From: Hydnum rufescens UP504
Lineage: Eukaryota > Basidiomycota > Agaricomycetes > Cantharellales > Hydnaceae
Assembly: GCA_014904985.1 (NCBI GenBank)
Contig: MU129042.1
Coordinates: forward strand, 1 to 64,000
Reading direction: 5' to 3'
Length of the DNA stretch: 64,000 nt
Both the position numbers and the translations under genes were made by a program. Positions within the stretch are counted from its first letter, which is position 1. Each line of letters starts with the position of its first letter. The notes beneath the pieces are model-generated. The model had not been told where the DNA came from and made no database searches. It worked only from the letters and a program-made list of their open reading frames with translations. Of the stretch, positions 1 through 64,000 are shown piece after piece.

Positions 1-453
1 TCCTTCATAGTAGTGCAGCCCCTATCTGGATCATGTGATGGATCTGCAAGTCCAGAATTGGAACTAGGCCCGGTCCGCATCATTACATAATCACAATTCA
101 TCGCCCTTAAGGCAATAGGATGGCTTGGAAGAGAAGGCAAGTCATCCAGTCTTGAAGAAAGATGGCAAGTTGAATTGCCTTGTCCAAAGAAAATGGACTT
201 GAAGTAGGGCATAAACTGCCCCTTTTTGATGAGGACTGTTGAAGTCCGACAGATAGTCAATAAATTGACTGGTGGACATGGTAAAGGAATGAGGCGATAT
301 GATGGGTTGGAAAGGGGTAGGAATCCAATTGATTTCTTGAATAAATGAATGGCAATTAAATTAAATGAGCATGGTGACATATAATTGATTCATTCGTAGG
401 GAAAATGGGCCTCGGATGAGGATTCTATGGTGTAGGGATTTATCCCTCCAACA
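1..453 (-). mobile_element. Gypsy-type LTR, minus orientation, cut by window edge
   Basis: Read on the minus strand this begins TGTTGGAGGGATAAATCCC at 453 and runs off the window at 1. The same sequence is found in the opposite orientation at 62972-63415, nearly identical over about 445 bases, which shows a recently mobile repeat. The TG start and its position next to a gypsy integrase scrap support a long terminal repeat. It abuts the integrase remnant without a polypurine tract, so it probably inserted into, or recombined with, the older element to its right. The inner end is not in the window. Confidence 0.75.
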
Positions 454-597
454 CCATCTGATCCACAGTTACACGGGTGGTGGTGGGGACAAAAATGCCA
501 TATTTTGTGAGTTTATCCACAACAACTAAGATAGCATCATGTCCTCCCAACTTGGGTAACCCTGTTATGAAGTCCATACTGATGACCTCAAATGGTA
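454..597 (-). pseudogene. Ty3/gypsy integrase core fragment
   Basis: On the minus strand the reading frame contains [14 protein letters not shown] followed by a [14 protein letters not shown] stretch, which is the start of the catalytic core of fungal Ty3/gypsy integrases; the Asp of MDFITGLP is the first acidic residue of the DDE triad. Only about 45 codons remain. The left side is cut by the LTR at 453. On the other side the frame joins, after a TGA, directly to Gag-like sequence, so protease, reverse transcriptase, RNase H and the integrase zinc finger are missing. It is a non-functional remnant. Confidence 0.85.
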
Positions 598-1121
598 ATC
601 ATGGCATGTCATCGCAAGCGAGAATCCATTCTAGGGCAGTCTCCAGGTCCCCATCCCATTCTGGAATGACTGACCACTTGAGCTTGTTGTCCCATATGAG
701 CCCTTGCGGCTGCTGAAAGAAACCACCAGCACCTCCTGGAGGCCCTGGGGGTCCAGGGGGTCTCAGGGGTACAGGTGGCCCTCTAGAGCCTTGTGGCCCT
801 GGGTCTGGTCCCCTTCCAGGCCCCAGGTCACCACTTGGGGGCTCTGGCAGGGGTGGGGTCCCCTGCTCCCACCTGGTAGGTTGTCAAGTTCTTCCCCTCC
901 TCCTGGCTGTCAGGCCTTCCAGAATCACCCTTCAATCCTCAGGGGCTGGGTGTCGAGATGTGGGGAGGACTAGGACTTGTCCCCATGCATCCCATGCCCA
1001 GAGACAATGCAGGCACCATTTTGCTCATTAACTCCCTTGGGAGGATGCATATCATGGGCTCTGAAGATAGGACAGGGCCCAGGGCCTTTAGTATAGCCAT
1101 GGGGGTGATGGATTCCTCCAT
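598..1121 (-). pseudogene. Gypsy Gag C-terminal part, Pro/Gly-rich then WDG motif
   Basis: The minus-strand frame around 600-850 encodes a Pro/Gly-rich linker with collagen-like GPPGPPG repeats, then LKWSVIPEWDGD and ALEWILACDDM. The 'P-x-WDG' block followed by a tryptophan helix is typical of the capsid-like Gag region of basidiomycete gypsy elements. The linker explains the long open frame on the opposite strand here. Upstream, around 940-1121, the frame is less certain. It lies in a different frame from the larger Gag ORF at 1455-2564, so at least one frameshift or a missing intron separates them. It belongs to the same degenerate element as its neighbours. Confidence 0.6.
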
Positions 1122-1454
1122 TAGGTGGGTGAAACAGTGATGGGCTCAAGGGAGGCATTGAGTAGTGGGGAGGAAGGGAGCCTCCCTATAGACGTAGTCA
1201 TTGACATCCACATACTCGTTGTTAGCCTTCATGATGAAGAAGTCTGTACATGGTGTACTTGGAGCCACCTCTTCAGAAGCCATGGCCTGATGGCCTCCCC
1301 CTGGGGGAGACCTGGCAATCCACTGTAATGCAGGGGTTCAGGGTGGTTCTGGTCCTTGAGTCTGCAGTGATGTGGAATGGGCTTTAGTAGGGGTCCACAT
1401 AGTGCTCAGTAGCCCTTCCCCCATAGTGGAGACCTGTTGGGACCATCCTGCCAA

Positions 1455-2564
1455 TCATCTTATTGCTGATGGGGGCATCTGTTGGAGGAGTCCTTCAGGA
1501 TTAGACCCTGAAGGTGAAGGGCTTTCGTCCAAGGGGATGTCTTTCCAACTAGATGGAGGGGATGGCATGGCATCCCAATCCACTGAAGAGGTGCAATAAC
1601 ATGCTGCTGAGAGCAACAGAGAGGGCTCAGTGGGGGGAGTTGGCATTGACAGGCTCCAAGGTCCCAATTCAAATCCTCGCCCTGGTTCCACTGCTCTCCC
1701 CTTGCCCTTGTTCATGGCTGAGGGAGTAGCTTCCTCCTCAGGAGGTATGAAGAGTCCCAGGCCATATGGCTCTGTGTATATGCATGGAAGGGGCTGGAGG
1801 TTGAGGTGGTCATCTAGCTCTGCATCATACACATTGAGCTTTTTCACATATGCACCTAGGAACAGATGGTGTTGGGAGTATGGGACCTCTTCTCCCTGCT
1901 GGATCTCACATTGTAGAGTCTCCCAGCCTACCATAACCACTCAGCAAGCAACCTTGTGTATGGGGAGGTGTTTGTCCTCCCACAATTCCTTTAGGTGCTT
2001 AGGTAGGTCAGGAGTAGGAGGGAGGGAGGTGAGGGACACCATAGGGGTGGCCAGTAGCATCCCTTGGTGTAGATTCTTTAGTTTCTTTAGATGTGTGAGT
2101 GTCAATTCCACCCATAACTTCAGCAGTTTATCTGCCATGTGCAATTCCTCGATTGTGGTTGATGTCCATAGCTTCTTGCTGAGGACGTGCTCTTTGTTGA
2201 CAAAAAAGGGGTACCTCTCTTCGCCCATTAGGCATATGGAGTCTGTAATTACAGCTTGTAGTACCTCTACTCCCGTCTGGACCAGAGCTCTCATATCCTG
2301 GTCAATGGCCCAAGCCCCAGTGTCTTCATCCTGCTGGAAGTACTCTCCATAATATGTAGATGGGGAGAACTTCACCCATGCTGTAAGAAACTGATAGAGC
2401 ATGATGGGCACATCTGTGTCAGGGAGACAATATTCACCCAATGGGGCATCCAGACGATTGATAATCTCCTGCAGATGACCTGGCATCCGCAAATGTGCAG
2501 GGATAACAAGACATTCTCGTGTTGTGGGGTGGTATTCGATTCCAGGGTCATTGGGATCAACCAC
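1455..2564 (-). pseudogene. Gag-like ORF with one in-frame stop
   Basis: A minus-strand frame runs from an ATG at 2564 to 1455 and is broken by a single stop at 1941-1943. Its first part (207 codons) is a mixed helical sequence containing PGHLQEIINRLD and YCLPDTDVPIMLYQFLTAW; the second part (161 codons) is Pro/Ser-rich and disordered. I do not recognise a catalytic domain. Its position upstream of the WDG-type Gag segment and integrase scrap, on the same strand, suggests that it is the N-terminal Gag or a Gag-adjacent ORF of the same gypsy element. An alternative is a captured host gene. The intact frame either side of one stop suggests modest age. Confidence 0.5.
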
Positions 2565-3119
2565 AACATGTAGAGTCCATATTTTGGAGGCGCTTCATGT
2601 AGAGGGTTGGTTAGGACCCATAGTAATCAGTTCAAACTCTCAGTCAGCTAAAGGGAACCAGTGTAATAATGTGCTAGGGATTGGACAAGTGAACTGTCGT
2701 GAACTGAGAGTAGTTGAACACATAGCCAAAGGGAAGCACATAGAGAGGTATGAACAGGGGAGAGAGCTAGGTGGTAGGACATGAGAGAAAGGGTAGAGAT
2801 GTGCAATAAGTGCATCTTGAGCGAGTGTGGATGTGCAAGTTCAAGAAGAGTGCAAGGGATGTGCCTCATGGCATGTCCATGGTTTGACCAACTCAAAGAC
2901 CCTACCTAGCCTGGCTAGATAGTAGTCCCACTTCCCATTTGGCCTGGCCTCACATGGAAGTGGAGTGGTTGGGTGATGGATAGAAGGCAGAGAGTTCCTA
3001 AAATGGTAGCAGTTAGCAGATTAACCAATAGTGAATACTCACTGCTTGGTTCTCATATCCTTGCATTCCTATGAATGGCATGTTGCTTCAACTCACACTG
3101 GGGAGTAAAATAATGTAGA
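2565..3119. other. Non-coding stretch between Gag ORF and LTR-like segment
   Basis: No convincing gene is visible. The short frames present are low-complexity and lack recognisable motifs. By position this would be the 5' untranslated leader of the minus-strand gypsy remnant. Confidence 0.4.
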
Positions 3120-3490
3120 ATTCGATGGGAGAAGCTGCAGGCTCACTGCAGCAGCTCCCTGTAGTCACGTGATGTATGTACATTATGATTACATAATCAC
3201 TATACTACATCAGGAAGTGAATGATTATGTAATGTCACAGAAGACAAGAACACAGAGAGTGGAGTGAAAGAACTGAATTCCCAAGAGACTTAAGACAAGA
3301 GAGAATGGATGAGGAAGAGAGAGTCAGGTACAGACATATATTCTCAATCTTTCTAAGGAGCAAGAGTACAAGTGTATCTACTTATATAGAAGATGAAGAA
3401 GGGATTACTAAGGGTAGTTACTAAGGAATGCCTATGTGGTGAGGTCATGTGATGAGGTTTTGTAAGAGGTTATGAGTACAACTCATAACA
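3120..3490 (-). mobile_element. Possible 5' LTR of the left gypsy remnant
   Basis: On the minus strand the segment starts TGTTATGAGTTGTACTCATA (an inverted repeat at a TG start) at 3490. It contains a TATATAAG box at 3381-3388 and a pyrimidine-rich stretch downstream of it, as expected of an LTR with promoter. It lies upstream of the Gag ORF in the right orientation. It is not similar to the LTR at 1-453, so the two belong to different elements or families. The inner boundary is uncertain. Confidence 0.35.
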
Positions 3491-4989
3491 GCTAGGTTGT
3501 ATCACCACAGAACTCTGAGGGCAAGCTATCCAACTCAAGCCTCAGTCTTAGTCAGTGAGAATGTGCAATATAGTGTATTATACAAGGGAGTTTGGACTCA
3601 AAAGTCATGTATACATGGCAGATGCCAAGATTAATTAAGTTAATCTTTGCCTGGATCTTCATTTCCTAGTGAGAAACCATGATACTCTGCCTCTGCCTCT
3701 GCTTCTATCTGGATATCTGGTTGGCCCCTAGTAGCCATCAATACTAGCCCTTTCCCTGGCTTTGGAACTGTGCCTTTGGACCCTAGCAGGGAAAGCAGTA
3801 AGCAGGACATCCCCTTCTGCTTACTGACTACACCTCCCACACCCTATATAGTGACTGTGCCACTTGGCCAGTCACTACTTTATGTCCTTCATTGTGACTC
3901 CCACTCCCTCACAACCTTTTGTCCTGTGTCCAGGGCAAAGCCAGTGCTTAGCCCTGTTTGCAGCTCCCCCACCTGAAGCCAGTGCTAAAGGTGGTGTGAT
4001 TGCCCCTTCTCTTCTCCCTATTCCTACTCCCTCCCCTGTCCACTCCACTTTGTCCAAGTATGACAACAAGTGCCCTCCTGAATTGGGAGGCACTTTGTTA
4101 CAGAATGGTGCAAGGTTTCACAGGACACTCTAAGTACACAAGGTGTAGCTAGAAGCTATGGGAAGGCAGGAGAGGTATGCAGGAACTGCACACTACTGAA
4201 GTGGAATGATATTAATACCTTACAACTTGCAAGCTGCAAACTTGGACAAGAAGGCACAATAGAGGTCCTCAGGGAAAAGTAGTATGACTCTAGGTCCTAG
4301 GTCAAGTCAAGGAAGGATGAGACAAGCTGGAAGTGTAGTGGTCTAGTGTTGCAAAAAGAGTAATGGCCTGTAGCACTATGTCAATTGTGTTAATATCTGC
4401 ATATTATGTAATCAAAGGTTCCAGCTACTTGGAGTCTGGGTGAGAGGTTGTATCAGGTTGCTATGCCTGTATTGGATATGCAGCATTTACCAGATCACTA
4501 TTCCTGGGTTATTCAGATACAAGTGAGCTTTAACTATAGTGGGCTATTCTACAACTAGCTGGACCACACCAGAGGTACTTAATTGTACTGGCAAGATGAA
4601 TTTACAAGGTTCAATACCAGGGAACTGTAATATAGAGCCATATTCCCTAAGGTATATACTTGTAATGTCCCCTTTGTACCTTACATAATAGCATGGCCAC
4701 ATGGATTCTAAGTCCCAGCAGTGCTGGAATCAAATCAATTCTTTTGCCCAGACCTTGTAGCTCATGCACAAACTGTGAAACTAATGCAGCCCCACCATAG
4801 CCATGCCACTGAATTGCAACATGACCCAAGTACCCCAAGACCTGCAAACCATTGCCATAGAGCACAGGGCAGAGACAGATAAGGAGAGTTGTGTATGAGT
4901 GCAGCTCTACTCTGTAAGTACACTTCTTTAGTGTACTAGCTAACCCTGCTTCTGTCTCCTTAGATAGTAGCTGCCAGTGAGCCCCTTGG
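3491..4989. other. No gene recognised; diverged repeat copies
   Basis: No frame here carries a recognisable domain. The stretch about 3826-3990 and the stretch about 5820-5960 share scattered matches (CACTTGGCCAG, then AAAGCCAGTGCTTAG), so both are diverged copies of one repeat. Nothing else stands out. Confidence 0.4.
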
Positions 4990-5250
4990 TGTCAGGGCGA
5001 CACTGCCGTCAAAGCCACAAACAGAAAGAAGAAAGAGATTAATTAACCACACGCTATCGCAGTGGGAATCCTGAGTATACACCACACAACAAGGGACACA
5101 CAAGTCTCGCACCTATCGCAGTGGGAATCCTGAGAGATCGAAACTGGTGATCCCCCAACTGCGAAGGGCTATAAATACTATTTCCTGCACACAGCCTCCA
5201 ACCTTCCAGAGCCTTCCGTCATCTTCCATAACCTTCCGGATCCTCCTAGA
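4990..5250 (+). promoter_or_regulatory. LTR/promoter-like segment with 22-bp direct repeats and TATA box
   Basis: The segment opens with TGTCAGGGCGACACTG. It carries two exact copies of a 22-base repeat beginning CTATCGCAGTGGG at 5054-5075 and 5113-5134, and a TATAAATA box at 5170-5177. The region after it is rich in CCTTCC/CCAACC, like an untranslated leader. A TGTCAGG start plus repeats upstream of a TATA box is common in fungal LTRs. A host promoter is the alternative. A short open frame beginning at 5251 is Pro/Gln-rich and unconvincing as a gene. Confidence 0.4.
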
Positions 5251-5382
5251 ATGCCGGCTCCACAGCCCATCAGTCAGCCTCCACAGCCACCATCACTAAG
5301 CCTCACTAAGCTGATGCAGCCGTGTTACGAATCCTGTGCACACCTCCACATGGCTATGCCCCAACTTCCATATGGATCCCCC

Positions 5383-5760
5383 TTAGCGTATGTACTTCCA
5401 AGGCAGTGTACGCCTGGGTACTCCAAAGGTGTCCAAAGTGTCAAAGGACTGTAATGATGTGGATGGAGTACGGATTGGGACAGGTGATGTGGATTCAGGG
5501 ACTGGGGGTAGAGGAGGAGGAGGGGGAGTCTGGATTGGCAACTCCATGGACTCATGTGGGGAGCGAGGAAATGACAGGTGCTGACAAGGGCGCCAATGCT
5601 GCCACTGGTTGACTACCCAGCCCATAGCCTGCTGGCTGAGGCCTGATAGAACGAGGGCAATAATAATAAGAGAAATGCCAATAATGGCAAGGATGACAAT
5701 AACCCCCATAGTGAATGGAGGGAGAGAGGAGATAAGAGCATTTGAGGAAGTAGGCGCCAT
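5383..5760 (-). CDS. Small single-pass membrane protein, unknown
   Basis: A 125-codon minus-strand frame starts MAPTSSNALISSLPP. Residues about 17-42 form a strongly hydrophobic segment (MGVIVILAIIGISLIIIALV) that would span a membrane once. The rest is a Pro-rich tail containing PPPPPLPPVPE and Ser/Thr-Pro repeats. I do not recognise a family and see no enzyme motif. No obvious introns are needed. Its mirror on the plus strand is a shadow. It sits alone in a repeat-rich stretch, so it may be part of a transposable element rather than a host gene. Confidence 0.45.
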   Translation of the reverse strand: MAPTSSNALISSLPPFTMGVIVILAIIGISLIIIALVLSGLSQQAMGWVVNQWQHWRPCQHLSFPRSPHESMELPIQTPPPPPLPPVPESTSPVPIRTPSTSLQSFDTLDTFGVPRRTLPWKYIR

Positions 5761-6557
5761 ATGATAGGGTTGATGAAGAATGATACTCTGACGGGTAAGT
5801 CCTTAGGCGGAAGCAAATGTCAATTTGATCCTGACACTTGGCCAGCTACTACCACCTTCCCCTTTCCATTCCCCCCTCTCCTCTCACTACTCCCATGTCC
5901 AAAGCAAAGCCAGTGCTTAGAGCAGTTGGATTACTTTCCTACTTCTGTTCACAGGTGCCTCATCTAATGATGACAAATACCATGGCCCCTCAAAGTCAAG
6001 GACCATGCTGTTACAGGAACAGTCAATCACTACAATTTCAGAGGAAGCTATCTATGAGACAAACTTCTACTAACTAGTCCTAGTGTCAGATTTGTTGTTC
6101 CACCCATGCTGGATTGCAGGGATATTTATACCTTTAAGGTCCCATTCTAGAACATTCTATCATCCCCCTATCTAACTTTCCTTACTATTCTAGAGGTTTC
6201 TATCAAGATCTAAAATTCCATCTATGTGTAAATCAGATCTTCTCTTTTACTTTATCCTTCTACACCTGCTGTGAGTGATCTGTATAATGTGAGTCATTGG
6301 GATTCAGCTCTGGGTGATCCACAGATCCACTCATGGACAGCCTTGAGCCCTTTTCCCATTGGAACATGACCTTGACCATTACACCCACTGTATATAGCCT
6401 TTGTAGTGCTCACATGTGGGACCAGTCTCTGCAACTTCTGCCTACTTGGTATACAAATCCAGATTTCCCTGTCTCCCTCATGGTCATGCTCTTATGTAAT
6501 ATACATGAAGTATAAACAGTAGATATGATCACACTATATTCCATGGCCTCCCATATC
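5761..6557. other. No gene recognised
   Basis: Only short, unremarkable frames are seen. It includes the diverged repeat copy shared with about 3826-3990. Confidence 0.4.
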
Positions 6558-7680
6558 TCATAGCATCATCCTTGCTCGATGCAGTGATTTTATTTGTCCA
6601 TATACATTGCAATGGTAGTAGTCAGCTTCTGCTGGCCAGCCTTGTTCATCCACCTCCACATTCTGGTCAAATTGCCTGAGTCTAATGCCTTGCAGGGAGT
6701 GTCGGGCTATGCTGCAATCTACCACCAGAAATATGCAGGGGGATGTTCCAAGAAAAATTTTAACAACACTACAGAACTATCACTGGTGATAGTGTTCCTC
6801 TTACCAAGGACTCATGTTCTGTCTGCTTTCCACCTCCACTCATGGCCTAAGAGCACCAGGGTGTAGGGCTCCGTCCTAAGCACAACATGCAGCTCTCTTT
6901 GGTGGCGGTCCAAGGGTTGGGTAGGGCTGACAAGCTTCCACCTGGTCCCATTGTTTGTGTGTTTATGAGCATTGATGGATTTAATGTAAAACCGGGGACT
7001 GATGTTAGCATCAAGTCGAAGTTTCTGGTGGAGGCCATCCAAGATACATTCTGTCGTGAACCAATCCTCAAAGAGCCCTTGACAGACAAGTGAGATTTGA
7101 GGCATGTGATAATCTGACTTAGACTTACAGAGCATTACCGTCTCTTGAACTCCATCTAAATTATGAAGAAGAATCTCCAGAATTGGTGACGCATTGGGTG
7201 AATTTGAGGGGATGAATGTGTCTAGGTGCTCTGCTTCACCTACAACATCCCCAATACAATGAGAATACCACTTACGACAGGAGCTGGGCCATTGCGGACT
7301 GCATGAAGATAGGCCAACATCTGAGAAACCGGATCATTCACTGCACCATACTGGAGAGCATCATTCAATTGGCGTAGCCTCCTGGGGGAGCTCTTTAAGT
7401 AAAACTCCTTCAAATCATGGATTCTAAGAAGGTGTTTCTTGGACGTACTGGCGAAGCTGCGTAAGCTCCTGGGCAATCTCTCCCATGTAGCCTCGAGGGC
7501 AGCAATTTCCTCTTCGCATTGCCGTCTTTCGGCTTCCAGAACGGATTGTTCCTCATGGATCAAAAAGTTGATGGATGTCCCAAGGACCCAATCTGCAGAG
7601 TGTGTACCGGCACTGGCAGGAATGGCCGCCAGCTTGCCAAGGTTCCGATGTAGTCTTGAGAGTTGGCCGTGCACTGCCAT
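6558..7680 (-). pseudogene. Unknown gene 1, block copy A (five exons, one nonsense codon)
   Basis: Comparison with copy B gives a five-exon model: 7449-7680, 7276-7404, 7129-7230, exon 4 from 7077 to a donor near 6805, and a last exon ending with TGA at 6558-6560. The introns are about 45-50 nt with GTACGT/GTAAGT donors. The N-terminus is a charged helical segment (EAERRQCEEEIAALEATWE, likely coiled coil). The conserved C-terminus includes RHSLQGI and WPAEADYYHC. No known domain is recognised. Exon 4 contains TGA at 6812-6814 where copy B has CGA, so copy A is truncated just before its last exon. The gene is divergently transcribed from the receptor-like gene at 8684, and this pairing is kept in both block copies, which suggests shared regulation or co-inheritance. 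Confidence 0.65.
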
Positions 7681-8683
7681 ACTTGGGATACTACATCGAG
7701 GATGATAGCAGAAGCTCGAAGGTGATGTACATTGGGTTTTGGGATGTCTCCCCTAAATAGAAATTCGCCAGCAAATGTGCGAGCCTGTCAGGTATACTGT
7801 CAACTGTCAAAGGGCTCATTCAGTCAGTAGCAAGCAGCTCAAGTTGTTTGTATTCCCGGAACCAAATCGCGAGAAGGTCAGGGGAAGCCCCACTACTGTA
7901 ACTACTGTAATCAAGCCCTCATGCTCTCGGGCCACAGTTCGGAAAACTCCTTACCGAGAGATATCAGTTGAGGACTTTAGGCAACATCCAGAAGCAAAAA
8001 CTGGAAATTCGGCGCCAACGCCGGCTGAAGGTGAGGGGTGTGTAAGTTGGTAGATACGGTATTTGGGCTCGTAAAATTTACAGAAGTAGGTTATTAGTTA
8101 TATCTTAAAGTTACTTGAGAAGTCCCGGGTGAATTTGAAGAAGATAATCGAACATTCCCAAAAAGGAAATATCTGACTTCTCGCGCGCACAAGGGTGGTT
8201 CATATGGGGGATGAATGTGGAGTTAAGATAACATTTGGAATAAGCTAAAAGGAGGTTTCCCAAACATCCCGCATGCTTCACGGCGGAACACCGGGATGGG
8301 CGCTTAATTTAATCTCTTGACTTGCGCAGGTTTCGAACCGGGGAAATGCAAAAAAAAATACATTCCAACCCCACGTCAGCCACTACACTACAGTAGTAAA
8401 TACGACCAGTTCTAGTTTCGTATGTATATAACACCATCTGGATCCGCCGCCGAGTTGCTGGGCGAGCCGAGTTTCCGGATTTGCATCCGGATGTTGCCCA
8501 AAGGCAAGAACGAGAGATATCGCATGTTCCCTTTGTCACACGTACATCTCCCAGCTTAAGGCACTGTATCGTACTCCACTGGAAATAAACTTGCCATAGG
8601 CGGAAGCCCTTTCTTTCTATGAGCTTGTCATTATCGTACTCCCATGCACTTTTGTTTTGAAGTGGCAAATCATTCCCAACCAC
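7681..8683. promoter_or_regulatory. Divergent intergenic region with a copy-A-specific insertion
   Basis: Copies A and B align on both sides, but A carries about 650 extra bases (roughly 7800-8510) that B lacks (B goes straight from about 19850 to 19960). The extra piece contains a tRNA-like sequence. The shared remainder should hold the promoters of both divergent genes; I see no clear TATA box. Confidence 0.5.
8310..8400 (-). ncRNA. tRNA-like sequence with A and B boxes (SINE or tRNA relic)
   Basis: On the minus strand TAGTGTAGTGG (8380-8390) fits the pol III A box, and GGTTCGAAACC (8329-8339) is a perfect B box about 50 nt downstream. The segment between includes a run of nine T. The cloverleaf is not clean, so a functional tRNA gene is unlikely. 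A tRNA-derived SINE head or relic fits better, especially because the surrounding 650 bases are absent from the duplicate copy B. Confidence 0.5.
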
Positions 8684-11600
8684 ATGTTCCAACGATTTCG
8701 GCGCTTCCTTATGCCGACCCGTGCTACATCTCCGGCAAGCGGTATTCCGCATGACCAACGCTGCTGGCCTTGTCGCCTTCAAAATACCCCTTGCTCTTTG
8801 GAGTCTGGGCCGACAAACGGTGTCTGTTTGGTTTGTCAAACGTTCAACATGAAATGTGTAGGAGTTGGTGAGGATTTCCCCATGGTAAGACCTACATCGT
8901 TCAGTCAATATTCCATGCTTACAATGTGTGCCTTAAATCAAGACCTCGAACTCAAAGCGGGCAGCCAACGCGATAAAGCAGTGGATCGCTCATCCCGTCA
9001 ATCGCGATTCCGATGTTCCTCCACTTGATTTATCACACCTGTGAGACGTTTTCAGTTCTATTCTCCCGTATCTACTCACAGGCAGGGCTTAGTGTACCTC
9101 TTGTCTTCACTGTCGAACCCGTAGCTGTTCAGGAGGCATTGGAGAGACACACGAATCCTCCAAAGACACTTACCAACTCTTTCAACCTTGCGATGCAGAT
9201 CGCCAGTCAAGCGCAGGACTTGGGAAAGTTTGGCCCCCATTAACGTCGATCGCGAACCATGCATTTGCCACCTGCCGACTCCTGTTGCTCCGCGTGCCTC
9301 AAGATGGAGCTCTTTTTCCATCTCATCCAATTGAACGAGATTATCGTAATGTGTCCTTCCTGACCGCTGCTTTGCCCGTTTTATCCACGCAAGTACCGTA
9401 CATTTTCAATCCCATGACGTGTTTAACATTCCTTTCCCTAAAGAATACTTCGCCAGACCTCCGAGCTACTGCTCAAGGGACCCTTGGATGACGCAAGTGC
9501 AATGGACCAAGCACTTGAAATAATCTTGGCCTGTGTCACACGACTGGAGCAGTCCCTCGAAGAAGCTAGAGGAGCTACCGATGTGGGTCACATAGTGGAG
9601 GACATTAAATCCATTCTCAGCGTCAAGACGACCACATTGTATGACCTCGACGTAGTCAGAGCAGATGGAACAGATGGAACAGATGTGGACTTGGGGCCGC
9701 GGTCTGATGAGGGTGGAACCCCCGGGCCGAGTACGTTCGCCTTGGCACCAGAAACTCGTGAAGATGAGGCAACCATGCGAAACTTGGACTTGTCTTTGCC
9801 GTCCACGCCTAGTGATCCGGCTGGGCCCCGGCCCAGGGTATCTGGGGATGATGGTCTCCGCAGTGAGCATGGCCTCGCACCGCCTCGCACCGCCTCACAA
9901 CCCACCCCTCCCTATTCCATGCGCTCCAGAAGACTCTTTTCACCGAGAAGACGTAGCGTCAAGTCGCCATCACTGCCATTTCATGATTCCTCTCCTAACA
10001 AACCATCCACCTCGATCGTTCAACACACTCTTCCTGAATCTCCAGGCGTGCCTCAGTCACCATACCCAGATTACCTCAACGAGACCGCTGGCCCACGATG
10101 GGATATTGCTTTCGCCGTGACCTCCATCTTGGCGGATATTCCTGCTGTCCCTCTCGCACTTACAATCCCACTCACCCAAGTTTTGGATGTTGCTTCGGGG
10201 ATAATCGACGTGGTTAAAACCATGCGAAATGGAAGAGATGGATGTACCCAGCTCGTAGTTCGGGTCGTAAGGTTCCTTGAGCTCTTGGTAGACAATCTAA
10301 AGAGGATGAACACCCTCGATAGCAGGCCACTGGCTTTAGGCCTATTCGTTTTGAAAAGGTATGTGTTTAAAATTTCATTGACATTCGGTGTACCGAAATA
10401 TGTCTTTCGGCTATGGCTATAGAAACTTGATGGCATTCCATGCTGACGCAACACGATGGTCCGGTTTGAATCGTCTGGGGAGCCACCTCCAGCGGGATAA
10501 AATTATGTCTGCGATATCGAGGCACGGAGACAATCTGGCAGATTGCTTGCACAGAATCCAAGTGAGTGTATATTCAATGCACACATTCTCACTTCATGCA
10601 ATGAGCTAATGTTATCAGATGACTGCGCTTTGGGGCCCATCAGTCTTAGCAAGAGGGGTGGCATCCTCTGAAAGCACTCCAGTCAGTAATCCATGTCTGT
10701 GCACCGCCGTTTGGCCGGATGATAACCACCCCATTATCAGGCTTCGATTGATGCAGGACTGCGCAACCTCCTTGAGAGCCCGGCGGGTCAGGGAGTGCTT
10801 GAACAGGTCGGAGCCGCTGTACAGGGGCGCTTGGAAGAGCTGGGGTTACGGACGACTGCAGCACCGCCTGGCTCAAGGTACGTATCATGCTTGCTCCAAG
10901 ATGTTAATTAGGCACTGATGAAGACTAAATAGATCCCCGGGCATGACTAGGTATAACCATCGTGTCTTATACCTCACGATGCAGATATCCGAGCTTACGG
11001 CCGAGGTCGGCTCTATCTTGCCGGATATTTCGGTCGTCACGGATAAGAAAATGCCGTCTGTAAGATGGGAAACTCGCTGGCCACAGACGGGGAACCCAAT
11101 GCAGCAATTACGCGAAACACTTTTGGCAACATTGCAACTGCTGGACGAACTGCATGATACCTCGCAGGTTAAACTTGACTCAGCTATGCTATCAAAAAGG
11201 CTGTATGAATTGGTGTTGAACTTGAGGGATTTGGGCCTTTGGGATGAAGTCCTTGCGGTCCAGGCTCAGGTAGTGGAACTGTGCCGACTTCGAGGAGAGA
11301 TGGCAGATGTTGCTTCCTCGCTCACCGGTCTCTCCGCCTGCCTTTGGTACCTTGGCCGCAATGAGGAAGGCCTCAAGCCATGTCAGGAGGCCGTCAGCAT
11401 TTTTCGCCAACTTCAACCGAAAGTATTCCACCTAGGTCTCGCCCACTCCCTTGTCATCTTCTCCACTCATCTTTGGAAATTGGGCCGCCATCAAGAAATG
11501 CTTGAGGCGAGTGAGGAGGCTGTGAGCATTTATCGCCTAGAAGTCACAGATCCCCCGGATGCACTCCGCGCATATCTTGCTCAGTCTCTTTACAACTTCT

Positions 11601-12925
11601 CCATTCATCTTTCGGAATTTGGTCGCCATGAGGAAGCGCTCAAGTCAAATACGGAGGCTTTGGACATTTATCGCCATCTAGTGGTAAAGCAACCAGACAT
11701 ATTCCATCCATATTTCGCTCTATCTCTTAACAATTCCTCGCTTTGTCTTTCGAAATTTGGCCGCCATCAGGAAGCACTTGAGGCAAGTGAGGAATCTGTC
11801 AGCATTTATCGTCTGCTAGCTGCAGATCGACCACAAGTGTTCCGCCCAGATCTCGCTCGCTCTCTCACCAGCCTCTCGCATTGTCTTTCGGAATTTGGTC
11901 GCCATGAAGAGGCTCTCGAGTCAAGCGAGGAGGCCTTAAGCGTTTATCGCCCACTAGTTGCAGATCGACCGGAATTATTCCGCCCAGATCTTGCTCTCTC
12001 TCTTAACAAACTCTCCCTTCATCTTTTGGAATTCGGCCGCCATGAAGAAGCACTGGGGGCAATTGAAGAGGCCACGAGCATTTATCGTCTGCTCATTGCA
12101 GATCGACCACGGGTATTCCACCCAGATCTCGCTCGCTCTCTTACCAACCTCTCACGTTGCCTTTCGGAATTTGGTCGCCATGAAGAGGCCCTCAAGTCAA
12201 GTGAGGAGGCCGCGAGCATTTATCGCCTGCTAGTCGTAGATCGACCGGAAGTATTCCTCCCAGATCTCGCCCGCTCTCTTACCAACCTCTCACGTTGTCT
12301 TTCGGAATTTGGTCGCCATGAAGAGGCCCTCAAGTCAAGTGAGGAGGCCGTTGGCATTTATCGCCTGAGGGCCGCAGATCGACCGGAAGTATTCCTCCCA
12401 GATCTCGCTCGCTCTCTTACCAACCTTTCGCGTTGTCTTTCGGGATTGGGTCGCCATGATGAGGCTCTTCGGTCAAGTGAGGAGGCCTTACATATTTATC
12501 GCCCGCTAGCTGCAGATCGATCGGAATTATTCCGCCCAGATCTTGCTCTCTCTCTTAACAATCTCTCCCTTCGTCTTTTGGATTTCGGCCGCCATGAGGA
12601 AGCACTTGAGGCAATTGAGGAGGCCACGAGCATCTATCGTCCGCTAGCTGTAGACCGACCACAAGTATTCCGCCCAGATCTTGCTCGCTCTCTTACCAAC
12701 CTCTCGCGTTGTCTTTCGAAATCTGGTCGCCTTAAAGAGGCTCTCGAGTCAAGTAAGGAGGCCGAGAGCCTGCTAATGGCAGATCGAGCGGAACCGTTCC
12801 CCCGAGATCTTGCTGTCTCTCTTAATGATCCCCCCCTTTATCCTTCCAAACCGGTCTCCATCAAGAAGCCCAGAGGTGATTTGAGGAGGCCGCAACCATT
12901 TGTTACAGGCTATGAGGTATTTTGA
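8684..12925 (+). CDS. NLR-like receptor: Cys6 cluster, MLKL-type bundle, TPR array (copy A)
   Basis: Model: exons 8684-8884, 8943-9040, 9093-9388, 9444-10358, 10423-10561, 10619-10681, 10741-10877, 10933-12925, about 1280 aa; the phases agree except for one missing base near 9236 in a run of C, which copy B does not lack (real frameshift or assembly error). Residues 27, 30, 37, 48, 51, 58 are cysteines spaced C-x2-C-x6-C-x10-C-x2-C-x6-C, like fungal Zn2Cys6 clusters. A disordered Ser/Pro-rich stretch follows. Then comes a helical segment containing ALTIPLTQVLDVASGI and RFLELLVDNLKRMN, resembling the MLKL/HeLo-like N-terminal bundles found in Agaricomycete receptors. The last 500 residues are about nine 48-residue repeats (LxNLSxxLSxFGRHEEALxxxEEAxSIYR), TPR-like. 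No NTPase lies between. A cell-death or sensing role is inferred from the architecture. The 9389 intron uses a GC donor where copy B has GT. Confidence 0.75.
11290..12780 (+). repeat. 144-bp in-frame tandem repeats coding TPR-like units
   Basis: Within the last exon of the receptor-like gene a 144-base unit recurs about nine to ten times. Each unit encodes two helices around a GRHEEAL turn, followed by SIYR, then a loop such as ADRPEVFRPDLARS. Adjacent units are very similar at the DNA level, so unequal exchange can change copy number; copy B has a different number and many breaks. Confidence 0.85.
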
Positions 12926-13071
12926 CCCAATCTATTTCTTGCTTGCTCTCTTTGCACCTTGCTTGGATCCCTTGCTTCAGGAAACTAATGGTGTTCGAGA
13001 GCAGAGATCTTCCTCTTTGCAAGCTCTGGGGTATATCACAGCTGTAGATAAAATTTGAGGCGGTCCTGCCT

Positions 13072-14368
13072 TCAGTGCTTTACATTGCTTATTCCTGTTG
13101 TAGCTGGATTTGGGGCAAGGCCCCTCCAATTCCGATCCCTAATTCTTTGGGTCCATGCATCACGGCGCCTTTCTCTGGTTTGTAAAACACGCTGGCTATG
13201 CCAAAGCTGAAGTTCGAACCTGCAATACGTGGCTAGCCCGATCAGTCGGAGCAAGCATAATCTTGTCCCTGAAACTCACTGGTTTACCCAGGAAATCAAC
13301 AGACCCTAGAATACGGTACAGTTGTTGCAGAACTTCTTGTCTGTAATGGAAAGGATCCTTGTCGAGGAAAACTGGTGTACTCATCCGTGCATCTTTGATC
13401 CCGAGGGCGTTGAGCTGCGATTGCGCTTCATTGACATTACCCAGGGCCTTAGTGAGGGAATTCACCACGACTGCCAACGAAGTTTGCAGAACCAGCCTAG
13501 CGAGGTGGGTTAGTAGGATTCGTTGGGCTCGCGAAATCACATCCTTTTCTTCATGATCGAGGGTGGCGGCTGAACAGGCTACAACTCTAACACTTCAGAA
13601 TGCAATTCCTGTCAGTCCGCGACATCGGTCAGACCTGGAATGACACCCGGATCGGGAATTAACGCAGTAAAGAACCATATAGTGAACACGGGACGCAGCG
13701 TTGGGGTATAGGATCCCGCACTCCCTCCGGTGTTTCGACCTCCCATAAACTTCCCTTGACCTAGGAAAAGTCAAAAAGAGCTGAAAGGATATCCTCGTCG
13801 ACACTGATCATCATAGCTTGCAGTCTTGCAATGAGACGGGAGCACATACCCACGTATGAGGAAACTTCTGGGCAAGAAGATCAACTACGCAAACAGTCAT
13901 CCTTAAGTGCCGTCATGGAGGCTGGTGTCGCCAGAAGATCTCTGTAAGACCCGTCTCTATTCGATTGAGGGGTTTCGTGGAGAACTGCAGGGCACAGAGC
14001 ATCATCAAGCCAAGCCGGTTGAGAATCCACAGGGTTGATAGAGATACATTTATAGTTTGCGCGGTATTGCTATGGGCGTACTCGAGACTGAACGCCGTCA
14101 AGGAAATACGCGCGAGTTCCACCATTTGTTTATGGATCAGCAAGACACCGAAGCCCGCAGAGTCCAAGTTAACAGTTAGAGAACCTATCCGTCCTCGGCG
14201 ACGACTGGTACGAAAGCCTCCATTCCCATTAAGGTCACTGCCCGAGACGAGCTCTGCAGACGGGGCTTGGACTTGCAACAGGCTGAGGGATTTAACGTAG
14301 TTCGATACAGCGAGGGTTTGCGTTCCAACCTCAGCACGAACTATCAAGGGAGATAGTGTAGGGTCCAT
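13072..14368 (-). pseudogene. Unknown gene 3, block copy A
   Basis: Several minus-strand frames conserved in copy B make up one gene. It begins near 14368 (MDPTLSPLIVRAEVG), includes SLEYAHSNTAQTINVSLSTL, then a middle piece with PVFTIWFFTALIPDPG, and ends with a helical part (ISRAQRILLTHLARLVLQTS, then LQQLYRILGSVDFLGKPVSF). No known domain is recognised. A TGA in the middle piece, in the sequence around 13615, is shared by both copies and the frames do not join cleanly, so the gene was probably already damaged before the duplication, or intron positions are missed. It is convergent with the receptor-like gene and marks the right end of the duplicated block. Confidence 0.5.
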
Positions 14369-15300
14369 GCGGGGTTCGGAGCTTGAATGGAGTAAGGGTC
14401 CCGATTTCTAGCATGCGGATGCCACGGGTTTCGTTGTTTGAGTACAAGTGATGCCTTTTATAGGATGCCGAAGGGAAGCCCAGGCATTAGCCACCGACGA
14501 ATGACCGAGCACAGTGTACAGTGGAACTTGGGTACCCGAGCTTCCATCTTCGTGATGCGTGTCATATTATACAGCATATTTCAGAACCCCATGCCTTCCA
14601 GCGATTAGCTATAGAAACGCCTTATGTTCTGGGAGAAAGTGTAGAAACATCACTGTCTCTGAACTCGAAATGGCCACCGAGCGAAAGAAAAGGTCACAAA
14701 AGGATTGGCCCCTTCAATTGCAACGTCTGTCTTGATGAGATTCGGTGGTTGGGATTCCTCGCCACGAGATGATACCCGCAACTGCACGATATCGACTTTG
14801 TGGATGTTAGTTGGGGGCAGCCTCATAAGCTAATAGTGAGGTGAGAAGCACTGAACTAGTCCTTCTGGTGCCATCGTGTATTGAGACCAGGATATGCAAC
14901 TGTCGGAGGCTCCTCATTTCTAGGTTTCATAAGTTGAATCGGAGCCCTCTTCCCAAGTTCCAGGGTTGATTTTCGGCGGTAAAGACGCCCCACGTTCTCG
15001 GAAACGGAGAGATTTCCCTAGACGATGTCTCAGAATCAATCTTGGCGCCAGTGTAACCACCTGGGAACGTTTATATTTCCCATGGCCAAGTTCCCAAGAT
15101 ACTCCGATGTATACACAGCACTTCAGTTAGAGATGGAGTTCCCAGAACGATTTCCGGTCTGGCACTTAGGGCCTCAAGGGACAACGCCCATCAGGAAACA
15201 TGAGTGGAAGGCACGGAGAGAAGCACCAGGACACAACACTCGAGACCGTTGCGAGTCCCCTAATCGAAAATCATTGCCGCGGGACAGTTGTGCGAGCATC
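14369..15300. other. No gene recognised between block copy A and NLR remnant
   Basis: Only short frames without motifs are seen. A stretch at about 15206-15310 (GAGAGAAGCACCAG, then AAAATCATTGCC) recurs near 26150-26220, directly joined there to the gene 3 remnant, which shows that copy B lost about 1 kb present in copy A. Confidence 0.5.
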
Positions 15301-15389
15301 ATACTGAATAACCGGCTTCGACGTAGATCCTCGCAGATCGCGTTTCCGATCACTGCGGAAGTTCCCGAGGCGCGCTTTCCTCACAACCA

Positions 15390-18215
15390 CACGTCCCGAC
15401 GATTCTGGCGCCCCCTTATAATGACCCATGGTGCACCTCAGCTAGCGATGTTCTACGCCACCAGGGCTGCTGGCCCTGTCGTCTTCAAAACTGCCCTTGC
15501 TCTTGACGATCTGGGGTGAGAAATGGTGTCTGCTTGGTCTGTCAAATATTCAACATGAAATGTTAGGAGTCGGTAAGAATTTTCCCAGGGTGAGACCTAC
15601 GTTCCCCACTCACCGTGTGTGACTCATGCAAGCCCTAGGGCTCAAAGCGAGCGGCCAAGGTAAAGGCGGTGGATTGCTCATCCCGCCAACCGCAATCCTG
15701 ATGTGCCTCCGCTCAATTTATGGACGGGATCTAGTATCTTCCTTGTCATGATCCTCGAAGCCGTGGCTGCTCAGGAGGCATTTGAGGGACCTGCGCATCC
15801 TCCCAAGTTGCTTACCAACTCTTGTGACCCATAATGAGAAAAGCATAGGACTTGTGGAGGCTCGGCACCCTGCTAACGTCGATTTTGAACCGTGCATTTT
15901 CCACCTGCTAAGTCCTGTTGCTCTATGTTCCTGCAGACGGTGCTCTTTTTCCATTTCATCCGACTGAAGGGGATTGTCGTTTTGCGCCCATCGTGACCGC
16001 TGGTTTACCCGATTTACCTTTATAATTACCCCGCATTCCTCTTCCCGTGCTGTCTTTAAGACACGTTTCCCACAAAGAATAGTCCACTATACGTCGGAGC
16101 CGCTGCTCTAGGGTTGCACGAGTGGATCATGGAATGGAAGAGGCATTTGGAATAATCTTAGCTTGCGTCCCAGAATTGAAGCACTCCTCCAAGAAGCTAG
16201 AGGAACTGTCTATGTGGGTCATATGGAAGACATTCTCGGGGCCATGAAGACCACATTGCGTGACTTCGACATAGTCGAGGGAGGTGGAGTAGACGCGAGC
16301 TTCTGGCTCCAATTTGATGATGCTGGAGCCCGAAGACCGAGTGCCCGGCTTGGCACCGGAGACTCGTGAAAATGAGCCAACCATGCGAAACTCGGGGTTG
16401 TCTTTGCTGGTGATCTGGCTGGGACAGGGCTTAAGGTACTCGGGTATGATGGTCTCCGTAGTGAGCATGGTGTTCTCCCTCCTTATGATGCTTGTGAGTG
16501 CGTGTGAATTAAACTTGTGAGTCTCCAAGGAGACTTCAACAATAGTCATCAATTATTAATGCATGAAGATCCGAGCGTAGATAATCAAAGCATATTTCTT
16601 CAAATACAAAGTGGTGTCTTCTACCGGTACGGTGCATTGTCCAGCGCACCCCATTGATCCAGTCCAAGTTGAAGACGATTTCCGCATTTTCGCACGAAGG
16701 TCACAGATCCACGACATTCTGCTGTCTCCTCGTGCCATGTGTGCAAGCCACCGTTCTGGAGGCGAGGACGCACCAGTGTCGTGTGTTGAAGGCACTCGTG
16801 TAGCTGTGTTGGCCAAGATCACGTCGTAGCTGGAGAGTGGTGATGGCCGGTGTACTGGCTCAACGGACTCGTTGGAGTCGGCAAATCAGCGATTGCCTAA
16901 ACAGCCGTTGAGTGAGCGGCGATATTTCCCTACGTCACCCACTACTTGTATTCCTGACGCAGGCTCTGCGGCTCGCGAAATCGGACAGTGCGTTCAAGGT
17001 GATCATTGTGGATGCCCTAAAACAAGATCCGACGCTTGGGCAGAAGACATTGCTGTCCGAGCTTCATGGATTAACCTTGACGCTCCTTCGCGCTATCAAT
17101 CCTCGTTGGCGCCCTATGCTTATCATCCTCGATGCCTCGACGAGTGTGAGGAGAAGGGTGCCGCCGACATTTTGCGACCGGGGTTTGCACCCTCATCCGA
17201 ATACCTTTCCTACGGATCTTGATCACAGGCCGTCCACATCTTCGCCCATCCTCATCTCCAAAAGTCCCGAACCTTGCGAAGATGATTTCTCCATAACACG
17301 GAGGCATCAATCGTTCAGAGCTCTTCATTGAATTGGTTAAAATTCCATAGAAACTTACTGTTCCGATGCCTACGGATTTGATAACAGAGGCGGGGACGAA
17401 TTCGCTGCTAGAAAAGTTCAAGAAGCTATCCATTTACGTACCTACGGCGATCCGATGTATTGGCGATGATCCTGCGTGAGATCCTCACACACATCTTCGC
17501 CTTATACTTGGTACCCGCTCAGCCCAAGAACGGATATCATATACCCAGCTGGACGATTTCTGCATGTGTGCTCCGCAACTCCCTCCCGTCGTATAACCCT
17601 AGAGAGTTTCTAAGGCGCTTTCAAATTGTCGTCGGGAGCCTCGTGCTATTATGAGAGCCTCTCCTGTTTCATTTGTTGGCTCGATTTGTTCAGTACGAAA
17701 TGCACATCTTTGAAGCCACCTTGCGGTATCTTCTCTCGGTCATCTTCTCACCGTCCGATATTCACGAGGCTCCCGGTGGCTCATCCTTCGTTCCTTGACT
17801 TCATTACAGATCCTCACGATGCCTTCTCTCCGAATTCGTCATCGTCCCCGCGCCAGAGCAGGAACTCGGACACTATGCGATGCTTTGAACTCGTGGCCAC
17901 GAATCTAAAGTGGGGTGTAACTGGGATCTGGGAACCGTCGCTCCTGAACCGCGAGGTTGACGGGTTTGAAGAGAAAGTGAGAACTGCTGTTGTCACCGGA
18001 AGCCCAGTTTGCATGCCGGTATTGGGCGTCACATCTATCCCGTCTTGAGCTTGGAGACGAACTGAAGGGACAAGCGTTGCAGTCGTTCTCGATCAGCTTA
18101 ATTTTGTGGTGGTTCGAGGCGATGAGCCTGATAGGCGGTGTCTCTGCTACTGTGAATTCCATGAAAGAGGCGGACAGTAAGTGCATTGATTGGTCCTCCA
18201 TGGCCACATACTGAT
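15390..18215 (+). pseudogene. Broken NACHT-type NLR (copy C of the receptor N-terminus plus NTPase)
   Basis: The N-terminal part (about 15390-16520) is a decayed third copy of the receptor N-terminus: all six cluster cysteines are still readable around 15460-15565, but with stops and a lost start. It then enters an NTPase: Walker A GVGKSA at about 16874-16888 preceded by YWLNGL, and a Walker B block at 17119-17153 reading LIILDA then, after a 1-base loss, LDECEEK. Sensor-like FLRILITGRP follows near 17210. Post-NACHT helical sequence includes RFQIVVGSL, HPSFLDFITDPHD and ACRYWASHLSR near 18010, typical of NLRs that often carry WD40 repeats. Several frameshifts and stops (for example TAG replacing the expected Trp codon before LESGDGR, near 16828) show it is dead. 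No C-terminal repeats are found. Confidence 0.85.
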
Positions 18216-18618
18216 TGGACAATGACTCATGAGTTCGAAATGCGAGTTGGCGCGCATTACCGTGCTGGACGAGCTGGACGACACGTACTAATTTATCTTT
18301 ACGGCGAAGTCATAAGAGGCAGCGCGCTTCACGTATGTAAGTCCGCATTGCCATTCACACCATTGCGTTACACAAAATATATTGCAAAGAAACAAACCAT
18401 TCCATCCGCATATGCCAATGTGTGGAGTCTCAGTGGTCGCAGAATCTGAGCAATTTGACCATTGTGCACTCAGGCTCTGAGGATTTCACTGTGTGTCATA
18501 GAATACCATTCCAAAAGCACTCATTGCAACGGCCATTCTGCTGCCGTTCAGCCGATTGCATGTTCGTCGCATGGGCTTGCAAACAACATTACATGATCCA
18601 TAGTTGTACATTGATATT

Positions 18619-19757
18619 ATAACACAGTCCGAATCCTGTCTCCCATATTGCGCACCATTGACCTCGTTCGATGTAGTGCATTTACTCGTCCATAGACACT
18701 ACAATGGTAGTAATCAGCTTCTACTGGCCAGTCATGTTCATCCACCTCCTTAACCTGGCCAAATCGTTTCAATTCGATGCCTTGCAGGGAGTGTCGGGCT
18801 GTGTTGCAATCTAATGTTCAAAAAAAAAGTCAACAATGCTACAGAAATATTACTAGTGACAGTGTTCTCCTTACCGAGAACTCGTGTTCTGTCTGCTTTC
18901 CACCTCCACTCATGGCCTAAGAGCACGAGGGTGTAGGACCCGTCCTGAGTACGACATGCAGCTCTCTCCGATGCCGTCCCAAGGGTTGGGTAGTACTGAC
19001 AAGCTCCCACTTGGTCCCGCCATTTGTGTACCCGTGGGCATTGATATGTTTAATGTAAAAGCGAGGACGGATGTTAGTATCGAGTCGAAGTTTGTCACGG
19101 AGGCCACCCGAGATATATTCTGCTGAGAAGAGGTCCTCATTCACCCCTGTACAGATAATAGGTGAATGAAACAATCTGATCCTGTCCACTTAGACTTACG
19201 AAGTGTTACCTTCTCTCGAGTTCTATCTAGATGGTGAAGGAGAATCTCCAGGATTGGTCCATGCGTTGGGCTGGTTTGAGGAGACCGAGGTGTCTAGATA
19301 CTCTAATTCACCGACAGCATCCCCAATATAATGAGTGCCACTTACCACAGGAGCCGTCCCATCGAGGACTGCCTGAAGATGGGCCAAGGTGTCATGTACC
19401 GGTTGATTGTCTGCACCATAGTGGAGAGCGTCATGTAATTGGCTCAGCCTCCTGAGGGCGCTCTTTAAGTAATGCTCGTTCAAATAATCGATCCCAGAAA
19501 GGCGTGTCTTGCACTTACTGTTGAATCTCTTGCACATCCTCTTCATGAGTAGCGTCGACGGCGGCGAGTCTGCCTTCGTAGTGTCGTATTTGGGCGAGCA
19601 CGGCAGATTGGGCCTCGCCGATCAAAACGGCCCTGTCGGGTGTGCCAACAAGGAGATCTGCAAAATTTGTACCGCCATCGACAGGAATTTTGGCAAGTTC
19701 TTGAAGGAGCTTGGGCAGGTGGCCTGCTATCGTCCAGGGGTAGTGGGGAACTGCCAT
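18619..19757 (-). pseudogene. Unknown gene 1, block copy B (frameshifted)
   Basis: This is the paralogue of the gene at 6558-7680, with the same intron positions. It starts MAVPHYPW at 19757; the first intron donor GTAAGT follows the codons EIQQ; the last exon ends RNMGDRIRTVL near 18619. In exon 4 the codon before the last intron is CGA, keeping the frame that copy A has lost. However, one extra base in exon 3 (around 19260) shifts the frame before ILEILLHHLD, so this copy is also broken. It is divergent to the copy B receptor at 20112. The function is unknown, as for copy A. Confidence 0.65.
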
Positions 19758-20111
19758 AGACGATAGTGAGAGCTTGAAGGGGTGTACTTCCCGTTCTGGG
19801 ATTTCTTCTCCCCAGATGGAAATTCGCCAGCGAGTGTCCAGTTGACAGAGAATACAAAAGGAGAAAGGCTCACGCTAATTTAAAATGAGCAATTTCAGTT
19901 CGGTAGTCCGTACATACTGTATCGTGTTGCCGGATTACTGTACACTTCGTTCCCTTTGTCACAAACATATCTCCAGCTTGCTGAAACGAACTTTCCATAT
20001 TTGGGGATTACACAGTCAGACGGAAACCTTTCTTTTCACAGACCCTTCTCATTATTGTGCCCCCATGCCCATTTGTTTTGAAGTGCTGAACCATACTGTC
20101 TCCCTAACCAC

Positions 20112-23100
20112 ATGTTCCGACGACTCCGGCGTATCCTCACAAGGAACAATGCTACATCTCAGGCGAGCGATGTTCCACGCGACCAGAGCTGTTGGCCTTG
20201 CCGTCTTCAAAACATCCCTTGCTCCCTGGAATCTGGGCTGACAAATGGTGTCTGCTCGGGCTGTCGGACATTCAACATGAAGTGTGTAGGAGTTGGTGAG
20301 GATTTTGTCAGGGTAAGAGCTGCATCATTGAGTTGATCTTCCGCGCTCACTGTGTGTGGCTTATACAAGGGCTCAGGCTCAAAGCGAGCGGCCAAGGCGA
20401 TAAGGCGGTGGATCGCGCATAGTGCCAATCGCAATCCCGATGTTTCTCCCCTCGATTTATCATATCTGTGAGACACTTCCAGTTCTATTCCCTTGTATCT
20501 ACTCATAGACGTGATCTAGGGTCCCTCTTGTCATCACTGTTGAAGCTGTAGCTGCTCAGGAGGCATTGGAAAGACACGGAAATCCTCCAAAGTTACTTAC
20601 CAACTCTTTCGATCGCGCGGTGGACATAGCAAGGCAAGCGCAGGCCTTGGGGAGATTCGGCACGCCATTAACGTCGATCGCGAACCGTGCATTTGCTACC
20701 TGCCGACTCCTGTTGCTCTGTGTTCCTCCAGATGGAGCTCTTTTGCCGTCTCATCCGACGGAACGGGATTATCGTAATGCATCCATCCTGACCAGTGGTT
20801 TGCCCGTTTTATCCACGTAAGTACCGTACATTTCTTATCCCATGGCATCTTTAACACTCTTCCCCCCCAAAGAGTACTTCGCCATACTTCCGAGTTACTC
20901 CTCAAGGGCCCCTTGGATGATGTAAGGTGTAATGGAACAGGCGCTTGGAATAGTTTTAGCCTGCATCACAGAGTTGGGGCGGTCCATCGAAGAAGCTAGA
21001 GGAGCTTCCAATGCGGATCATATAGTGGAGGGCATCCAATCTATTCTCTCCGTCAAGAGGACGACCACATTGCATGGCCTTGACATAGGCGGAGGAGATG
21101 GAGTAGATACGGCCTTGGGGGTGCGATCCCATAACGGTGGAACCCGGGGCCAAGTACATTCGAGTTGGCACCAGAAACTCGTGAAGATGAGGCAAACGTG
21201 CGAAACTTGGAGCTGTCTTTGCCGTCCACGTCTAGTGATCCGGCTGGGACTAGGCCCAGTGCATTCAGGGATGATGATCTCCGCGGTGAGCATCGCCTCG
21301 TATCGCCTCGCATCGCCTCGCAAACATCCCCTCCCTCTCTCTACAATATACGACATCCCATGCCCTCCAGAAAACTCGTTTTCACCGAGAGGACGTAGCA
21401 TCCAATCGCCATCACTGCCATCTCGTGATTTCTCTTCCAATAAACCATCCACCTCCATCGTTCAACGCAGTCTTCCTGAACCTCCACTTACGCCTCAGCC
21501 AGTATACCTGCACTACCTGCACGAGACCGCCGGCCCAGGATGGGATGTTGCGCTCGCCGTGACTTCCCTCTCGGAGGATATTCCTGCCGTCCCTCTCGCA
21601 CTTACAGCCCCGCTCACCCAAGTTCTGGATGTAGTGTCGGGGATAAGGGTCGCAGTTAAAACCATGCGGGATGGAAAAGATGAATGCACCCATCTCTTAT
21701 TTCGGGTCCTGAAGTTCCTTCACTCCTTGGTGGACGGGCTGAAAGGGAGGAATATCCCCGATAGTACGCCAACGGCTTCAAGTCTATTCGCTTTGAAAAG
21801 GTATGTGTTCCAATATCTTGCACATTTGTTGCAGCGAAATATATGTCTTTTGGTTATGGCTATAGTAACTTGATGGCAATCTCTGCTGACGCAACACGAT
21901 GGTCCCGTTTGCGTCTTGTAACGCGCTATATCCGGCGGATAAAGTTATGACTGCGATATCGATGTACGGAGACAATGTGACAGATTGCTTGCACACATTC
22001 CAAGTGAGTGCACATTCAATGCACACATTCTCATCTTATACCAATCAGCTATTGTTATCATAAAGTTCGTTACATCAATCAGAGCATTTGACCCTGCGGA
22101 GAGAATGGAGACGATTGTGTCTCCTGATCCATCAGTCTCAGCAAGACCGCTGGTAACCTCTGAAAGCACTCCGTCAGTAATCCATGTCTGTGCACGGCTG
22201 TTTGGTCGGATAATAACCACCCCATTATCAGGTTTCGATTTCTGCAGCAGGACTGCACGCTTCTTTGAGCGTCCGGCGGGTCAGGCAGTGTTTGAACAGA
22301 TCGGTGCAGCTGTACAGGGAGATGCTTCGAAGAGCTGGGGTTACGAGCGACTGCGGCACCACCTGACTCAAGGTACATATCATGCTTACTTCAAGATAAA
22401 ATTAGGCACTGATGAAGACTGAATAGATCCCGGGCATGACCATACTACGAACTGGGCATGATCGTTATGTCTCATACCTCACGACTCACATATCCGAGCT
22501 TACGGCCGAGGTCGGCAGGATGTTACCGGATATTTTGGTCGTCACGGGCATGAAAATACCGTTTGTGGGATGGGGGACTCGCTGGCCACAGATTGGGGAC
22601 CCGACACGACAACTCCGCGAAACAGTTTTGGCCACNNNNNNNNNNNNNNNNNNNNNNNNNNNNNNNNNNNNNNNNNNNNNNNNNNNNNNNNNNNNNNNNN
22701 NNNNNNNNNNNNNNNNNNNNNNNNNNNNNNNNNNNNNNNNNNNNNNNNNNNNNNNNNNNNNNNNNNNNNNNNNNNNNNNNNNNNNNNNNNNNNNNNNNNN
22801 NNNNNNNNNNNNNNNNNNNNNNNNNNNNNNNNNNNNNNNNNNNNNNNNNNNNNNNNNNNNNNNNNNNNNNNNNNNNNNNNNNNNNNNNNNNNNNNNNNNN
22901 NNNNNNNNNNNNNNNNNNNNNNNNNNNNNNNNNNNNNNNNNNNNNNNNNNNNNNNNNNNNNNNNNNNNNNNNNNNNNNNNNNNNNNNNNNNNNNNNNNNN
23001 NNNNNNNNNNNNNNNNNNNNNNNNNNNNNNNNNNNNNNNNNNNNNNNNNNNNNNNNNNNNNNNNNNNNNNNNNNNNNNNNNNNNNNNNNNNNNNNNNNNN

Positions 23101-24721
23101 NNNNNNNNNNNNNNNNNNNNNNNNNNNNNNNNNNNNNNNNNNNNNNNNNNNNNNNNNNNNNNTAAAGAGAGAGATAATTCTTCGAATTTGGTCGCCATTA
23201 CGAGGCCCTGAAGCCAAGTGAGGAGGCAGTGAGCATTTATCGCCCTCTAGCCGCAGATCGACCGGAATTATTTCCACATCTTTGCTCTCTCTCTGAACAA
23301 TCTCTCCCTTCGTCTTTTGGAATTTGGTCGCCGTCAAGAAGCACTTCAGGCAATTAAGGAGGCCATGGGCATTTATCGTCTGCTAGTCGTGAGATCGACC
23401 GCAGGTATTCCGCCCAGATCTTGCTCTCTCTCTTATCAACCTCTCGAGTTGTCTTTCGAAATTTCGTCGCCATGAAGAAGCACTCAAGGCAGCCGAGGAA
23501 GCCGTGAGCATTTATGGTCTGCTAGTCGCAGATCGGCCGCAAGTATTCCGCCCAGATCTTGCTCTCTCTCTTATCAACCTCTCGCGTTGTCTTTCGCAAT
23601 TTCGTCGTCACGAAGAAGCACTCAAGGCAGTCGAGGAAGCCGTGAGCATTTATCATCTGCTGGTCGCAGATCGACCCAAGTGTTCCGCCCAGATCTTGCT
23701 CTCTCTCTTATCAACCTTTCGCGTTGTCTTTCGGAACTTCGTCGTCATGAAGAAGCACTCAAGGCAGTCGAGGAAGCGTGAGCATTTATGGTCTGCTAGT
23801 CGCAGATCGACCGCAAGTATTTCGCCCAGATTTTGCTCACTCTCTTACCGACCTCTCGCGTCGTCTTTCGGCCTCTGGTCGCCTTGAAGAGGCTGGCAAA
23901 TCAAGTGAGGAAGCCACGAGCATCTATCGCCTGCTAGCCGCAGATCAACCGGAATCATTCCACCCAGATCTTGCTCTCTCTCTTACCAGTTTCTCCTTAA
24001 ATCTTTGGGGATTTGGTCGCGTGATGATGCAATTAAGGCAATTGAGGAAGCAACCAGCATTTATCGCCTGCTAGCTGCAGATCGACCTGAATCATTCCGC
24101 CCAGATCTTGCTTTCTCTCTTAACACACTCTCCCTTCGTCTTTTGGGAGTTGGCCGCCATGGAGAAGCAATTGAAGCAATTAAGGAGGCCGTGAACATTT
24201 ATCGTCTGCTAGCTGTAGATCGACCGCAAGTGTTCCGCACAGATCTTGCTCGCTCTCTTACCAACTCTCGCTTTCTCTTTCGGACTCTGGTCACCTGGAA
24301 GAGGCTCTCAAATCAAGTGAGGAAGTCACGAGCATTTATCGCCTGCTAGCTGCAGATCGACCGGAATCATACCGTCCACATCTTGCTTCCTCTCTTAACA
24401 CACTCTCCCTTCGTCTTTTGGGAGTTGGCCGCCATGGAGAAGCAATTGAAGGCAAGTGGGGAGGCCGTGAACATTTATCGTCTGCTAGCTGTAGATCGAC
24501 CGCAAGCATTCCGCTCAGAGCTTGTTTACTCTCTTGACAACCTCTCGCATTGTCTTTCGAAATCTGGTCGCCTTAAAGAGGCTCTCGAGTCAAGTAAGGA
24601 AGCCGAGAGCCTGCTTGCTGCAGATCAAGCGGAATCATTCCGTCGAGATCTTGCTCTCTCTCTTAATGATCCCCCCCCTTCAGCTTTTCAATCGGCCACC
24701 ATCAAGAAGTCCCAGAGCTGA
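20112..24721 (+). pseudogene. NLR-like receptor, block copy B, broken and with an assembly gap
   Basis: The start codon and the six cysteines (residues 27, 30, 37, 48, 51, 58) are conserved with copy A. The segment from RVPLVITVEAV to LTSGLPVLST is open here, without the base loss seen in copy A. Downstream, extra bases before MEQALGIVLACITELG (about 20925) and two shifts near 21155-21340 break the frame. The MLKL-type segment (ALTAPLTQVLDVVSGI) is preserved, to LFALKR near 21800. A gap of 527 N covers the start of the TPR region. After it, TPR-like units run to about 24620 but jump frames repeatedly (for example near 23690, 23777, 24030, 24270). I judge it a pseudogene, although errors around the gap could contribute. 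Confidence 0.7.
22636..23162. other. Assembly gap (527 N)
   Basis: A run of N lies inside the TPR array of the copy B receptor, where near-identical 144-bp repeats make assembly difficult. Any frame drawn across it is meaningless. Confidence 1.
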
Positions 24722-25094
24722 TTCGAGGAGGCTGCAACCATTTGTTACAGGCTACAGGGTGGATTAACCCAATCTATTTCTTGCCCGCTTGCTTTGCACC
24801 TTCGCCATTTGTCTTGGAGAGTTTAGTCATCATTGAGGCCCTTGAGGCAAATGTAATGAGGCAGCTGTGAACATTTATTGCCTGCTTGCTGCAGATCAAC
24901 TTGCAGTCTTCAATTCTGAGAGTCATGTTCAATCTCCAACACTTCAACATTTGTTCCAATCTCTGTTTGAGGGTTCCAAACCTGTTCAGATCCCTTGCTT
25001 TAGGCAACTAATGGTGTTCTAGAGCAGAGATGTTCCTTTGCAAGCTCTGGGGTATACCGCAGCTGGAGATAAAATTGAGGCCGTCCTGCTTTCA

Positions 25095-26176
25095 GTGCTT
25101 GGCATTGCTTATTCCTGTTCTAATGGAATTTCGGCCAGGGCCCTCTAATCCAGATCCCTAATTGTTTGTTTCCAACTTTCCATGGATCCTGGCACCCTTC
25201 TATGGTTCATAAAAGACGTCGGCTATGCCAGAGCTGAAGTTCGTGAATGGGCCAACCCTAGCCTGATCAGTCGGAGCAAGCATAGTCTTGTGCATGAAAC
25301 TCACTGGATTGCCCAAGAAATCAACTCGCCCTAGAGTACGGTACAGTTGCGGCAGAATTTCTTGTCTATGGAAACAACCCTGTCGAGGAGAACTGGTATA
25401 TGTACTCATCGGTGCATCTTTGATCCCGAGGGCGTGGAGCTGCAATTGCGCTCCATTGACATCACTCAGGTCCATAGTGAGGGAATTCACCACGACGGAG
25501 TTGCAGAACCAGCCTAGCGAGGTGGGTTAGTAGGATTTGTTCGGCTCGCGAAATCCCCTACTTTTCTTCAGCGTTCACTCATGAACGAGAGTGGCGGCTG
25601 AACAGGCTGCAACTCCAACACTTCAGAATGCAATTCCTGTCAGTCCGCGACATCGGTCAGATCTGGAATGACACCCGGATCAGGAATTAACGCACTAAAG
25701 AACCGCATACTGAACCCGGGACGCAGCGTCATTGTACAGGATCACGCACTCCGGTGTCTCGACCTCCCATGGACTTCCTTTGATAGGAGAAGTCGAAAAG
25801 TGCGAATAGGATATCCTTCGTCGACACTCATTGCCGTAACTTGCAGTCTTGCAATAGGACGGAAGCATATTTTATGAACAATACGCCGTGGGCTAGGATA
25901 CCAACGTCTCAGAAAGCCTCTCAGCAAGAACATCAACTGCATGAATAATCATCCTAAAGTGCCATCTTGGGGGCTGGTGTCGCCAGGAAGATCTATGTGA
26001 GGCCCCTCCCGATTCAATAGAGGGTTTGCTAGAGAACAGCATGGGCACAGAGCATCATGAAGCTGGTTGTTAATCTGCAGTGTTGATAGAGACACACTGA
26101 TAGTTTGTGCGGTATTGCTATCGGCATACTCAAAGCTGACAGGAGAGAAGCACCAGCACACCATACTTGAGAGCAT
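25095..26176 (-). pseudogene. Unknown gene 3, block copy B (deleted 5' part)
   Basis: The segment matches gene 3 of copy A: LQLHALGIKDAPMST, ILPQLYRTLGRVDFLGNPVSF, the middle piece with the same TGA, and FEYADSNTAQTISVSLSTL. The 5' part of the gene is missing; the similarity jumps from the equivalent of about 14100 to about 15210 of copy A. It therefore lacks its start and is dead. It is convergent with the copy B receptor, as in copy A. Confidence 0.55.
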
Positions 26177-26229
26177 TGTGAGTCCCCTAATTGAAAATCA
26201 TTGCCACGGGATCCGGGACTAGGTAGTAG

Positions 26230-27130
26230 TTGTGCGAGAACATGTACTGCATGACTCCTGTCTAATAAGTCTATTTGAGGATCATACTGAATAGAACCAG
26301 GCTTAATTATGAGGTCCCCTCATAATTTGGGTCCAAGCTTCAGGTATCCCCTGGGAGTTGCAAAAAAAAAATTGGCACATTATATCCAAAGGGTAATCCA
26401 GAAATGTATACATGCTCAAGTCTTGTCCATAAGTCTCCTGTACATATGAAAGATTGGCATGATGGTCTTTATCCACCTGCATGTTAGTGGTGTCTGGAGT
26501 CCCATAGGCCACTTGGAAGACTCATGGGGAGAGCCATAGCTCTTGCCTCCCTTCTCTCTTTTGTTTTCTCTTTCTTCCTTCTTATTCAATCCAGTGGAAA
26601 GCTTCTCCACTGGAGTTTGGTGCTGCCCTGGCTTATAGCTAGATTCATCTCTTATTACATAACCAACCTAGTAATAGCCAGCCATGCACCTTAGGCAGCC
26701 CTATTTTGGTATCTAACTAGGTAGTCTTTTTTTGGTATGAAAGCGGGTCTAATAGGCCTATGCACACATGGCCCCACATGTACTCAGCTACTGGCATGGG
26801 CCCATGGTCCCATCTGCAAAATTAGGTCTCATGGGGCCATGCCAGGCAATTTTTTAGACCCTGGCCCCACGAAAACATACCCTCAGCTTAGAGTCTTACT
26901 GGCAAGCTTCATTCCTGACTATAATTCCTTTTTTGTCCAAGTGACGGCATCCACATGCTTTATCTCCGCAATGGAGTTTTTTTTTCTAAGTCCATCATTA
27001 CCTTCTTTTCATTACTCTTCCAAGTCTGTATGCACCAATAGTTCCAATCAAGAGTATCATAATATTCCAAAGCAAGGTAGTCTAAATGAGAAGTTGTATT
27101 GACAGGAAATGGGGATCATGTGCAATGAGA
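26230..27130. other. No gene recognised
   Basis: AT-rich sequence with homopolymer tracts and no supported frame. It separates the duplicated receptor block from the minisatellites. Confidence 0.4.
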
Positions 27131-27144
27131 AAATCATGATAAAG

Positions 27145-27610
27145 GAGGGATTATGATGACGCAGGGATTATGACGATGCAGGGATTATGATGATGCAGGG
27201 ATTACGACGATGCAGGGATTACGACAATGCAGGGATTACGACAATGCAGGGATTACGACAATGTGGGGATTATGACAATGCGGGATTACGACGACATGGG
27301 GATTACGACGATGTGGGGATTATGACGACATGGGGATTATGACGACATGGGGATTACGACAACACGGGGATTACGACAACACGGGATTACGACAACACGG
27401 GGATTACGATGATGCGGGGATTATGATGATGCGGGATTACGATGATGCGGGGATTACGATGATGCAGGGATTATGATGATGTGGGGATTACGATGATGCG
27501 GGGATTACGACAATGTGGGGATTACGATGACATGGGGATTACGACAATGTGGGGATTACAACAATGTGGGGGATTGTGATGATGCGGAGATTGTGATGAC
27601 ATGCTGATGC
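27145..27610 (+). repeat. 17-bp minisatellite, about 26 copies
   Basis: The unit GGGGATTACGACGATGC and close variants repeats about 26 times; most units are 17 bp and a few are 16. Variation is concentrated at T/C and G/A transitions in the second half of the unit, while GGGATTA is constant. The period is not a multiple of three, so it is not coding. Confidence 0.95.
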
Positions 27611-27654
27611 GGGGAGTTTGGCACGAGAGCTAGACAACATGGTGTATGATGGTG

Positions 27655-28035
27655 TCTAAGACAGCACAAGAGCTGAGATCATACAAAAGCTGAGACGATG
27701 CGAGTTGAGTTGAGACAACGTGAGAGTCGAGATGACATGGGAGCTGAGATGATGCAAGAGCTGACTGCAAGGACCAGGGCAACGTGAGAATTTAATGTGA
27801 GAAGTATGTGACATGGGAATTCGACATGAGAAGTATGATGGTGTGGGGATTTCATGGGAGATGTATGGCAATGTGAGAAGTATGATGATATGAGAAGCAA
27901 GTATGATGATGCGAGACGTACGGCGATGTGAGACATACAGCAATGTGAGACACATGGCAATGCGAGACGTACAGCAATACAAGATGTACGGCAATGCAAG
28001 ACGTACGGAAATGCAAGACGTATGGCAATGCTAGA
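27655..28035 (+). repeat. Second, more degenerate array of about 17-bp period
   Basis: From about 27900 the unit AATGCGAGACGTACGGC recurs about eight times with substitutions. Further left the motif degrades to GATGATGCAAGAGCTGA and GAGAAGTATGATG. The shared 17-bp period suggests common origin with the array just upstream. Long minus-strand frames over it are artefacts of the repeat. Confidence 0.8.
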
Positions 28036-28091
28036 AATCCAGGAATACTCTGTAAGTGGAAGTGGGTTGGTCTGTACAAGGCATTGCCCAT

Positions 28092-31000
28092 CAAGGAGGA
28101 AAGTTCGGGCCAGTGGGCAGCCTCCAGATGTCTGGGCCAGCCTGGGATGCTGCCGAAAAATCATGGAAGTCAACGTTCTGCTGTGAGGAGCCATAGCTGT
28201 TGGGATTCAAGCGCTGGCCCTCAAAGGACGAGAGTCCCAATGGATCGGGGTGCTGCATGCCTTGGTATGGCAGCATTGGATTTCCATAGCTGTATGGCTG
28301 ATGGAGGTGTGGAGCAGACGTGGGGGCTGACAGCAATGAGTGTTGGGGTGGTTGAAAAGTACTGAGGAAGTTGTTGTTCATGGGAGCGAAGGGATTGAAT
28401 TGAATACAATTAAAGGATGGGGTTCCACCACTGGCATGCACCTGGGCACCCAACCCAAAAGGATCGAGTGTGCCGCCATGGCCAGTCGATTGCGGAACAT
28501 TAGGCATACCCGCAAAGGACATACCAGTACTGCTTTCAGCTGCGACAAAAGGATTGAATGATCCTGAGGGGGGACTGGAGCTGCCATTAACGTCAGGAGA
28601 TGTCAACATGTGACTTGGGGCAGGGCTACTACATCATTGCAAGTCGTAAGGAGCGCATCGGCAGCTGCAGGATTAGCTTCGATGCCACTGGTTATGAGGA
28701 GCCCAGGAGCTGTGATGTTACAAGTAGATATGGCAGTGGTAGCTTCGGTTTCTGTGTCACCAGTGACGAGGGGAACATCAACAGATGTGGTGCTATGGGC
28801 TGCTATAGGAGCAGCAGCTGCCACTGCTGCCCTACTACACTTCTTGCTCCTACCCTCAGGCTTGCCCGGAATTGGGCATTTACCTTTTCTTGTGCCAGCA
28901 ATTGCAGGGTCTTGCACATCCTCAATGTCCTCCAGGTATCGCTGCGACGAACGGACCCACATCAAGACCTTCCCATTGCAATCAGTCATAATCGGGACAG
29001 AGGCCTGGCCTGCAAGAGACATCTTCATATTGCCTGTTTCACAAAGTTAGGTCAGATTATGTTTGAGATAGTAGAGAATCATTCTACATATGTGCGCTCC
29101 ATCGACGAATACCAATGATGATATTTGATGGTGCCTTGTGGAATTTGGAACAGAGCAGACGCCAACTGATGACAGAATTCGAGGCATCGCGATCCAGGTT
29201 TGCAAAACCTGGCACCATGCCCCAATTTATGATCTCAAGTTGATGTCCATAGAGAAGGTCAGCAAGACTTTGCCAAGGGAACCATTCCTCAAGACTCACA
29301 AATGGCTCTGCATGCAAATTATAATATTAGCACTGGTGCCATAGAGCTTGAACACATGATCATACCGAATAACGCCCTTAAGTGCTTGCTGCTTGCTGCC
29401 TTGGCCTTTGAGATATCAGTAAGCTTGGCACGCCAAGCACTCACTTGTGCAAGTTCGGGATTTAGCTCCACTTGTTGAAGCCTAATGGTTTCATTATTGA
29501 CAAATATATAAAACTGCCAGATGATATTTCCAAGTGGGTTGTTGATGCTGGTCCAAAACTGTCATGCTGCATCAGATCCATAGAAAACACCATTCTGTGC
29601 TGCAGATTTGTCATCCTGTGGTCGCCCGCTTACCATGAGGATGATGGTGTGTGCACCAGCCATCGCTATGGTTTTTGCCTGAACACAAGGTCATCATAAG
29701 TTAATTGACACACATTTGGTCAATTTACTCACTCAGGCAACCATTCCATCTTGTTCCGCAGCCATCAAACGGCTTAATCCTGCACCTTGCGATGCTTGCT
29801 TGAGATCATCAATCTCAACCATGACCATCTCAGCTTGCAGGCAGGACAACTGCTCATCTAGGTCACCGATTGCTTCATGCTCGCGCTTGAATGCATACCA
29901 GGCAGGTGTGATGACCTCCCTCATGTAGTCGCTTTGTTTGCCTTGTAAATACATATTAGGACTGCAAGAATGAGTTCAGAAATCAATGAGAACTCACGAT
30001 GTCCAACTTCGCCCTGAAGAGGATTTGGAGCCTCTTTCATGTATGACTGTGACCATCCGTTGAAAGCATTCTTTTCATGTTGACCCTTCTCCTTGTCTAC
30101 CACAGCATGATTGATGAGCTTGACCTCAGTGACCATAAGAAGCTTAAGCCGGGGATATCGGGTCTTCTCTGCTAGCACACCAAGATCCTCAAGAAATCAA
30201 TCCCTAAGCAACCGAGCTCTCAATATGACAGCTTCAGGGACTGGTCCATCGAAGAAGGGAAGGGAAGATGAAATGGAAGGATTGTCAGGCCAGAAGTCAG
30301 GATCAAGACAATTGTTGACATCGTCAGGTGCTGCATTCGCAATATGAGTAGCAGTGTTCGAGACGAGCCCGTGTTTTTTTGAATTAGCTACCATGGGCGG
30401 CTCTTCAACTTTGTGGACAGAGACACCAGACAAGGGCGACCGATTCTGCCTCAATACACCATGTGAGCCAAATGTATCAGGAAGATGGTGGATAATTTCG
30501 TCACTATCTTCATCAGATAGGCTGAGAATGTTGGATGATGGGTGGGGCATGGAATTATCCCAGGCTGCAGCAAATTTCAGCGGTGACAGAGTACCGAATT
30601 GGGGACTTTGAGGCGACATATCAGGGATTGGAGATTTATTGCCATTGAGAGAATGAGTGTGGTTCTGATTCCTTTTGGTCTGAGGCTGAGTGTCACCCAG
30701 TGAATGCGTCTTTCAATTGTAAGAGCATCAACACAAATTCAAAGAAAATACCCAAATGATTACTCACATCTGCACTGGGGTAATCCGGTTTTCCCTTCTG
30801 GGGCCGCTGGGAAGAAGTTGAAGGCTGAAACTCGTGGAATTGCACAGAATTGGGGGAATGACCTCCATCTTTGTCATCACTGCCCACCTCATCACTGTTG
30901 CCCTCATCACCATCACCCTTGTCACCGTCGCCCTTGTCACCGTCGCCCTTGTCACTGTCGCCCTTGTCACTGTCGCCCTTGTCACCATCGCCCTTGTCAC

Positions 31001-31481
31001 TGTCGCCCTCATCACCATTGCCCTCGTCACCATCACCATCGCTCCCATCTCCATTCGTCCTGATTGGGGCTGAGGGTACTGCAAGATTTGATCTGGTGTT
31101 TGTGTTCAGCATTGAAAGGGAGGCCAGAAGAGTATTGGCAGGGGTAGTATGAGTAGGAGGATTCATCTCAGGTGTGGAGAAATGACAAGAGGTCAGGCGG
31201 GCAGTGGTTGAGCTTTTTGGTCCGACACCAACAGTTGTAGTTGCAGCCACAGATGTCCTGGCTTTTTCAGTTGGCTTCCATTGACGTTTGCTAGTGCGGA
31301 TTTCTGGCTCGTCAGCTGTCTTGGAGCATTCCTCACCAGCTGATGCAACAGTGGCTTTCTTGCACTTCAAACTCTTTTGTCCAGAGTTCACAGAAGAGGA
31401 ATTCACCACTAGAGCAGGTTCAGCGACTGGAGGCAATTTTATGATCAACTTTTTTTTGGCTGGAGCCTTCAGGCGTGCCAT
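28092..31481 (-). pseudogene. Unknown multi-exon gene with acidic repeat, several nonsense codons
   Basis: Exon 1 (30768-31481, start MARLKAPAKKK) has a basic N-terminus and then an acidic low-complexity stretch of GDGDK/GDSDK pentapeptides. A GTGAGT donor joins it in frame to exon 2 (29998-30709), which begins THSLGDTQPQ and contains DPDFWPDNPS and RYPRLKLLMVTEVKL. Exon 3 starts at 29961 (MYLQGKQSDYMREVITPAW, helical). Later exons include MAGAHTIILMVSGRPQDD and EPFVSLEEWFPWQSLADLLY, and a Gln/Pro/Asn-rich end near 28092-28609. TGA at 30197-30199 interrupts exon 2, and another TGA sits near 29560. I do not recognise the family. Several exons with correct phases show it was a real gene; it may be a low-copy host gene or one amplified with transposons. 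Confidence 0.6.
30885..31050 (-). repeat. 15-bp in-frame repeat coding Gly-Asp-x-Asp-Lys units
   Basis: On the minus strand a 15-base unit encoding GDGDK, GDSDK or GDGDE repeats about ten times inside exon 1 of the unknown gene. It keeps the frame because the unit is a multiple of three. Confidence 0.85.
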
Positions 31482-31708
31482 GCAGAGTAGAAGGTATGCA
31501 GCGAGCAAGAACTCGCCAACGACACCTTTTGCTACTCTGGGTTCGGTTCATGCAGAAAGGTGATCAAAAGCGGAGGTACATGGAGAACTCCGGTATTACA
31601 TAATGACTATCCATGTAAATAACGAGGCCTGTCCAAATCAAGTTCCAGTACTATGCACCAGCGGTCATTCCGGTAGCCGAAGGTTTCATCTGCTCGTAGT
31701 GTAGATGA

Positions 31709-32779
31709 TCATTCCACACTGACAGAAGGACCCCCATCCTCCATCACCCACTTTGCGATGAGCTGAATGAGCTTGTCATACGGTCCATTCGTTGGCCACA
31801 TATATACTGCATATTCCTTCACTTGAGACCGAGGAGGAGGCTCTAGATGACCATGCATGACCATCTCCAAGTGGTGCAGATAAGGAGGGATGTCGGATAT
31901 GGCAATTGACACCAGCTTGTCAAAAAGCCAGGCCTTATTGAAGGACACAATGTCCATGGGATGGATTCGTTCCTTGGCAAGTGGAGGTAGCAATGTTTGA
32001 TTGCCTCCTGAAAGGCATGGAGGAAATGTGAGGGTATCAAGGAATCGGTGCTTGAAAGACGATGACGGGTCAGAGTTGTGTTCTTGCCACCATGTGCGTT
32101 CAAATGAGTGAGATATGGGCATTTCCTGACAGGTTGGTGGGAGAGGAATCGTTGAAGTGATGAGAGGTGCATGTTTCATCATCTCACAGAGATCTGATTG
32201 TGAGCGATGATGAGCTATTGCTTGCTCAATGTATCGAGGCTCGAATAGCCAGATGTACGACACCATTTCTGTGTAGATGTCCTTGACTTGGAACTCGTCC
32301 AGTCCTCGAACATCACCCTGGGATATAAGAGTGTTGTAAACCACACCAAGGTGTCGTTGAGACTTGAACATGAGACACATTGACTATGTTCAGGACCTGT
32401 AGTGTTTCTTCTGTTGGATTTTTCATCCACCGAGGCAACCATAAGGTGCAAATTCTTTTAGCCAATGTTCCCACTGAGCACCCTTGGCCAGAGGGCCAAT
32501 GACAAGGGTATACCACTTATGTATGGGGGTTCGAGCCATCGGATAGGGAATGTCAGTGAAAAGGAGTGGCACCATACTATCACTGGCATCTGCAGCTGAT
32601 TCTGATGATGGTGCTGGACTGCCAGGGTCATGAGGAGACAGTTGTTGAGGGTAGAGTACAGGAGGAACAGCGAGCAGGTACACATTCTGGATCGTGTCAG
32701 GAGCTAGGTCAGGCAAACTGTGAAACAACATTGCCGTGAGTAGAACCCCATATTGGTAGTGTAATTTGGGTTGAACCAT
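31709..32779 (-). pseudogene. Unknown gene, frameshifted
   Basis: The minus-strand frame from 32779 (MVQPKLHYQYGVLL) includes MARTPIHKWYTLVIGPL and QWEHWLKEFAPYG. It then appears to shift to LPRWMKNPTEETLQVLNIVN, and resumes as LGVVYNTLISQGDVRGLDEF, with IWLFEPRYIEQAIAHHRSQSD and a conserved-looking end WPTNGPYDKLIQLIAKWVME before the stop at 31709. The switch of frame near 32450 indicates at least one indel. I do not recognise a domain. A possible upstream exon (about 32990-33030) is uncertain. It is divergent from the small coiled-coil gene at about 33.7 kb. Confidence 0.5.
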
Positions 32780-33620
32780 GACTCCACACCAGAAATTGGT
32801 GGCATTGAGATAAGGGTATTTCCAGGAGACAAGAACGTTATGGGTGTGCCAGTACAGCAGGCCAATTTGGCTATTTTCGGCTTAGGTAATAATAACCTCC
32901 CAAGGAAGGAAGACAAGATGAGAGAGAGGGAACGGAAAAGAAAATGATCATGAAATATCGAGAATAGAGTCAGAGTACAGTGAATACCCTGGTTTTGCAT
33001 GTCTCTGCTCGAACTCTCGGCTAATCCCATATTAGTCCAGAGGGACTAACCCACAGGTATAAAATCATAGGTTCATCAATAAGGGAATATATTCATTAGA
33101 AACTCCCAATATGAACCCCAGTAAGGCTTGGAGTGTGTTTCCGGTGGTCAGAAAAAGTTGCTGTGATGCATGACTGAGCCTACAGTTGAAATAGGTCAAC
33201 ATACGGAATTCACCATGCAATGCTTGCGACCTCGCATGCACTAATCCTAGGTCTGGGAAAACTTAAAAATCAAGATTATAAGGGTTTATTATAGATAAAA
33301 ATTCAAGCTGATTGGTGCATACCAATCTTAAATTGAATGAGCCAGTAAATCACTTTACTATGTGGGGGCTACAGTCATCATTATTGAGCATGAATATCTG
33401 GTATTTTCAAAACATGTTCTTATATACTTAGAGTAAAATTTACTATGTAGTGCTGATATATCTTATCTGACCCAAAAAATTGTTATGTGAATAATGAAAT
33501 ATTGATTTATCATATGGGTGCCTATTGCACTCCTTTTGAGCTATAATTTCGAGGTTTTTCTAATATCAGGGCTGTTAACAAGAAGATTAAAAATTATTTG
33601 CAGATTTATAGCCTTATTGA
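32780..33620. other. AT-rich intergenic stretch, no gene recognised
   Basis: Sequence is AT-rich with frequent stops on both strands. It may include promoters of the flanking divergent genes, but no box is clear enough to call. Confidence 0.4.
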
Positions 33621-33639
33621 TTGAGATGAAAGCCATGTA

Positions 33640-34332
33640 TCATGCTGGAACACAATATTGAGAGCTATTATGGTAATAATTCGCATGGTGTTGAGTCTGC
33701 ATGCCGGAACCAAATTTACATTTGTCCACAACCAACACATGTCGAACGCAATGACCATGACTCGCCTCTGTCACTGTTTGTTCCCCGGTATGTCAAATTG
33801 TGATTATGGACTTGTATCTACTGACCCACCCAGCCAAACTCAGGGTGTCAAACTCAGTTGAAAACCCCAACGAGGAATACTATACCTGCATGAACCGGGC
33901 AGTCCGCGCCCTTCTTGCAAGTTTTTCGGTGAGTTCAAGTCTAATTTCCTACCAGTACTTCCTTTCTTCATACATTTTAATCTCTAGTTTGGGTCCAGGG
34001 AGGTTCCCTATCATCAGTACCTGTGGCGTCTGCACCATCAACACCAACATCTAGGCGTGAGTACAAATTTTGCAGTTCAATTAATTCTAACTTGAACCTC
34101 TCTAGGTCAACGACTCCCAACAACTCCAAGGACCCCTAGGAGCCCAAGGGCTCCCACTGTGGCTGGATTGACTGCCCAAGTTGAGGAGTTGGAGTTGGAC
34201 AAGGAGAGACTCAAGGACGAGTGTGTCCAGCTTAAATATGAACTTGTTGAAGCTCACCGGAAGGTTGGTGAAGCTCTCAGTAAGTATTCTATTCTCAAGG
34301 ATAAGATTGATATGATCTTGCTGGAATCTTAG
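33640..34332 (+). CDS. Small coiled-coil protein, multi-exon, unknown
   Basis: Two introns are well defined: donor GTGAGT to acceptor TCTCTAG at about 33928-33986, and GTGAGTACAA to CTCTCTAG at about 34057-34106. After the second, the frame reads Pro-rich TPRTPRSPRAPTVAGLTAQ, then a heptad-like ELELDKERLKDECVQLKYEL region, and ends ILLES with TAG at about 34330. Upstream exons (around 33650-33925, with EEYYTCMNRAVRALLASF) are less certain and a further intron near 33788-33833 is likely. The sequence suggests a short coiled-coil, perhaps DNA-binding-accessory protein. It is followed by the KDZ transposase on the same strand and might be a passenger of that transposon. Confidence 0.45.
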
Positions 34333-34554
34333 TTTTTTTACTTTGTCTTCATACTGCCCTGTACATTATTAGCCATCAGAAAATACCGAAGTTTTCTTTC
34401 GTCTCGACCTCATCTTGTCGGCCATCAGAATCATGGTGCCTATTGATGATCTATTGAGGGAGGGAGGGAGATCATAACGACCACCCTTGTCGTGCATATT
34501 ACACAGCGTCACTGTAATGTACAGTGTCTCTGATGTGGCGTAGGTCTGCGGCAC

Positions 34555-35734
34555 ATGTTGTTCCTTGGCCAAAAAGCAAAAGGATTGATTAGGCGTAACA
34601 AGAAGAAATCTAAAGCCATTGCTGAGGCTGGTCCATCTAATGAGCCATCATCATCAAAATGGCGGAAGCATAACGAGGCCCCTCTCAATCTGCCCACTGT
34701 CCCCAACGATCCATACCAAGTTATCATCGGGACCCAGCTACCATCCGTCTGAAGTCTAGACCAGAGAAAACACAATGGTGTCATCTTTCTTGGAAAGGAA
34801 ATGGACGGTCAAGCACTGTATCAGCAGGCTGGGCTGCCAAGTTGCCAGCATCGACAACCATCCTTAGAGTCCATCAACACTGGCGACGATGACCCAGCTC
34901 ACCCCGCCTTGGGCGATTTCTTTGACTTCGACTATGGGCTTAATGCCCTGGACTACCGCATCCCACAAGAAAACCATCCAGTCCTTCTCCAGCAAGACAA
35001 TAGGCACGTCATCAAAGATAAGCAATCTTGCCACTCCCATCGACGATACGCCACTGCCCATAAATGGAATACAACTGTGCTTCCCAGTTTGCTTCATCCA
35101 TACATGGCCTTCCATGTGCAAACCAACTCTGGGCGCAATGTGATGCGGACTCCCACTGAAGTAGCGGCATGTACATGTGGAACACACAGCGTCCAGCTGG
35201 AGGTTACATGTGTGCATTTAAAATGTGCATCTTTTGGTGTCTCACTGAAACCACATCCTCACATTTTTGCAGATCTAGACTCTATCGTGCTTTATTAGTG
35301 TAAATGTAGGCCAGTGCCTGAGCAACTGGTGGGACGTGGGCTCTTTCCATGTGCACCAGTCCTCCCAAAGCTTGCCATTGATCTCGATATGCTCGAGTTT
35401 GCTACTGGGCTCTTCGTTAATTCATCACCAAATGAAATGGCATGGGCGGCAACTCTCACAGAGTTCCTTGATACTCGGGCTACATTTTTACTACTGAGGT
35501 TAGCATTCACATTCAAGCCCTTGATTGATCAAATCTAATATTTTATGGCATCAAGGACTCATTTTGGCAACACTTTGGAATGCACTCGTGCAATATCAGG
35601 TGCTCATGCAAGTTGTTGAGGCGGAGGTCCAAAAATCTGTTGAGATCGCCGGACACTCGTTCTCACTACCGTGCTGCAACATTACCCCATCGTCTCAAGG
35701 CAGAACTTCCACCAGTTGATGGATCTACCACATT
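34555..35734 (+). pseudogene. KDZ transposase 1, N-terminal half (before the insertion)
   Basis: The frame contains the Cys-rich N-terminal region (CTCGTHSVQLEVTCVHLK) found with Kyakuja-Dileera-Zisupton transposases. After an intron it reads CKCRPVPEQLVGRGLFPCAPVLP, the very conserved 'GLFP-aP' block, and MLEFATGLF, then a region matching the helical linker. Stops at 34750 (TGA) and 35296 (TAG, just before CKCR) show decay. The gene is cut at 35734 by a foreign element and resumes at 51152; deleting the element and one duplicated octamer gives a continuous frame from LPPVDGSTT into FKHDYLNSQSN. Transposase would act in the nucleus on KDZ ends; this copy is inactive. Confidence 0.85.
35727..35734 (+). 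repeat. Left target-site duplication ACCACATT of the outer element
   Basis: ACCACATT lies directly before CAGGCTGGTCAG and is repeated exactly at 51144-51151 directly after the other end. Confidence 0.9.
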
Positions 35735-35806
35735 CAGGCTGGTCAGTCACATGGGGGACCTAATTTAGGTACACTTTCAGGCAGAAAATGGTACCTAATA
35801 GGTCCC
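35735..35806 (+). repeat. Type I terminal inverted repeat of E1
   Basis: Begins CAGGCTGGTCAGTCA and continues to GGTACCTAATAGGTCCC. It contains short palindromes (ACCTAATTTAGGT, GGTACC). Related copies are at 39093 (same orientation) and 47814-47887 (inverted). Confidence 0.9.
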
Positions 35807-36189
35807 TCAAACCTTACAGCCGAAATCAGGCATTCCAATTCAGTTCTTTGGCCATCTATCGGCCAATCCATGGCTGTGCTGGATTATATACTTATTTATT
35901 ATTATGTATTTATTATTATTATTATTACTATTATATATACATATTATCCCCCCCCCTGCCACCACAGGGGGACGGTTCATGCGGGTCACGCGCCCACATA
36001 TACTCACCACACCGCTGTAGTGGCAGGATCCATATGCCCCAGTCAGGGACCAGTTCTGCTTGGCACCCCCTCAAGGGGGTTGCTTTTTGTTTGTGGGGGC
36101 TCGTTTGCGGTTTTCGTTTCCAGCGTGTCATTTGGCGGGTTTGTAGGGGGGTCGTGTGGGTTCTGGTCAAGGATCTAGAGAAATAAGGA

Positions 36190-37330
36190 ATAAAATATTA
36201 GTACAACATTACTGCAGCACAAAAGAGCAGCTTATGCTGCTCTTTTTGTGCCACAAGACCAAGAAATAAAACACTTAAAACATACCTTGTACCCCACACC
36301 TGCAGGTGTAGGGTACTGGGGCCATGCATGCTGGCTCATACATACGCCAGCTCGTACGTACGCCGGCTCATATGCACAGCGGTTCACATGGGTCCCCCAT
36401 CATTCGGGTGTCGATATGCAGGGTTACAGGGGGTTCTTTGTCAGTATTCGTTCGCGAGGGAAGTTGAAACCTACAAAATACTATGTTTAAATTAGTTAAG
36501 AAATAAGCACCATGCAAAAAGAGCAGCTTTCGCTGCTCTTTTTGCATGGCTGAAGCTACTGGAGGGGGGGGGGAAGGGACTCACCTGATATAGAACCACA
36601 CACCCACCATGGCAGGTGTGTGATTCCTGGGGCGTTATTTGATGCGGTCACACCCTCGTTTGGCATGTTGCCATGTCGCACTGTCATGTGTCGCGTTGCG
36701 GTGGTGCGCTGCTGTGTGTCACGTTGCGGTGGTGCGCTGCTGTGTGTCACGTTGCTGTGTGGCGTTGCCATATGTGGCACTGCCGTGTCGCGTTTCCATG
36801 CCTCACATTGCCGTTTGGCTCTCGTCATGCATTGGACAAGGCCTCATCTAAAATAAATAAACACACATTAGTAAAATATTCCAAAGCAGCGCAAAAAGAG
36901 CAGCTTTTGCTGCTCTTTTTGCGCAGCTGTAGCTACTGGGGGGGTACTCACCTTACATAGTACACACCTGCCATGGTGGGTGTGTGGCTCATTTGGCGCA
37001 GTTGTGTCCTTGTTTGGTGGGGTGCCGTATATCACGTTGCCGTGTGTCACGTCCTCGTTTGGCATGTTGCTGTTTGGTGTGTTGCTGTGTGTTGCATTGC
37101 CGTTTGGTGCGTTTCTGCATGTCGCATTGCGGTTTGGGCCCTTTTCATTTCATGGGTTCTCAAGGGCCTTGGAGCAGGCCTCAATCTAGTATAATAAATG
37201 ATGTGTTAGTAAAAAAATTCAAAGCAGCGCAAAAAGAGCAGCTTTCGCTGCTCTTTTTGCACTGTTGTATCTATTGATAAAAACACTCACCTTGTGACCA
37301 CACACCCGCAGCGGCGGGCGTGTGGTCATG
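36190..37330 (-). repeat. E1 short arm: four hairpin exon-intron units, minus strand
   Basis: Second-type hairpins (AAAAAGAGCAGC with GCTGCTCTTTTT) lie at about 36220, 36515, 36892 and 37228. On the minus strand each sits in an intron-like segment; for example 36471-36584 has donor GTGAGT, a TTAACTAAT branch-like site and acceptor TTTTGTAG (114 nt). Between them are first-type hairpins (ACCACACACCC with GGGTGTGTGGT) next to each donor. The exon-like spacers are GT/TTTGGCG-rich on the plus strand and contain stops, so I do not call them coding. Confidence 0.8.
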
Positions 37331-37387
37331 TGGTTGCCTTTCCAGGTGGTTGCCTGTTGTGTAATGGAGATGCGGATGAAGATGCAA

Positions 37388-37990
37388 ACTCAACGCTGGC
37401 AATTGCCGGTACTTAAAAAGTGCCCAAGTGCTGGTGCTACAAACATAATACATATGAGTAGCAAGTATCTAGACATGGAATACATGCTATATAATAAATA
37501 TTTGTCCAAAAATGCGAAGAAGAAGATGATAATAAGTCAGAGCTCACTAGGACATGACATGCCTGATTGCAGGGTGGGTTGGGCCACTTCTATAGGTCAG
37601 AATTAGCCCAAATTTAAATATATTAATGGTATATATGCACCCTACATGGGTGACTGATTATATTGGACAATCCGTCCAATATAATCAGTCGTCCATGTAG
37701 GGTGCATATATACCATTAATATATTTAAATTTGGGCTAATTCTGACCTATAGAAGTGGCCCAACCCACCCTGCAATCAGGCATGTCATGTCCTAGTGAGC
37801 TCTGACTTATTATCATCTTCTTCTTCACATTTTTGGACAAATATTTATTATATAGCATGTATTCCATGTCTAGATACTTGCTACTAATATGTATTATGTT
37901 TGTAGCACCAGCACTTGGGTGCTTTTTGAGTACCGGCAATTGCCGGCATTGAATTGCACAACTACTCACACCAGCAATGGCCCCGAAAGG
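37388..37990. repeat. E1 central palindrome
   Basis: A near-perfect inverted repeat with arms of about 280-290 bases is centred at about 37671 (ATTGGACAATCCGTCCAAT). Each arm carries GGTATATATGCACC-type sequence reading outward (TATA-like), then conserved GGGCCAC/CCCAA tracts, and a GGCAATTGCC palindrome near the outer end. The arrangement would suit divergent promoters firing into both arms. Confidence 0.85.
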
Positions 37991-38009
37991 CGAACACACA
38001 ACCACACAC

Positions 38010-39092
38010 CCGCTGCTGTGGGTGTGTGGTCATAAGGTGAGTTTTGTCTCAGTAGGTACAAAAAGAGTAGTGCAAGCTACTCTTTTTGTGCCACTTCGAA
38101 TTCTTTTACTGACGTAGCTTTTATTATTTTAGATTATGGTGGCCTGAGACGAAAACCCACCACACAATGAGGGCCCAAATGGCAAGAGCCAAACCAAAAC
38201 AAACAATGGACCACCCAATGGGTAGCCCAGGAACCACACACCCACTGTGGCGGGTGTGTGGTACTCTTTAAGGTGAGTTCCCCCCCGCCAATATATACTG
38301 TGGTGCAAAAAGAGCAGCGAAAGCTGCTCTTTTTGCGTTGCATTGGATTTTTTTACTAATACCTTTTATTATTCTAGGTCTTTGCCTGGTCCCGGTTGCC
38401 AAACGATGAGACCCCACCGGCCAGGGCCCCCACAGCAACACGCCAAACGAAGGTGTGAGAAGTGGTGATGTGAACCACACACCTGCGCAGCGGGTGTTCT
38501 ATACAAGGTAAGTATGCTTATACACCCCCAACAGCACAAAAAGAGCAGCAAGTGCTGCTCTTTTTGTGCTGGTTTTAATTTTTAACTAACAATCTATTAT
38601 TCTAAACTATCGCCAGACATGAAAGCCCGTGGAGCAAGCCCCCCCCCCCCAAACAATACCCTGTCCGCACAGCAAGGCCTGCATGCAGACAACGACGCGC
38701 CAAGCAGACAACGACAAGCCAAACGAAGACATGAAGCACACCTGCTACCGCAGGTGTGGTTCTATATGAGGTAAGCACTGTGGTGCACCCCCAACAGCGC
38801 AAAAAGGGCTGCGCTCGCTGCCCTTTTTGTGCCAATTTTAATTTTTTAATTTTTTACTAACATCACTTATTATTCTAGGTTCTCGCCTGATCACAAACAG
38901 CAAAATGAAGACTCGCCAAATGAACCCCCCATGGAAATGAGAATGCCCTTGCCAAATGAAAACCACAAATGCAACCCACCAAAATGAGTGCCAAATGAAA
39001 CCCGCTGACGACAATGGGCCAAGGAACACCCACCAGGCAAACCGCGGGAATGGGAACACCACAAGACAACAGAACCCCCAGACGAACCACAC
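38010..39092 (+). repeat. E1 long arm, proximal part: four hairpin exon-intron units
   Basis: Second-type hairpins lie at about 38058, 38304, 38535 and 38799. A clear intron-like unit is 38273-38377 (105 nt): AAG before GTGAGT, hairpin 38304-38341, ACTAAT at 38355-38360, TTATTCTAG at the end. First-type hairpins precede each donor. One acceptor is mutated (TTATTCTAA near 38601). The hairpin arms covary: GAGTAG/CTACTC at 38058 and GGGC/GCCC at 38799 instead of GAGC/GCTC. Confidence 0.85.
39085..39092 (+). repeat. Left target-site duplication of E2 (ACCACAC core)
   Basis: ACCACAC precedes the E2 start and ACCACAC(A) follows its end at 49612; 7 of 8 positions can be matched. It lies in the left arm of a first-type hairpin of E1; removing E2 rebuilds a perfect hairpin with arms ACCACACACC and GGTGTGTGGT. 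Confidence 0.7.
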
Positions 39093-39165
39093 CAGGCTGG
39101 TCAGTCACGGGGGGGACCTAATTTAGGTACCACTTTTGGGCAGAAAATGGTACCTAAGAGGTCCC
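39093..39165 (+). repeat. Type I terminal inverted repeat of E2
   Basis: Starts CAGGCTGGTCAGTCACGG and ends AGAGGTCCC; about 90 percent like the E1 copy at 35735. It is followed by the same conserved GGCCATCTGTCAGCCAATCC-type subterminal sequence and a TTA-repeat tract. Confidence 0.85.
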
Positions 39166-39539
39166 CCAAACCTTATGGCTGAAATCAGCCATTTCAATTC
39201 AGTTTTTGGGCCATCTGTCAGCCAATCCATGGCTGTGCTAGATTATTTATTATTATTATTATTATTATTACTACTATTATTATATACATATTATCCCCCC
39301 CGGGGTCTGCCACCACAGGGGGGGGGGCGTGGTTCCTGCGGGTCACACACCTGCATATACCCACCACACCCGCCGCAGCAGGTGGGGTTCATATGCCCCG
39401 GTCGGGGCTGGTTCCATTTGGGTGCTCCCTTGAGGGAGCAGGTTTTCGTTTGCGGGGGCTCATTCACGGTTTGTGTTCCCAGGGTGTCATTTGGCGGGTT
39501 CAGGGGGGGTTTGTGCGGGTTCTGGTCAAGGGTCTATAG

Positions 39540-40690
39540 AAATAAGGGATTCAATGTTAGTACAACATTAATGCAACACAAAAAGAGCAGCTTATGCTGC
39601 TCTTTTTGCACCACAAGACTAAGAAATAAAAAAAAAACATAACACATACCTTGTACCCCACACCTGCAGGTGTAGGGTACTGGGACCGTGCACACCGGCT
39701 CATCCATATGCCGGTGTGTACATATGCCGGCTCGTACGCATGGCGGTTTGTATGGGTCCTCCGTCGTTTGGGGGTCGATAGGCAGGGTTATGTGGGGTTC
39801 TTTGTCAGTATTCGTTCGCGAGGGCAGTTGAAACCTACAAAATATTATTTTTAAATTAGTTAGAAAATAAGGGCCATGCAAAAAGAGCAGCTTTCACTGC
39901 TCTTTTTGCGTGGCTGTAGCTACTGAGGGGGGCAGGGACTTACCTGATATAGAACCACACACCCACTGGGGCAGGTGTGTGATTCCGTGCCCTTGTTTGG
40001 CGCACTGCTGTGGGCTTTGGTGCAGTCGTGTCATTGGCCCATTGCTGTGTCGCATTGGTGTATCGCATTGCTGTGTCGCGTTGCCATGTGGCACGTCGCT
40101 GTTTGGGCTTTCGTCATTTCATGGGTTATTGTCCTGCGTTGGATGGGCCCTAATCTGGAATAATGCATGTCAGTAAAGAAAAAATTCCAAAGCAGCACAA
40201 AAAGAGCAGCTTTCACTGCTCTTTTTGCGTGCCTGTAGCTACTGGGGGGGGGACTCACATTATATAGTACCACACACCCGCCGTGGCGGGTGTGTGGTTC
40301 CTGGGGGCCTCATTTGGCGCGTTGCCGTAGGTTGCGTTGCCATGTGTCGCATTACCGTGTATCGCGTCTTCGTTTGGCGCATCTTCATTTGGTGTGTTGC
40401 CGTGTTGCGCCGTCGTGCGTCATGTTTCTGTGTCATGTTGCCGGATGTCGCGTTGCTGCGTCGTGTTTCCATATGTCACATGGCTGTTTGGGCTCTCATT
40501 GTGCGTTGGATGAGGCCTCAATCTAAAATAAATAAAGAGACATTAGTAAGATGTTCCAAAGCAGTGCAAAAAGAGCAGCTTTGCTGCTCTTTTTGCGCCG
40601 TTGTATCTACTAGAAAAAATACTCACCTTGTGACCACACACCTGCAGTGGCAGGTGCGTGGTCATGTGGTTGCCTTTTCAGGCAGTTGCT
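39540..40690 (-). repeat. E2 short arm: four hairpin units, minus strand
   Basis: The units are read on the minus strand, with donors GTAAGT/GTGAGT (for example CTTACC near 39941 and CTCACA near 40254 on the plus strand), TTAGTAAA/TTAGT branch-like sites and acceptors. They are clearly homologous, unit by unit, to the E1 short arm at 36.2-37.3 kb, including the exon spacer with GTTTGGCGCG repeats. Confidence 0.8.
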
Positions 40691-40719
40691 TGTTGTGGTT
40701 GCAGAGATAGGAAGCAAGA

Positions 40720-41395
40720 TGCAGATTCAATGCCGGCAATTGCCGATACTCAAGAAGCACCCAAACGCTGGTGCTGCAAGCACAGTACACAATAGTACCA
40801 AGCATATATATTATAGATGAATACTATATAATAAAATTTTGTCCAGGAAAACCCGAAGAAGAGGATGGTAATGAGTCAGAGCTCAATAAGGCATGAGATG
40901 GCTAATTACAGAGTGGATTGGGCCACTTCTACACATCAGAATTGGCCCAAATTTGAGTATAGTAGTGTTATATATACACTCTACATGGGCGATTAATTAT
41001 CTCGGACAATTTTCACATTTTTCAATTTTTCACACCTTCAATTCCCTATTTAGGGAATTGAAGGCGTGAAAAATTGAAAAATGCAAGGATCGTCCGAGAT
41101 AATCAATTGCCCATGTAGAGTGTATATATAAACTACTATATTTAAATTTGGGCCAATTCAGATGCATAGAAGTGGCCCAATCCACTCTGCAATTTGCCGT
41201 CTCATGCCTTATTGGGCTCTGACTCATTATCATTGCCTTCTTTGGGTTTTCCTGGACAAATATTCATTATATAGTATTTATTTTAAATATACATGTTTGG
41301 TACTATTGTGTGCTGTGCTTGCAGCACCAGCGCTTGGGCGCTTCTTGAGTATCGGCAATTGCCAGCATTGAATTCGCAACTATGCAGCCACACCC
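40720..41395. repeat. E2 central palindrome
   Basis: Inverted repeat with arms of about 310-330 bases centred near 41050 (CCCTATTTAGGG). It contains outward TATATATA-like sequences near 40970 and 41122, and outer GGCAATTGCC palindromes at about 40735 and 41354. It is homologous to the E1 and E3 centres. Confidence 0.85.
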
Positions 41396-41427
41396 AGCAA
41401 CAGAAATGCAACTGCGCGACCACGACA

Positions 41428-41436
41428 CAACAGCAA

Positions 41437-41471
<35 letters not shown>

Positions 41472-41496
41472 ACAGCAGCAGCAGCAACAGCAACAG

Positions 41497-41576
<80 letters not shown>

Positions 41577-41590
41577 GCAGCAACAGCACA
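41428..41590 (+). repeat. CAG/CAA trinucleotide array
   Basis: About 160 bases of CAGCAACAG/CAGCAG repeats, polyGln in one frame. It sits at the start of the E2 long arm, just before a first-type hairpin at about 41665-41690. E3 has an equivalent array in the same relative place. Long polyGln, polyCys and polyLeu frames over it are artefacts of the repeat. Confidence 0.95.
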
Positions 41591-41654
41591 CGACCACAAC
41601 CGCATGACCACAACCGCATGACCACAACCGCATGACCACAACCACACGACCACA

Positions 41655-42649
41655 ACCACATGACCACACACCCGCTGATGCGGGTGTGTGGTCATAAGGT
41701 ACGTTTTGTCTCAGTAGATACAATAGTGCAAAAGAGTAGCGCAAGCTACTCTTTTTGTGCTGCTATGAATTTTATACTAACATAGCCTTTATTATTCCAG
41801 GTCAAAACCAAAACAAATGACAGGCCACCCAATGAGTGGGCTCAGGAACCACACCCGCTGCTGCAGGTGTGGTACTGTAAGGTGAGTCTCCTCCCCCCCA
41901 ATAGATGCAGCCGCACAAAAAGAGCAGCGAAAGCTGCTCTTTTTGCGTCACTTTACATTTTTTAACTAATATTATTTGATTATAGGTATTGCCACAAATG
42001 AAGACCCATGAAGCAACCCCCAGAATGATAACATGCCCACAAACGGGATCCACAAATGACGACACGCCACACAAAGAGACAAACTACACACCCGCAGTAG
42101 CGGGTGTGTGGTTCTATACTTGATATGTACCCCTGACAATGCAAAAAGAGCAGCGAAAGCTGCTCTTTTTGCATCACTTTTAATTATTTTTAACTAATGA
42201 TTTTTTATTCTAGATATTGTCACAAAGGCAGAGCCCCAAAACAACCCCTCGACAGAACAAAAATACCCCCGCAAACGATGATGCAGCATGAAGAGAACCA
42301 CCCACCCGCAGTAGCAGGTGTGTGGTTCTATGCCGGTATGTAATGTTCCCCTGACGACACAAAAAGAGCGGCAAAAGCTGCTCTTTTTGTGTCACTTTTA
42401 ATTTTTTAACTAATGATTTTTTATTCTAGGTACAGTATTGTCACAAATGAAGACTGAAGACCCGCAAAGCAAGCCCCCCCACAATGATAACACGCCCGCA
42501 AAGGGGACCCCCGAACGACGACGTGCCAGAACCACACCCGCCGAAGTGGGTGTGGGGTAATTTTAAGGTGAGCATATAACCACGCAAGAGGAGCAGCGTA
42601 CGCTGCTCCTTTTGCATGGCTTTTCTTTTTTCCTTTTTACTAATGTATT
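41655..42649 (+). repeat. E2 long arm, proximal part: five hairpin units
   Basis: Donors GTACGT (41699), GTGAGT (41881), GTATGT (42343) and GTGAGC (42569) each follow a first-type hairpin; ACTAAC/ACTAAT sites and ATTCCAG or ATTCTAG acceptors follow the second-type hairpins. The last unit uses the variant AGGAGCAGC/GCTGCTCCT. The last intron-like segment is interrupted at 42650 by E3, between its branch-like site and acceptor; the acceptor TTATTTTAG is found beyond E3 near 47910. Confidence 0.8.
42642..42649 (+). repeat. Left target-site duplication AATGTATT of E3
   Basis: AATGTATT before E3 matches AACGTATT at 47888-47895 after it, 7 of 8 bases; the mismatch is a T/C transition. Confidence 0.8.
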
Positions 42650-42724
42650 CACCTTGGTCAGTCATCTAAGCCTACCTAGTTAGGTACCACTTCCAGGGCA
42701 GATAATGGTACCTAAGTAGGTCCC
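42650..42724 (+). repeat. Type II terminal inverted repeat of E3
   Basis: Begins CACCTTGGTCAGTCATCTAA and ends AAGTAGGTCCC. Subterminal sequence has repeats of AATTGGCCGAAA. Related inverted copies are at 49537-49611 and 51069-51143. Confidence 0.9.
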
Positions 42725-42999
42725 ATCACTATTTCGGCCGAAATGGCCATTTTTATGATTTCACCTCCTCGCCCAGAATTGGCCGAAATGGCTGAAAATT
42801 GGCTGAAAATTGGCCGAAACTGGGACTTAGAGAATCTCAGACTTGCAGCAGGCCATACGGGCTTATTGGGGATAACATGTTCCATTTATAATTATTTATT
42901 TATTTATTATCACTGCTACCCCCAGTCAGTGGGGTTTAATTCGGCAGTTCTGTTTTATTCTTACTGAGTTGTTTATTTTTTATTTATTTATTTATTTAA

Positions 43000-45375
43000 A
43001 AAGTCACCACACTCACTGAGGTGTGGTACCATCCGTAGAAATTTAAAATAAAATATAAAAAAAACTATCTAGTGGCACCACACCCGCTTAGGCGGGTGTG
43101 GTACCGTCCGTAGAAACTTATAAACAAAAAACTATGTAGTAGTACCACACCTGCTTGGGCAGGTGTGGTCGGGGGTGCGGCTTGGCACTTCACCGTTGGG
43201 TGCGGGTTGCCATTGGGGTAGGTCGTCATTTCGGGGGTTTCAATTTGGATCCTAGAATCATACTGTATGTTAGTAAAAAAAAATTGAAGTGATGCAAAAG
43301 GAGCAGCTTGTGCTGCTCCTTTTGCATCATTGCACATATAGAAATTTGAAAAAAAAACCTTTGTAGTACCACACACCCACCGAAGTGGGTATATGGTACT
43401 GTTTTGTACCAGCTGGGCATCATTTTGGGGGTTCGCAGGCGTCCGTTCTCACGGCTGTCTTTGGCGGGGTCGCGGGTCTTTGATTTGGGGGTTAGTGCAG
43501 GTGGTAGGCTCAGGTGAAAATCTAGGAATAAATAACGTGTTAGTAAAGAAAAAATAAAAAAAGAAAGCCACGCAAAAGGAGCAGCATACGCTGCTCCTCT
43601 TGCGCGATTGTACTTATCTTGAAATTACCACACACCCGCTTCAGCGGGTGTGTGGTTCGTCCGGGGTCCCTGGACCTTGCGTCGTGCGTCCCCGTTTCTG
43701 GGTTTCGATTTGGCGGGTCGTGTTTGGGACTCTCCGTTGGCGGGTGCGTTGTCATTTCCAAAGGGGGGGGGGGTTTCATTTGGCGGTAGTTCAGGCGAGA
43801 ACCTAGAACCTAGAATAATGAATTTGTTAGTTAAAAATAAAAATGGATGCAAAAAGAGCAGCAAGGCTGCTCTTTTTGCGCCCTTGGGGATGCATTACTT
43901 ACCTTGTATAGAACCACACACCCGCGATGGCAGGTGTGTGGTTCGTACCAGTTTTGGCATCGTCCCGTGTCTTCGTTTGGCGCGTCGTCGTTCGCGGGCA
44001 TGTTATCGTTTGGGTGGGGGTCGCACCGCGGGTCTTCATTTGTATTTGTGGTGATACCTAGAGTAAAGATTTATTAATTAAAAAATTAAAAGCGACGCAA
44101 AAAGAGCAGCTTTCGCTGCTCTTTTTGCGCCACAGTATCTATTGAAGGGGGGGAACTCACCTGAACTAGTACCACACCCCCGCCGAAGCGGGTGTGTGGT
44201 ACTCCCTTTGCACCCTGGTCACGTACTTGGTTCTGTACGGGGGGGCTGGTCGTCACTTGGGCAGGTGTGTTGTTTCGCGGGTCTCGGTTCAGATCCTAGA
44301 GTGAGAATGTCAATTAGTAAAAAAAATTCAAAGTGACGCAAAGGGAGCAGCTTACGCTGCTCCTTTTGCATCGTTGTACATATAGAAATCAAAAAAAATA
44401 AAATAAAAACCTTGTAGGACCACACCCACTGAAGTGGGTGTGGTCCTTGGTTTGTACCGCGGTCGTGCGGTTCGTACTCGGTACGGGGCTTGGTCGTCAT
44501 GTTGGGGGTTTGAACTCTCACGGGTTTCGTTTGGCGGGTCCGTTGCCGTTCTCGTGTGTTTGCTTGGTGGGGTTGTGGGTTCAGACAACCTAAAATAATG
44601 TATAATACGTTAGTAAAAAGGAAAAAAGAAAAGCCACGCAAAAGGAGCAGCGTACGCTGCTCCTTTTGCGTGGTTATATGCTCACCTTAAAATTACCACA
44701 CACCCGCTCGAGCGGGTGTGTGGTTCGTCTCTTCGTGTGGCACGTCGTCGTTCAGGGGTCCCCTCTGCGGGCGTGTTATCGTTGTGGGGGGCTTGCTTTG
44801 TGGGTCTTCAGTCTTCATTTGTGACAATACTGTACCTAGAATAAAAAATCATTAGTTAAAAAGAATTAAAAGCGACACAAAAAGAGCAGCTTTCGCTGCT
44901 CTTTTTGCGTCATCGGGGGTGCATTACATGCCTTGTATAGATAGAACCACACACCCACAGTAGCAGGTGTGTGGTTCATCTCTTCATTCGCGGGTCTCCT
45001 TTGTGGGCGGGCTTGCTGCTTGGGTCTTCATTTATGGCAATACCTAGAATAAAATATAATTAGTTACAAAATTAAAAGCAATGCAAAAGAGAGGCTTTCC
45101 CGCTCTTTTGTGCGGCTGCATCTATTAGGGGGGGGGAGACTCACCTTAAATAGAACCACACCCGCCGCAGCGGGTGTGGTTCCTGGGCTCACTCAACTGG
45201 GCGGCCTGTTTGTTTTGTTTGTTTTGATCTGGAGGAATAGAGGCTACGATATAAAAATTCATGGCAGCGCAAAAAGAGTAGCTTGCGCTACTCTTTTGCG
45301 GTATTGTATTTACTGAGACAAAACTTACCTCATAACCAACACACCCGCATCAGCGGGTGTGTGGTCATGCGGTCG
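43000..45375 (-). repeat. E3 long arm: nine hairpin units, minus strand
   Basis: On the minus strand the units have ACTAAC/ACTAAT sites followed by TTCTAG or TTTTAG, and GTGAGT/GTAAGT donors next to first-type hairpins such as ACCACACCCGCTTAGGCGGG. Both hairpin types show paired changes; the second type alternates between AAAAAGAGCAGC and AAAAGGAGCAGC, with matching 3' arms. Unit at 45080 is the most degraded. Confidence 0.8.
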
Positions 45376-45383
45376 GCGGTCGT

Positions 45384-45513
45384 GCACTGTTGCTGCTGCT
45401 GTTGCAGCAGCTGCAGCAGCTGCAGCTGCTGCAGCAGCTGCAGCAGCTGTTGCTGCTGTTGCTGCTGTTGTTGCTGTTGTTGCTGTTGTTGCTGTTGTTG
45501 CTGTTGCTGTTGT
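45384..45513 (-). repeat. CTG/CAG trinucleotide array with internal palindromes
   Basis: On the minus strand this is CAG/CAA-rich, equivalent in position and orientation to the array of E2. Its left half contains CAGCAGCTGCAGCAGCTGC-type stretches that are themselves palindromic. Confidence 0.95.
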
Positions 45514-45559
45514 GTCGTGGTTGTGCGGTCGCTTGCTGGGTGTGGCTGTGTAGAGTTCG

Positions 45560-45985
45560 AAATTCAACACCGGCAATTGCTGATACTCAAGAAGCGCCCA
45601 AGCGCTGGTGCTGCAAGCACAGTACACAATAGTACCAAGCATGTATATTATAAATAAATACTATATAATAAAAAATTGTCCAGGAAAACCTGAAGAAGAG
45701 GATGGTAATGAGTCAGAGGTCAATAAGGCATGAGATGGCTAATTACAGAGTGGATTGGGCCAATTCTGATGCGTAGAAGTGGCCCAATCCACTCTGTAAT
45801 TAGCCATCTCATGCCTTATTGACCTCTGACTCATTACCATCCTCTTCTTCAGGTTTTCCTGGACAATTTTTTATTATATAGTATTTATTTATAATATACA
45901 TGCTTGGTACTATTGTGTACTGTGCTTGCAGCGCCAGCGCTTGGGCACTTCTTGAGTATCGGCAATTGCCAGTGTTGAATCTGCA
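45560..45985. repeat. E3 central palindrome, shortened
   Basis: Near-perfect inverted repeat with arms of about 200 bases centred at about 45771. Compared with E2 it lacks the innermost part with the TATA-like sequences, so if those are promoters E3 has lost them. GGCAATTGC palindromes mark the outer ends. Confidence 0.85.
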
Positions 45986-46059
45986 TCTTGCTTCCTATCT
46001 CCGCAACCACAACAAGCAACCGCCCAAAAAGGCAACCGCATGACCATGCACCCGCCACT

Positions 46060-47400
46060 GTGGGTGTGTGGTCACAAGGTGAGTATTTTTTCTAGTAGAT
46101 ACAACGGCACAAAAAGAGCAGCGAAAGCTGCTCTTTTTGCGCTGCTTTGGAACATCTTACTAACGTCTCTTTATTTATTTTAGGTTGAGGCCTCGTCCAA
46201 CGCATGATGAGAGCCCAAACAGCCATGGGACATACGGAAACACGACGCAGCAACATGACATCCGGCAACACGACACAGAAATGCGATGCACGACAGTGCA
46301 ACACGGCAACGCGCCAAACGGCAACGCGCCAAATGAAGATGCGACACATGGTAATGCGACACACAGCAACCCAACCTACGGCAACGCGCCAAACAAGCAC
46401 ACAACCGCGCCAAATGAGGCCCCCAGGAACCACACACCCGCCACGGCAGGTGTGTGGTACTATATAATGTGAGTCCCCCCCCCCAGTAACTACAGGCACG
46501 CAAAAAGAGCAGCGAAAGCTGCTCTTTTTGCATGGTCTTTAACTCTTAACTAACATATAATCTTATATTCCAGGTCACCACTTCCCGCACGAACGAATAC
46601 CTATGCAAGAACCCCCATAACCCCGCCCGTCGACACCCGAACGAGGGGACCCGTACAAACCGCTGCACATGTGAGCTGGAGTATGGCTCCAGTACCCCAC
46701 ACCCGCTGGAGCGGGTGTGGGGTACTACAAAGTAAGATTTCTTTTCGTTTTTTTATTCTTGTGGTGCAAAAAGAGCAACGTAAGCTGCTCTTTTTGCGCT
46801 GCTTTGGAATTTTTTTTTTACTGATGTGCATTATTCTATATTGCGGCCCCTCCAACGCAGGACGATAACCCACGAAACGACAAGAGCCCAAACAGCGATG
46901 TGCCACACAGCAACGCGACATGGCAATGCGATACACGGCAACACAATACACCAACGTGACACAGCAATGGGCCAACGACGCGACTGCACCAAAGCCCACG
47001 GCAACGCACCAAACGAGGGCACGGAATCACACACCCACCCCGGCGGGTGTGTGGTTCTATATCAGGTAAGTCCCCACCCTCCTCAGTACCTACAGCCATG
47101 CAAAAAGAGCAGCGAAAGCTGCTCTTTTTGCGTGGTTTTTGATTCTAACTAATTTAAAAACTTTATCTCACAGGTCTCAATGCCCCCGCAAATGAATACC
47201 AACACAAAACCCCTGTGCCCCCCGTATTGACGCCCAAATGACGGACATCCGTAGGAACCGCCGTATGTACACGGGCTCAGTACCCCACACCGCTGCAGCA
47301 GGTGTGGGGTACTAGGAGGTATGTTTTATTTTTATAAATTTCTTCTTGTGGCACAAAAAGAGCAGCATAAGCTGCTCTTTTTGCGCTGCATTAATATTCA
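46060..47400 (+). repeat. E3 short arm: five hairpin units, plus strand
   Basis: Units are homologous to the E1 and E2 short arms, now on the plus strand. Donors GTGAGT (46079, 46470) and GTAAGT (47066) follow first-type hairpins; ACTAAC/ACTAAT sites and TTTTAG/TTCCAG acceptors follow the second type. The long spacer at 46190-46440 is made of short CAACGCGCCAAAC-like repeats. Confidence 0.8.
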
Positions 47401-47813
47401 ACTAATGTTTCCTTAATTATTTCTTTAGATCCTAGGCCAGAACCCGGGCGAACTCCCGAATACAAATCCGCCGAACGACATCGCCGACGATAACCACGAA
47501 CGAGCCTGTGAATGAAAACCGGCCCCCTTGAGGGAGCACCCAAATGGAGCCGGCCCCCAATCGGGGTGTGTGAACCCCACCCACTGCAGCGGGTGTGGTG
47601 GGTATATGCAGGTGCATGACCCGCATCAACCATCCCCCCCTGTGGTGGCAGACCCCGGGGGGATAATATGTATATAGTGTAATATGTATATAATAATAGT
47701 AGTAATAATAATAATAATAATAAATAAGTATATAATCTAGCACAGCCATGGATTGGCCGACAGATGGCCCAAAAACTGAATTGGAATAGCCTGATTTCGG
47801 CCGTAAGGTTTGG

Positions 47814-47887
47814 GGGACCTATTAGGTACCATTTTCTGCCCCGAAAGTGGTACCTAAATTAGGTCCCCTATGTGACTGACCAGCCTG
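47814..47887 (-). repeat. Type I terminal inverted repeat of E3
   Basis: Inverse complement of the CAGGCTGGTCAGTCA type end, ending the element at 47887. Confidence 0.9.
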
Positions 47888-49080
47888 AACGTATTGTATG
47901 TTATTTTAGGTTGTCTGAACCCATGACCCCACCAAGCAAACACACAAGAACAGCAACGGACCCACCAAATGAAACCCGCAAGGGTTCAAACCCCCAACAT
48001 GACGACCAAGCCCCGTACCGAGTACGAACCGCATGACCACAGTACAAACCAAGGACCACACCCACTTCAGTGGGTGTGGTCCTACAAGGCTTTCATTTTT
48101 TTTATTTGATTTCTATATGTACAATAACGCAAAAGGAGCAGCGCAAGCTGCTCCCTTTGCATCACTCTGAATTTTTTTACTAATCGAGAGTCCAACTGAA
48201 GCCATGCCAAAAGAAAACCCGATGAACGCACCACCAAACCCCGCCGAACGAAAAACCAATGCAAACCAGACACCTGCCATGGCGGGCGTCTGGTACTATT
48301 TAAGGGAGGCGATTTTCCCATATCCAACAGTGCAAAAAGAGCAGCGAAAGCTGCTCTTTTTGTGTCGCTTTTAATTTTTTAACTAATAATTGTTCATTCT
48401 AGGTATCGCTGCAAATGAAGACCCGTGAAGCCCCGCCAGAATGACAACATCCCCGTGAACAATGATGCGCCAAACACAGAGACGAACCACACACCCGCAG
48501 TAGCAGGTGTGTGGTTCTATACAAGGTATGTAATGTAACACACCCCCAATGGCGCAAAAAGAGCTGCGAAGGCAGCTCTTTTTGTGTCATGTTAACTTGT
48601 ACTGATCTAAATTTTTGTATTCTAGATCTTCCTTCCCCCCAAACGAGTATGTGCCCGAAACCCCCCCAACCCACCTGAGAACTGTACGGAAAACTGGCAG
48701 TCGAAGGTATGCAACCCGGACAACAATGAGTACCACACCCCCACCAATGCGGGTATGTGGTACTACAAGGTATTTTTTTTAAACTTTCTACATCTACAGT
48801 GACGCCAAAGGAGCAGCGCAAGCTGCCCCTTTGGCATCACTTTGAATTTTTTTTTACTAATGTTCATTATCATTCAATTCTAGGATTGAATTTGAAGCTC
48901 CCGAAATGAAGACAACAGACAGCCGCAACCCCCAAATGACCTGCACAACAGTGAACCGCCAAGCCAAGCCCGCCCAAATGGCCACCGACGAGCTGGGTGA
49001 GCCCCCATCCAAGCCCCAAGGCAGCAATGCCCAGTACCACATGCCCCCCTCAGCGGGGGTGTGGTACAAAAGGTCTGTTT
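47888..49080 (+). repeat. E2 long arm, distal part: four hairpin units
   Basis: It opens with the AACGTATT duplication and the displaced acceptor TTATTTTAG (about 47910). Second-type hairpins at about 48128, 48332, 48552 and 48801 include compensatory variants GAGCTGC/GCAGCTC and CCAAAGGAGC/GCCCCTTTGG. The first-type hairpin at about 48267 has arms CCAGAC and GTCTGG instead of CCACAC and GTGTGG, a clear paired change. Confidence 0.8.
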
Positions 49081-49536
49081 TTTAACTTAATATTTTGCTG
49101 CCCGACACCCCAGCAACATGCCCCCTGAACCTGCATCTGAACACTGGATGACCCCCCGTCCAAAGTCTCAAGGAAGCAACAGATGGTACCACACCTGCCC
49201 TAGCGGGTGTGGTATGTTTTTTTAATTGAATTTTTAAATAAATAAATACATAAGTTGATAAAAAAACATGAGACTGCCAAATGAAAACAGCCCCCACCTG
49301 GGGTGAGTGATAATGATAATAAATAAATAACTATAAATGAAACACCAGAGGGGGGAATATAATAATAAATACAGGTGATTATCCCCAATAAGCCCGCATG
49401 GCCCGCTGTCCTGCAAGTCTGAGATGCTCTCTAAGTCCCAGTTTCGGCCAATTTTCGGCCAATTTTCGGCCATTTTGGCCAATTCTGAGCCAGAAGGTGC
49501 AGACCATAAAATGGCCATTTTGGCCGGAATAGTGAT

Positions 49537-49611
49537 GGGACCTACTTAGGTACCATTATCTGCCCCAAAAGTGGTACCTAACTAGGTAGGCTTAGATGAC
49601 TGACCAAGGTG
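49537..49611 (-). repeat. Type II terminal inverted repeat of E2
   Basis: Inverse complement of CACCTTGGTCAGTCA, ending at 49611; preceded by the AATTTTCGGCC subterminal repeats. Confidence 0.9.
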
Positions 49612-50790
49612 ACCACACACCTGCTTCGGTGGGTGTGTGGTAATTTTAAGTTAAGTATTTCTTATGTATAAATACAATTGCGCCAAAGGAGCAGCATATG
49701 CTGCTCCTTTGGCAAAGCTCTTTCTCTTTTTTTTTTTTTCTTTTCGCTAACATATTATTTATTTATTATCCAGTTCCAGGTTCCAATCTAAACCCACGAC
49801 CCCGCCAAAAAAGACCTGTGAACAGCAACCGCGATGCAACTCACCACACCCAACCAGCAAACCGAGGGAAAATGGGCCAGACCACACACCCACTGTGTGG
49901 TCATCCAAGGTGAGTTTCATTCCCATAGATACAGTGGCGCAAAAAGAGCAGTGAAAGCTGCTCTTTTTGTGTCGCTTTAACTGTTTACTGATCTAAAATT
50001 TTTTATTCTAGATCTTGCTTCCCCCCTGAACGAGTATGTGCCCAAAAACCACCAACCTACCTGAGCACTGTACAGAAATCCAACAGTCGAAGGTGTGTGA
50101 CCCCAGGCAATAACGAGTACCACACCTGCTTTGGCGGGTGTGTGGGAAAAAAAAAACTTCAGTGACGCAAAAGGAGCAGCGCAAGCTGCTCCTTTTGCGT
50201 CATTTCAAACTTTTTTACTAACATAAGTTATTATTCTAGGATGGAATTTGAAGATCCCAAAATGACAACACCCCAACGGACACCTGCGATCCGTCCAAAT
50301 GACCCACCTAACAGTGAACCACCAAGGCACACCCCCCCAAAACAGCGGCTGGTGAGCTGGCTGAATCCCGGTCCAAGTCCCCCAAGGCAGCAATGCCCAG
50401 TACCACACCCGCTGAGGGGGGTGTGGTACAAAGGTGTGTCTTTTTTTTTGTTTCAGTTTAGCAAGTGGCACAGAAAGAGCAGCATGAGCTGCCCTTTCCG
50501 CGCCAAGCTAAGCTTTTTTTTTTTAATTCTAGGTTATCGTACAATAGATACTGCCCATGACATCTCCCCCCTTCGAAAACTGGCCGAACCCCTGATGAAG
50601 CAAGGGAAGGTACCACACACCTGCTTGGCAGGTGTGGTGCTACTAGATATATATATATGTATTTAAATTTCTATGGATGGTAACCACACCTGCCCAAGTG
50701 GCTGTGGTGTTTTTTTTTGTTTTTTTTTTTTTGATTTCTATGGACAGTACCACACACCCGCTAGAGCGGGTGTGTGGTGCTACCATTTTT
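49612..50790 (+). repeat. E1 long arm, distal part: four hairpin units
   Basis: Second-type hairpins lie at about 49681 (CCAAAGGAGC/GCTCCTTTGG), 49937, 50165 and 50470, with GTGAGT donor at 49910 and TTATTCTAG acceptors near 50010 and 50240. First-type hairpins continue to 50780 (CCACACACCCGC/GCGGGTGTGTGG) without paired second-type hairpins near the end. Confidence 0.8.
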
Positions 50791-51068
50791 AAATAAATAA
50801 ATAAATAAATAAATAAACAAGTAATGAACCATGGGACTGCTGAATGAAACCCTGTTGACCCCAGGTAGCCTATGCATAATATAGTGATAATAAATAAATA
50901 ATTATAAATGGATCACATTATCCCCGATAAGCCCATATGGCCCACTGCAAGTCTGAGATTCTCTAAGTCCCAGTTTCAGCCAATTTTCAGCCAATTTTCA
51001 GCCATTTCAGCCAATTCTGGGCCAGGAGGTGAAATCATAAAAATGGCCATTTCGGCCGAAATAGTCAT

Positions 51069-51143
51069 GGGACCTACTTAGGTACCATTATCTGCCCCGG
51101 AAGTGGTACCTAACTAGGTAGGCTTAGATGACTGACCAAGGTG
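51069..51143 (-). repeat. Type II terminal inverted repeat of E1
   Basis: Ends TGACTGACCAAGGTG at 51143, directly followed by the octamer ACCACATT. Confidence 0.9.
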
Positions 51144-51151
51144 ACCACATT
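51144..51151 (+). repeat. Right target-site duplication ACCACATT of the outer element
   Basis: Exact copy of 35727-35734, directly after the type II end of E1. Confidence 0.9.
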
Positions 51152-52780
51152 ATTCAAGCACGATTATCTCAACAGCCAGAGTAATGATGGACACATTCCA
51201 CAATCCAAATCTGGTGAGCCACAACAGCACCCCAGCGCCTATCTTCATTCCCGGTGCCCTCTCTGCTTTGGAGGATGACCTCCAGTTCCTCAAGAGAACA
51301 CATCAGTCTATTCCTAATTTGTGGTGTGATGTTGTCCTAATATTCATCGTTGCAGTCCACACGTCGTTGTTTGCATAGATGCCAATTTCCAACAGAAGCA
51401 GAACCATGATAAAGACCATCAAAAAGGGCACGAGAAGGATGAGGGGATGAGAGATCCGCCCCTATTCAGTCCCTGCTCTGTCCAAGTCTCCAAAGCTTAT
51501 CTGAAGGATTGGGAGGCGAAGGTCAATGGTATTCGAAACTATCCACTTACTACCAAGGCTGGTTCGAAGCATAAGGCTGGCAAGATGGTTGAGTCTGACT
51601 CAAACGCAACAGATGCTGAGGACCGATGCAAGCCTGGGATGCCTATTCCCAATTCATGCACTGACTTGTGTGGTGAGTCATTTATTGCAGCTGACAGCAA
51701 TCATGTCAAGGCTTCGACTATGTACTTTTCTGACACCAGCATGATGGCCATGCTGTGTCGCCACAATATAGTTCTTTACTGGGCCAACATGTGGACAGCC
51801 GGTGAAAAACAGTTCTTTGCTTTGGCATTGCTGGCCGCTCTCATGGCCGAGCTCCTGGTGGATTGGACAGTTGGGTTCTTATATGACATAGCGTGCCAGA
51901 TGCACCGAAGTCTAATCAAGTGGGACTTCTTGCCCCAGTTTCTCCTGTGACTCCTGTTCGCCATATCAGTTTTTCATGCTTATGGCCACCAATGGGTGTG
52001 CCAATTGTGGTATCACCCATGTAAGGCTGGAATCTGGGGTCTCTCAGATGGAGAGGGCTGTGAGCAGTTTTGGAGTATGCTTCGCGACTCATTCCAGGCA
52101 TGCATGTCACTGGAGTGAGTTTTCACCATTTAGTGTACACTATCTATACTAACGGTCCTCCAATCCTAGTATCATTGCCGCCTATTCGTCCTGAACCTCC
52201 AGATCACCCACATTCACCAAACACAGTTGTTCGGTCTGGGCGAATGGCTTCAGCGACACATCACGAAAACAACAAAACATCTAATGGATGTTTCTCCGAA
52301 GCTCGAGGCTTGTGGCCACTCTTCTGACTTTCTGCATCAGCAGTTCACCCAGCAATGAAAATATCAGAGTAGGCCTCTTACCCGTAAGTGCTCCTTAAAC
52401 CTTCAGCATGAGTGCCCACTGTAATGTACCTTGGATAGGCCAATCAAAAATAGCAGTATCAAGGCCATCGAGAAGATTGTTGCATTATGGGAATCTGTGT
52501 CAACAATCAAGACGGCGATTGCCAAGCTTGAGAGCAAGCTGATGAAATATGTCCTGATGGATTCTATCACTGTTAGCAGCACTTGCTTCAACATATTGAC
52601 AAGTATTGAAGCAAAGGCTCATGTTCTCATTTGTCTTCAGAAAGACATTGATGCTGTGACGAACTACCTCAATCTTCATGACAAGACTTCTGCAGCCAGG
52701 CTGAACAAGATCAAAGGGGAACTGTCAGGCCACGCTGCGACGAGAGCACCAAACAAATATAAACACAGATATTCCGGCTA
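51144..52780 (+). pseudogene. KDZ transposase 1, C-terminal half (after the insertion)
   Basis: After the duplicated ACCACATT the frame continues FKHDYLNSQSN and reaches AYLHSRCPLCFGG (about 51250-51287), the Cys-containing motif typical of KDZ transposases. Following an intron, CIDANFQQKQ carries the first catalytic Asp (51378-51380). Then come MLCRHNIVLYWANMWTAGEK, VGFLYDIACQMHRSLIKWDF with the second Asp (51885-51887), HAYGHQWVCQLWYHP, and DGEGCEQFW with the catalytic Glu (52061-52063). A C-terminal coiled-coil part reaches about 52725. TGA at 51948-51950 and further stops near 52355 show it is inactive. It is interrupted at 52727 by another repeat. Confidence 0.85.
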
Positions 52781-53890
52781 AGTCCGGTGTAAGTCCAGCT
52801 AAGTCCGAGAGAATCCAGGCAGGAATGAGATAATGAAGATAGGAGGGGACGGAGAGGCAATCCAGCAGCCCGGAAGGGACTAGGCGGAAACGAGTTAGCC
52901 GAGCCCAGGAAAGCAATGAAAAGCGCCCAACTGCTAGTGACAAACCCATGACACAGAAAGATATATGAGAAAATAACAAGATATATCATTTTGTATGTGG
53001 CTAATAATAGATATATTTGAGAAAAAATCAATGAATAAAGAAGAGATGAGCCCAATATGAAGCATTTGCATCCCCCGCAAGGACTTACGGGCACATCTGA
53101 CATCTCTCAGAGGCTTTCTCTCTAGCTATTAATTTTTATATGATACACCTCACTCCTTTGAGTCACTCTGCCACCCTGAGAAGGTCACTAGGACTACTTA
53201 AGACCAAAATTTCCTTATTTAGTTAAGTATATTTGCCATCCTGTGGGTTTGGATCACTATGAGTACCAAGGCATTCTGTTCTGATATATTAATATACCAT
53301 GCCTACAGTTTTATAATTTTCCATAATTTTCCGAGCAAAAAAGATGTCACATTTGAGACTTGAGGCAACCAAACATCACTTGTATTCAAACTCACTCTGG
53401 CTGAATATCTCAGATATTTTAAGAAAATTATGAAAAAATAATAAAATGTACACATGGTATCCATATATAGCACACAGATACTAGATACCATGGTGATCCA
53501 CCACCAGGATGCAAATAAATACCAGAACTGAGGAATTTTGGTCTTAACTGGTCCTGGTGACCTTCTTAGGGTGCAGAACAGTTCAAAAGAGTGAGGTGTA
53601 TCATATAAAAACTAATCGCGAGAAAAAAGCCTCTGGGCAACGTCAGATGTGCCCCAAAGCCCTTGATGGGGATGTAAATGCTTCATATCGGACTCATCTC
53701 CTCTTTATTCATTGATATTTTCTCGTGGATATCCATTGTTAACCACATAATGATGATTTATCTTGTTATTTTCTCATATATCTTTCTGTGTTGTGGGTTT
53801 GTCCACCGCAGTTGGGCGCTTTCTGGGCTCGGCCACTCCCCGTTGAGTGATTATATTCATTTGGCGGTCATTGGATTGATTCAAATNNNN
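52727..53890. mobile_element. Inverted-repeat element or two opposed LTR copies
   Basis: The stretch 52900-53235 matches the inverse complement of 53500-53830 (for example TTATTTTCTCATATATCTTT, AGTTGGGCGCTTT, GAGTGAGGTGTATCATATAA). The centre at about 53365 holds smaller inverted repeats. The left arm extends to TGTCAGGCCACGCTGCGACG at 52727, an LTR-like start; the right arm runs into a gap. It looks like a foldback element or two LTRs of one family in opposite orientation, inserted in the end of KDZ transposase 1. Confidence 0.6.
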
Positions 53891-53911
53891 NNNNNNNNNN
53901 NNNNNNNNNNN
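53887..53911. other. Assembly gap (25 N)
   Basis: A run of 25 N of unknown true length separates the inverted repeat from the gypsy LTR. Confidence 1.
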
Positions 53912-53935
53912 ACGATCGCCCTGAGAGGGGGGTGA

Positions 53936-54447
53936 TGTCAGGGTTCGCCCCCAACCGGTCTACTCCGGTCAACTCCCGGTCCTCATCCACCCACCTCAGT
54001 CCAGTTCTCCATTATTCCCTCACCCAAGTCCACTTTGCTTCCGGCTTGATTCCGGTTTGACTCCGGTCCAACCCTATCTTTGGTTTCATTTCTTTTCATT
54101 TCCCTTTCATTCCCATTGCTTCCGGTCACCCCCTGGCCGAGTTCCTGTTCCTGTTTCCTGTTCTGTTCCTGTTCCTGTCCCCCTTGTAACCACCTCCAGT
54201 TTAGCAATCACTCCCCGTAGTATAGTCATCATGTATAAGTAGTCCGAGAGCGAAGTCCAGAGACCCCAGCTTTGGTCTCTCAGGATTTCCACTGTTACTC
54301 CGGACTACAGGTCAGGCCTTCATGTATTCCGTATTCGTATTACATAATCTCAGGATTTCCGCTGTTTACTCCGGACTACAGGTCCGAGTATTTTCCAGTT
54401 ACTCCACGAGCTTAAGGACTGCTGTGCTTTGGTGTTGAGTCATTACA
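53936..54447 (+). mobile_element. Gypsy 3' LTR with polypurine tract
   Basis: A polypurine tract GAGAGGGGGG (53923-53932) precedes a TGTCAGGG start at 53936. The segment ends GAGTCATTACA at 54447, giving TG...CA ends and 512 bp. A TATAAGTA box lies near 54234, and a direct repeat of about 35 bases (TCAGGATTTCC...ACTCCGGACTACAGGTC) occurs twice, near 54281 and 54350. The coding part of the element lies in the gap or is lost. Confidence 0.75.
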
Positions 54448-54959
54448 TCTCGTAGGAACGTTTCGTCCCCCAGCCCTTTTCGCATTGATATAATGCCATG
54501 CCCTCATAGTTACCAGCATTATCTGCCTTAGTGTCCCAGTGGGACTGCCTTTGGCCAAGTCCGCCTACATGGTAAATCCATATTTCCCTCTCTCTCTCTC
54601 TCACTCACGCAGTAGTTCCTTGTCTAGATAAAAGGAGGAAGGCTCTAGTCGGCCCATGATGTCTTAAGGTGAGTATTTGATAGCATCCCTACGTCTGTGG
54701 TTTTTCATTCATGTTATCTCTCCCCTCCCCCTACATTTTTTTCATGCACTGTGCATGCTGCAGACAACTCAAGGGGCCGTGCAGCCATGACTGTCGTGCA
54801 TGCTGAGCTGCCTAAATAGGTGAGAGCAGTGCCAGTCATTTTTTCTTTGGTCTTGCAGTGTATATCCTCACTCCCACTCATACCACAGGACCATTATTCG
54901 AGTTCAAAGGCACCGTTCAAGGTGCAAACCACTATGTTACTAACAAGGTGGTATCCGTG
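54448..54959. other. No gene recognised
   Basis: Contains a short CT repeat near 54590 and no supported frame. Confidence 0.4.
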
Positions 54960-55640
54960 TTAATCTTTGTATACAATAGCTTCAACAATGTCCTCCAGGG
55001 CACAAAGACGATCATCCATCTCGGCCATCTTGCTCTCGGTCTCAGTCTGCTGTTGCTTGATGACACGCACATCATTTTCGAGACGGCCTCTCACCTCTGT
55101 AACACCAGCAAGGACGTTGTTCAGGATTTCCGTCAAATCCTCAATGCCAGCAGCCGATTTCGAGCGCTTAGTGGGGGAATTGGGCACGGTCTATACGTCC
55201 GACATCAGTTTTTGGTGTGAGAATTTTTGCTTCGTGCGTACCGAGTCTCCTTCACGACGTTCGTAATGTTGAGACCCACGTGCTGTAGATCTTGGACGAC
55301 CCAGTGTAGAACGCAAGACACGAGAAGACGTTGGGGTATTCGGGGGTGTCAAAGACTGGGTGGGATTGTTTACGGGCAGATCGGCCCACTCTAATGGGCA
55401 CATGAGTGTTATGGCATTCGACGAAGCAATTATTGTTGACTCACTGAAGTAACCACAAGAGGTCGTGTGTTTGCTGTGAACCCTACAGGCAAAGAACTTA
55501 CGTCCTTGGTTGGGTGAGTCCTTTCGTACAGTCCGCAACACGGCTAAATGGAATAGTGATCAATTCAAGCATTTACCCAGGCTGCAATCTGCTCCAGCCT
55601 CACCAGGATGCTCACACCAACAATTTGGAGGTGTCGACAT
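54960..55640 (-). CDS. GRF-type zinc-finger protein with C-terminal coiled coil
   Basis: The model has four exons: 55577-55640, 55445-55543, about 55248-55390, and about 54960-55197, with a complete frame of roughly 180 aa. Residues 7-20 read NCWCEHPGEAGADC, then VRKDSPNQGRKFFACR, then TSCGYF and, across a 54-nt intron, KWAD. This is the GRF zinc-finger pattern: paired Cys, 'N-GR-F--C', 'CGFFxWAD'. GRF fingers bind single-stranded or structured nucleic acid in several repair and topoisomerase proteins. The middle is Ser/Pro/Arg-rich and the end (EILNNVLAGVTEVRGRLEND to EDIVEAIVYKD) is a coiled coil. No stop interrupts it, unlike its neighbours. The first intron (33 nt) is unusually short. It lies next to the KDZ transposon at 55.9 kb; a link is only inferred. 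Confidence 0.75.
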
Positions 55641-55924
55641 GATCCCACTGGGGGGGGGGATAAGCGGTAAGTTTGGGGGAGGACGGAGTGGACAGAGTTG
55701 GACTTTTTAACTGATGCAGGATCCCTAGAGGGCAATCACCATGGTTTTGCTTCCGTCTGTGGGATTCGGACACCACTGGCCTTCGTTCCGCTCTTGTTTA
55801 CCTTCCATTTCTTCTCCATCTCTATTCTGTGGCCAGGGCCATGCTATAGCATCATATCATGTAGCAGACTATGTTCATCTGGCACCAATTTGGGATAGGG
55901 AGCGTGGTCAGTGCTCTTATGAGT
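55641..55924. other. Short intergenic stretch, no gene recognised
   Basis: Between the GRF gene start and the KDZ subterminal repeats. It may hold the GRF gene promoter. Confidence 0.4.
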
Positions 55925-56236
55925 TTTAGTGTAGCTACACTAATTTGAAATAGTGTTGCTACACTAGTTCTTCCTAACTGGGAAGGTCCCATTGCATCGG
56001 TTCGTTGAGCCGATGCCATCCCTGCTCCTGTTGCATGTGTGTTACACCTTAATATCTGCTTCAGGCGGAAAATAACCAAACACTCTGTGAGAGATACGCA
56101 TTTATATCCACGATCACGCTGCCTGCACAACGTTTTACTTAGCGTGGTCAGTCATACCCATCGCTGCGTCACATAAAAATGCATCGTTCATTACCATTGC
56201 TGACCCACTGATTAGTTCAGTATCCCACCTAGACAC

Positions 56237-59200
56237 ATGCCCAGCAACGCTCCAATACGTGGGCTTGTTCGAGTTGGATTTTCGAACCAACTAGAGGCAA
56301 ACCCCAGTCCACTACATCAATCTCCACGTCGTAATGCTCCAACTCAACGTCGTAATGCCATCGTGGATAGGACCGCTCTCACTGGCAACCCAATCATTCA
56401 TATTAGCGAGCCGCCGGCGTCACACATTCGCAATACCGTTCCTGCTATTGTTGGGGCATCTGATCCACATAGATCAAATCCACGCATACGGAATGTAGTA
56501 TTCCAGGGTTTCAATCGCCAGTGTATGACTATCCAGAGTGTAAGGATCCTATCTGTTGTACAGGAACCTATCATTAACAAACCAACAGGGCGTTGTTGAA
56601 TCTGAGGGAACTCCAAGGCCCAGGAGCCACCATGCATCTCGTACGTCACATCGCAAGAAACCAAGGCGACCCGCAACATCAAAGGCATTAAATTCCGAGT
56701 CATGCAGTATGCAGCCACCAACTGCCGCCCACCATGGCGATTCAAATAATTGATTCACCCCCCGCCTCATACAGTCTCATGACAATCATCCTGTAACTCC
56801 CGCACGCAGGCCTTTTGAACTCTTCGACAGAAGTACCGCACGTCCACCACCAATCGTCCCTCAAAAACAAAAAGTCGATGCTTTCATTCCCGTGATTCAT
56901 GCTGGGGGCCGGACTCTGTATCAGAGAAATACTCAGCTACTTCATGCGAAGTGTAGTCATGCAGAAACTAGGACAGGTGAAAATGATGACAGTGGTGCAC
57001 CAGTGGCTCCCGGTTCGATATCTCTGGACGATCTCGGTGCGAATGATGTATTTACTGAGTCTCCTGCTGTCCGTTCTCCAACAAAACAAACATATCGCAC
57101 AACGTCAGAGAAACGAACGGCATCTGCTAGGCGATGGAACATGATTCTCCCTCAGTTGGTGACACCATACACAAAGCTCATGAGCACAACTTCCAACGGG
57201 CGGCACCCTGTGCCAACTTTCCGCAGTTCGTGCACGAAAACTAACTGTAATGGACCCTCCAGGCGGAAACTTAAGGTTACATGTGTCTATACAAAGTGTT
57301 TGTCGATTTTCTTTCTATTTCTCATGGGTACTAACATCCTAAATAATGTAGACCTCGAAGAGATTTACCTCGATGTTTGCAAATGTTGCCCCACAAGCCT
57401 TCAGCTCCTTGAGCGGGGCCTCTTTCCATCTGCCCCAGTGCGACCTACGCTCACAGTCGATCTTGATCAGCTTGATCTTGTATCAACACTGTTCATGGTC
57501 GGTGCCCCAAATGTCATGAACTGGGCCGAGACTCTCACATCGTGCCTGGCAAGGAAGGGGTATGTGCTCGGGGGTCAGGTTAGTAGTCTACATTTGAAGC
57601 TTCATGTTTCCCTCATCTTTTGAATCAACAGGACGTTCTTCGTCGTCATTATGGCCAGGCGCTACAGTATTACCGAGTCATGATTGACATGGTGTCTCAG
57701 ACTGTCAATAATGCGATTGAATCCTCTCGGAAGCGCCAGGCTCAAGGGGAACATGCTGTGATCCCACAGACGTTCAAATCGCTGGCCGGGAACCCCATCA
57801 CACGTTCCTACTTCACCCAGGACGAGGACCACAAACCATCACATGATGGGAAGCGCCCGAGCCCTTATCTTCGCTCACAATGCCCAATCTGTTGTGGCGG
57901 CGATACTTATTTAACCACAGATGGGTTGTACGTTATCAATTTAGAATACACTGGGACCAAAGCTAACTTTATATTGATTCTAGGCCCGATATACAGTTTT
58001 CTGGCGATGCGTGTTTCATGCAATCGCGTGAGTATGATGAACATGGGGTTCATGACCCTGCTCTCAGTGACTGTCCCCCACGCACTCTATTCATTTCACC
58101 AGAGGAGTGCGAGGCTATGAAACGCTACATAGAAGGGAAATGAAACAGCAAAGTCCCAAATGTAGATCGTGAGAATGGCGAATCATTTAATGCGGCGAAT
58201 GAGGCTCGATCGAAGAGTAAGAAATTGAAATTCGACGATACAGGGCTTGTTGCAGCTGTTTGTCGCCACGACCGCATCTGGTACCTTGTCAACATGACAG
58301 AGGCTGGCGAAAAGCAATATTATATGTTCGCCATACTGGACAAAATTTTTCAAGAGATTCCAGGGAACTTTACAGTGGGATTTCTCCATGATCTCGCATG
58401 TCAATATCACAGAAGCATGATGAAGGTACGTTGTCTTGTCATGTATTTCTACCTTGGGTAAATTCGGCTTAACAAACCATCCGCAGTGGAAGATCCTGCC
58501 CAAATGGGCAAACCGTATTCTTTTCAGTCTACCAGCATTGCATGCATACGGGCACCAGTTTGTGTGCCAGATCACGTATCATCCCCACAAAATCGAAGCC
58601 TTCAGACGCACAGATGGCAAGGGGACTGAACGGTTTTGGAACTCTATCAGCCCTTTGATTCATGTTTGTCGAGTATCGGGGGTTCGTTTGCCATCATCTC
58701 AAGTGCCATTAAATGCATACTCATGACTCTGCAGTTTCACCAGTGTCTCTATACAATCGATACAAAACTCGCATATCTTGATCAACAAAACCTCAAGCGA
58801 CTAGGCGGATGGCTTAGCCGACGATATCAGGACACCACGAAAAAGATATCCGAAGTGGGAGTCCAGTTGGTCAAATTAGGAATACAGCCATCCCAGTTGG
58901 ACAACTTGGCACGGGACTGGAACGAGGCGAAACTCTACTACCAGGCCCAAATTCCAAGTGTGTCAATCTTCTCTATTCTTTAAAGTTCCCTGCCGACATT
59001 GCTCCACAGGCCGTGGGAGGCAAGGGATGGAAAAAGAGATCGAAGGTCTCCTCCATCTCCGAGACAGTCTTGAACTCGTTTGAGGCCATATTACCAAGGT
59101 CGGACGACAAATCGATGTTCTCGTTAGTGCTGGATGCATCGGCACTCCTCTCGGACTTCAGAATGATGAACTTAGTGAATTGATGGAGCAGGAATGCATG

Positions 59201-60282
59201 ATCGCGCACCAACTTTCTGCCAAAGAAGACAAACTGCTCAGCAAGTCATTGGACCAGAATCAATTGGAGATGATGCTGCAGTCCAAATTGTACACCCAAC
59301 TAATTCAGCTGCGTGCGACGCAGACTCAGCTTCAGGACGCCCTTCATGCCCGGAAACACTCGTACATGCAGAATATAGGCCATATTCATCTTCACCTAGG
59401 TAAGTCTAGTGCCCTCGAATAGGACGTGTTCATTTATACCTTCTGGAAGATCACCAGGTGCAACGCACCGCACAAACCGACAAGAAGCTCAAACCCCGGA
59501 TATATTGACTTCGCCGGAAATTCAATGAGCGTGTTGAACGAGTTCTCCGCAGCTGGGACGAAGCTCCCGTGCATTGGAAAAAGCCTATTCCTGTGCCTAG
59601 TGATGGGATGTTTAACTTAGAATCTGACCACCCGATCCACCAACATTTTGGACCTCTTGACGGTCTCGATGGCTCTGTTGGCACTCCTCTGCGTTGGCAA
59701 ACGGACGAGGCATTCTTTGTGGCAGCCAGTGCCATGCACACACTCAAAGGTGCGCAGCAGGAACTTAAGGTAATCACTCGAGAGAGGCAGGCACTTCAAG
59801 TATGGGCCCATGAGGAAAATGAGGCTATTCTCCATGCGTTACGGGAAGCTGGTGTGTGAAGTCACGCTATGTTCGACGGTGCCATCAATCATGAGGCTCT
59901 TTTTTCCCCACTACTAGAACATGATGATGTACTCGTATACCACCTTAAACAGAGGAAGGCTGAACACAACTATCTCATAGAACGATGGCGCGGAGCTACA
60001 AAACACATCCCATGTCTTGGTAATCCACCCAACTGGCCGGATTCGCGCAAACATACGACGATAATGACTTGGGTGGGTACGGAGGCGAGTTTCCCAGCGG
60101 AACATGAGGCGGGACGTGATCTCGATGGCAATGACGTCAATGACTCCGATCTGGAGGATCTTATTAAGCTGGAACCGCCAGCCCTCCTCATCAGTGAGTT
60201 TTCAAGATTGATTGATGGGGAGGATAAGAGATTTGATGATGTAGACTCAGATACGGATGATGTTGACATCAATCTTGAATGA
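56237..60282 (+). pseudogene. KDZ transposase 2, nearly full length, three nonsense codons
   Basis: Exons read, in order: a basic Arg/Pro-rich N-terminus; the Cys-rich region (CTKTNCNGPSRRKLKVTCVY, then VCKCCPTSLQLLERGLFPSA); LDQLDLVSTLFMVGAPNVMNW; SPYLRSQCPICCGG near 57890; GDACFMQ with the first catalytic Asp (58005-58007); AAVCRHDRIWYLVNMTEAGEK; FLHDLACQYHRS with the second Asp (about 58390); HAYGHQFVCQITYHP; and GTERFW with the Glu (58628-58630). A C-terminal coiled-coil and acidic tail end at 60282 (DDVDSDTDDVDINLE). In-frame TGA codons stand at 58141, 59081 and 59506, the last two in helical regions; each could be a former CGA. Introns are short with GTACGT/GTAAGT donors. The protein would cut and paste the element in the nucleus; this copy is probably dead. 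Confidence 0.85.
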
Positions 60283-60319
60283 AAAAATTCTTTGTGCTTG
60301 CACATTTTTGAAGGCAAAT

Positions 60320-60530
60320 ACTGCTATGTGTAGCTACACTGCTTCATTCAATACTCGCCCATAGATGTAGCTACACTAAATAAATCAGGTAGAAACCATG
60401 TAGCTACATGACTACCCTGAGGCACACAACTGTAGCTCCACTAATAGTCTAATTCAAAAATGTAGCAACACTACCCCTGAGCTCCCGGGGGCTCCGCCCC
60501 CAGACCCCCAGTGGTGCTACACTTATTTAT
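60320..60530 (+). repeat. Right subterminal repeats TGTAGCTACACT of KDZ transposon 2
   Basis: Six to seven imperfect copies in about 200 bases, in both orientations because the motif is palindromic. See the transposon entry for the left copies at 55928-55965. Confidence 0.8.
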
Positions 60531-60671
60531 ATGGAACATTCTGACTGTAGCTCCACAAAGGTACACATTCAGTCCTACCTTGTTAGGTTGACATCTGCAC
60601 AGGACGAAGTCAACCTAAGGAGGTTGCCGAAATGGGGGGCCTGAGGTGAATCAATTATTTACAATTAAGGG

Positions 60672-61364
60672 TCACCTATAGCACCTACTACCTTGGCACT
60701 TCTTACAAGCTGACTGAATCTCCTGCCAATGCTTCTGTGACTCTGGTGCGACATCATCAAAATACTCACCCATCCCCACCTTCATCCTCTCAGCTGCTGC
60801 CTTGTGAACATGAATAGGAATTATCAGCTGAGTATTCCACCAATAGAGATAGAAGGCATCTGAGCTCCATCAGCCAAGCTTCTGCACCACTTGGGGACTA
60901 GTACCCCTACTAAGGAGATGTGTGGTACCTCCGATGTGGAAACTATGCCCTGATGGGAGAAAAAGACCCCTGGCTGACCAGATTTTGTGCAACCTGTGCA
61001 TCAAAATGTGCTTGACCACCAGCTCCCACCCATCTGCTGTGCAGAATGCAAACAATGGTGCCTCATCAGGAAGGTCTTGGTTTGTGCTTAGATGCTGCTG
61101 CAAAGCATGAAATGGGCAAGAGAACTCATCCTTGTATGTAAGGATGAGGTCTGCACCCCTGTGTGACATCTTCGTCCATGGAAGCCAAATGGTGACAGAT
61201 TGGACTCCACTGTCATTCCTCCAATTCATCAGTGCTTTCTGTAGAACATTCCGAGTTGGGTCGATGGCCTTTGCTGAAGAGACTGTGACCTCGCTGAGCC
61301 AAGCCACCCCCCAGAAGGCTGTGCAAACCACTGCCCAGCATGCCGCTGTGGAAGATAAAAACAT
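60672..61364 (-). pseudogene. Tyrosine recombinase C-terminal domain, one nonsense codon
   Basis: The minus-strand frame reads AVVCTAFWGVAWLSEVTVSS, LPWTKMSHRGADLILTYKD, FSCPFHALQQHL, and GHSFHIGGTTHLLSRGTSP, then VVQKLG, TGA (60870-60872), WSSDAFYLYWW. This is the catalytic core of the tyrosine recombinases found in basidiomycete Crypton/DIRS-like elements and related genes: the 'GHSFxIGGTT' block with its His, the 'GRWSS' block where TGA replaces the Arg codon, and the nucleophile Tyr in FYLYW. The frame stays open for 66 more codons to a TGA at 60672. The N-terminal SAM-like domain is missing upstream. Without the nonsense codon the core would be complete, so inactivation looks recent. Confidence 0.8.
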
Positions 61365-61379
61365 CCAGTATCAGAAAAT

Positions 61380-61880
61380 GTGAATATCCATTGATCCCAG
61401 CCATTGGAATGATCATGTGGCCTATTACGAAATCAATTATGGCTACGTGCAGAAATCGAATTCGTTCTATAACTCCGTCAGTTTTGATCGGAGAAATACG
61501 CCCATATAACTCTCGGAAGGCCACGATTCATACCTTTCGAATGGTACCAAACACAAGTCGAACGGACCGGAAATGCACTCTCCAGACCAATATTACTGTC
61601 AAAATCCGGGATTTTTAGTAAAAAAACGAATTTATCCGTCAGTTCGCATCCAATCCTCTCGGAACAACCGCGCCTGGAAAGATATAAAAAATCCGCATCC
61701 AACGGTACTGAGTACGCGAAGAACAGATCAAAACTGAACTCTACAGAACAATATTACTATCAGAATCAACACCCATCAGTAAAAAACGAATTTCTCTGTC
61801 AGTTTACACCGGATCTGCTCGGAACCACCGCTCCCAGAAAGCTGTTAAAAATCCGCATTGAATGATACCAAGAACGTCTA
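61380..61880 (+). repeat. Degenerate direct repeats of about 160-170 bp, three units
   Basis: Units start at about 61457, 61627 and 61787 with CGAATT(T)...TCCGTCAG. Each continues with a TCGGAACAACCGCGCC-like block, an AGAAAG block, and ATCCGCATCNAACGGTACC. The same blocks recur at 63425-63725. They are probably parts of retrotransposon LTRs or leaders. Confidence 0.65.
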
Positions 61881-62039
61881 TTACGGATGTAAACTGTTGT
61901 TTCTGCATCAAATACCATCCCATGCACTTGTCCCCATTATCAACCAGCAACAAAAACATCTTAACCACTGGACTACAAACAAATTAATCTCCAAGAACTT
62001 GGAAATATCCTTTGATTTCATCTCCCATTGCCACAAATA

Positions 62040-62570
62040 ACTTCTAGAACCTCACAGATAAGAAAGATAACACTCCCTTGACTACCCTTTTGTTCTGTTT
62101 ATGAATGACTCACCCTCCTTGCAACCACTTTATGAAAGATAACACCTTCTTAGCAACCCTTTTGTTCTGTTCATGAATGACTCACCTATCATGCAACCAC
62201 TTTATGAATGACTCACCCTCCTTGACAACCCTATTGTTCTCACATATGACTCACCTAGGAGTGAGTCATATTCTTTAAACACAGCCACCTTCAGAAAGGT
62301 ATAAAAGCTGGTAGATTTTCCTGTATCCCCCCATCATCTTCTCACTACTGGAATATACTACTGTCTACAAATCTGCTTGCATCTTAAGAGAGTACTGATC
62401 TAAAGCCATCTGGAGCTAAGTCATATATAAGGTTGTTAAGACTAAGTCACTGGAAGCCCTCTACGCGAAATACTGAGCCAAGGATAGTTGCAGGACCTAA
62501 GGTTAGAGTTGCTGGACATCCAAGGAAAGGTGAGTAATAATAAAGTCAAGTCAGAAGAAGAAAGAAATAC
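62040..62570 (+). promoter_or_regulatory. LTR-like promoter segment with short repeats and TATA box
   Basis: The sequence ATGAATGACTCACC...CAACCACTTTATGA recurs three to four times between 62095 and 62280, followed by GGTATAAAAGC at about 62297 and a CT-rich stretch. This resembles the U3/R part of an LTR. Downstream to 62970 no gene is recognised. Confidence 0.45.
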
Positions 62571-62971
62571 ATTGACACACTGAATCAAGCTTAAACTAGT
62601 CCAGAACCCTCTTTAGAATCTGCATTTTGACCAGGAGGACACAAACAGGTACCCACAGATAGCAGTAAACAGTTCAACACAACGCGTATAAGCCTTTCAC
62701 AAGCATCCCACGATATATCATTGGCTATAGCTAGTCCACACCACAATCTTATCCTCCACTGAATACCATACCTAACTTGTTAGAGAGTGATCAACCATCA
62801 GAGCGAACCAGCCCATTGAATAAAAACAGAAATACAGTCTCCCATCTACACACTGGCTGAACCAGAGTTTGATTTGACAGTCATCGGAGCTCCCAATCCT
62901 TCTTCTATACCGCATCATACGAGTTCAGAAAATCCAGGACATCATAGATAGCCTTGAGATGTGCCAACCAG
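62571..62971. other. No gene recognised
   Basis: Only short frames without motifs are seen; it may be the leader of a retrotransposon disrupted by the LTR at 62972. Confidence 0.35.
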
Positions 62972-63424
62972 TGTTGGAGGGATAAATCCCTACACCATAG
63001 AATCCTCATCCTCGGCCCATTTTCCCTACGAACAAATCAATTATATGTCACCGCACTCATTTAATTATATCGCCATTCATTTATTCATGAAATCAATTGG
63101 ATTCCTACCCTTTCCAACCCATAATATCGCCTCATTCCTTTACCATGTCCGCCAGTCAATTTATTGACTATCTGTTGGACTTCAACAGTCCTCATCAAAA
63201 AGGGGCAGTTTATGCCCTACTTCAAATCCATTTTCTTTGGACAAGGCAATTCAACTTGCCATCTTTCTTCAAGACTGGGTGACTTGCCTGCTCTTCCAGG
63301 TCATCCTACTGCCTTAAGGGCGACAGATTATGATTATGTAATGACGCGGACCACGCCTAGTTCCAATTCTGGACTCGTGGATTCGTCACATGATCCAGAT
63401 AGGGGCTGCACTACTCTAAAGGAG
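62972..63424 (+). mobile_element. Gypsy-type LTR, plus orientation, second copy
   Basis: Starts TGTTGGAGGGATAAATCCC and matches the inverse complement of 1-453 to the end of that copy, with few differences. A short frame inside (TAACCATGTCCGCCAGTCAAT region) is not considered a gene. The segment after 63415 is likely still LTR because the left copy also resembles it there (ACTACT then GAAGGA/AAAGGA). Confidence 0.75.
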
Positions 63425-63725
63425 TATTTTTCGAATTTCTCCGTCATTTGTGATCAGATCGACTCGAAACGACCGCGCCCAGAAAGATACGAATTGTACC
63501 TATCGAACGGTACCAAACACGAAACGAACGGATCAAAAATGCGGTCCCTGTAACAATATCTTGCCATGATTCATACTCTGAAGGAGTATTTCTTGCTTTT
63601 CGAAGCCAATTCTTATCGGATTCGTTCGCGAGTACCACGCCCTGAAAGCTGTTGAAAATGCGCATCGAACGGTACCAAGGGAAAAACGAGCGGACGCGAA
63701 CTCCATTTTTCACAAGACAACTCCC
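63425..63725 (+). repeat. Two units of the CGAATTTCTCCGTC / AACGGTACCAA repeat
   Basis: Each unit begins after a CTNAAGGAGTATTT block (63417 and about 63577) and ends with CGAACGGTACCAA plus ACGA/CGGA. They match the blocks at 61380-61880. Confidence 0.6.
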
Positions 63726-64000
63726 TCCCCATGACTCCCCTTTGCTCCACCATTCAAAATAGCGAATTACTTCCGGCCCTCTTATGTCCGATGGAGAAGA
63801 CCCTCAGGGCGACCTATTCCACTTTTCCTTAAGGGAACTTGTCCAGGTTTGAAGGAGGAATAGCATGTAATGTGTCAATCTCCCCTTTTATCTTGAAATT
63901 GGAATATCTCCATCAGTTTTGAAGATTTTAACTTGATTTCTTTTTCTCTGTGTGTCCCTTAAGTCCGACTTTTTCACTTTTCATTGAGTTGAAGTCTGGA
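63726..64000. other. No gene recognised
   Basis: Pyrimidine-rich, unremarkable sequence to the window end; possibly the rest of the LTR. Confidence 0.35.

Follow-up and report, generated by a model that had tools for sequence, protein, structure and literature searches.

What kind of mobile element carries arms built of hairpins set between splice signals, and what might such arms do for it? The question arises from a 15.4-kb region of Hydnum rufescens UP504, lying in the window (the whole stretch of 64,000 nucleotides that was analysed), where a sequence-only reading had described three ~5-kb copies of a foldback-like transposon, each with a central palindrome and outward arms in which an intron-like unit with hairpins recurs.

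Nested copies of one element

All three copies were found, properly nested (E3 inside E2 inside E1) and not side by side. Each is ~4.9-5.3 kb in size, has a palindromic centre, carries a CAGGCTGGTCAGTCAC end on one side and a CACCTTGGTCAGTCA end on the other, and is flanked by target duplications of 7-8 bp. The arm unit consists, in order, of an exon ending in H1 (first-type hairpin), a donor, H2 (second-type hairpin), a branch site and an acceptor. The features of the locus are as follows.

35735..51143, + strand: E1, outermost copy; left end A-type, right end B-type; own DNA 35735-39092 and 49612-51143
35727-35734 and 51144-51151: E1 target duplication, ACCACATT
37387..37955: E1 central palindrome; 282-nt arms separated by 5 nt, 96% complementary
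39093..49611, + strand: E2; own DNA 39093-42649 and 47888-49611
39086-39092 and 49612-49618: E2 target duplication, ACCACAC
40717..41381: E2 central palindrome; arms of 250 nt, 88% complementary
42650..47887, - strand: E3, uninterrupted, reversed relative to E1 and E2
42642-42649 (AATGTATT) and 47888-47895 (AACGTATT): E3 target duplication
45562..45980: E3 central palindrome; 206-nt arms separated by 7 nt, 98% complementary
45981..47428, + strand: E3 A-side arm, five units; reference for the 15-copy comparison
42650..45561, - strand: E3 B-side arm with nine second-type hairpins; outward reading of the units is on the minus strand
47776..47887, - strand: E3 A-type end, CAGGCTGGTCAGTCAC and subterminal palindrome, sharing 16 identical bp with KDZ-coding elements
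42650..42760, + strand: E3 B-type end, CACCTTGGTCAGTCATCTAAG and subterminal palindrome
51330..52085, + strand: KDZ transposase gene remnant (PF18758), adjoining the right end of E1
38059, 39879, 40198 and 49940: second-type hairpins with a 6-nt loop in the 12-bp scan

E2 interrupts a first-type hairpin of E1, and its flanks match E1. The insertion site of E3 adjoins a branch site of E2, which its flanks match at 99-100%. A centre flanked by long inverted arms with internal repeats is the foldback plan, and the palindromes, ends, hairpin counts and flanking signals all back the earlier description of a foldback-like transposon with unit-array arms.

Ends and the KDZ transposases

The element is mobile, and each of its ends (A-type and B-type) has >300 exact copies in the genome. 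Target duplications flank 10 of the 17 two-ended copies, five being 7 bp and five 8 bp long (two of these with one mismatch). In the part of PMC12730594 drawn on here, the KDZ transposons (Kyakuja, Dileera, Zisupton; PF18758) have CA..TG ends like those of the Hydnum element, with duplications of 7 bp in Kyakuja and 8 bp in Zisupton. The terminal 16 bp are identical in two fetched KDZ-coding elements, L035 and L036, whose ends follow the same subterminal plan as the array element, and the KDZ and CxC domains are located beside the shared end. Among the matches listed, PF18758 lies 1.6-3.1 kb inward of the KDZ-type end in C5, C57, C76, C109, C130 and C157, while C4, a diverged array copy, carries the KDZ-type end itself (84% over 102 bp). 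Since KDZ-coding elements end in the identical 16 bp, the array element is best taken as a probable non-autonomous KDZ transposon with foldback architecture, which would tie this architecture to the little-studied KDZ transposases; it differs from the known KDZ transposons in its foldback arms of unit arrays and its lack of coding capacity. When the flanks of E1 are joined, a single frame reads through into CPLCFGG, resembling CPLCAGA in the L035 transposase, and E1 appears to interrupt the adjoining gene remnant.

Some observations count against a KDZ transposon. Seven of the 17 two-ended copies (L009, L011, L012, L013, L014, L015 and L023) have no target duplication, and neither has C200, the single two-ended copy with the KDZ-type end, which contains no KDZ match among the matches listed. 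The Kyakuja elements of Laccaria are said, where PMC12730594 treats them, to be devoid of terminal inverted repeats; the Hydnum element has CA..TG, yet its terminal inverted repeat, though short, and the 8-bp length of half its duplications do not fit the Kyakuja pattern.

The family had been called unrecognised. For mobility this no longer holds, as the ends point to the KDZ superfamily; for the arms it stands, the literature searched having yielded no transposon with such intron arrays and apparently no precedent for their content. Galileo (P superfamily, Drosophila) resembles Foldback in its long inverted arms with internal repeats, but belongs to another transposase superfamily, and the section of PMC3688188 consulted gives its repeats as transposase-binding sites and does not describe intron-like units. 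Tetris of Drosophila virilis is also non-autonomous and foldback-like, with tandem repeats within its inverted repeats and terminal parts in common with another element; however, these are plain 220-bp repeats that seed satellites, and splice-like polarity is not described in the relevant part of PMC4079207.

Hairpins, splice signals and their variation

The earlier estimate of ~39 second-type hairpins in 15.4 kb was matched by our count of 39 (35 classed as H2 and the four with a 6-nt loop), and the region has 85 hairpins, whatever their type, that form 10 or more of 12 pairs, against 3-4 in five dinucleotide-preserving shuffles. Judged by flanking splice signals only, 36 of the 39 could be oriented in a scan that, unlike those that followed, accepted GTGTGT within the first hairpin as a donor. 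As had been claimed, all 36 point outward from their own centre; three were undecided. Over the window and 37 fetched loci (L001-L004 left out), donor plus branch/acceptor occurred in a single orientation at 202 of 298 hairpins, in both at none and in neither at 96, compared with 11 of 298 in either orientation when flanks were shuffled; a looser rule gave 207/249 against 29/249. Donor, branch site and acceptor thus stand on one strand in the order of a spliceosomal intron. These counts are not independent because the units are paralogues, 294 of the 298 hairpins chaining into one cluster. The genome holds 2112 exact H2 hairpins (control 0), and the fold of one unit has z = -5.7. A plain satellite was rejected, since the units sit between defined ends with target duplications. 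A known RNA family was likewise rejected: the Rfam search over 35000-51600 gave 45 matches at E up to 0.1, none reaching its gathering score.

Stems vary little, as do splice cores in one arm. In the A-side arm (15 of 27 aligned rows, L001-L004 being dropped as duplicates of longer loci), non-CpG diversity was 0.007 in H1 stems, 0.009 in H2 stems and 0.013 in the splice core (P 0.008), against 0.059 in other intron, 0.043 in exon and 0.254 at degenerate splice positions, figures that leave out unit 5, misaligned in 6 of the 15 copies and retained in the splice-position tally, and that place H1 of unit 1 with a shift of 4 nt relative to that tally. Variation is concentrated on the degenerate splice positions, and the strict ones are spared. 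The B-arm replicate, with full sites for 7/9 units of L017 and 2/7 of E3, gave no significant splice-core constraint (0.0036 vs 0.0058, P 0.40); its copies hold almost no non-CpG change, leaving the comparison no power. On the outward strand, the 75 distinct H1 stems show G.U over A.C by 68 to 32, a skew with no like at neutral sites; distinct H2 stems show no G.U excess (9 to 9).

Such arrays could be relics, a captured exon-intron segment having been tandemly duplicated, with its signals persisting through youth or homogenisation (unequal exchange, gene conversion) and no splicing today. The single paralogous cluster and the nearly unchanged B-arm copies fit this, and template switching in a palindrome could also give perfect stems. 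However, the sparing of strict splice positions in the A-side arm speaks against relics, and the G.U skew runs opposite to the neutral transition skew; we regard this explanation as rather unlikely. Lower still, and frankly improbable, is a role at the DNA level, with hairpins acting as repeated transposase-binding sites or cruciforms as proposed for Galileo, and the splice-like words being incidental. Galileo has several transposase-binding sites in its long repetitive inverted repeats (PMC3688188, in the part drawn on here), and H2 stems rank with the least variable sites and carry paired changes, but such a role predicts neither ordered donor, branch and acceptor words of single polarity nor the G.U skew.

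A possible role for the arms

We favour, with confidence slightly above even, a non-autonomous, KDZ-mobilised element with a palindromic promoter and outward spliced noncoding arms, whose introns and hairpins would be kept for the benefit of the RNA. A KDZ-superfamily transposase would move the element in trans, recognising the CA..TG ends together with the subterminal palindrome. A two-way promoter would lie in the palindromic centre, each arm being read outward into a noncoding RNA whose short exons end in H1, and the introns of ~105 nt, with H2 between donor and branch site, would be spliced out. Intron arrays and hairpins would be kept so that the outward RNA accumulates and passes as proper spliced RNA, which could keep the element's chromatin active and/or protect it from silencing. 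Somewhat more tentatively, and short of an even chance, the cargo may be two noncoding RNA genes in divergent orientation, chains of selected introns and hairpins expressed outward from the palindromic promoter, in which spliced RNA and not protein serves the element, for instance through active transcription and chromatin or as a shield against a silencing system that detects poor splicing.

In noncoding snoRNA host genes, the exons are noncoding and each intron holds a structured RNA, as is proposed for the Hydnum arms; these arms, however, sit on a transposon and match no Rfam family at its gathering score. Should transcription and splicing of the arms take place, a noncoding transposon would be under selection to resemble an intron-rich gene, offering a natural system in which to test what basidiomycete RNAs need introns for and how transposon RNA is told from gene RNA in silencing.

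Arms encoding a repetitive protein are very improbable: a spliced-arm translation is matched by 15 predicted H. rufescens proteins, and L016 and L017 (2 of 25 spliced chains) have a stop-free frame longer than in any of 40 shuffles, but internal exon lengths spread over the phases (37/45/45 of 127), the other 23 sense chains do not exceed shuffles, and the antisense strand does so in 13/25, so composition drives long stop-free frames. We give equally little credence to introners spreading singly into genes, which the intron-like signals and abundant exact hairpins would suit. Introners are mobile DNA with splice signals, but they are single introns in genes, whereas the Hydnum introns are tandem parts of transposon arms, and fungal introners are said to have no duplications or terminal repeats (PMC9860276, in the passage used here). 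Lone mobile units were rejected, as six fetched loci with only one or two exact hairpins listed were all parts of arrays; the earlier suggestion that units spread as DNA hairpins finds no backing there.

The arms resemble noncoding RNA genes that are read outward and spliced at many introns, and the proposal that they are transcribed from the centre and spliced gains indirect support from the A-side constraint, the H1 skew and public gene models. Counting against splicing are the hairpins that have one or both signals missing, the acceptor of unit 3 at 46839 in the A-side arm, which is changed in E3 itself, the B-arm P value, the even H2 stems and the gene models that match read-through at 13/207 introns. 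One gene model, P0121, had no exact genomic source on mapping back, its best place being at 93%. Four predicted junctions are used exactly by public gene models, compared with 0 in the shifted control.

Nested copies and their insertion sites

Positions 35735 to 51143 of the window, which comes from the ectomycorrhizal mushroom Hydnum rufescens UP504 (genome sequenced in PMC7550596), are occupied by one element in three nested copies, E1 to E3. Ends of two types, A and B, were located by pattern and then paired, so that E1 contains E2, and E2 contains E3 in reversed orientation:

35735 and 39093, and reversed at 47887: A-type end CAGGCTGGTCAGTCAC (pattern search)
42650, and reversed at 49611 and 51143: B-type end CACCTTGGTCAGTCATCTAAG (pattern search)
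51363-52085, adjoining E1: KDZ (Kyakuja, Dileera, Zisupton) transposase gene remnant (PF18758 profile match)

Without their inserts, E1, E2 and E3 measure ca. 4.9, 5.3 and 5.2 kb, and each has a central palindrome and a target duplication (ACCACATT, ACCACAC, and AATGTATT/AACGTATT, respectively). E1 appears to have interrupted the KDZ gene, because the PF18758 match lies alongside and the flanks of E1, once joined, give a single open frame running into CPLCFGG, similar to CPLCAGA in the transposase of locus L035 of the same genome. E2 is inserted in a first-type hairpin (H1) of E1, and the E3 site adjoins a branch site of E2. Since array DNA lies directly outside 11 of the 47 ends with ≥60 nt of flank (window and L009 to L028, a non-random set of loci) and 3 of 10 duplications (E1, E2, and L010) begin with ACCACA, the start of H1, a preference of the element for its own hairpins is possible.

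Genome counts were taken on the assembly of 63.2 Mb in 539 contigs. Exact copies of CAAAAAGAGCAGCNNNNGCTGCTCTTTTTG numbered 2,112, A-end 15-mers 320 (KDZ-coding elements included) and B-end 21-mers 317, while each pattern control gave 0 (for CAAAAAGAGCAGCNNNNGCTGCTCTTTTTG, the pattern read backwards). Among the window and 20 loci, two opposed ends could be paired in 17 copies, 10 of which had a target duplication, either of 7 bp (E2, L010, L016, L018, and L022) or of 8 bp (E1, L017, and L019 exact; E3 and L024 with one mismatch each). None was found in the other seven (L009, L011, L012, L013, L014, L015, and L023), whose paired ends may derive from different copies. The copies at L011 1228-6121 and L012 1390-6304 have two A-type and two B-type ends, as if arms had been swapped. 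At L023 3656-9901, an A-A copy sits within a larger palindrome (inverted self-match of 83% over 6.5 kb) that takes in ca. 0.8 kb of flank per side.

Relationship to KDZ transposases

The KDZ-coding elements in L035 and L036 start with the same 16 bp as the array element, and reading frames of L035 match PF18758, CxC1, and CxC2. Both kinds of element share an end plan, a terminal 16-mer followed by a subterminal palindrome, with TTAGGTACC..GGTACCTAA in the array element versus ATTAGATATAAT..ATTATATCTAAT in the KDZ-coding one. A genome search with 601 bp from the KDZ-coding element end, in which 40 of 153 candidates were scored, gave full matches at no fewer than 12 places. At six or more places with the KDZ-type end (contigs C5, C57, C76, C109, C130, and C157), a PF18758 match lay 1.6 to 3.1 kb inward of it. 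Contig C200 has such an end on either side of a copy (on the right, a 99% match across 203 bp), for which no duplication was found and, among the matches listed, no KDZ match inside; contig C4 carries a diverged array copy with a KDZ-type end (84% over 102 bp). Kyakuja of Laccaria is described with 7-bp duplications and CA..TG ends lacking terminal inverted repeats, and Zisupton with 8-bp duplications (PMC12730594). The array element is probably a non-autonomous KDZ transposon of foldback build, not placed in one KDZ lineage, and we infer that a KDZ transposase moves it in trans.

In L035 and L037 joined together, a second end CAGGCTGGTCAGCCAC occurs in direct orientation at position 4460, inside the KDZ neighborhood; a similar reversed end near 5590 has no matching duplication. 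At 56754-58117, the window holds one more fragment of a KDZ-like gene, whose matches to CxC2/CxC1 stay below the cut-offs.

Arm units, constraint, and strand bias

Read outward from the central palindrome, each unit comprises an exon ending in H1 (stem CCACACACCCGC..GCGGGTGTGTGG), a donor (GTGAGT, GTAAGT, or GTATGT), the second-type hairpin H2 (stem AAAAAGAGCAGC..GCTGCTCTTTTT), an ACTAAY branch site, and an acceptor, most commonly TCTAG. Median lengths were 105 nt for the unit intron (n = 207 units) and 159 nt for the internal exon (n = 127), and folding of one unit gave z = -5.7. All 36 orientable hairpins of the 39 in the window point outward. A donor plus branch/acceptor accompanied 202 of 298 hairpins in one orientation and none in both; with shuffled flanks, only 11 of the 298 had them.

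Constraint was assessed on 15 copies of the A-side arm with CpG columns removed. CpG decay makes up the bulk of change in these arms: C>T and G>A reached 0.21 and 0.20 per site at CpG sites versus 0.026 and 0.028 elsewhere, a ca. 8-fold faster change. Internal stops in the listed KDZ matches are mainly TGA (uncounted), and together these patterns fit methylation-linked C-to-T decay. Non-CpG diversity was low for the stems, at 0.0071 for H1 (75 sites) and 0.0089 for H2 (90 sites), and for the splice core, at 0.0129 (40 sites; P = 0.008 versus other intron sites). Other intron sites reached 0.0593 (227 sites), exons 0.0429 (412 sites), H1 loops 0.212 (8 sites), and the six degenerate splice positions 0.254. 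No variation occurred in the donor GT, at donor +3 to +5, or in the branch CT and A, and three changed acceptors in 60 account for an acceptor AG diversity of 0.064. The low-power B-arm replicate gave 0.0036 for the splice core versus 0.0058 for other intron sites (P = 0.40), P = 0.14 for H2 stems, and 0 over 178 sites for H1 stems (P = 0.04). Because the copies share ancestry, every P value given for either arm is optimistic.

Stem partners were tallied on both strands, at substituted positions only where the remaining stem pairs. For H2 there were 221 Watson-Crick, 80 wobble, and 38 unpaired partners; for H1, 173, 130, and 88, plus 6 others. On the outward strand, H1 stems held 128 G.U versus 57 A.C (216 hairpins), or 68 versus 32 among 75 distinct stems. 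At neutral arm sites, C>T and G>A are equal and T>C exceeds A>G, which would favor A.C, the opposite of this skew. The skew would thus come either from selection acting on an RNA read outward or from a strand effect linked to transcription, and each of these would imply outward transcription. H2 stems gave 31 G.U versus 19 A.C overall and 9 versus 9 among 29 distinct stems, leaving a strand skew unsupported there.

Coding potential and a putative noncoding cargo

The arm exons look noncoding. Internal exon phases were 37/45/45 (n = 127), and a stop-free frame beat all 40 shuffles in 2 of 25 spliced chains in sense and 13 of 25 in antisense; we put the long frames down to base composition. Translated spliced arms matched 15 predicted proteins, every one named H. 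rufescens. In these gene models, the junction was present (within 3 of 14 residues) for 24 of 207 unit introns and read through for 13, with 0 of 207 for a shifted junction. Four proteins contain the junction matches, at five places; four of the five places match exactly, and in one of these the donor apparently lies inside H1. As predicted gene models go, unit introns have been accepted by gene callers.

At locus L038 (G000:C57:66200-69200), each arm of a near-perfect palindrome holds a single H1-GTATGT-H2 unit, the outer arms consist of minisatellite-like repeats, and a KDZ-coding copy adjoins; the locus appears to be a minimal relative of the array element. The 218 kb of fetched DNA, counted with its duplicates, contain GGCAATTGCC 40 times and TATATAGTATTTA 38 times, and because GGCAATTGCC also adjoins this palindrome with its single unit per arm, the centre plus the first unit may form the core of the element. 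We tentatively propose, as a reading that could well prove wrong, that the transposon carries a pair of divergent noncoding RNA genes with introns and hairpins read outward; the C200 copy, in which no duplication was found, makes this slightly less likely. In the mechanism we favor, the central palindrome would serve as a two-way promoter, the arms would be read outward into noncoding spliced RNA, and a KDZ transposase would act in trans. Stacked introns could, by analogy, help such an element keep its RNA, since in Cryptococcus neoformans intron removal is described as lowering mRNA for most tested genes, with a cumulative effect of intron number (PMC3744415). Our searches of the open-access PMC literature found no transposon with intron-array arms, although an unnamed repeat-catalogue entry is possible.

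Elsewhere in the window, genes at 10922-12925 and 23184-24666, with a run of N between them, encode tetratricopeptide repeats through tandem repeats of 138 bp.
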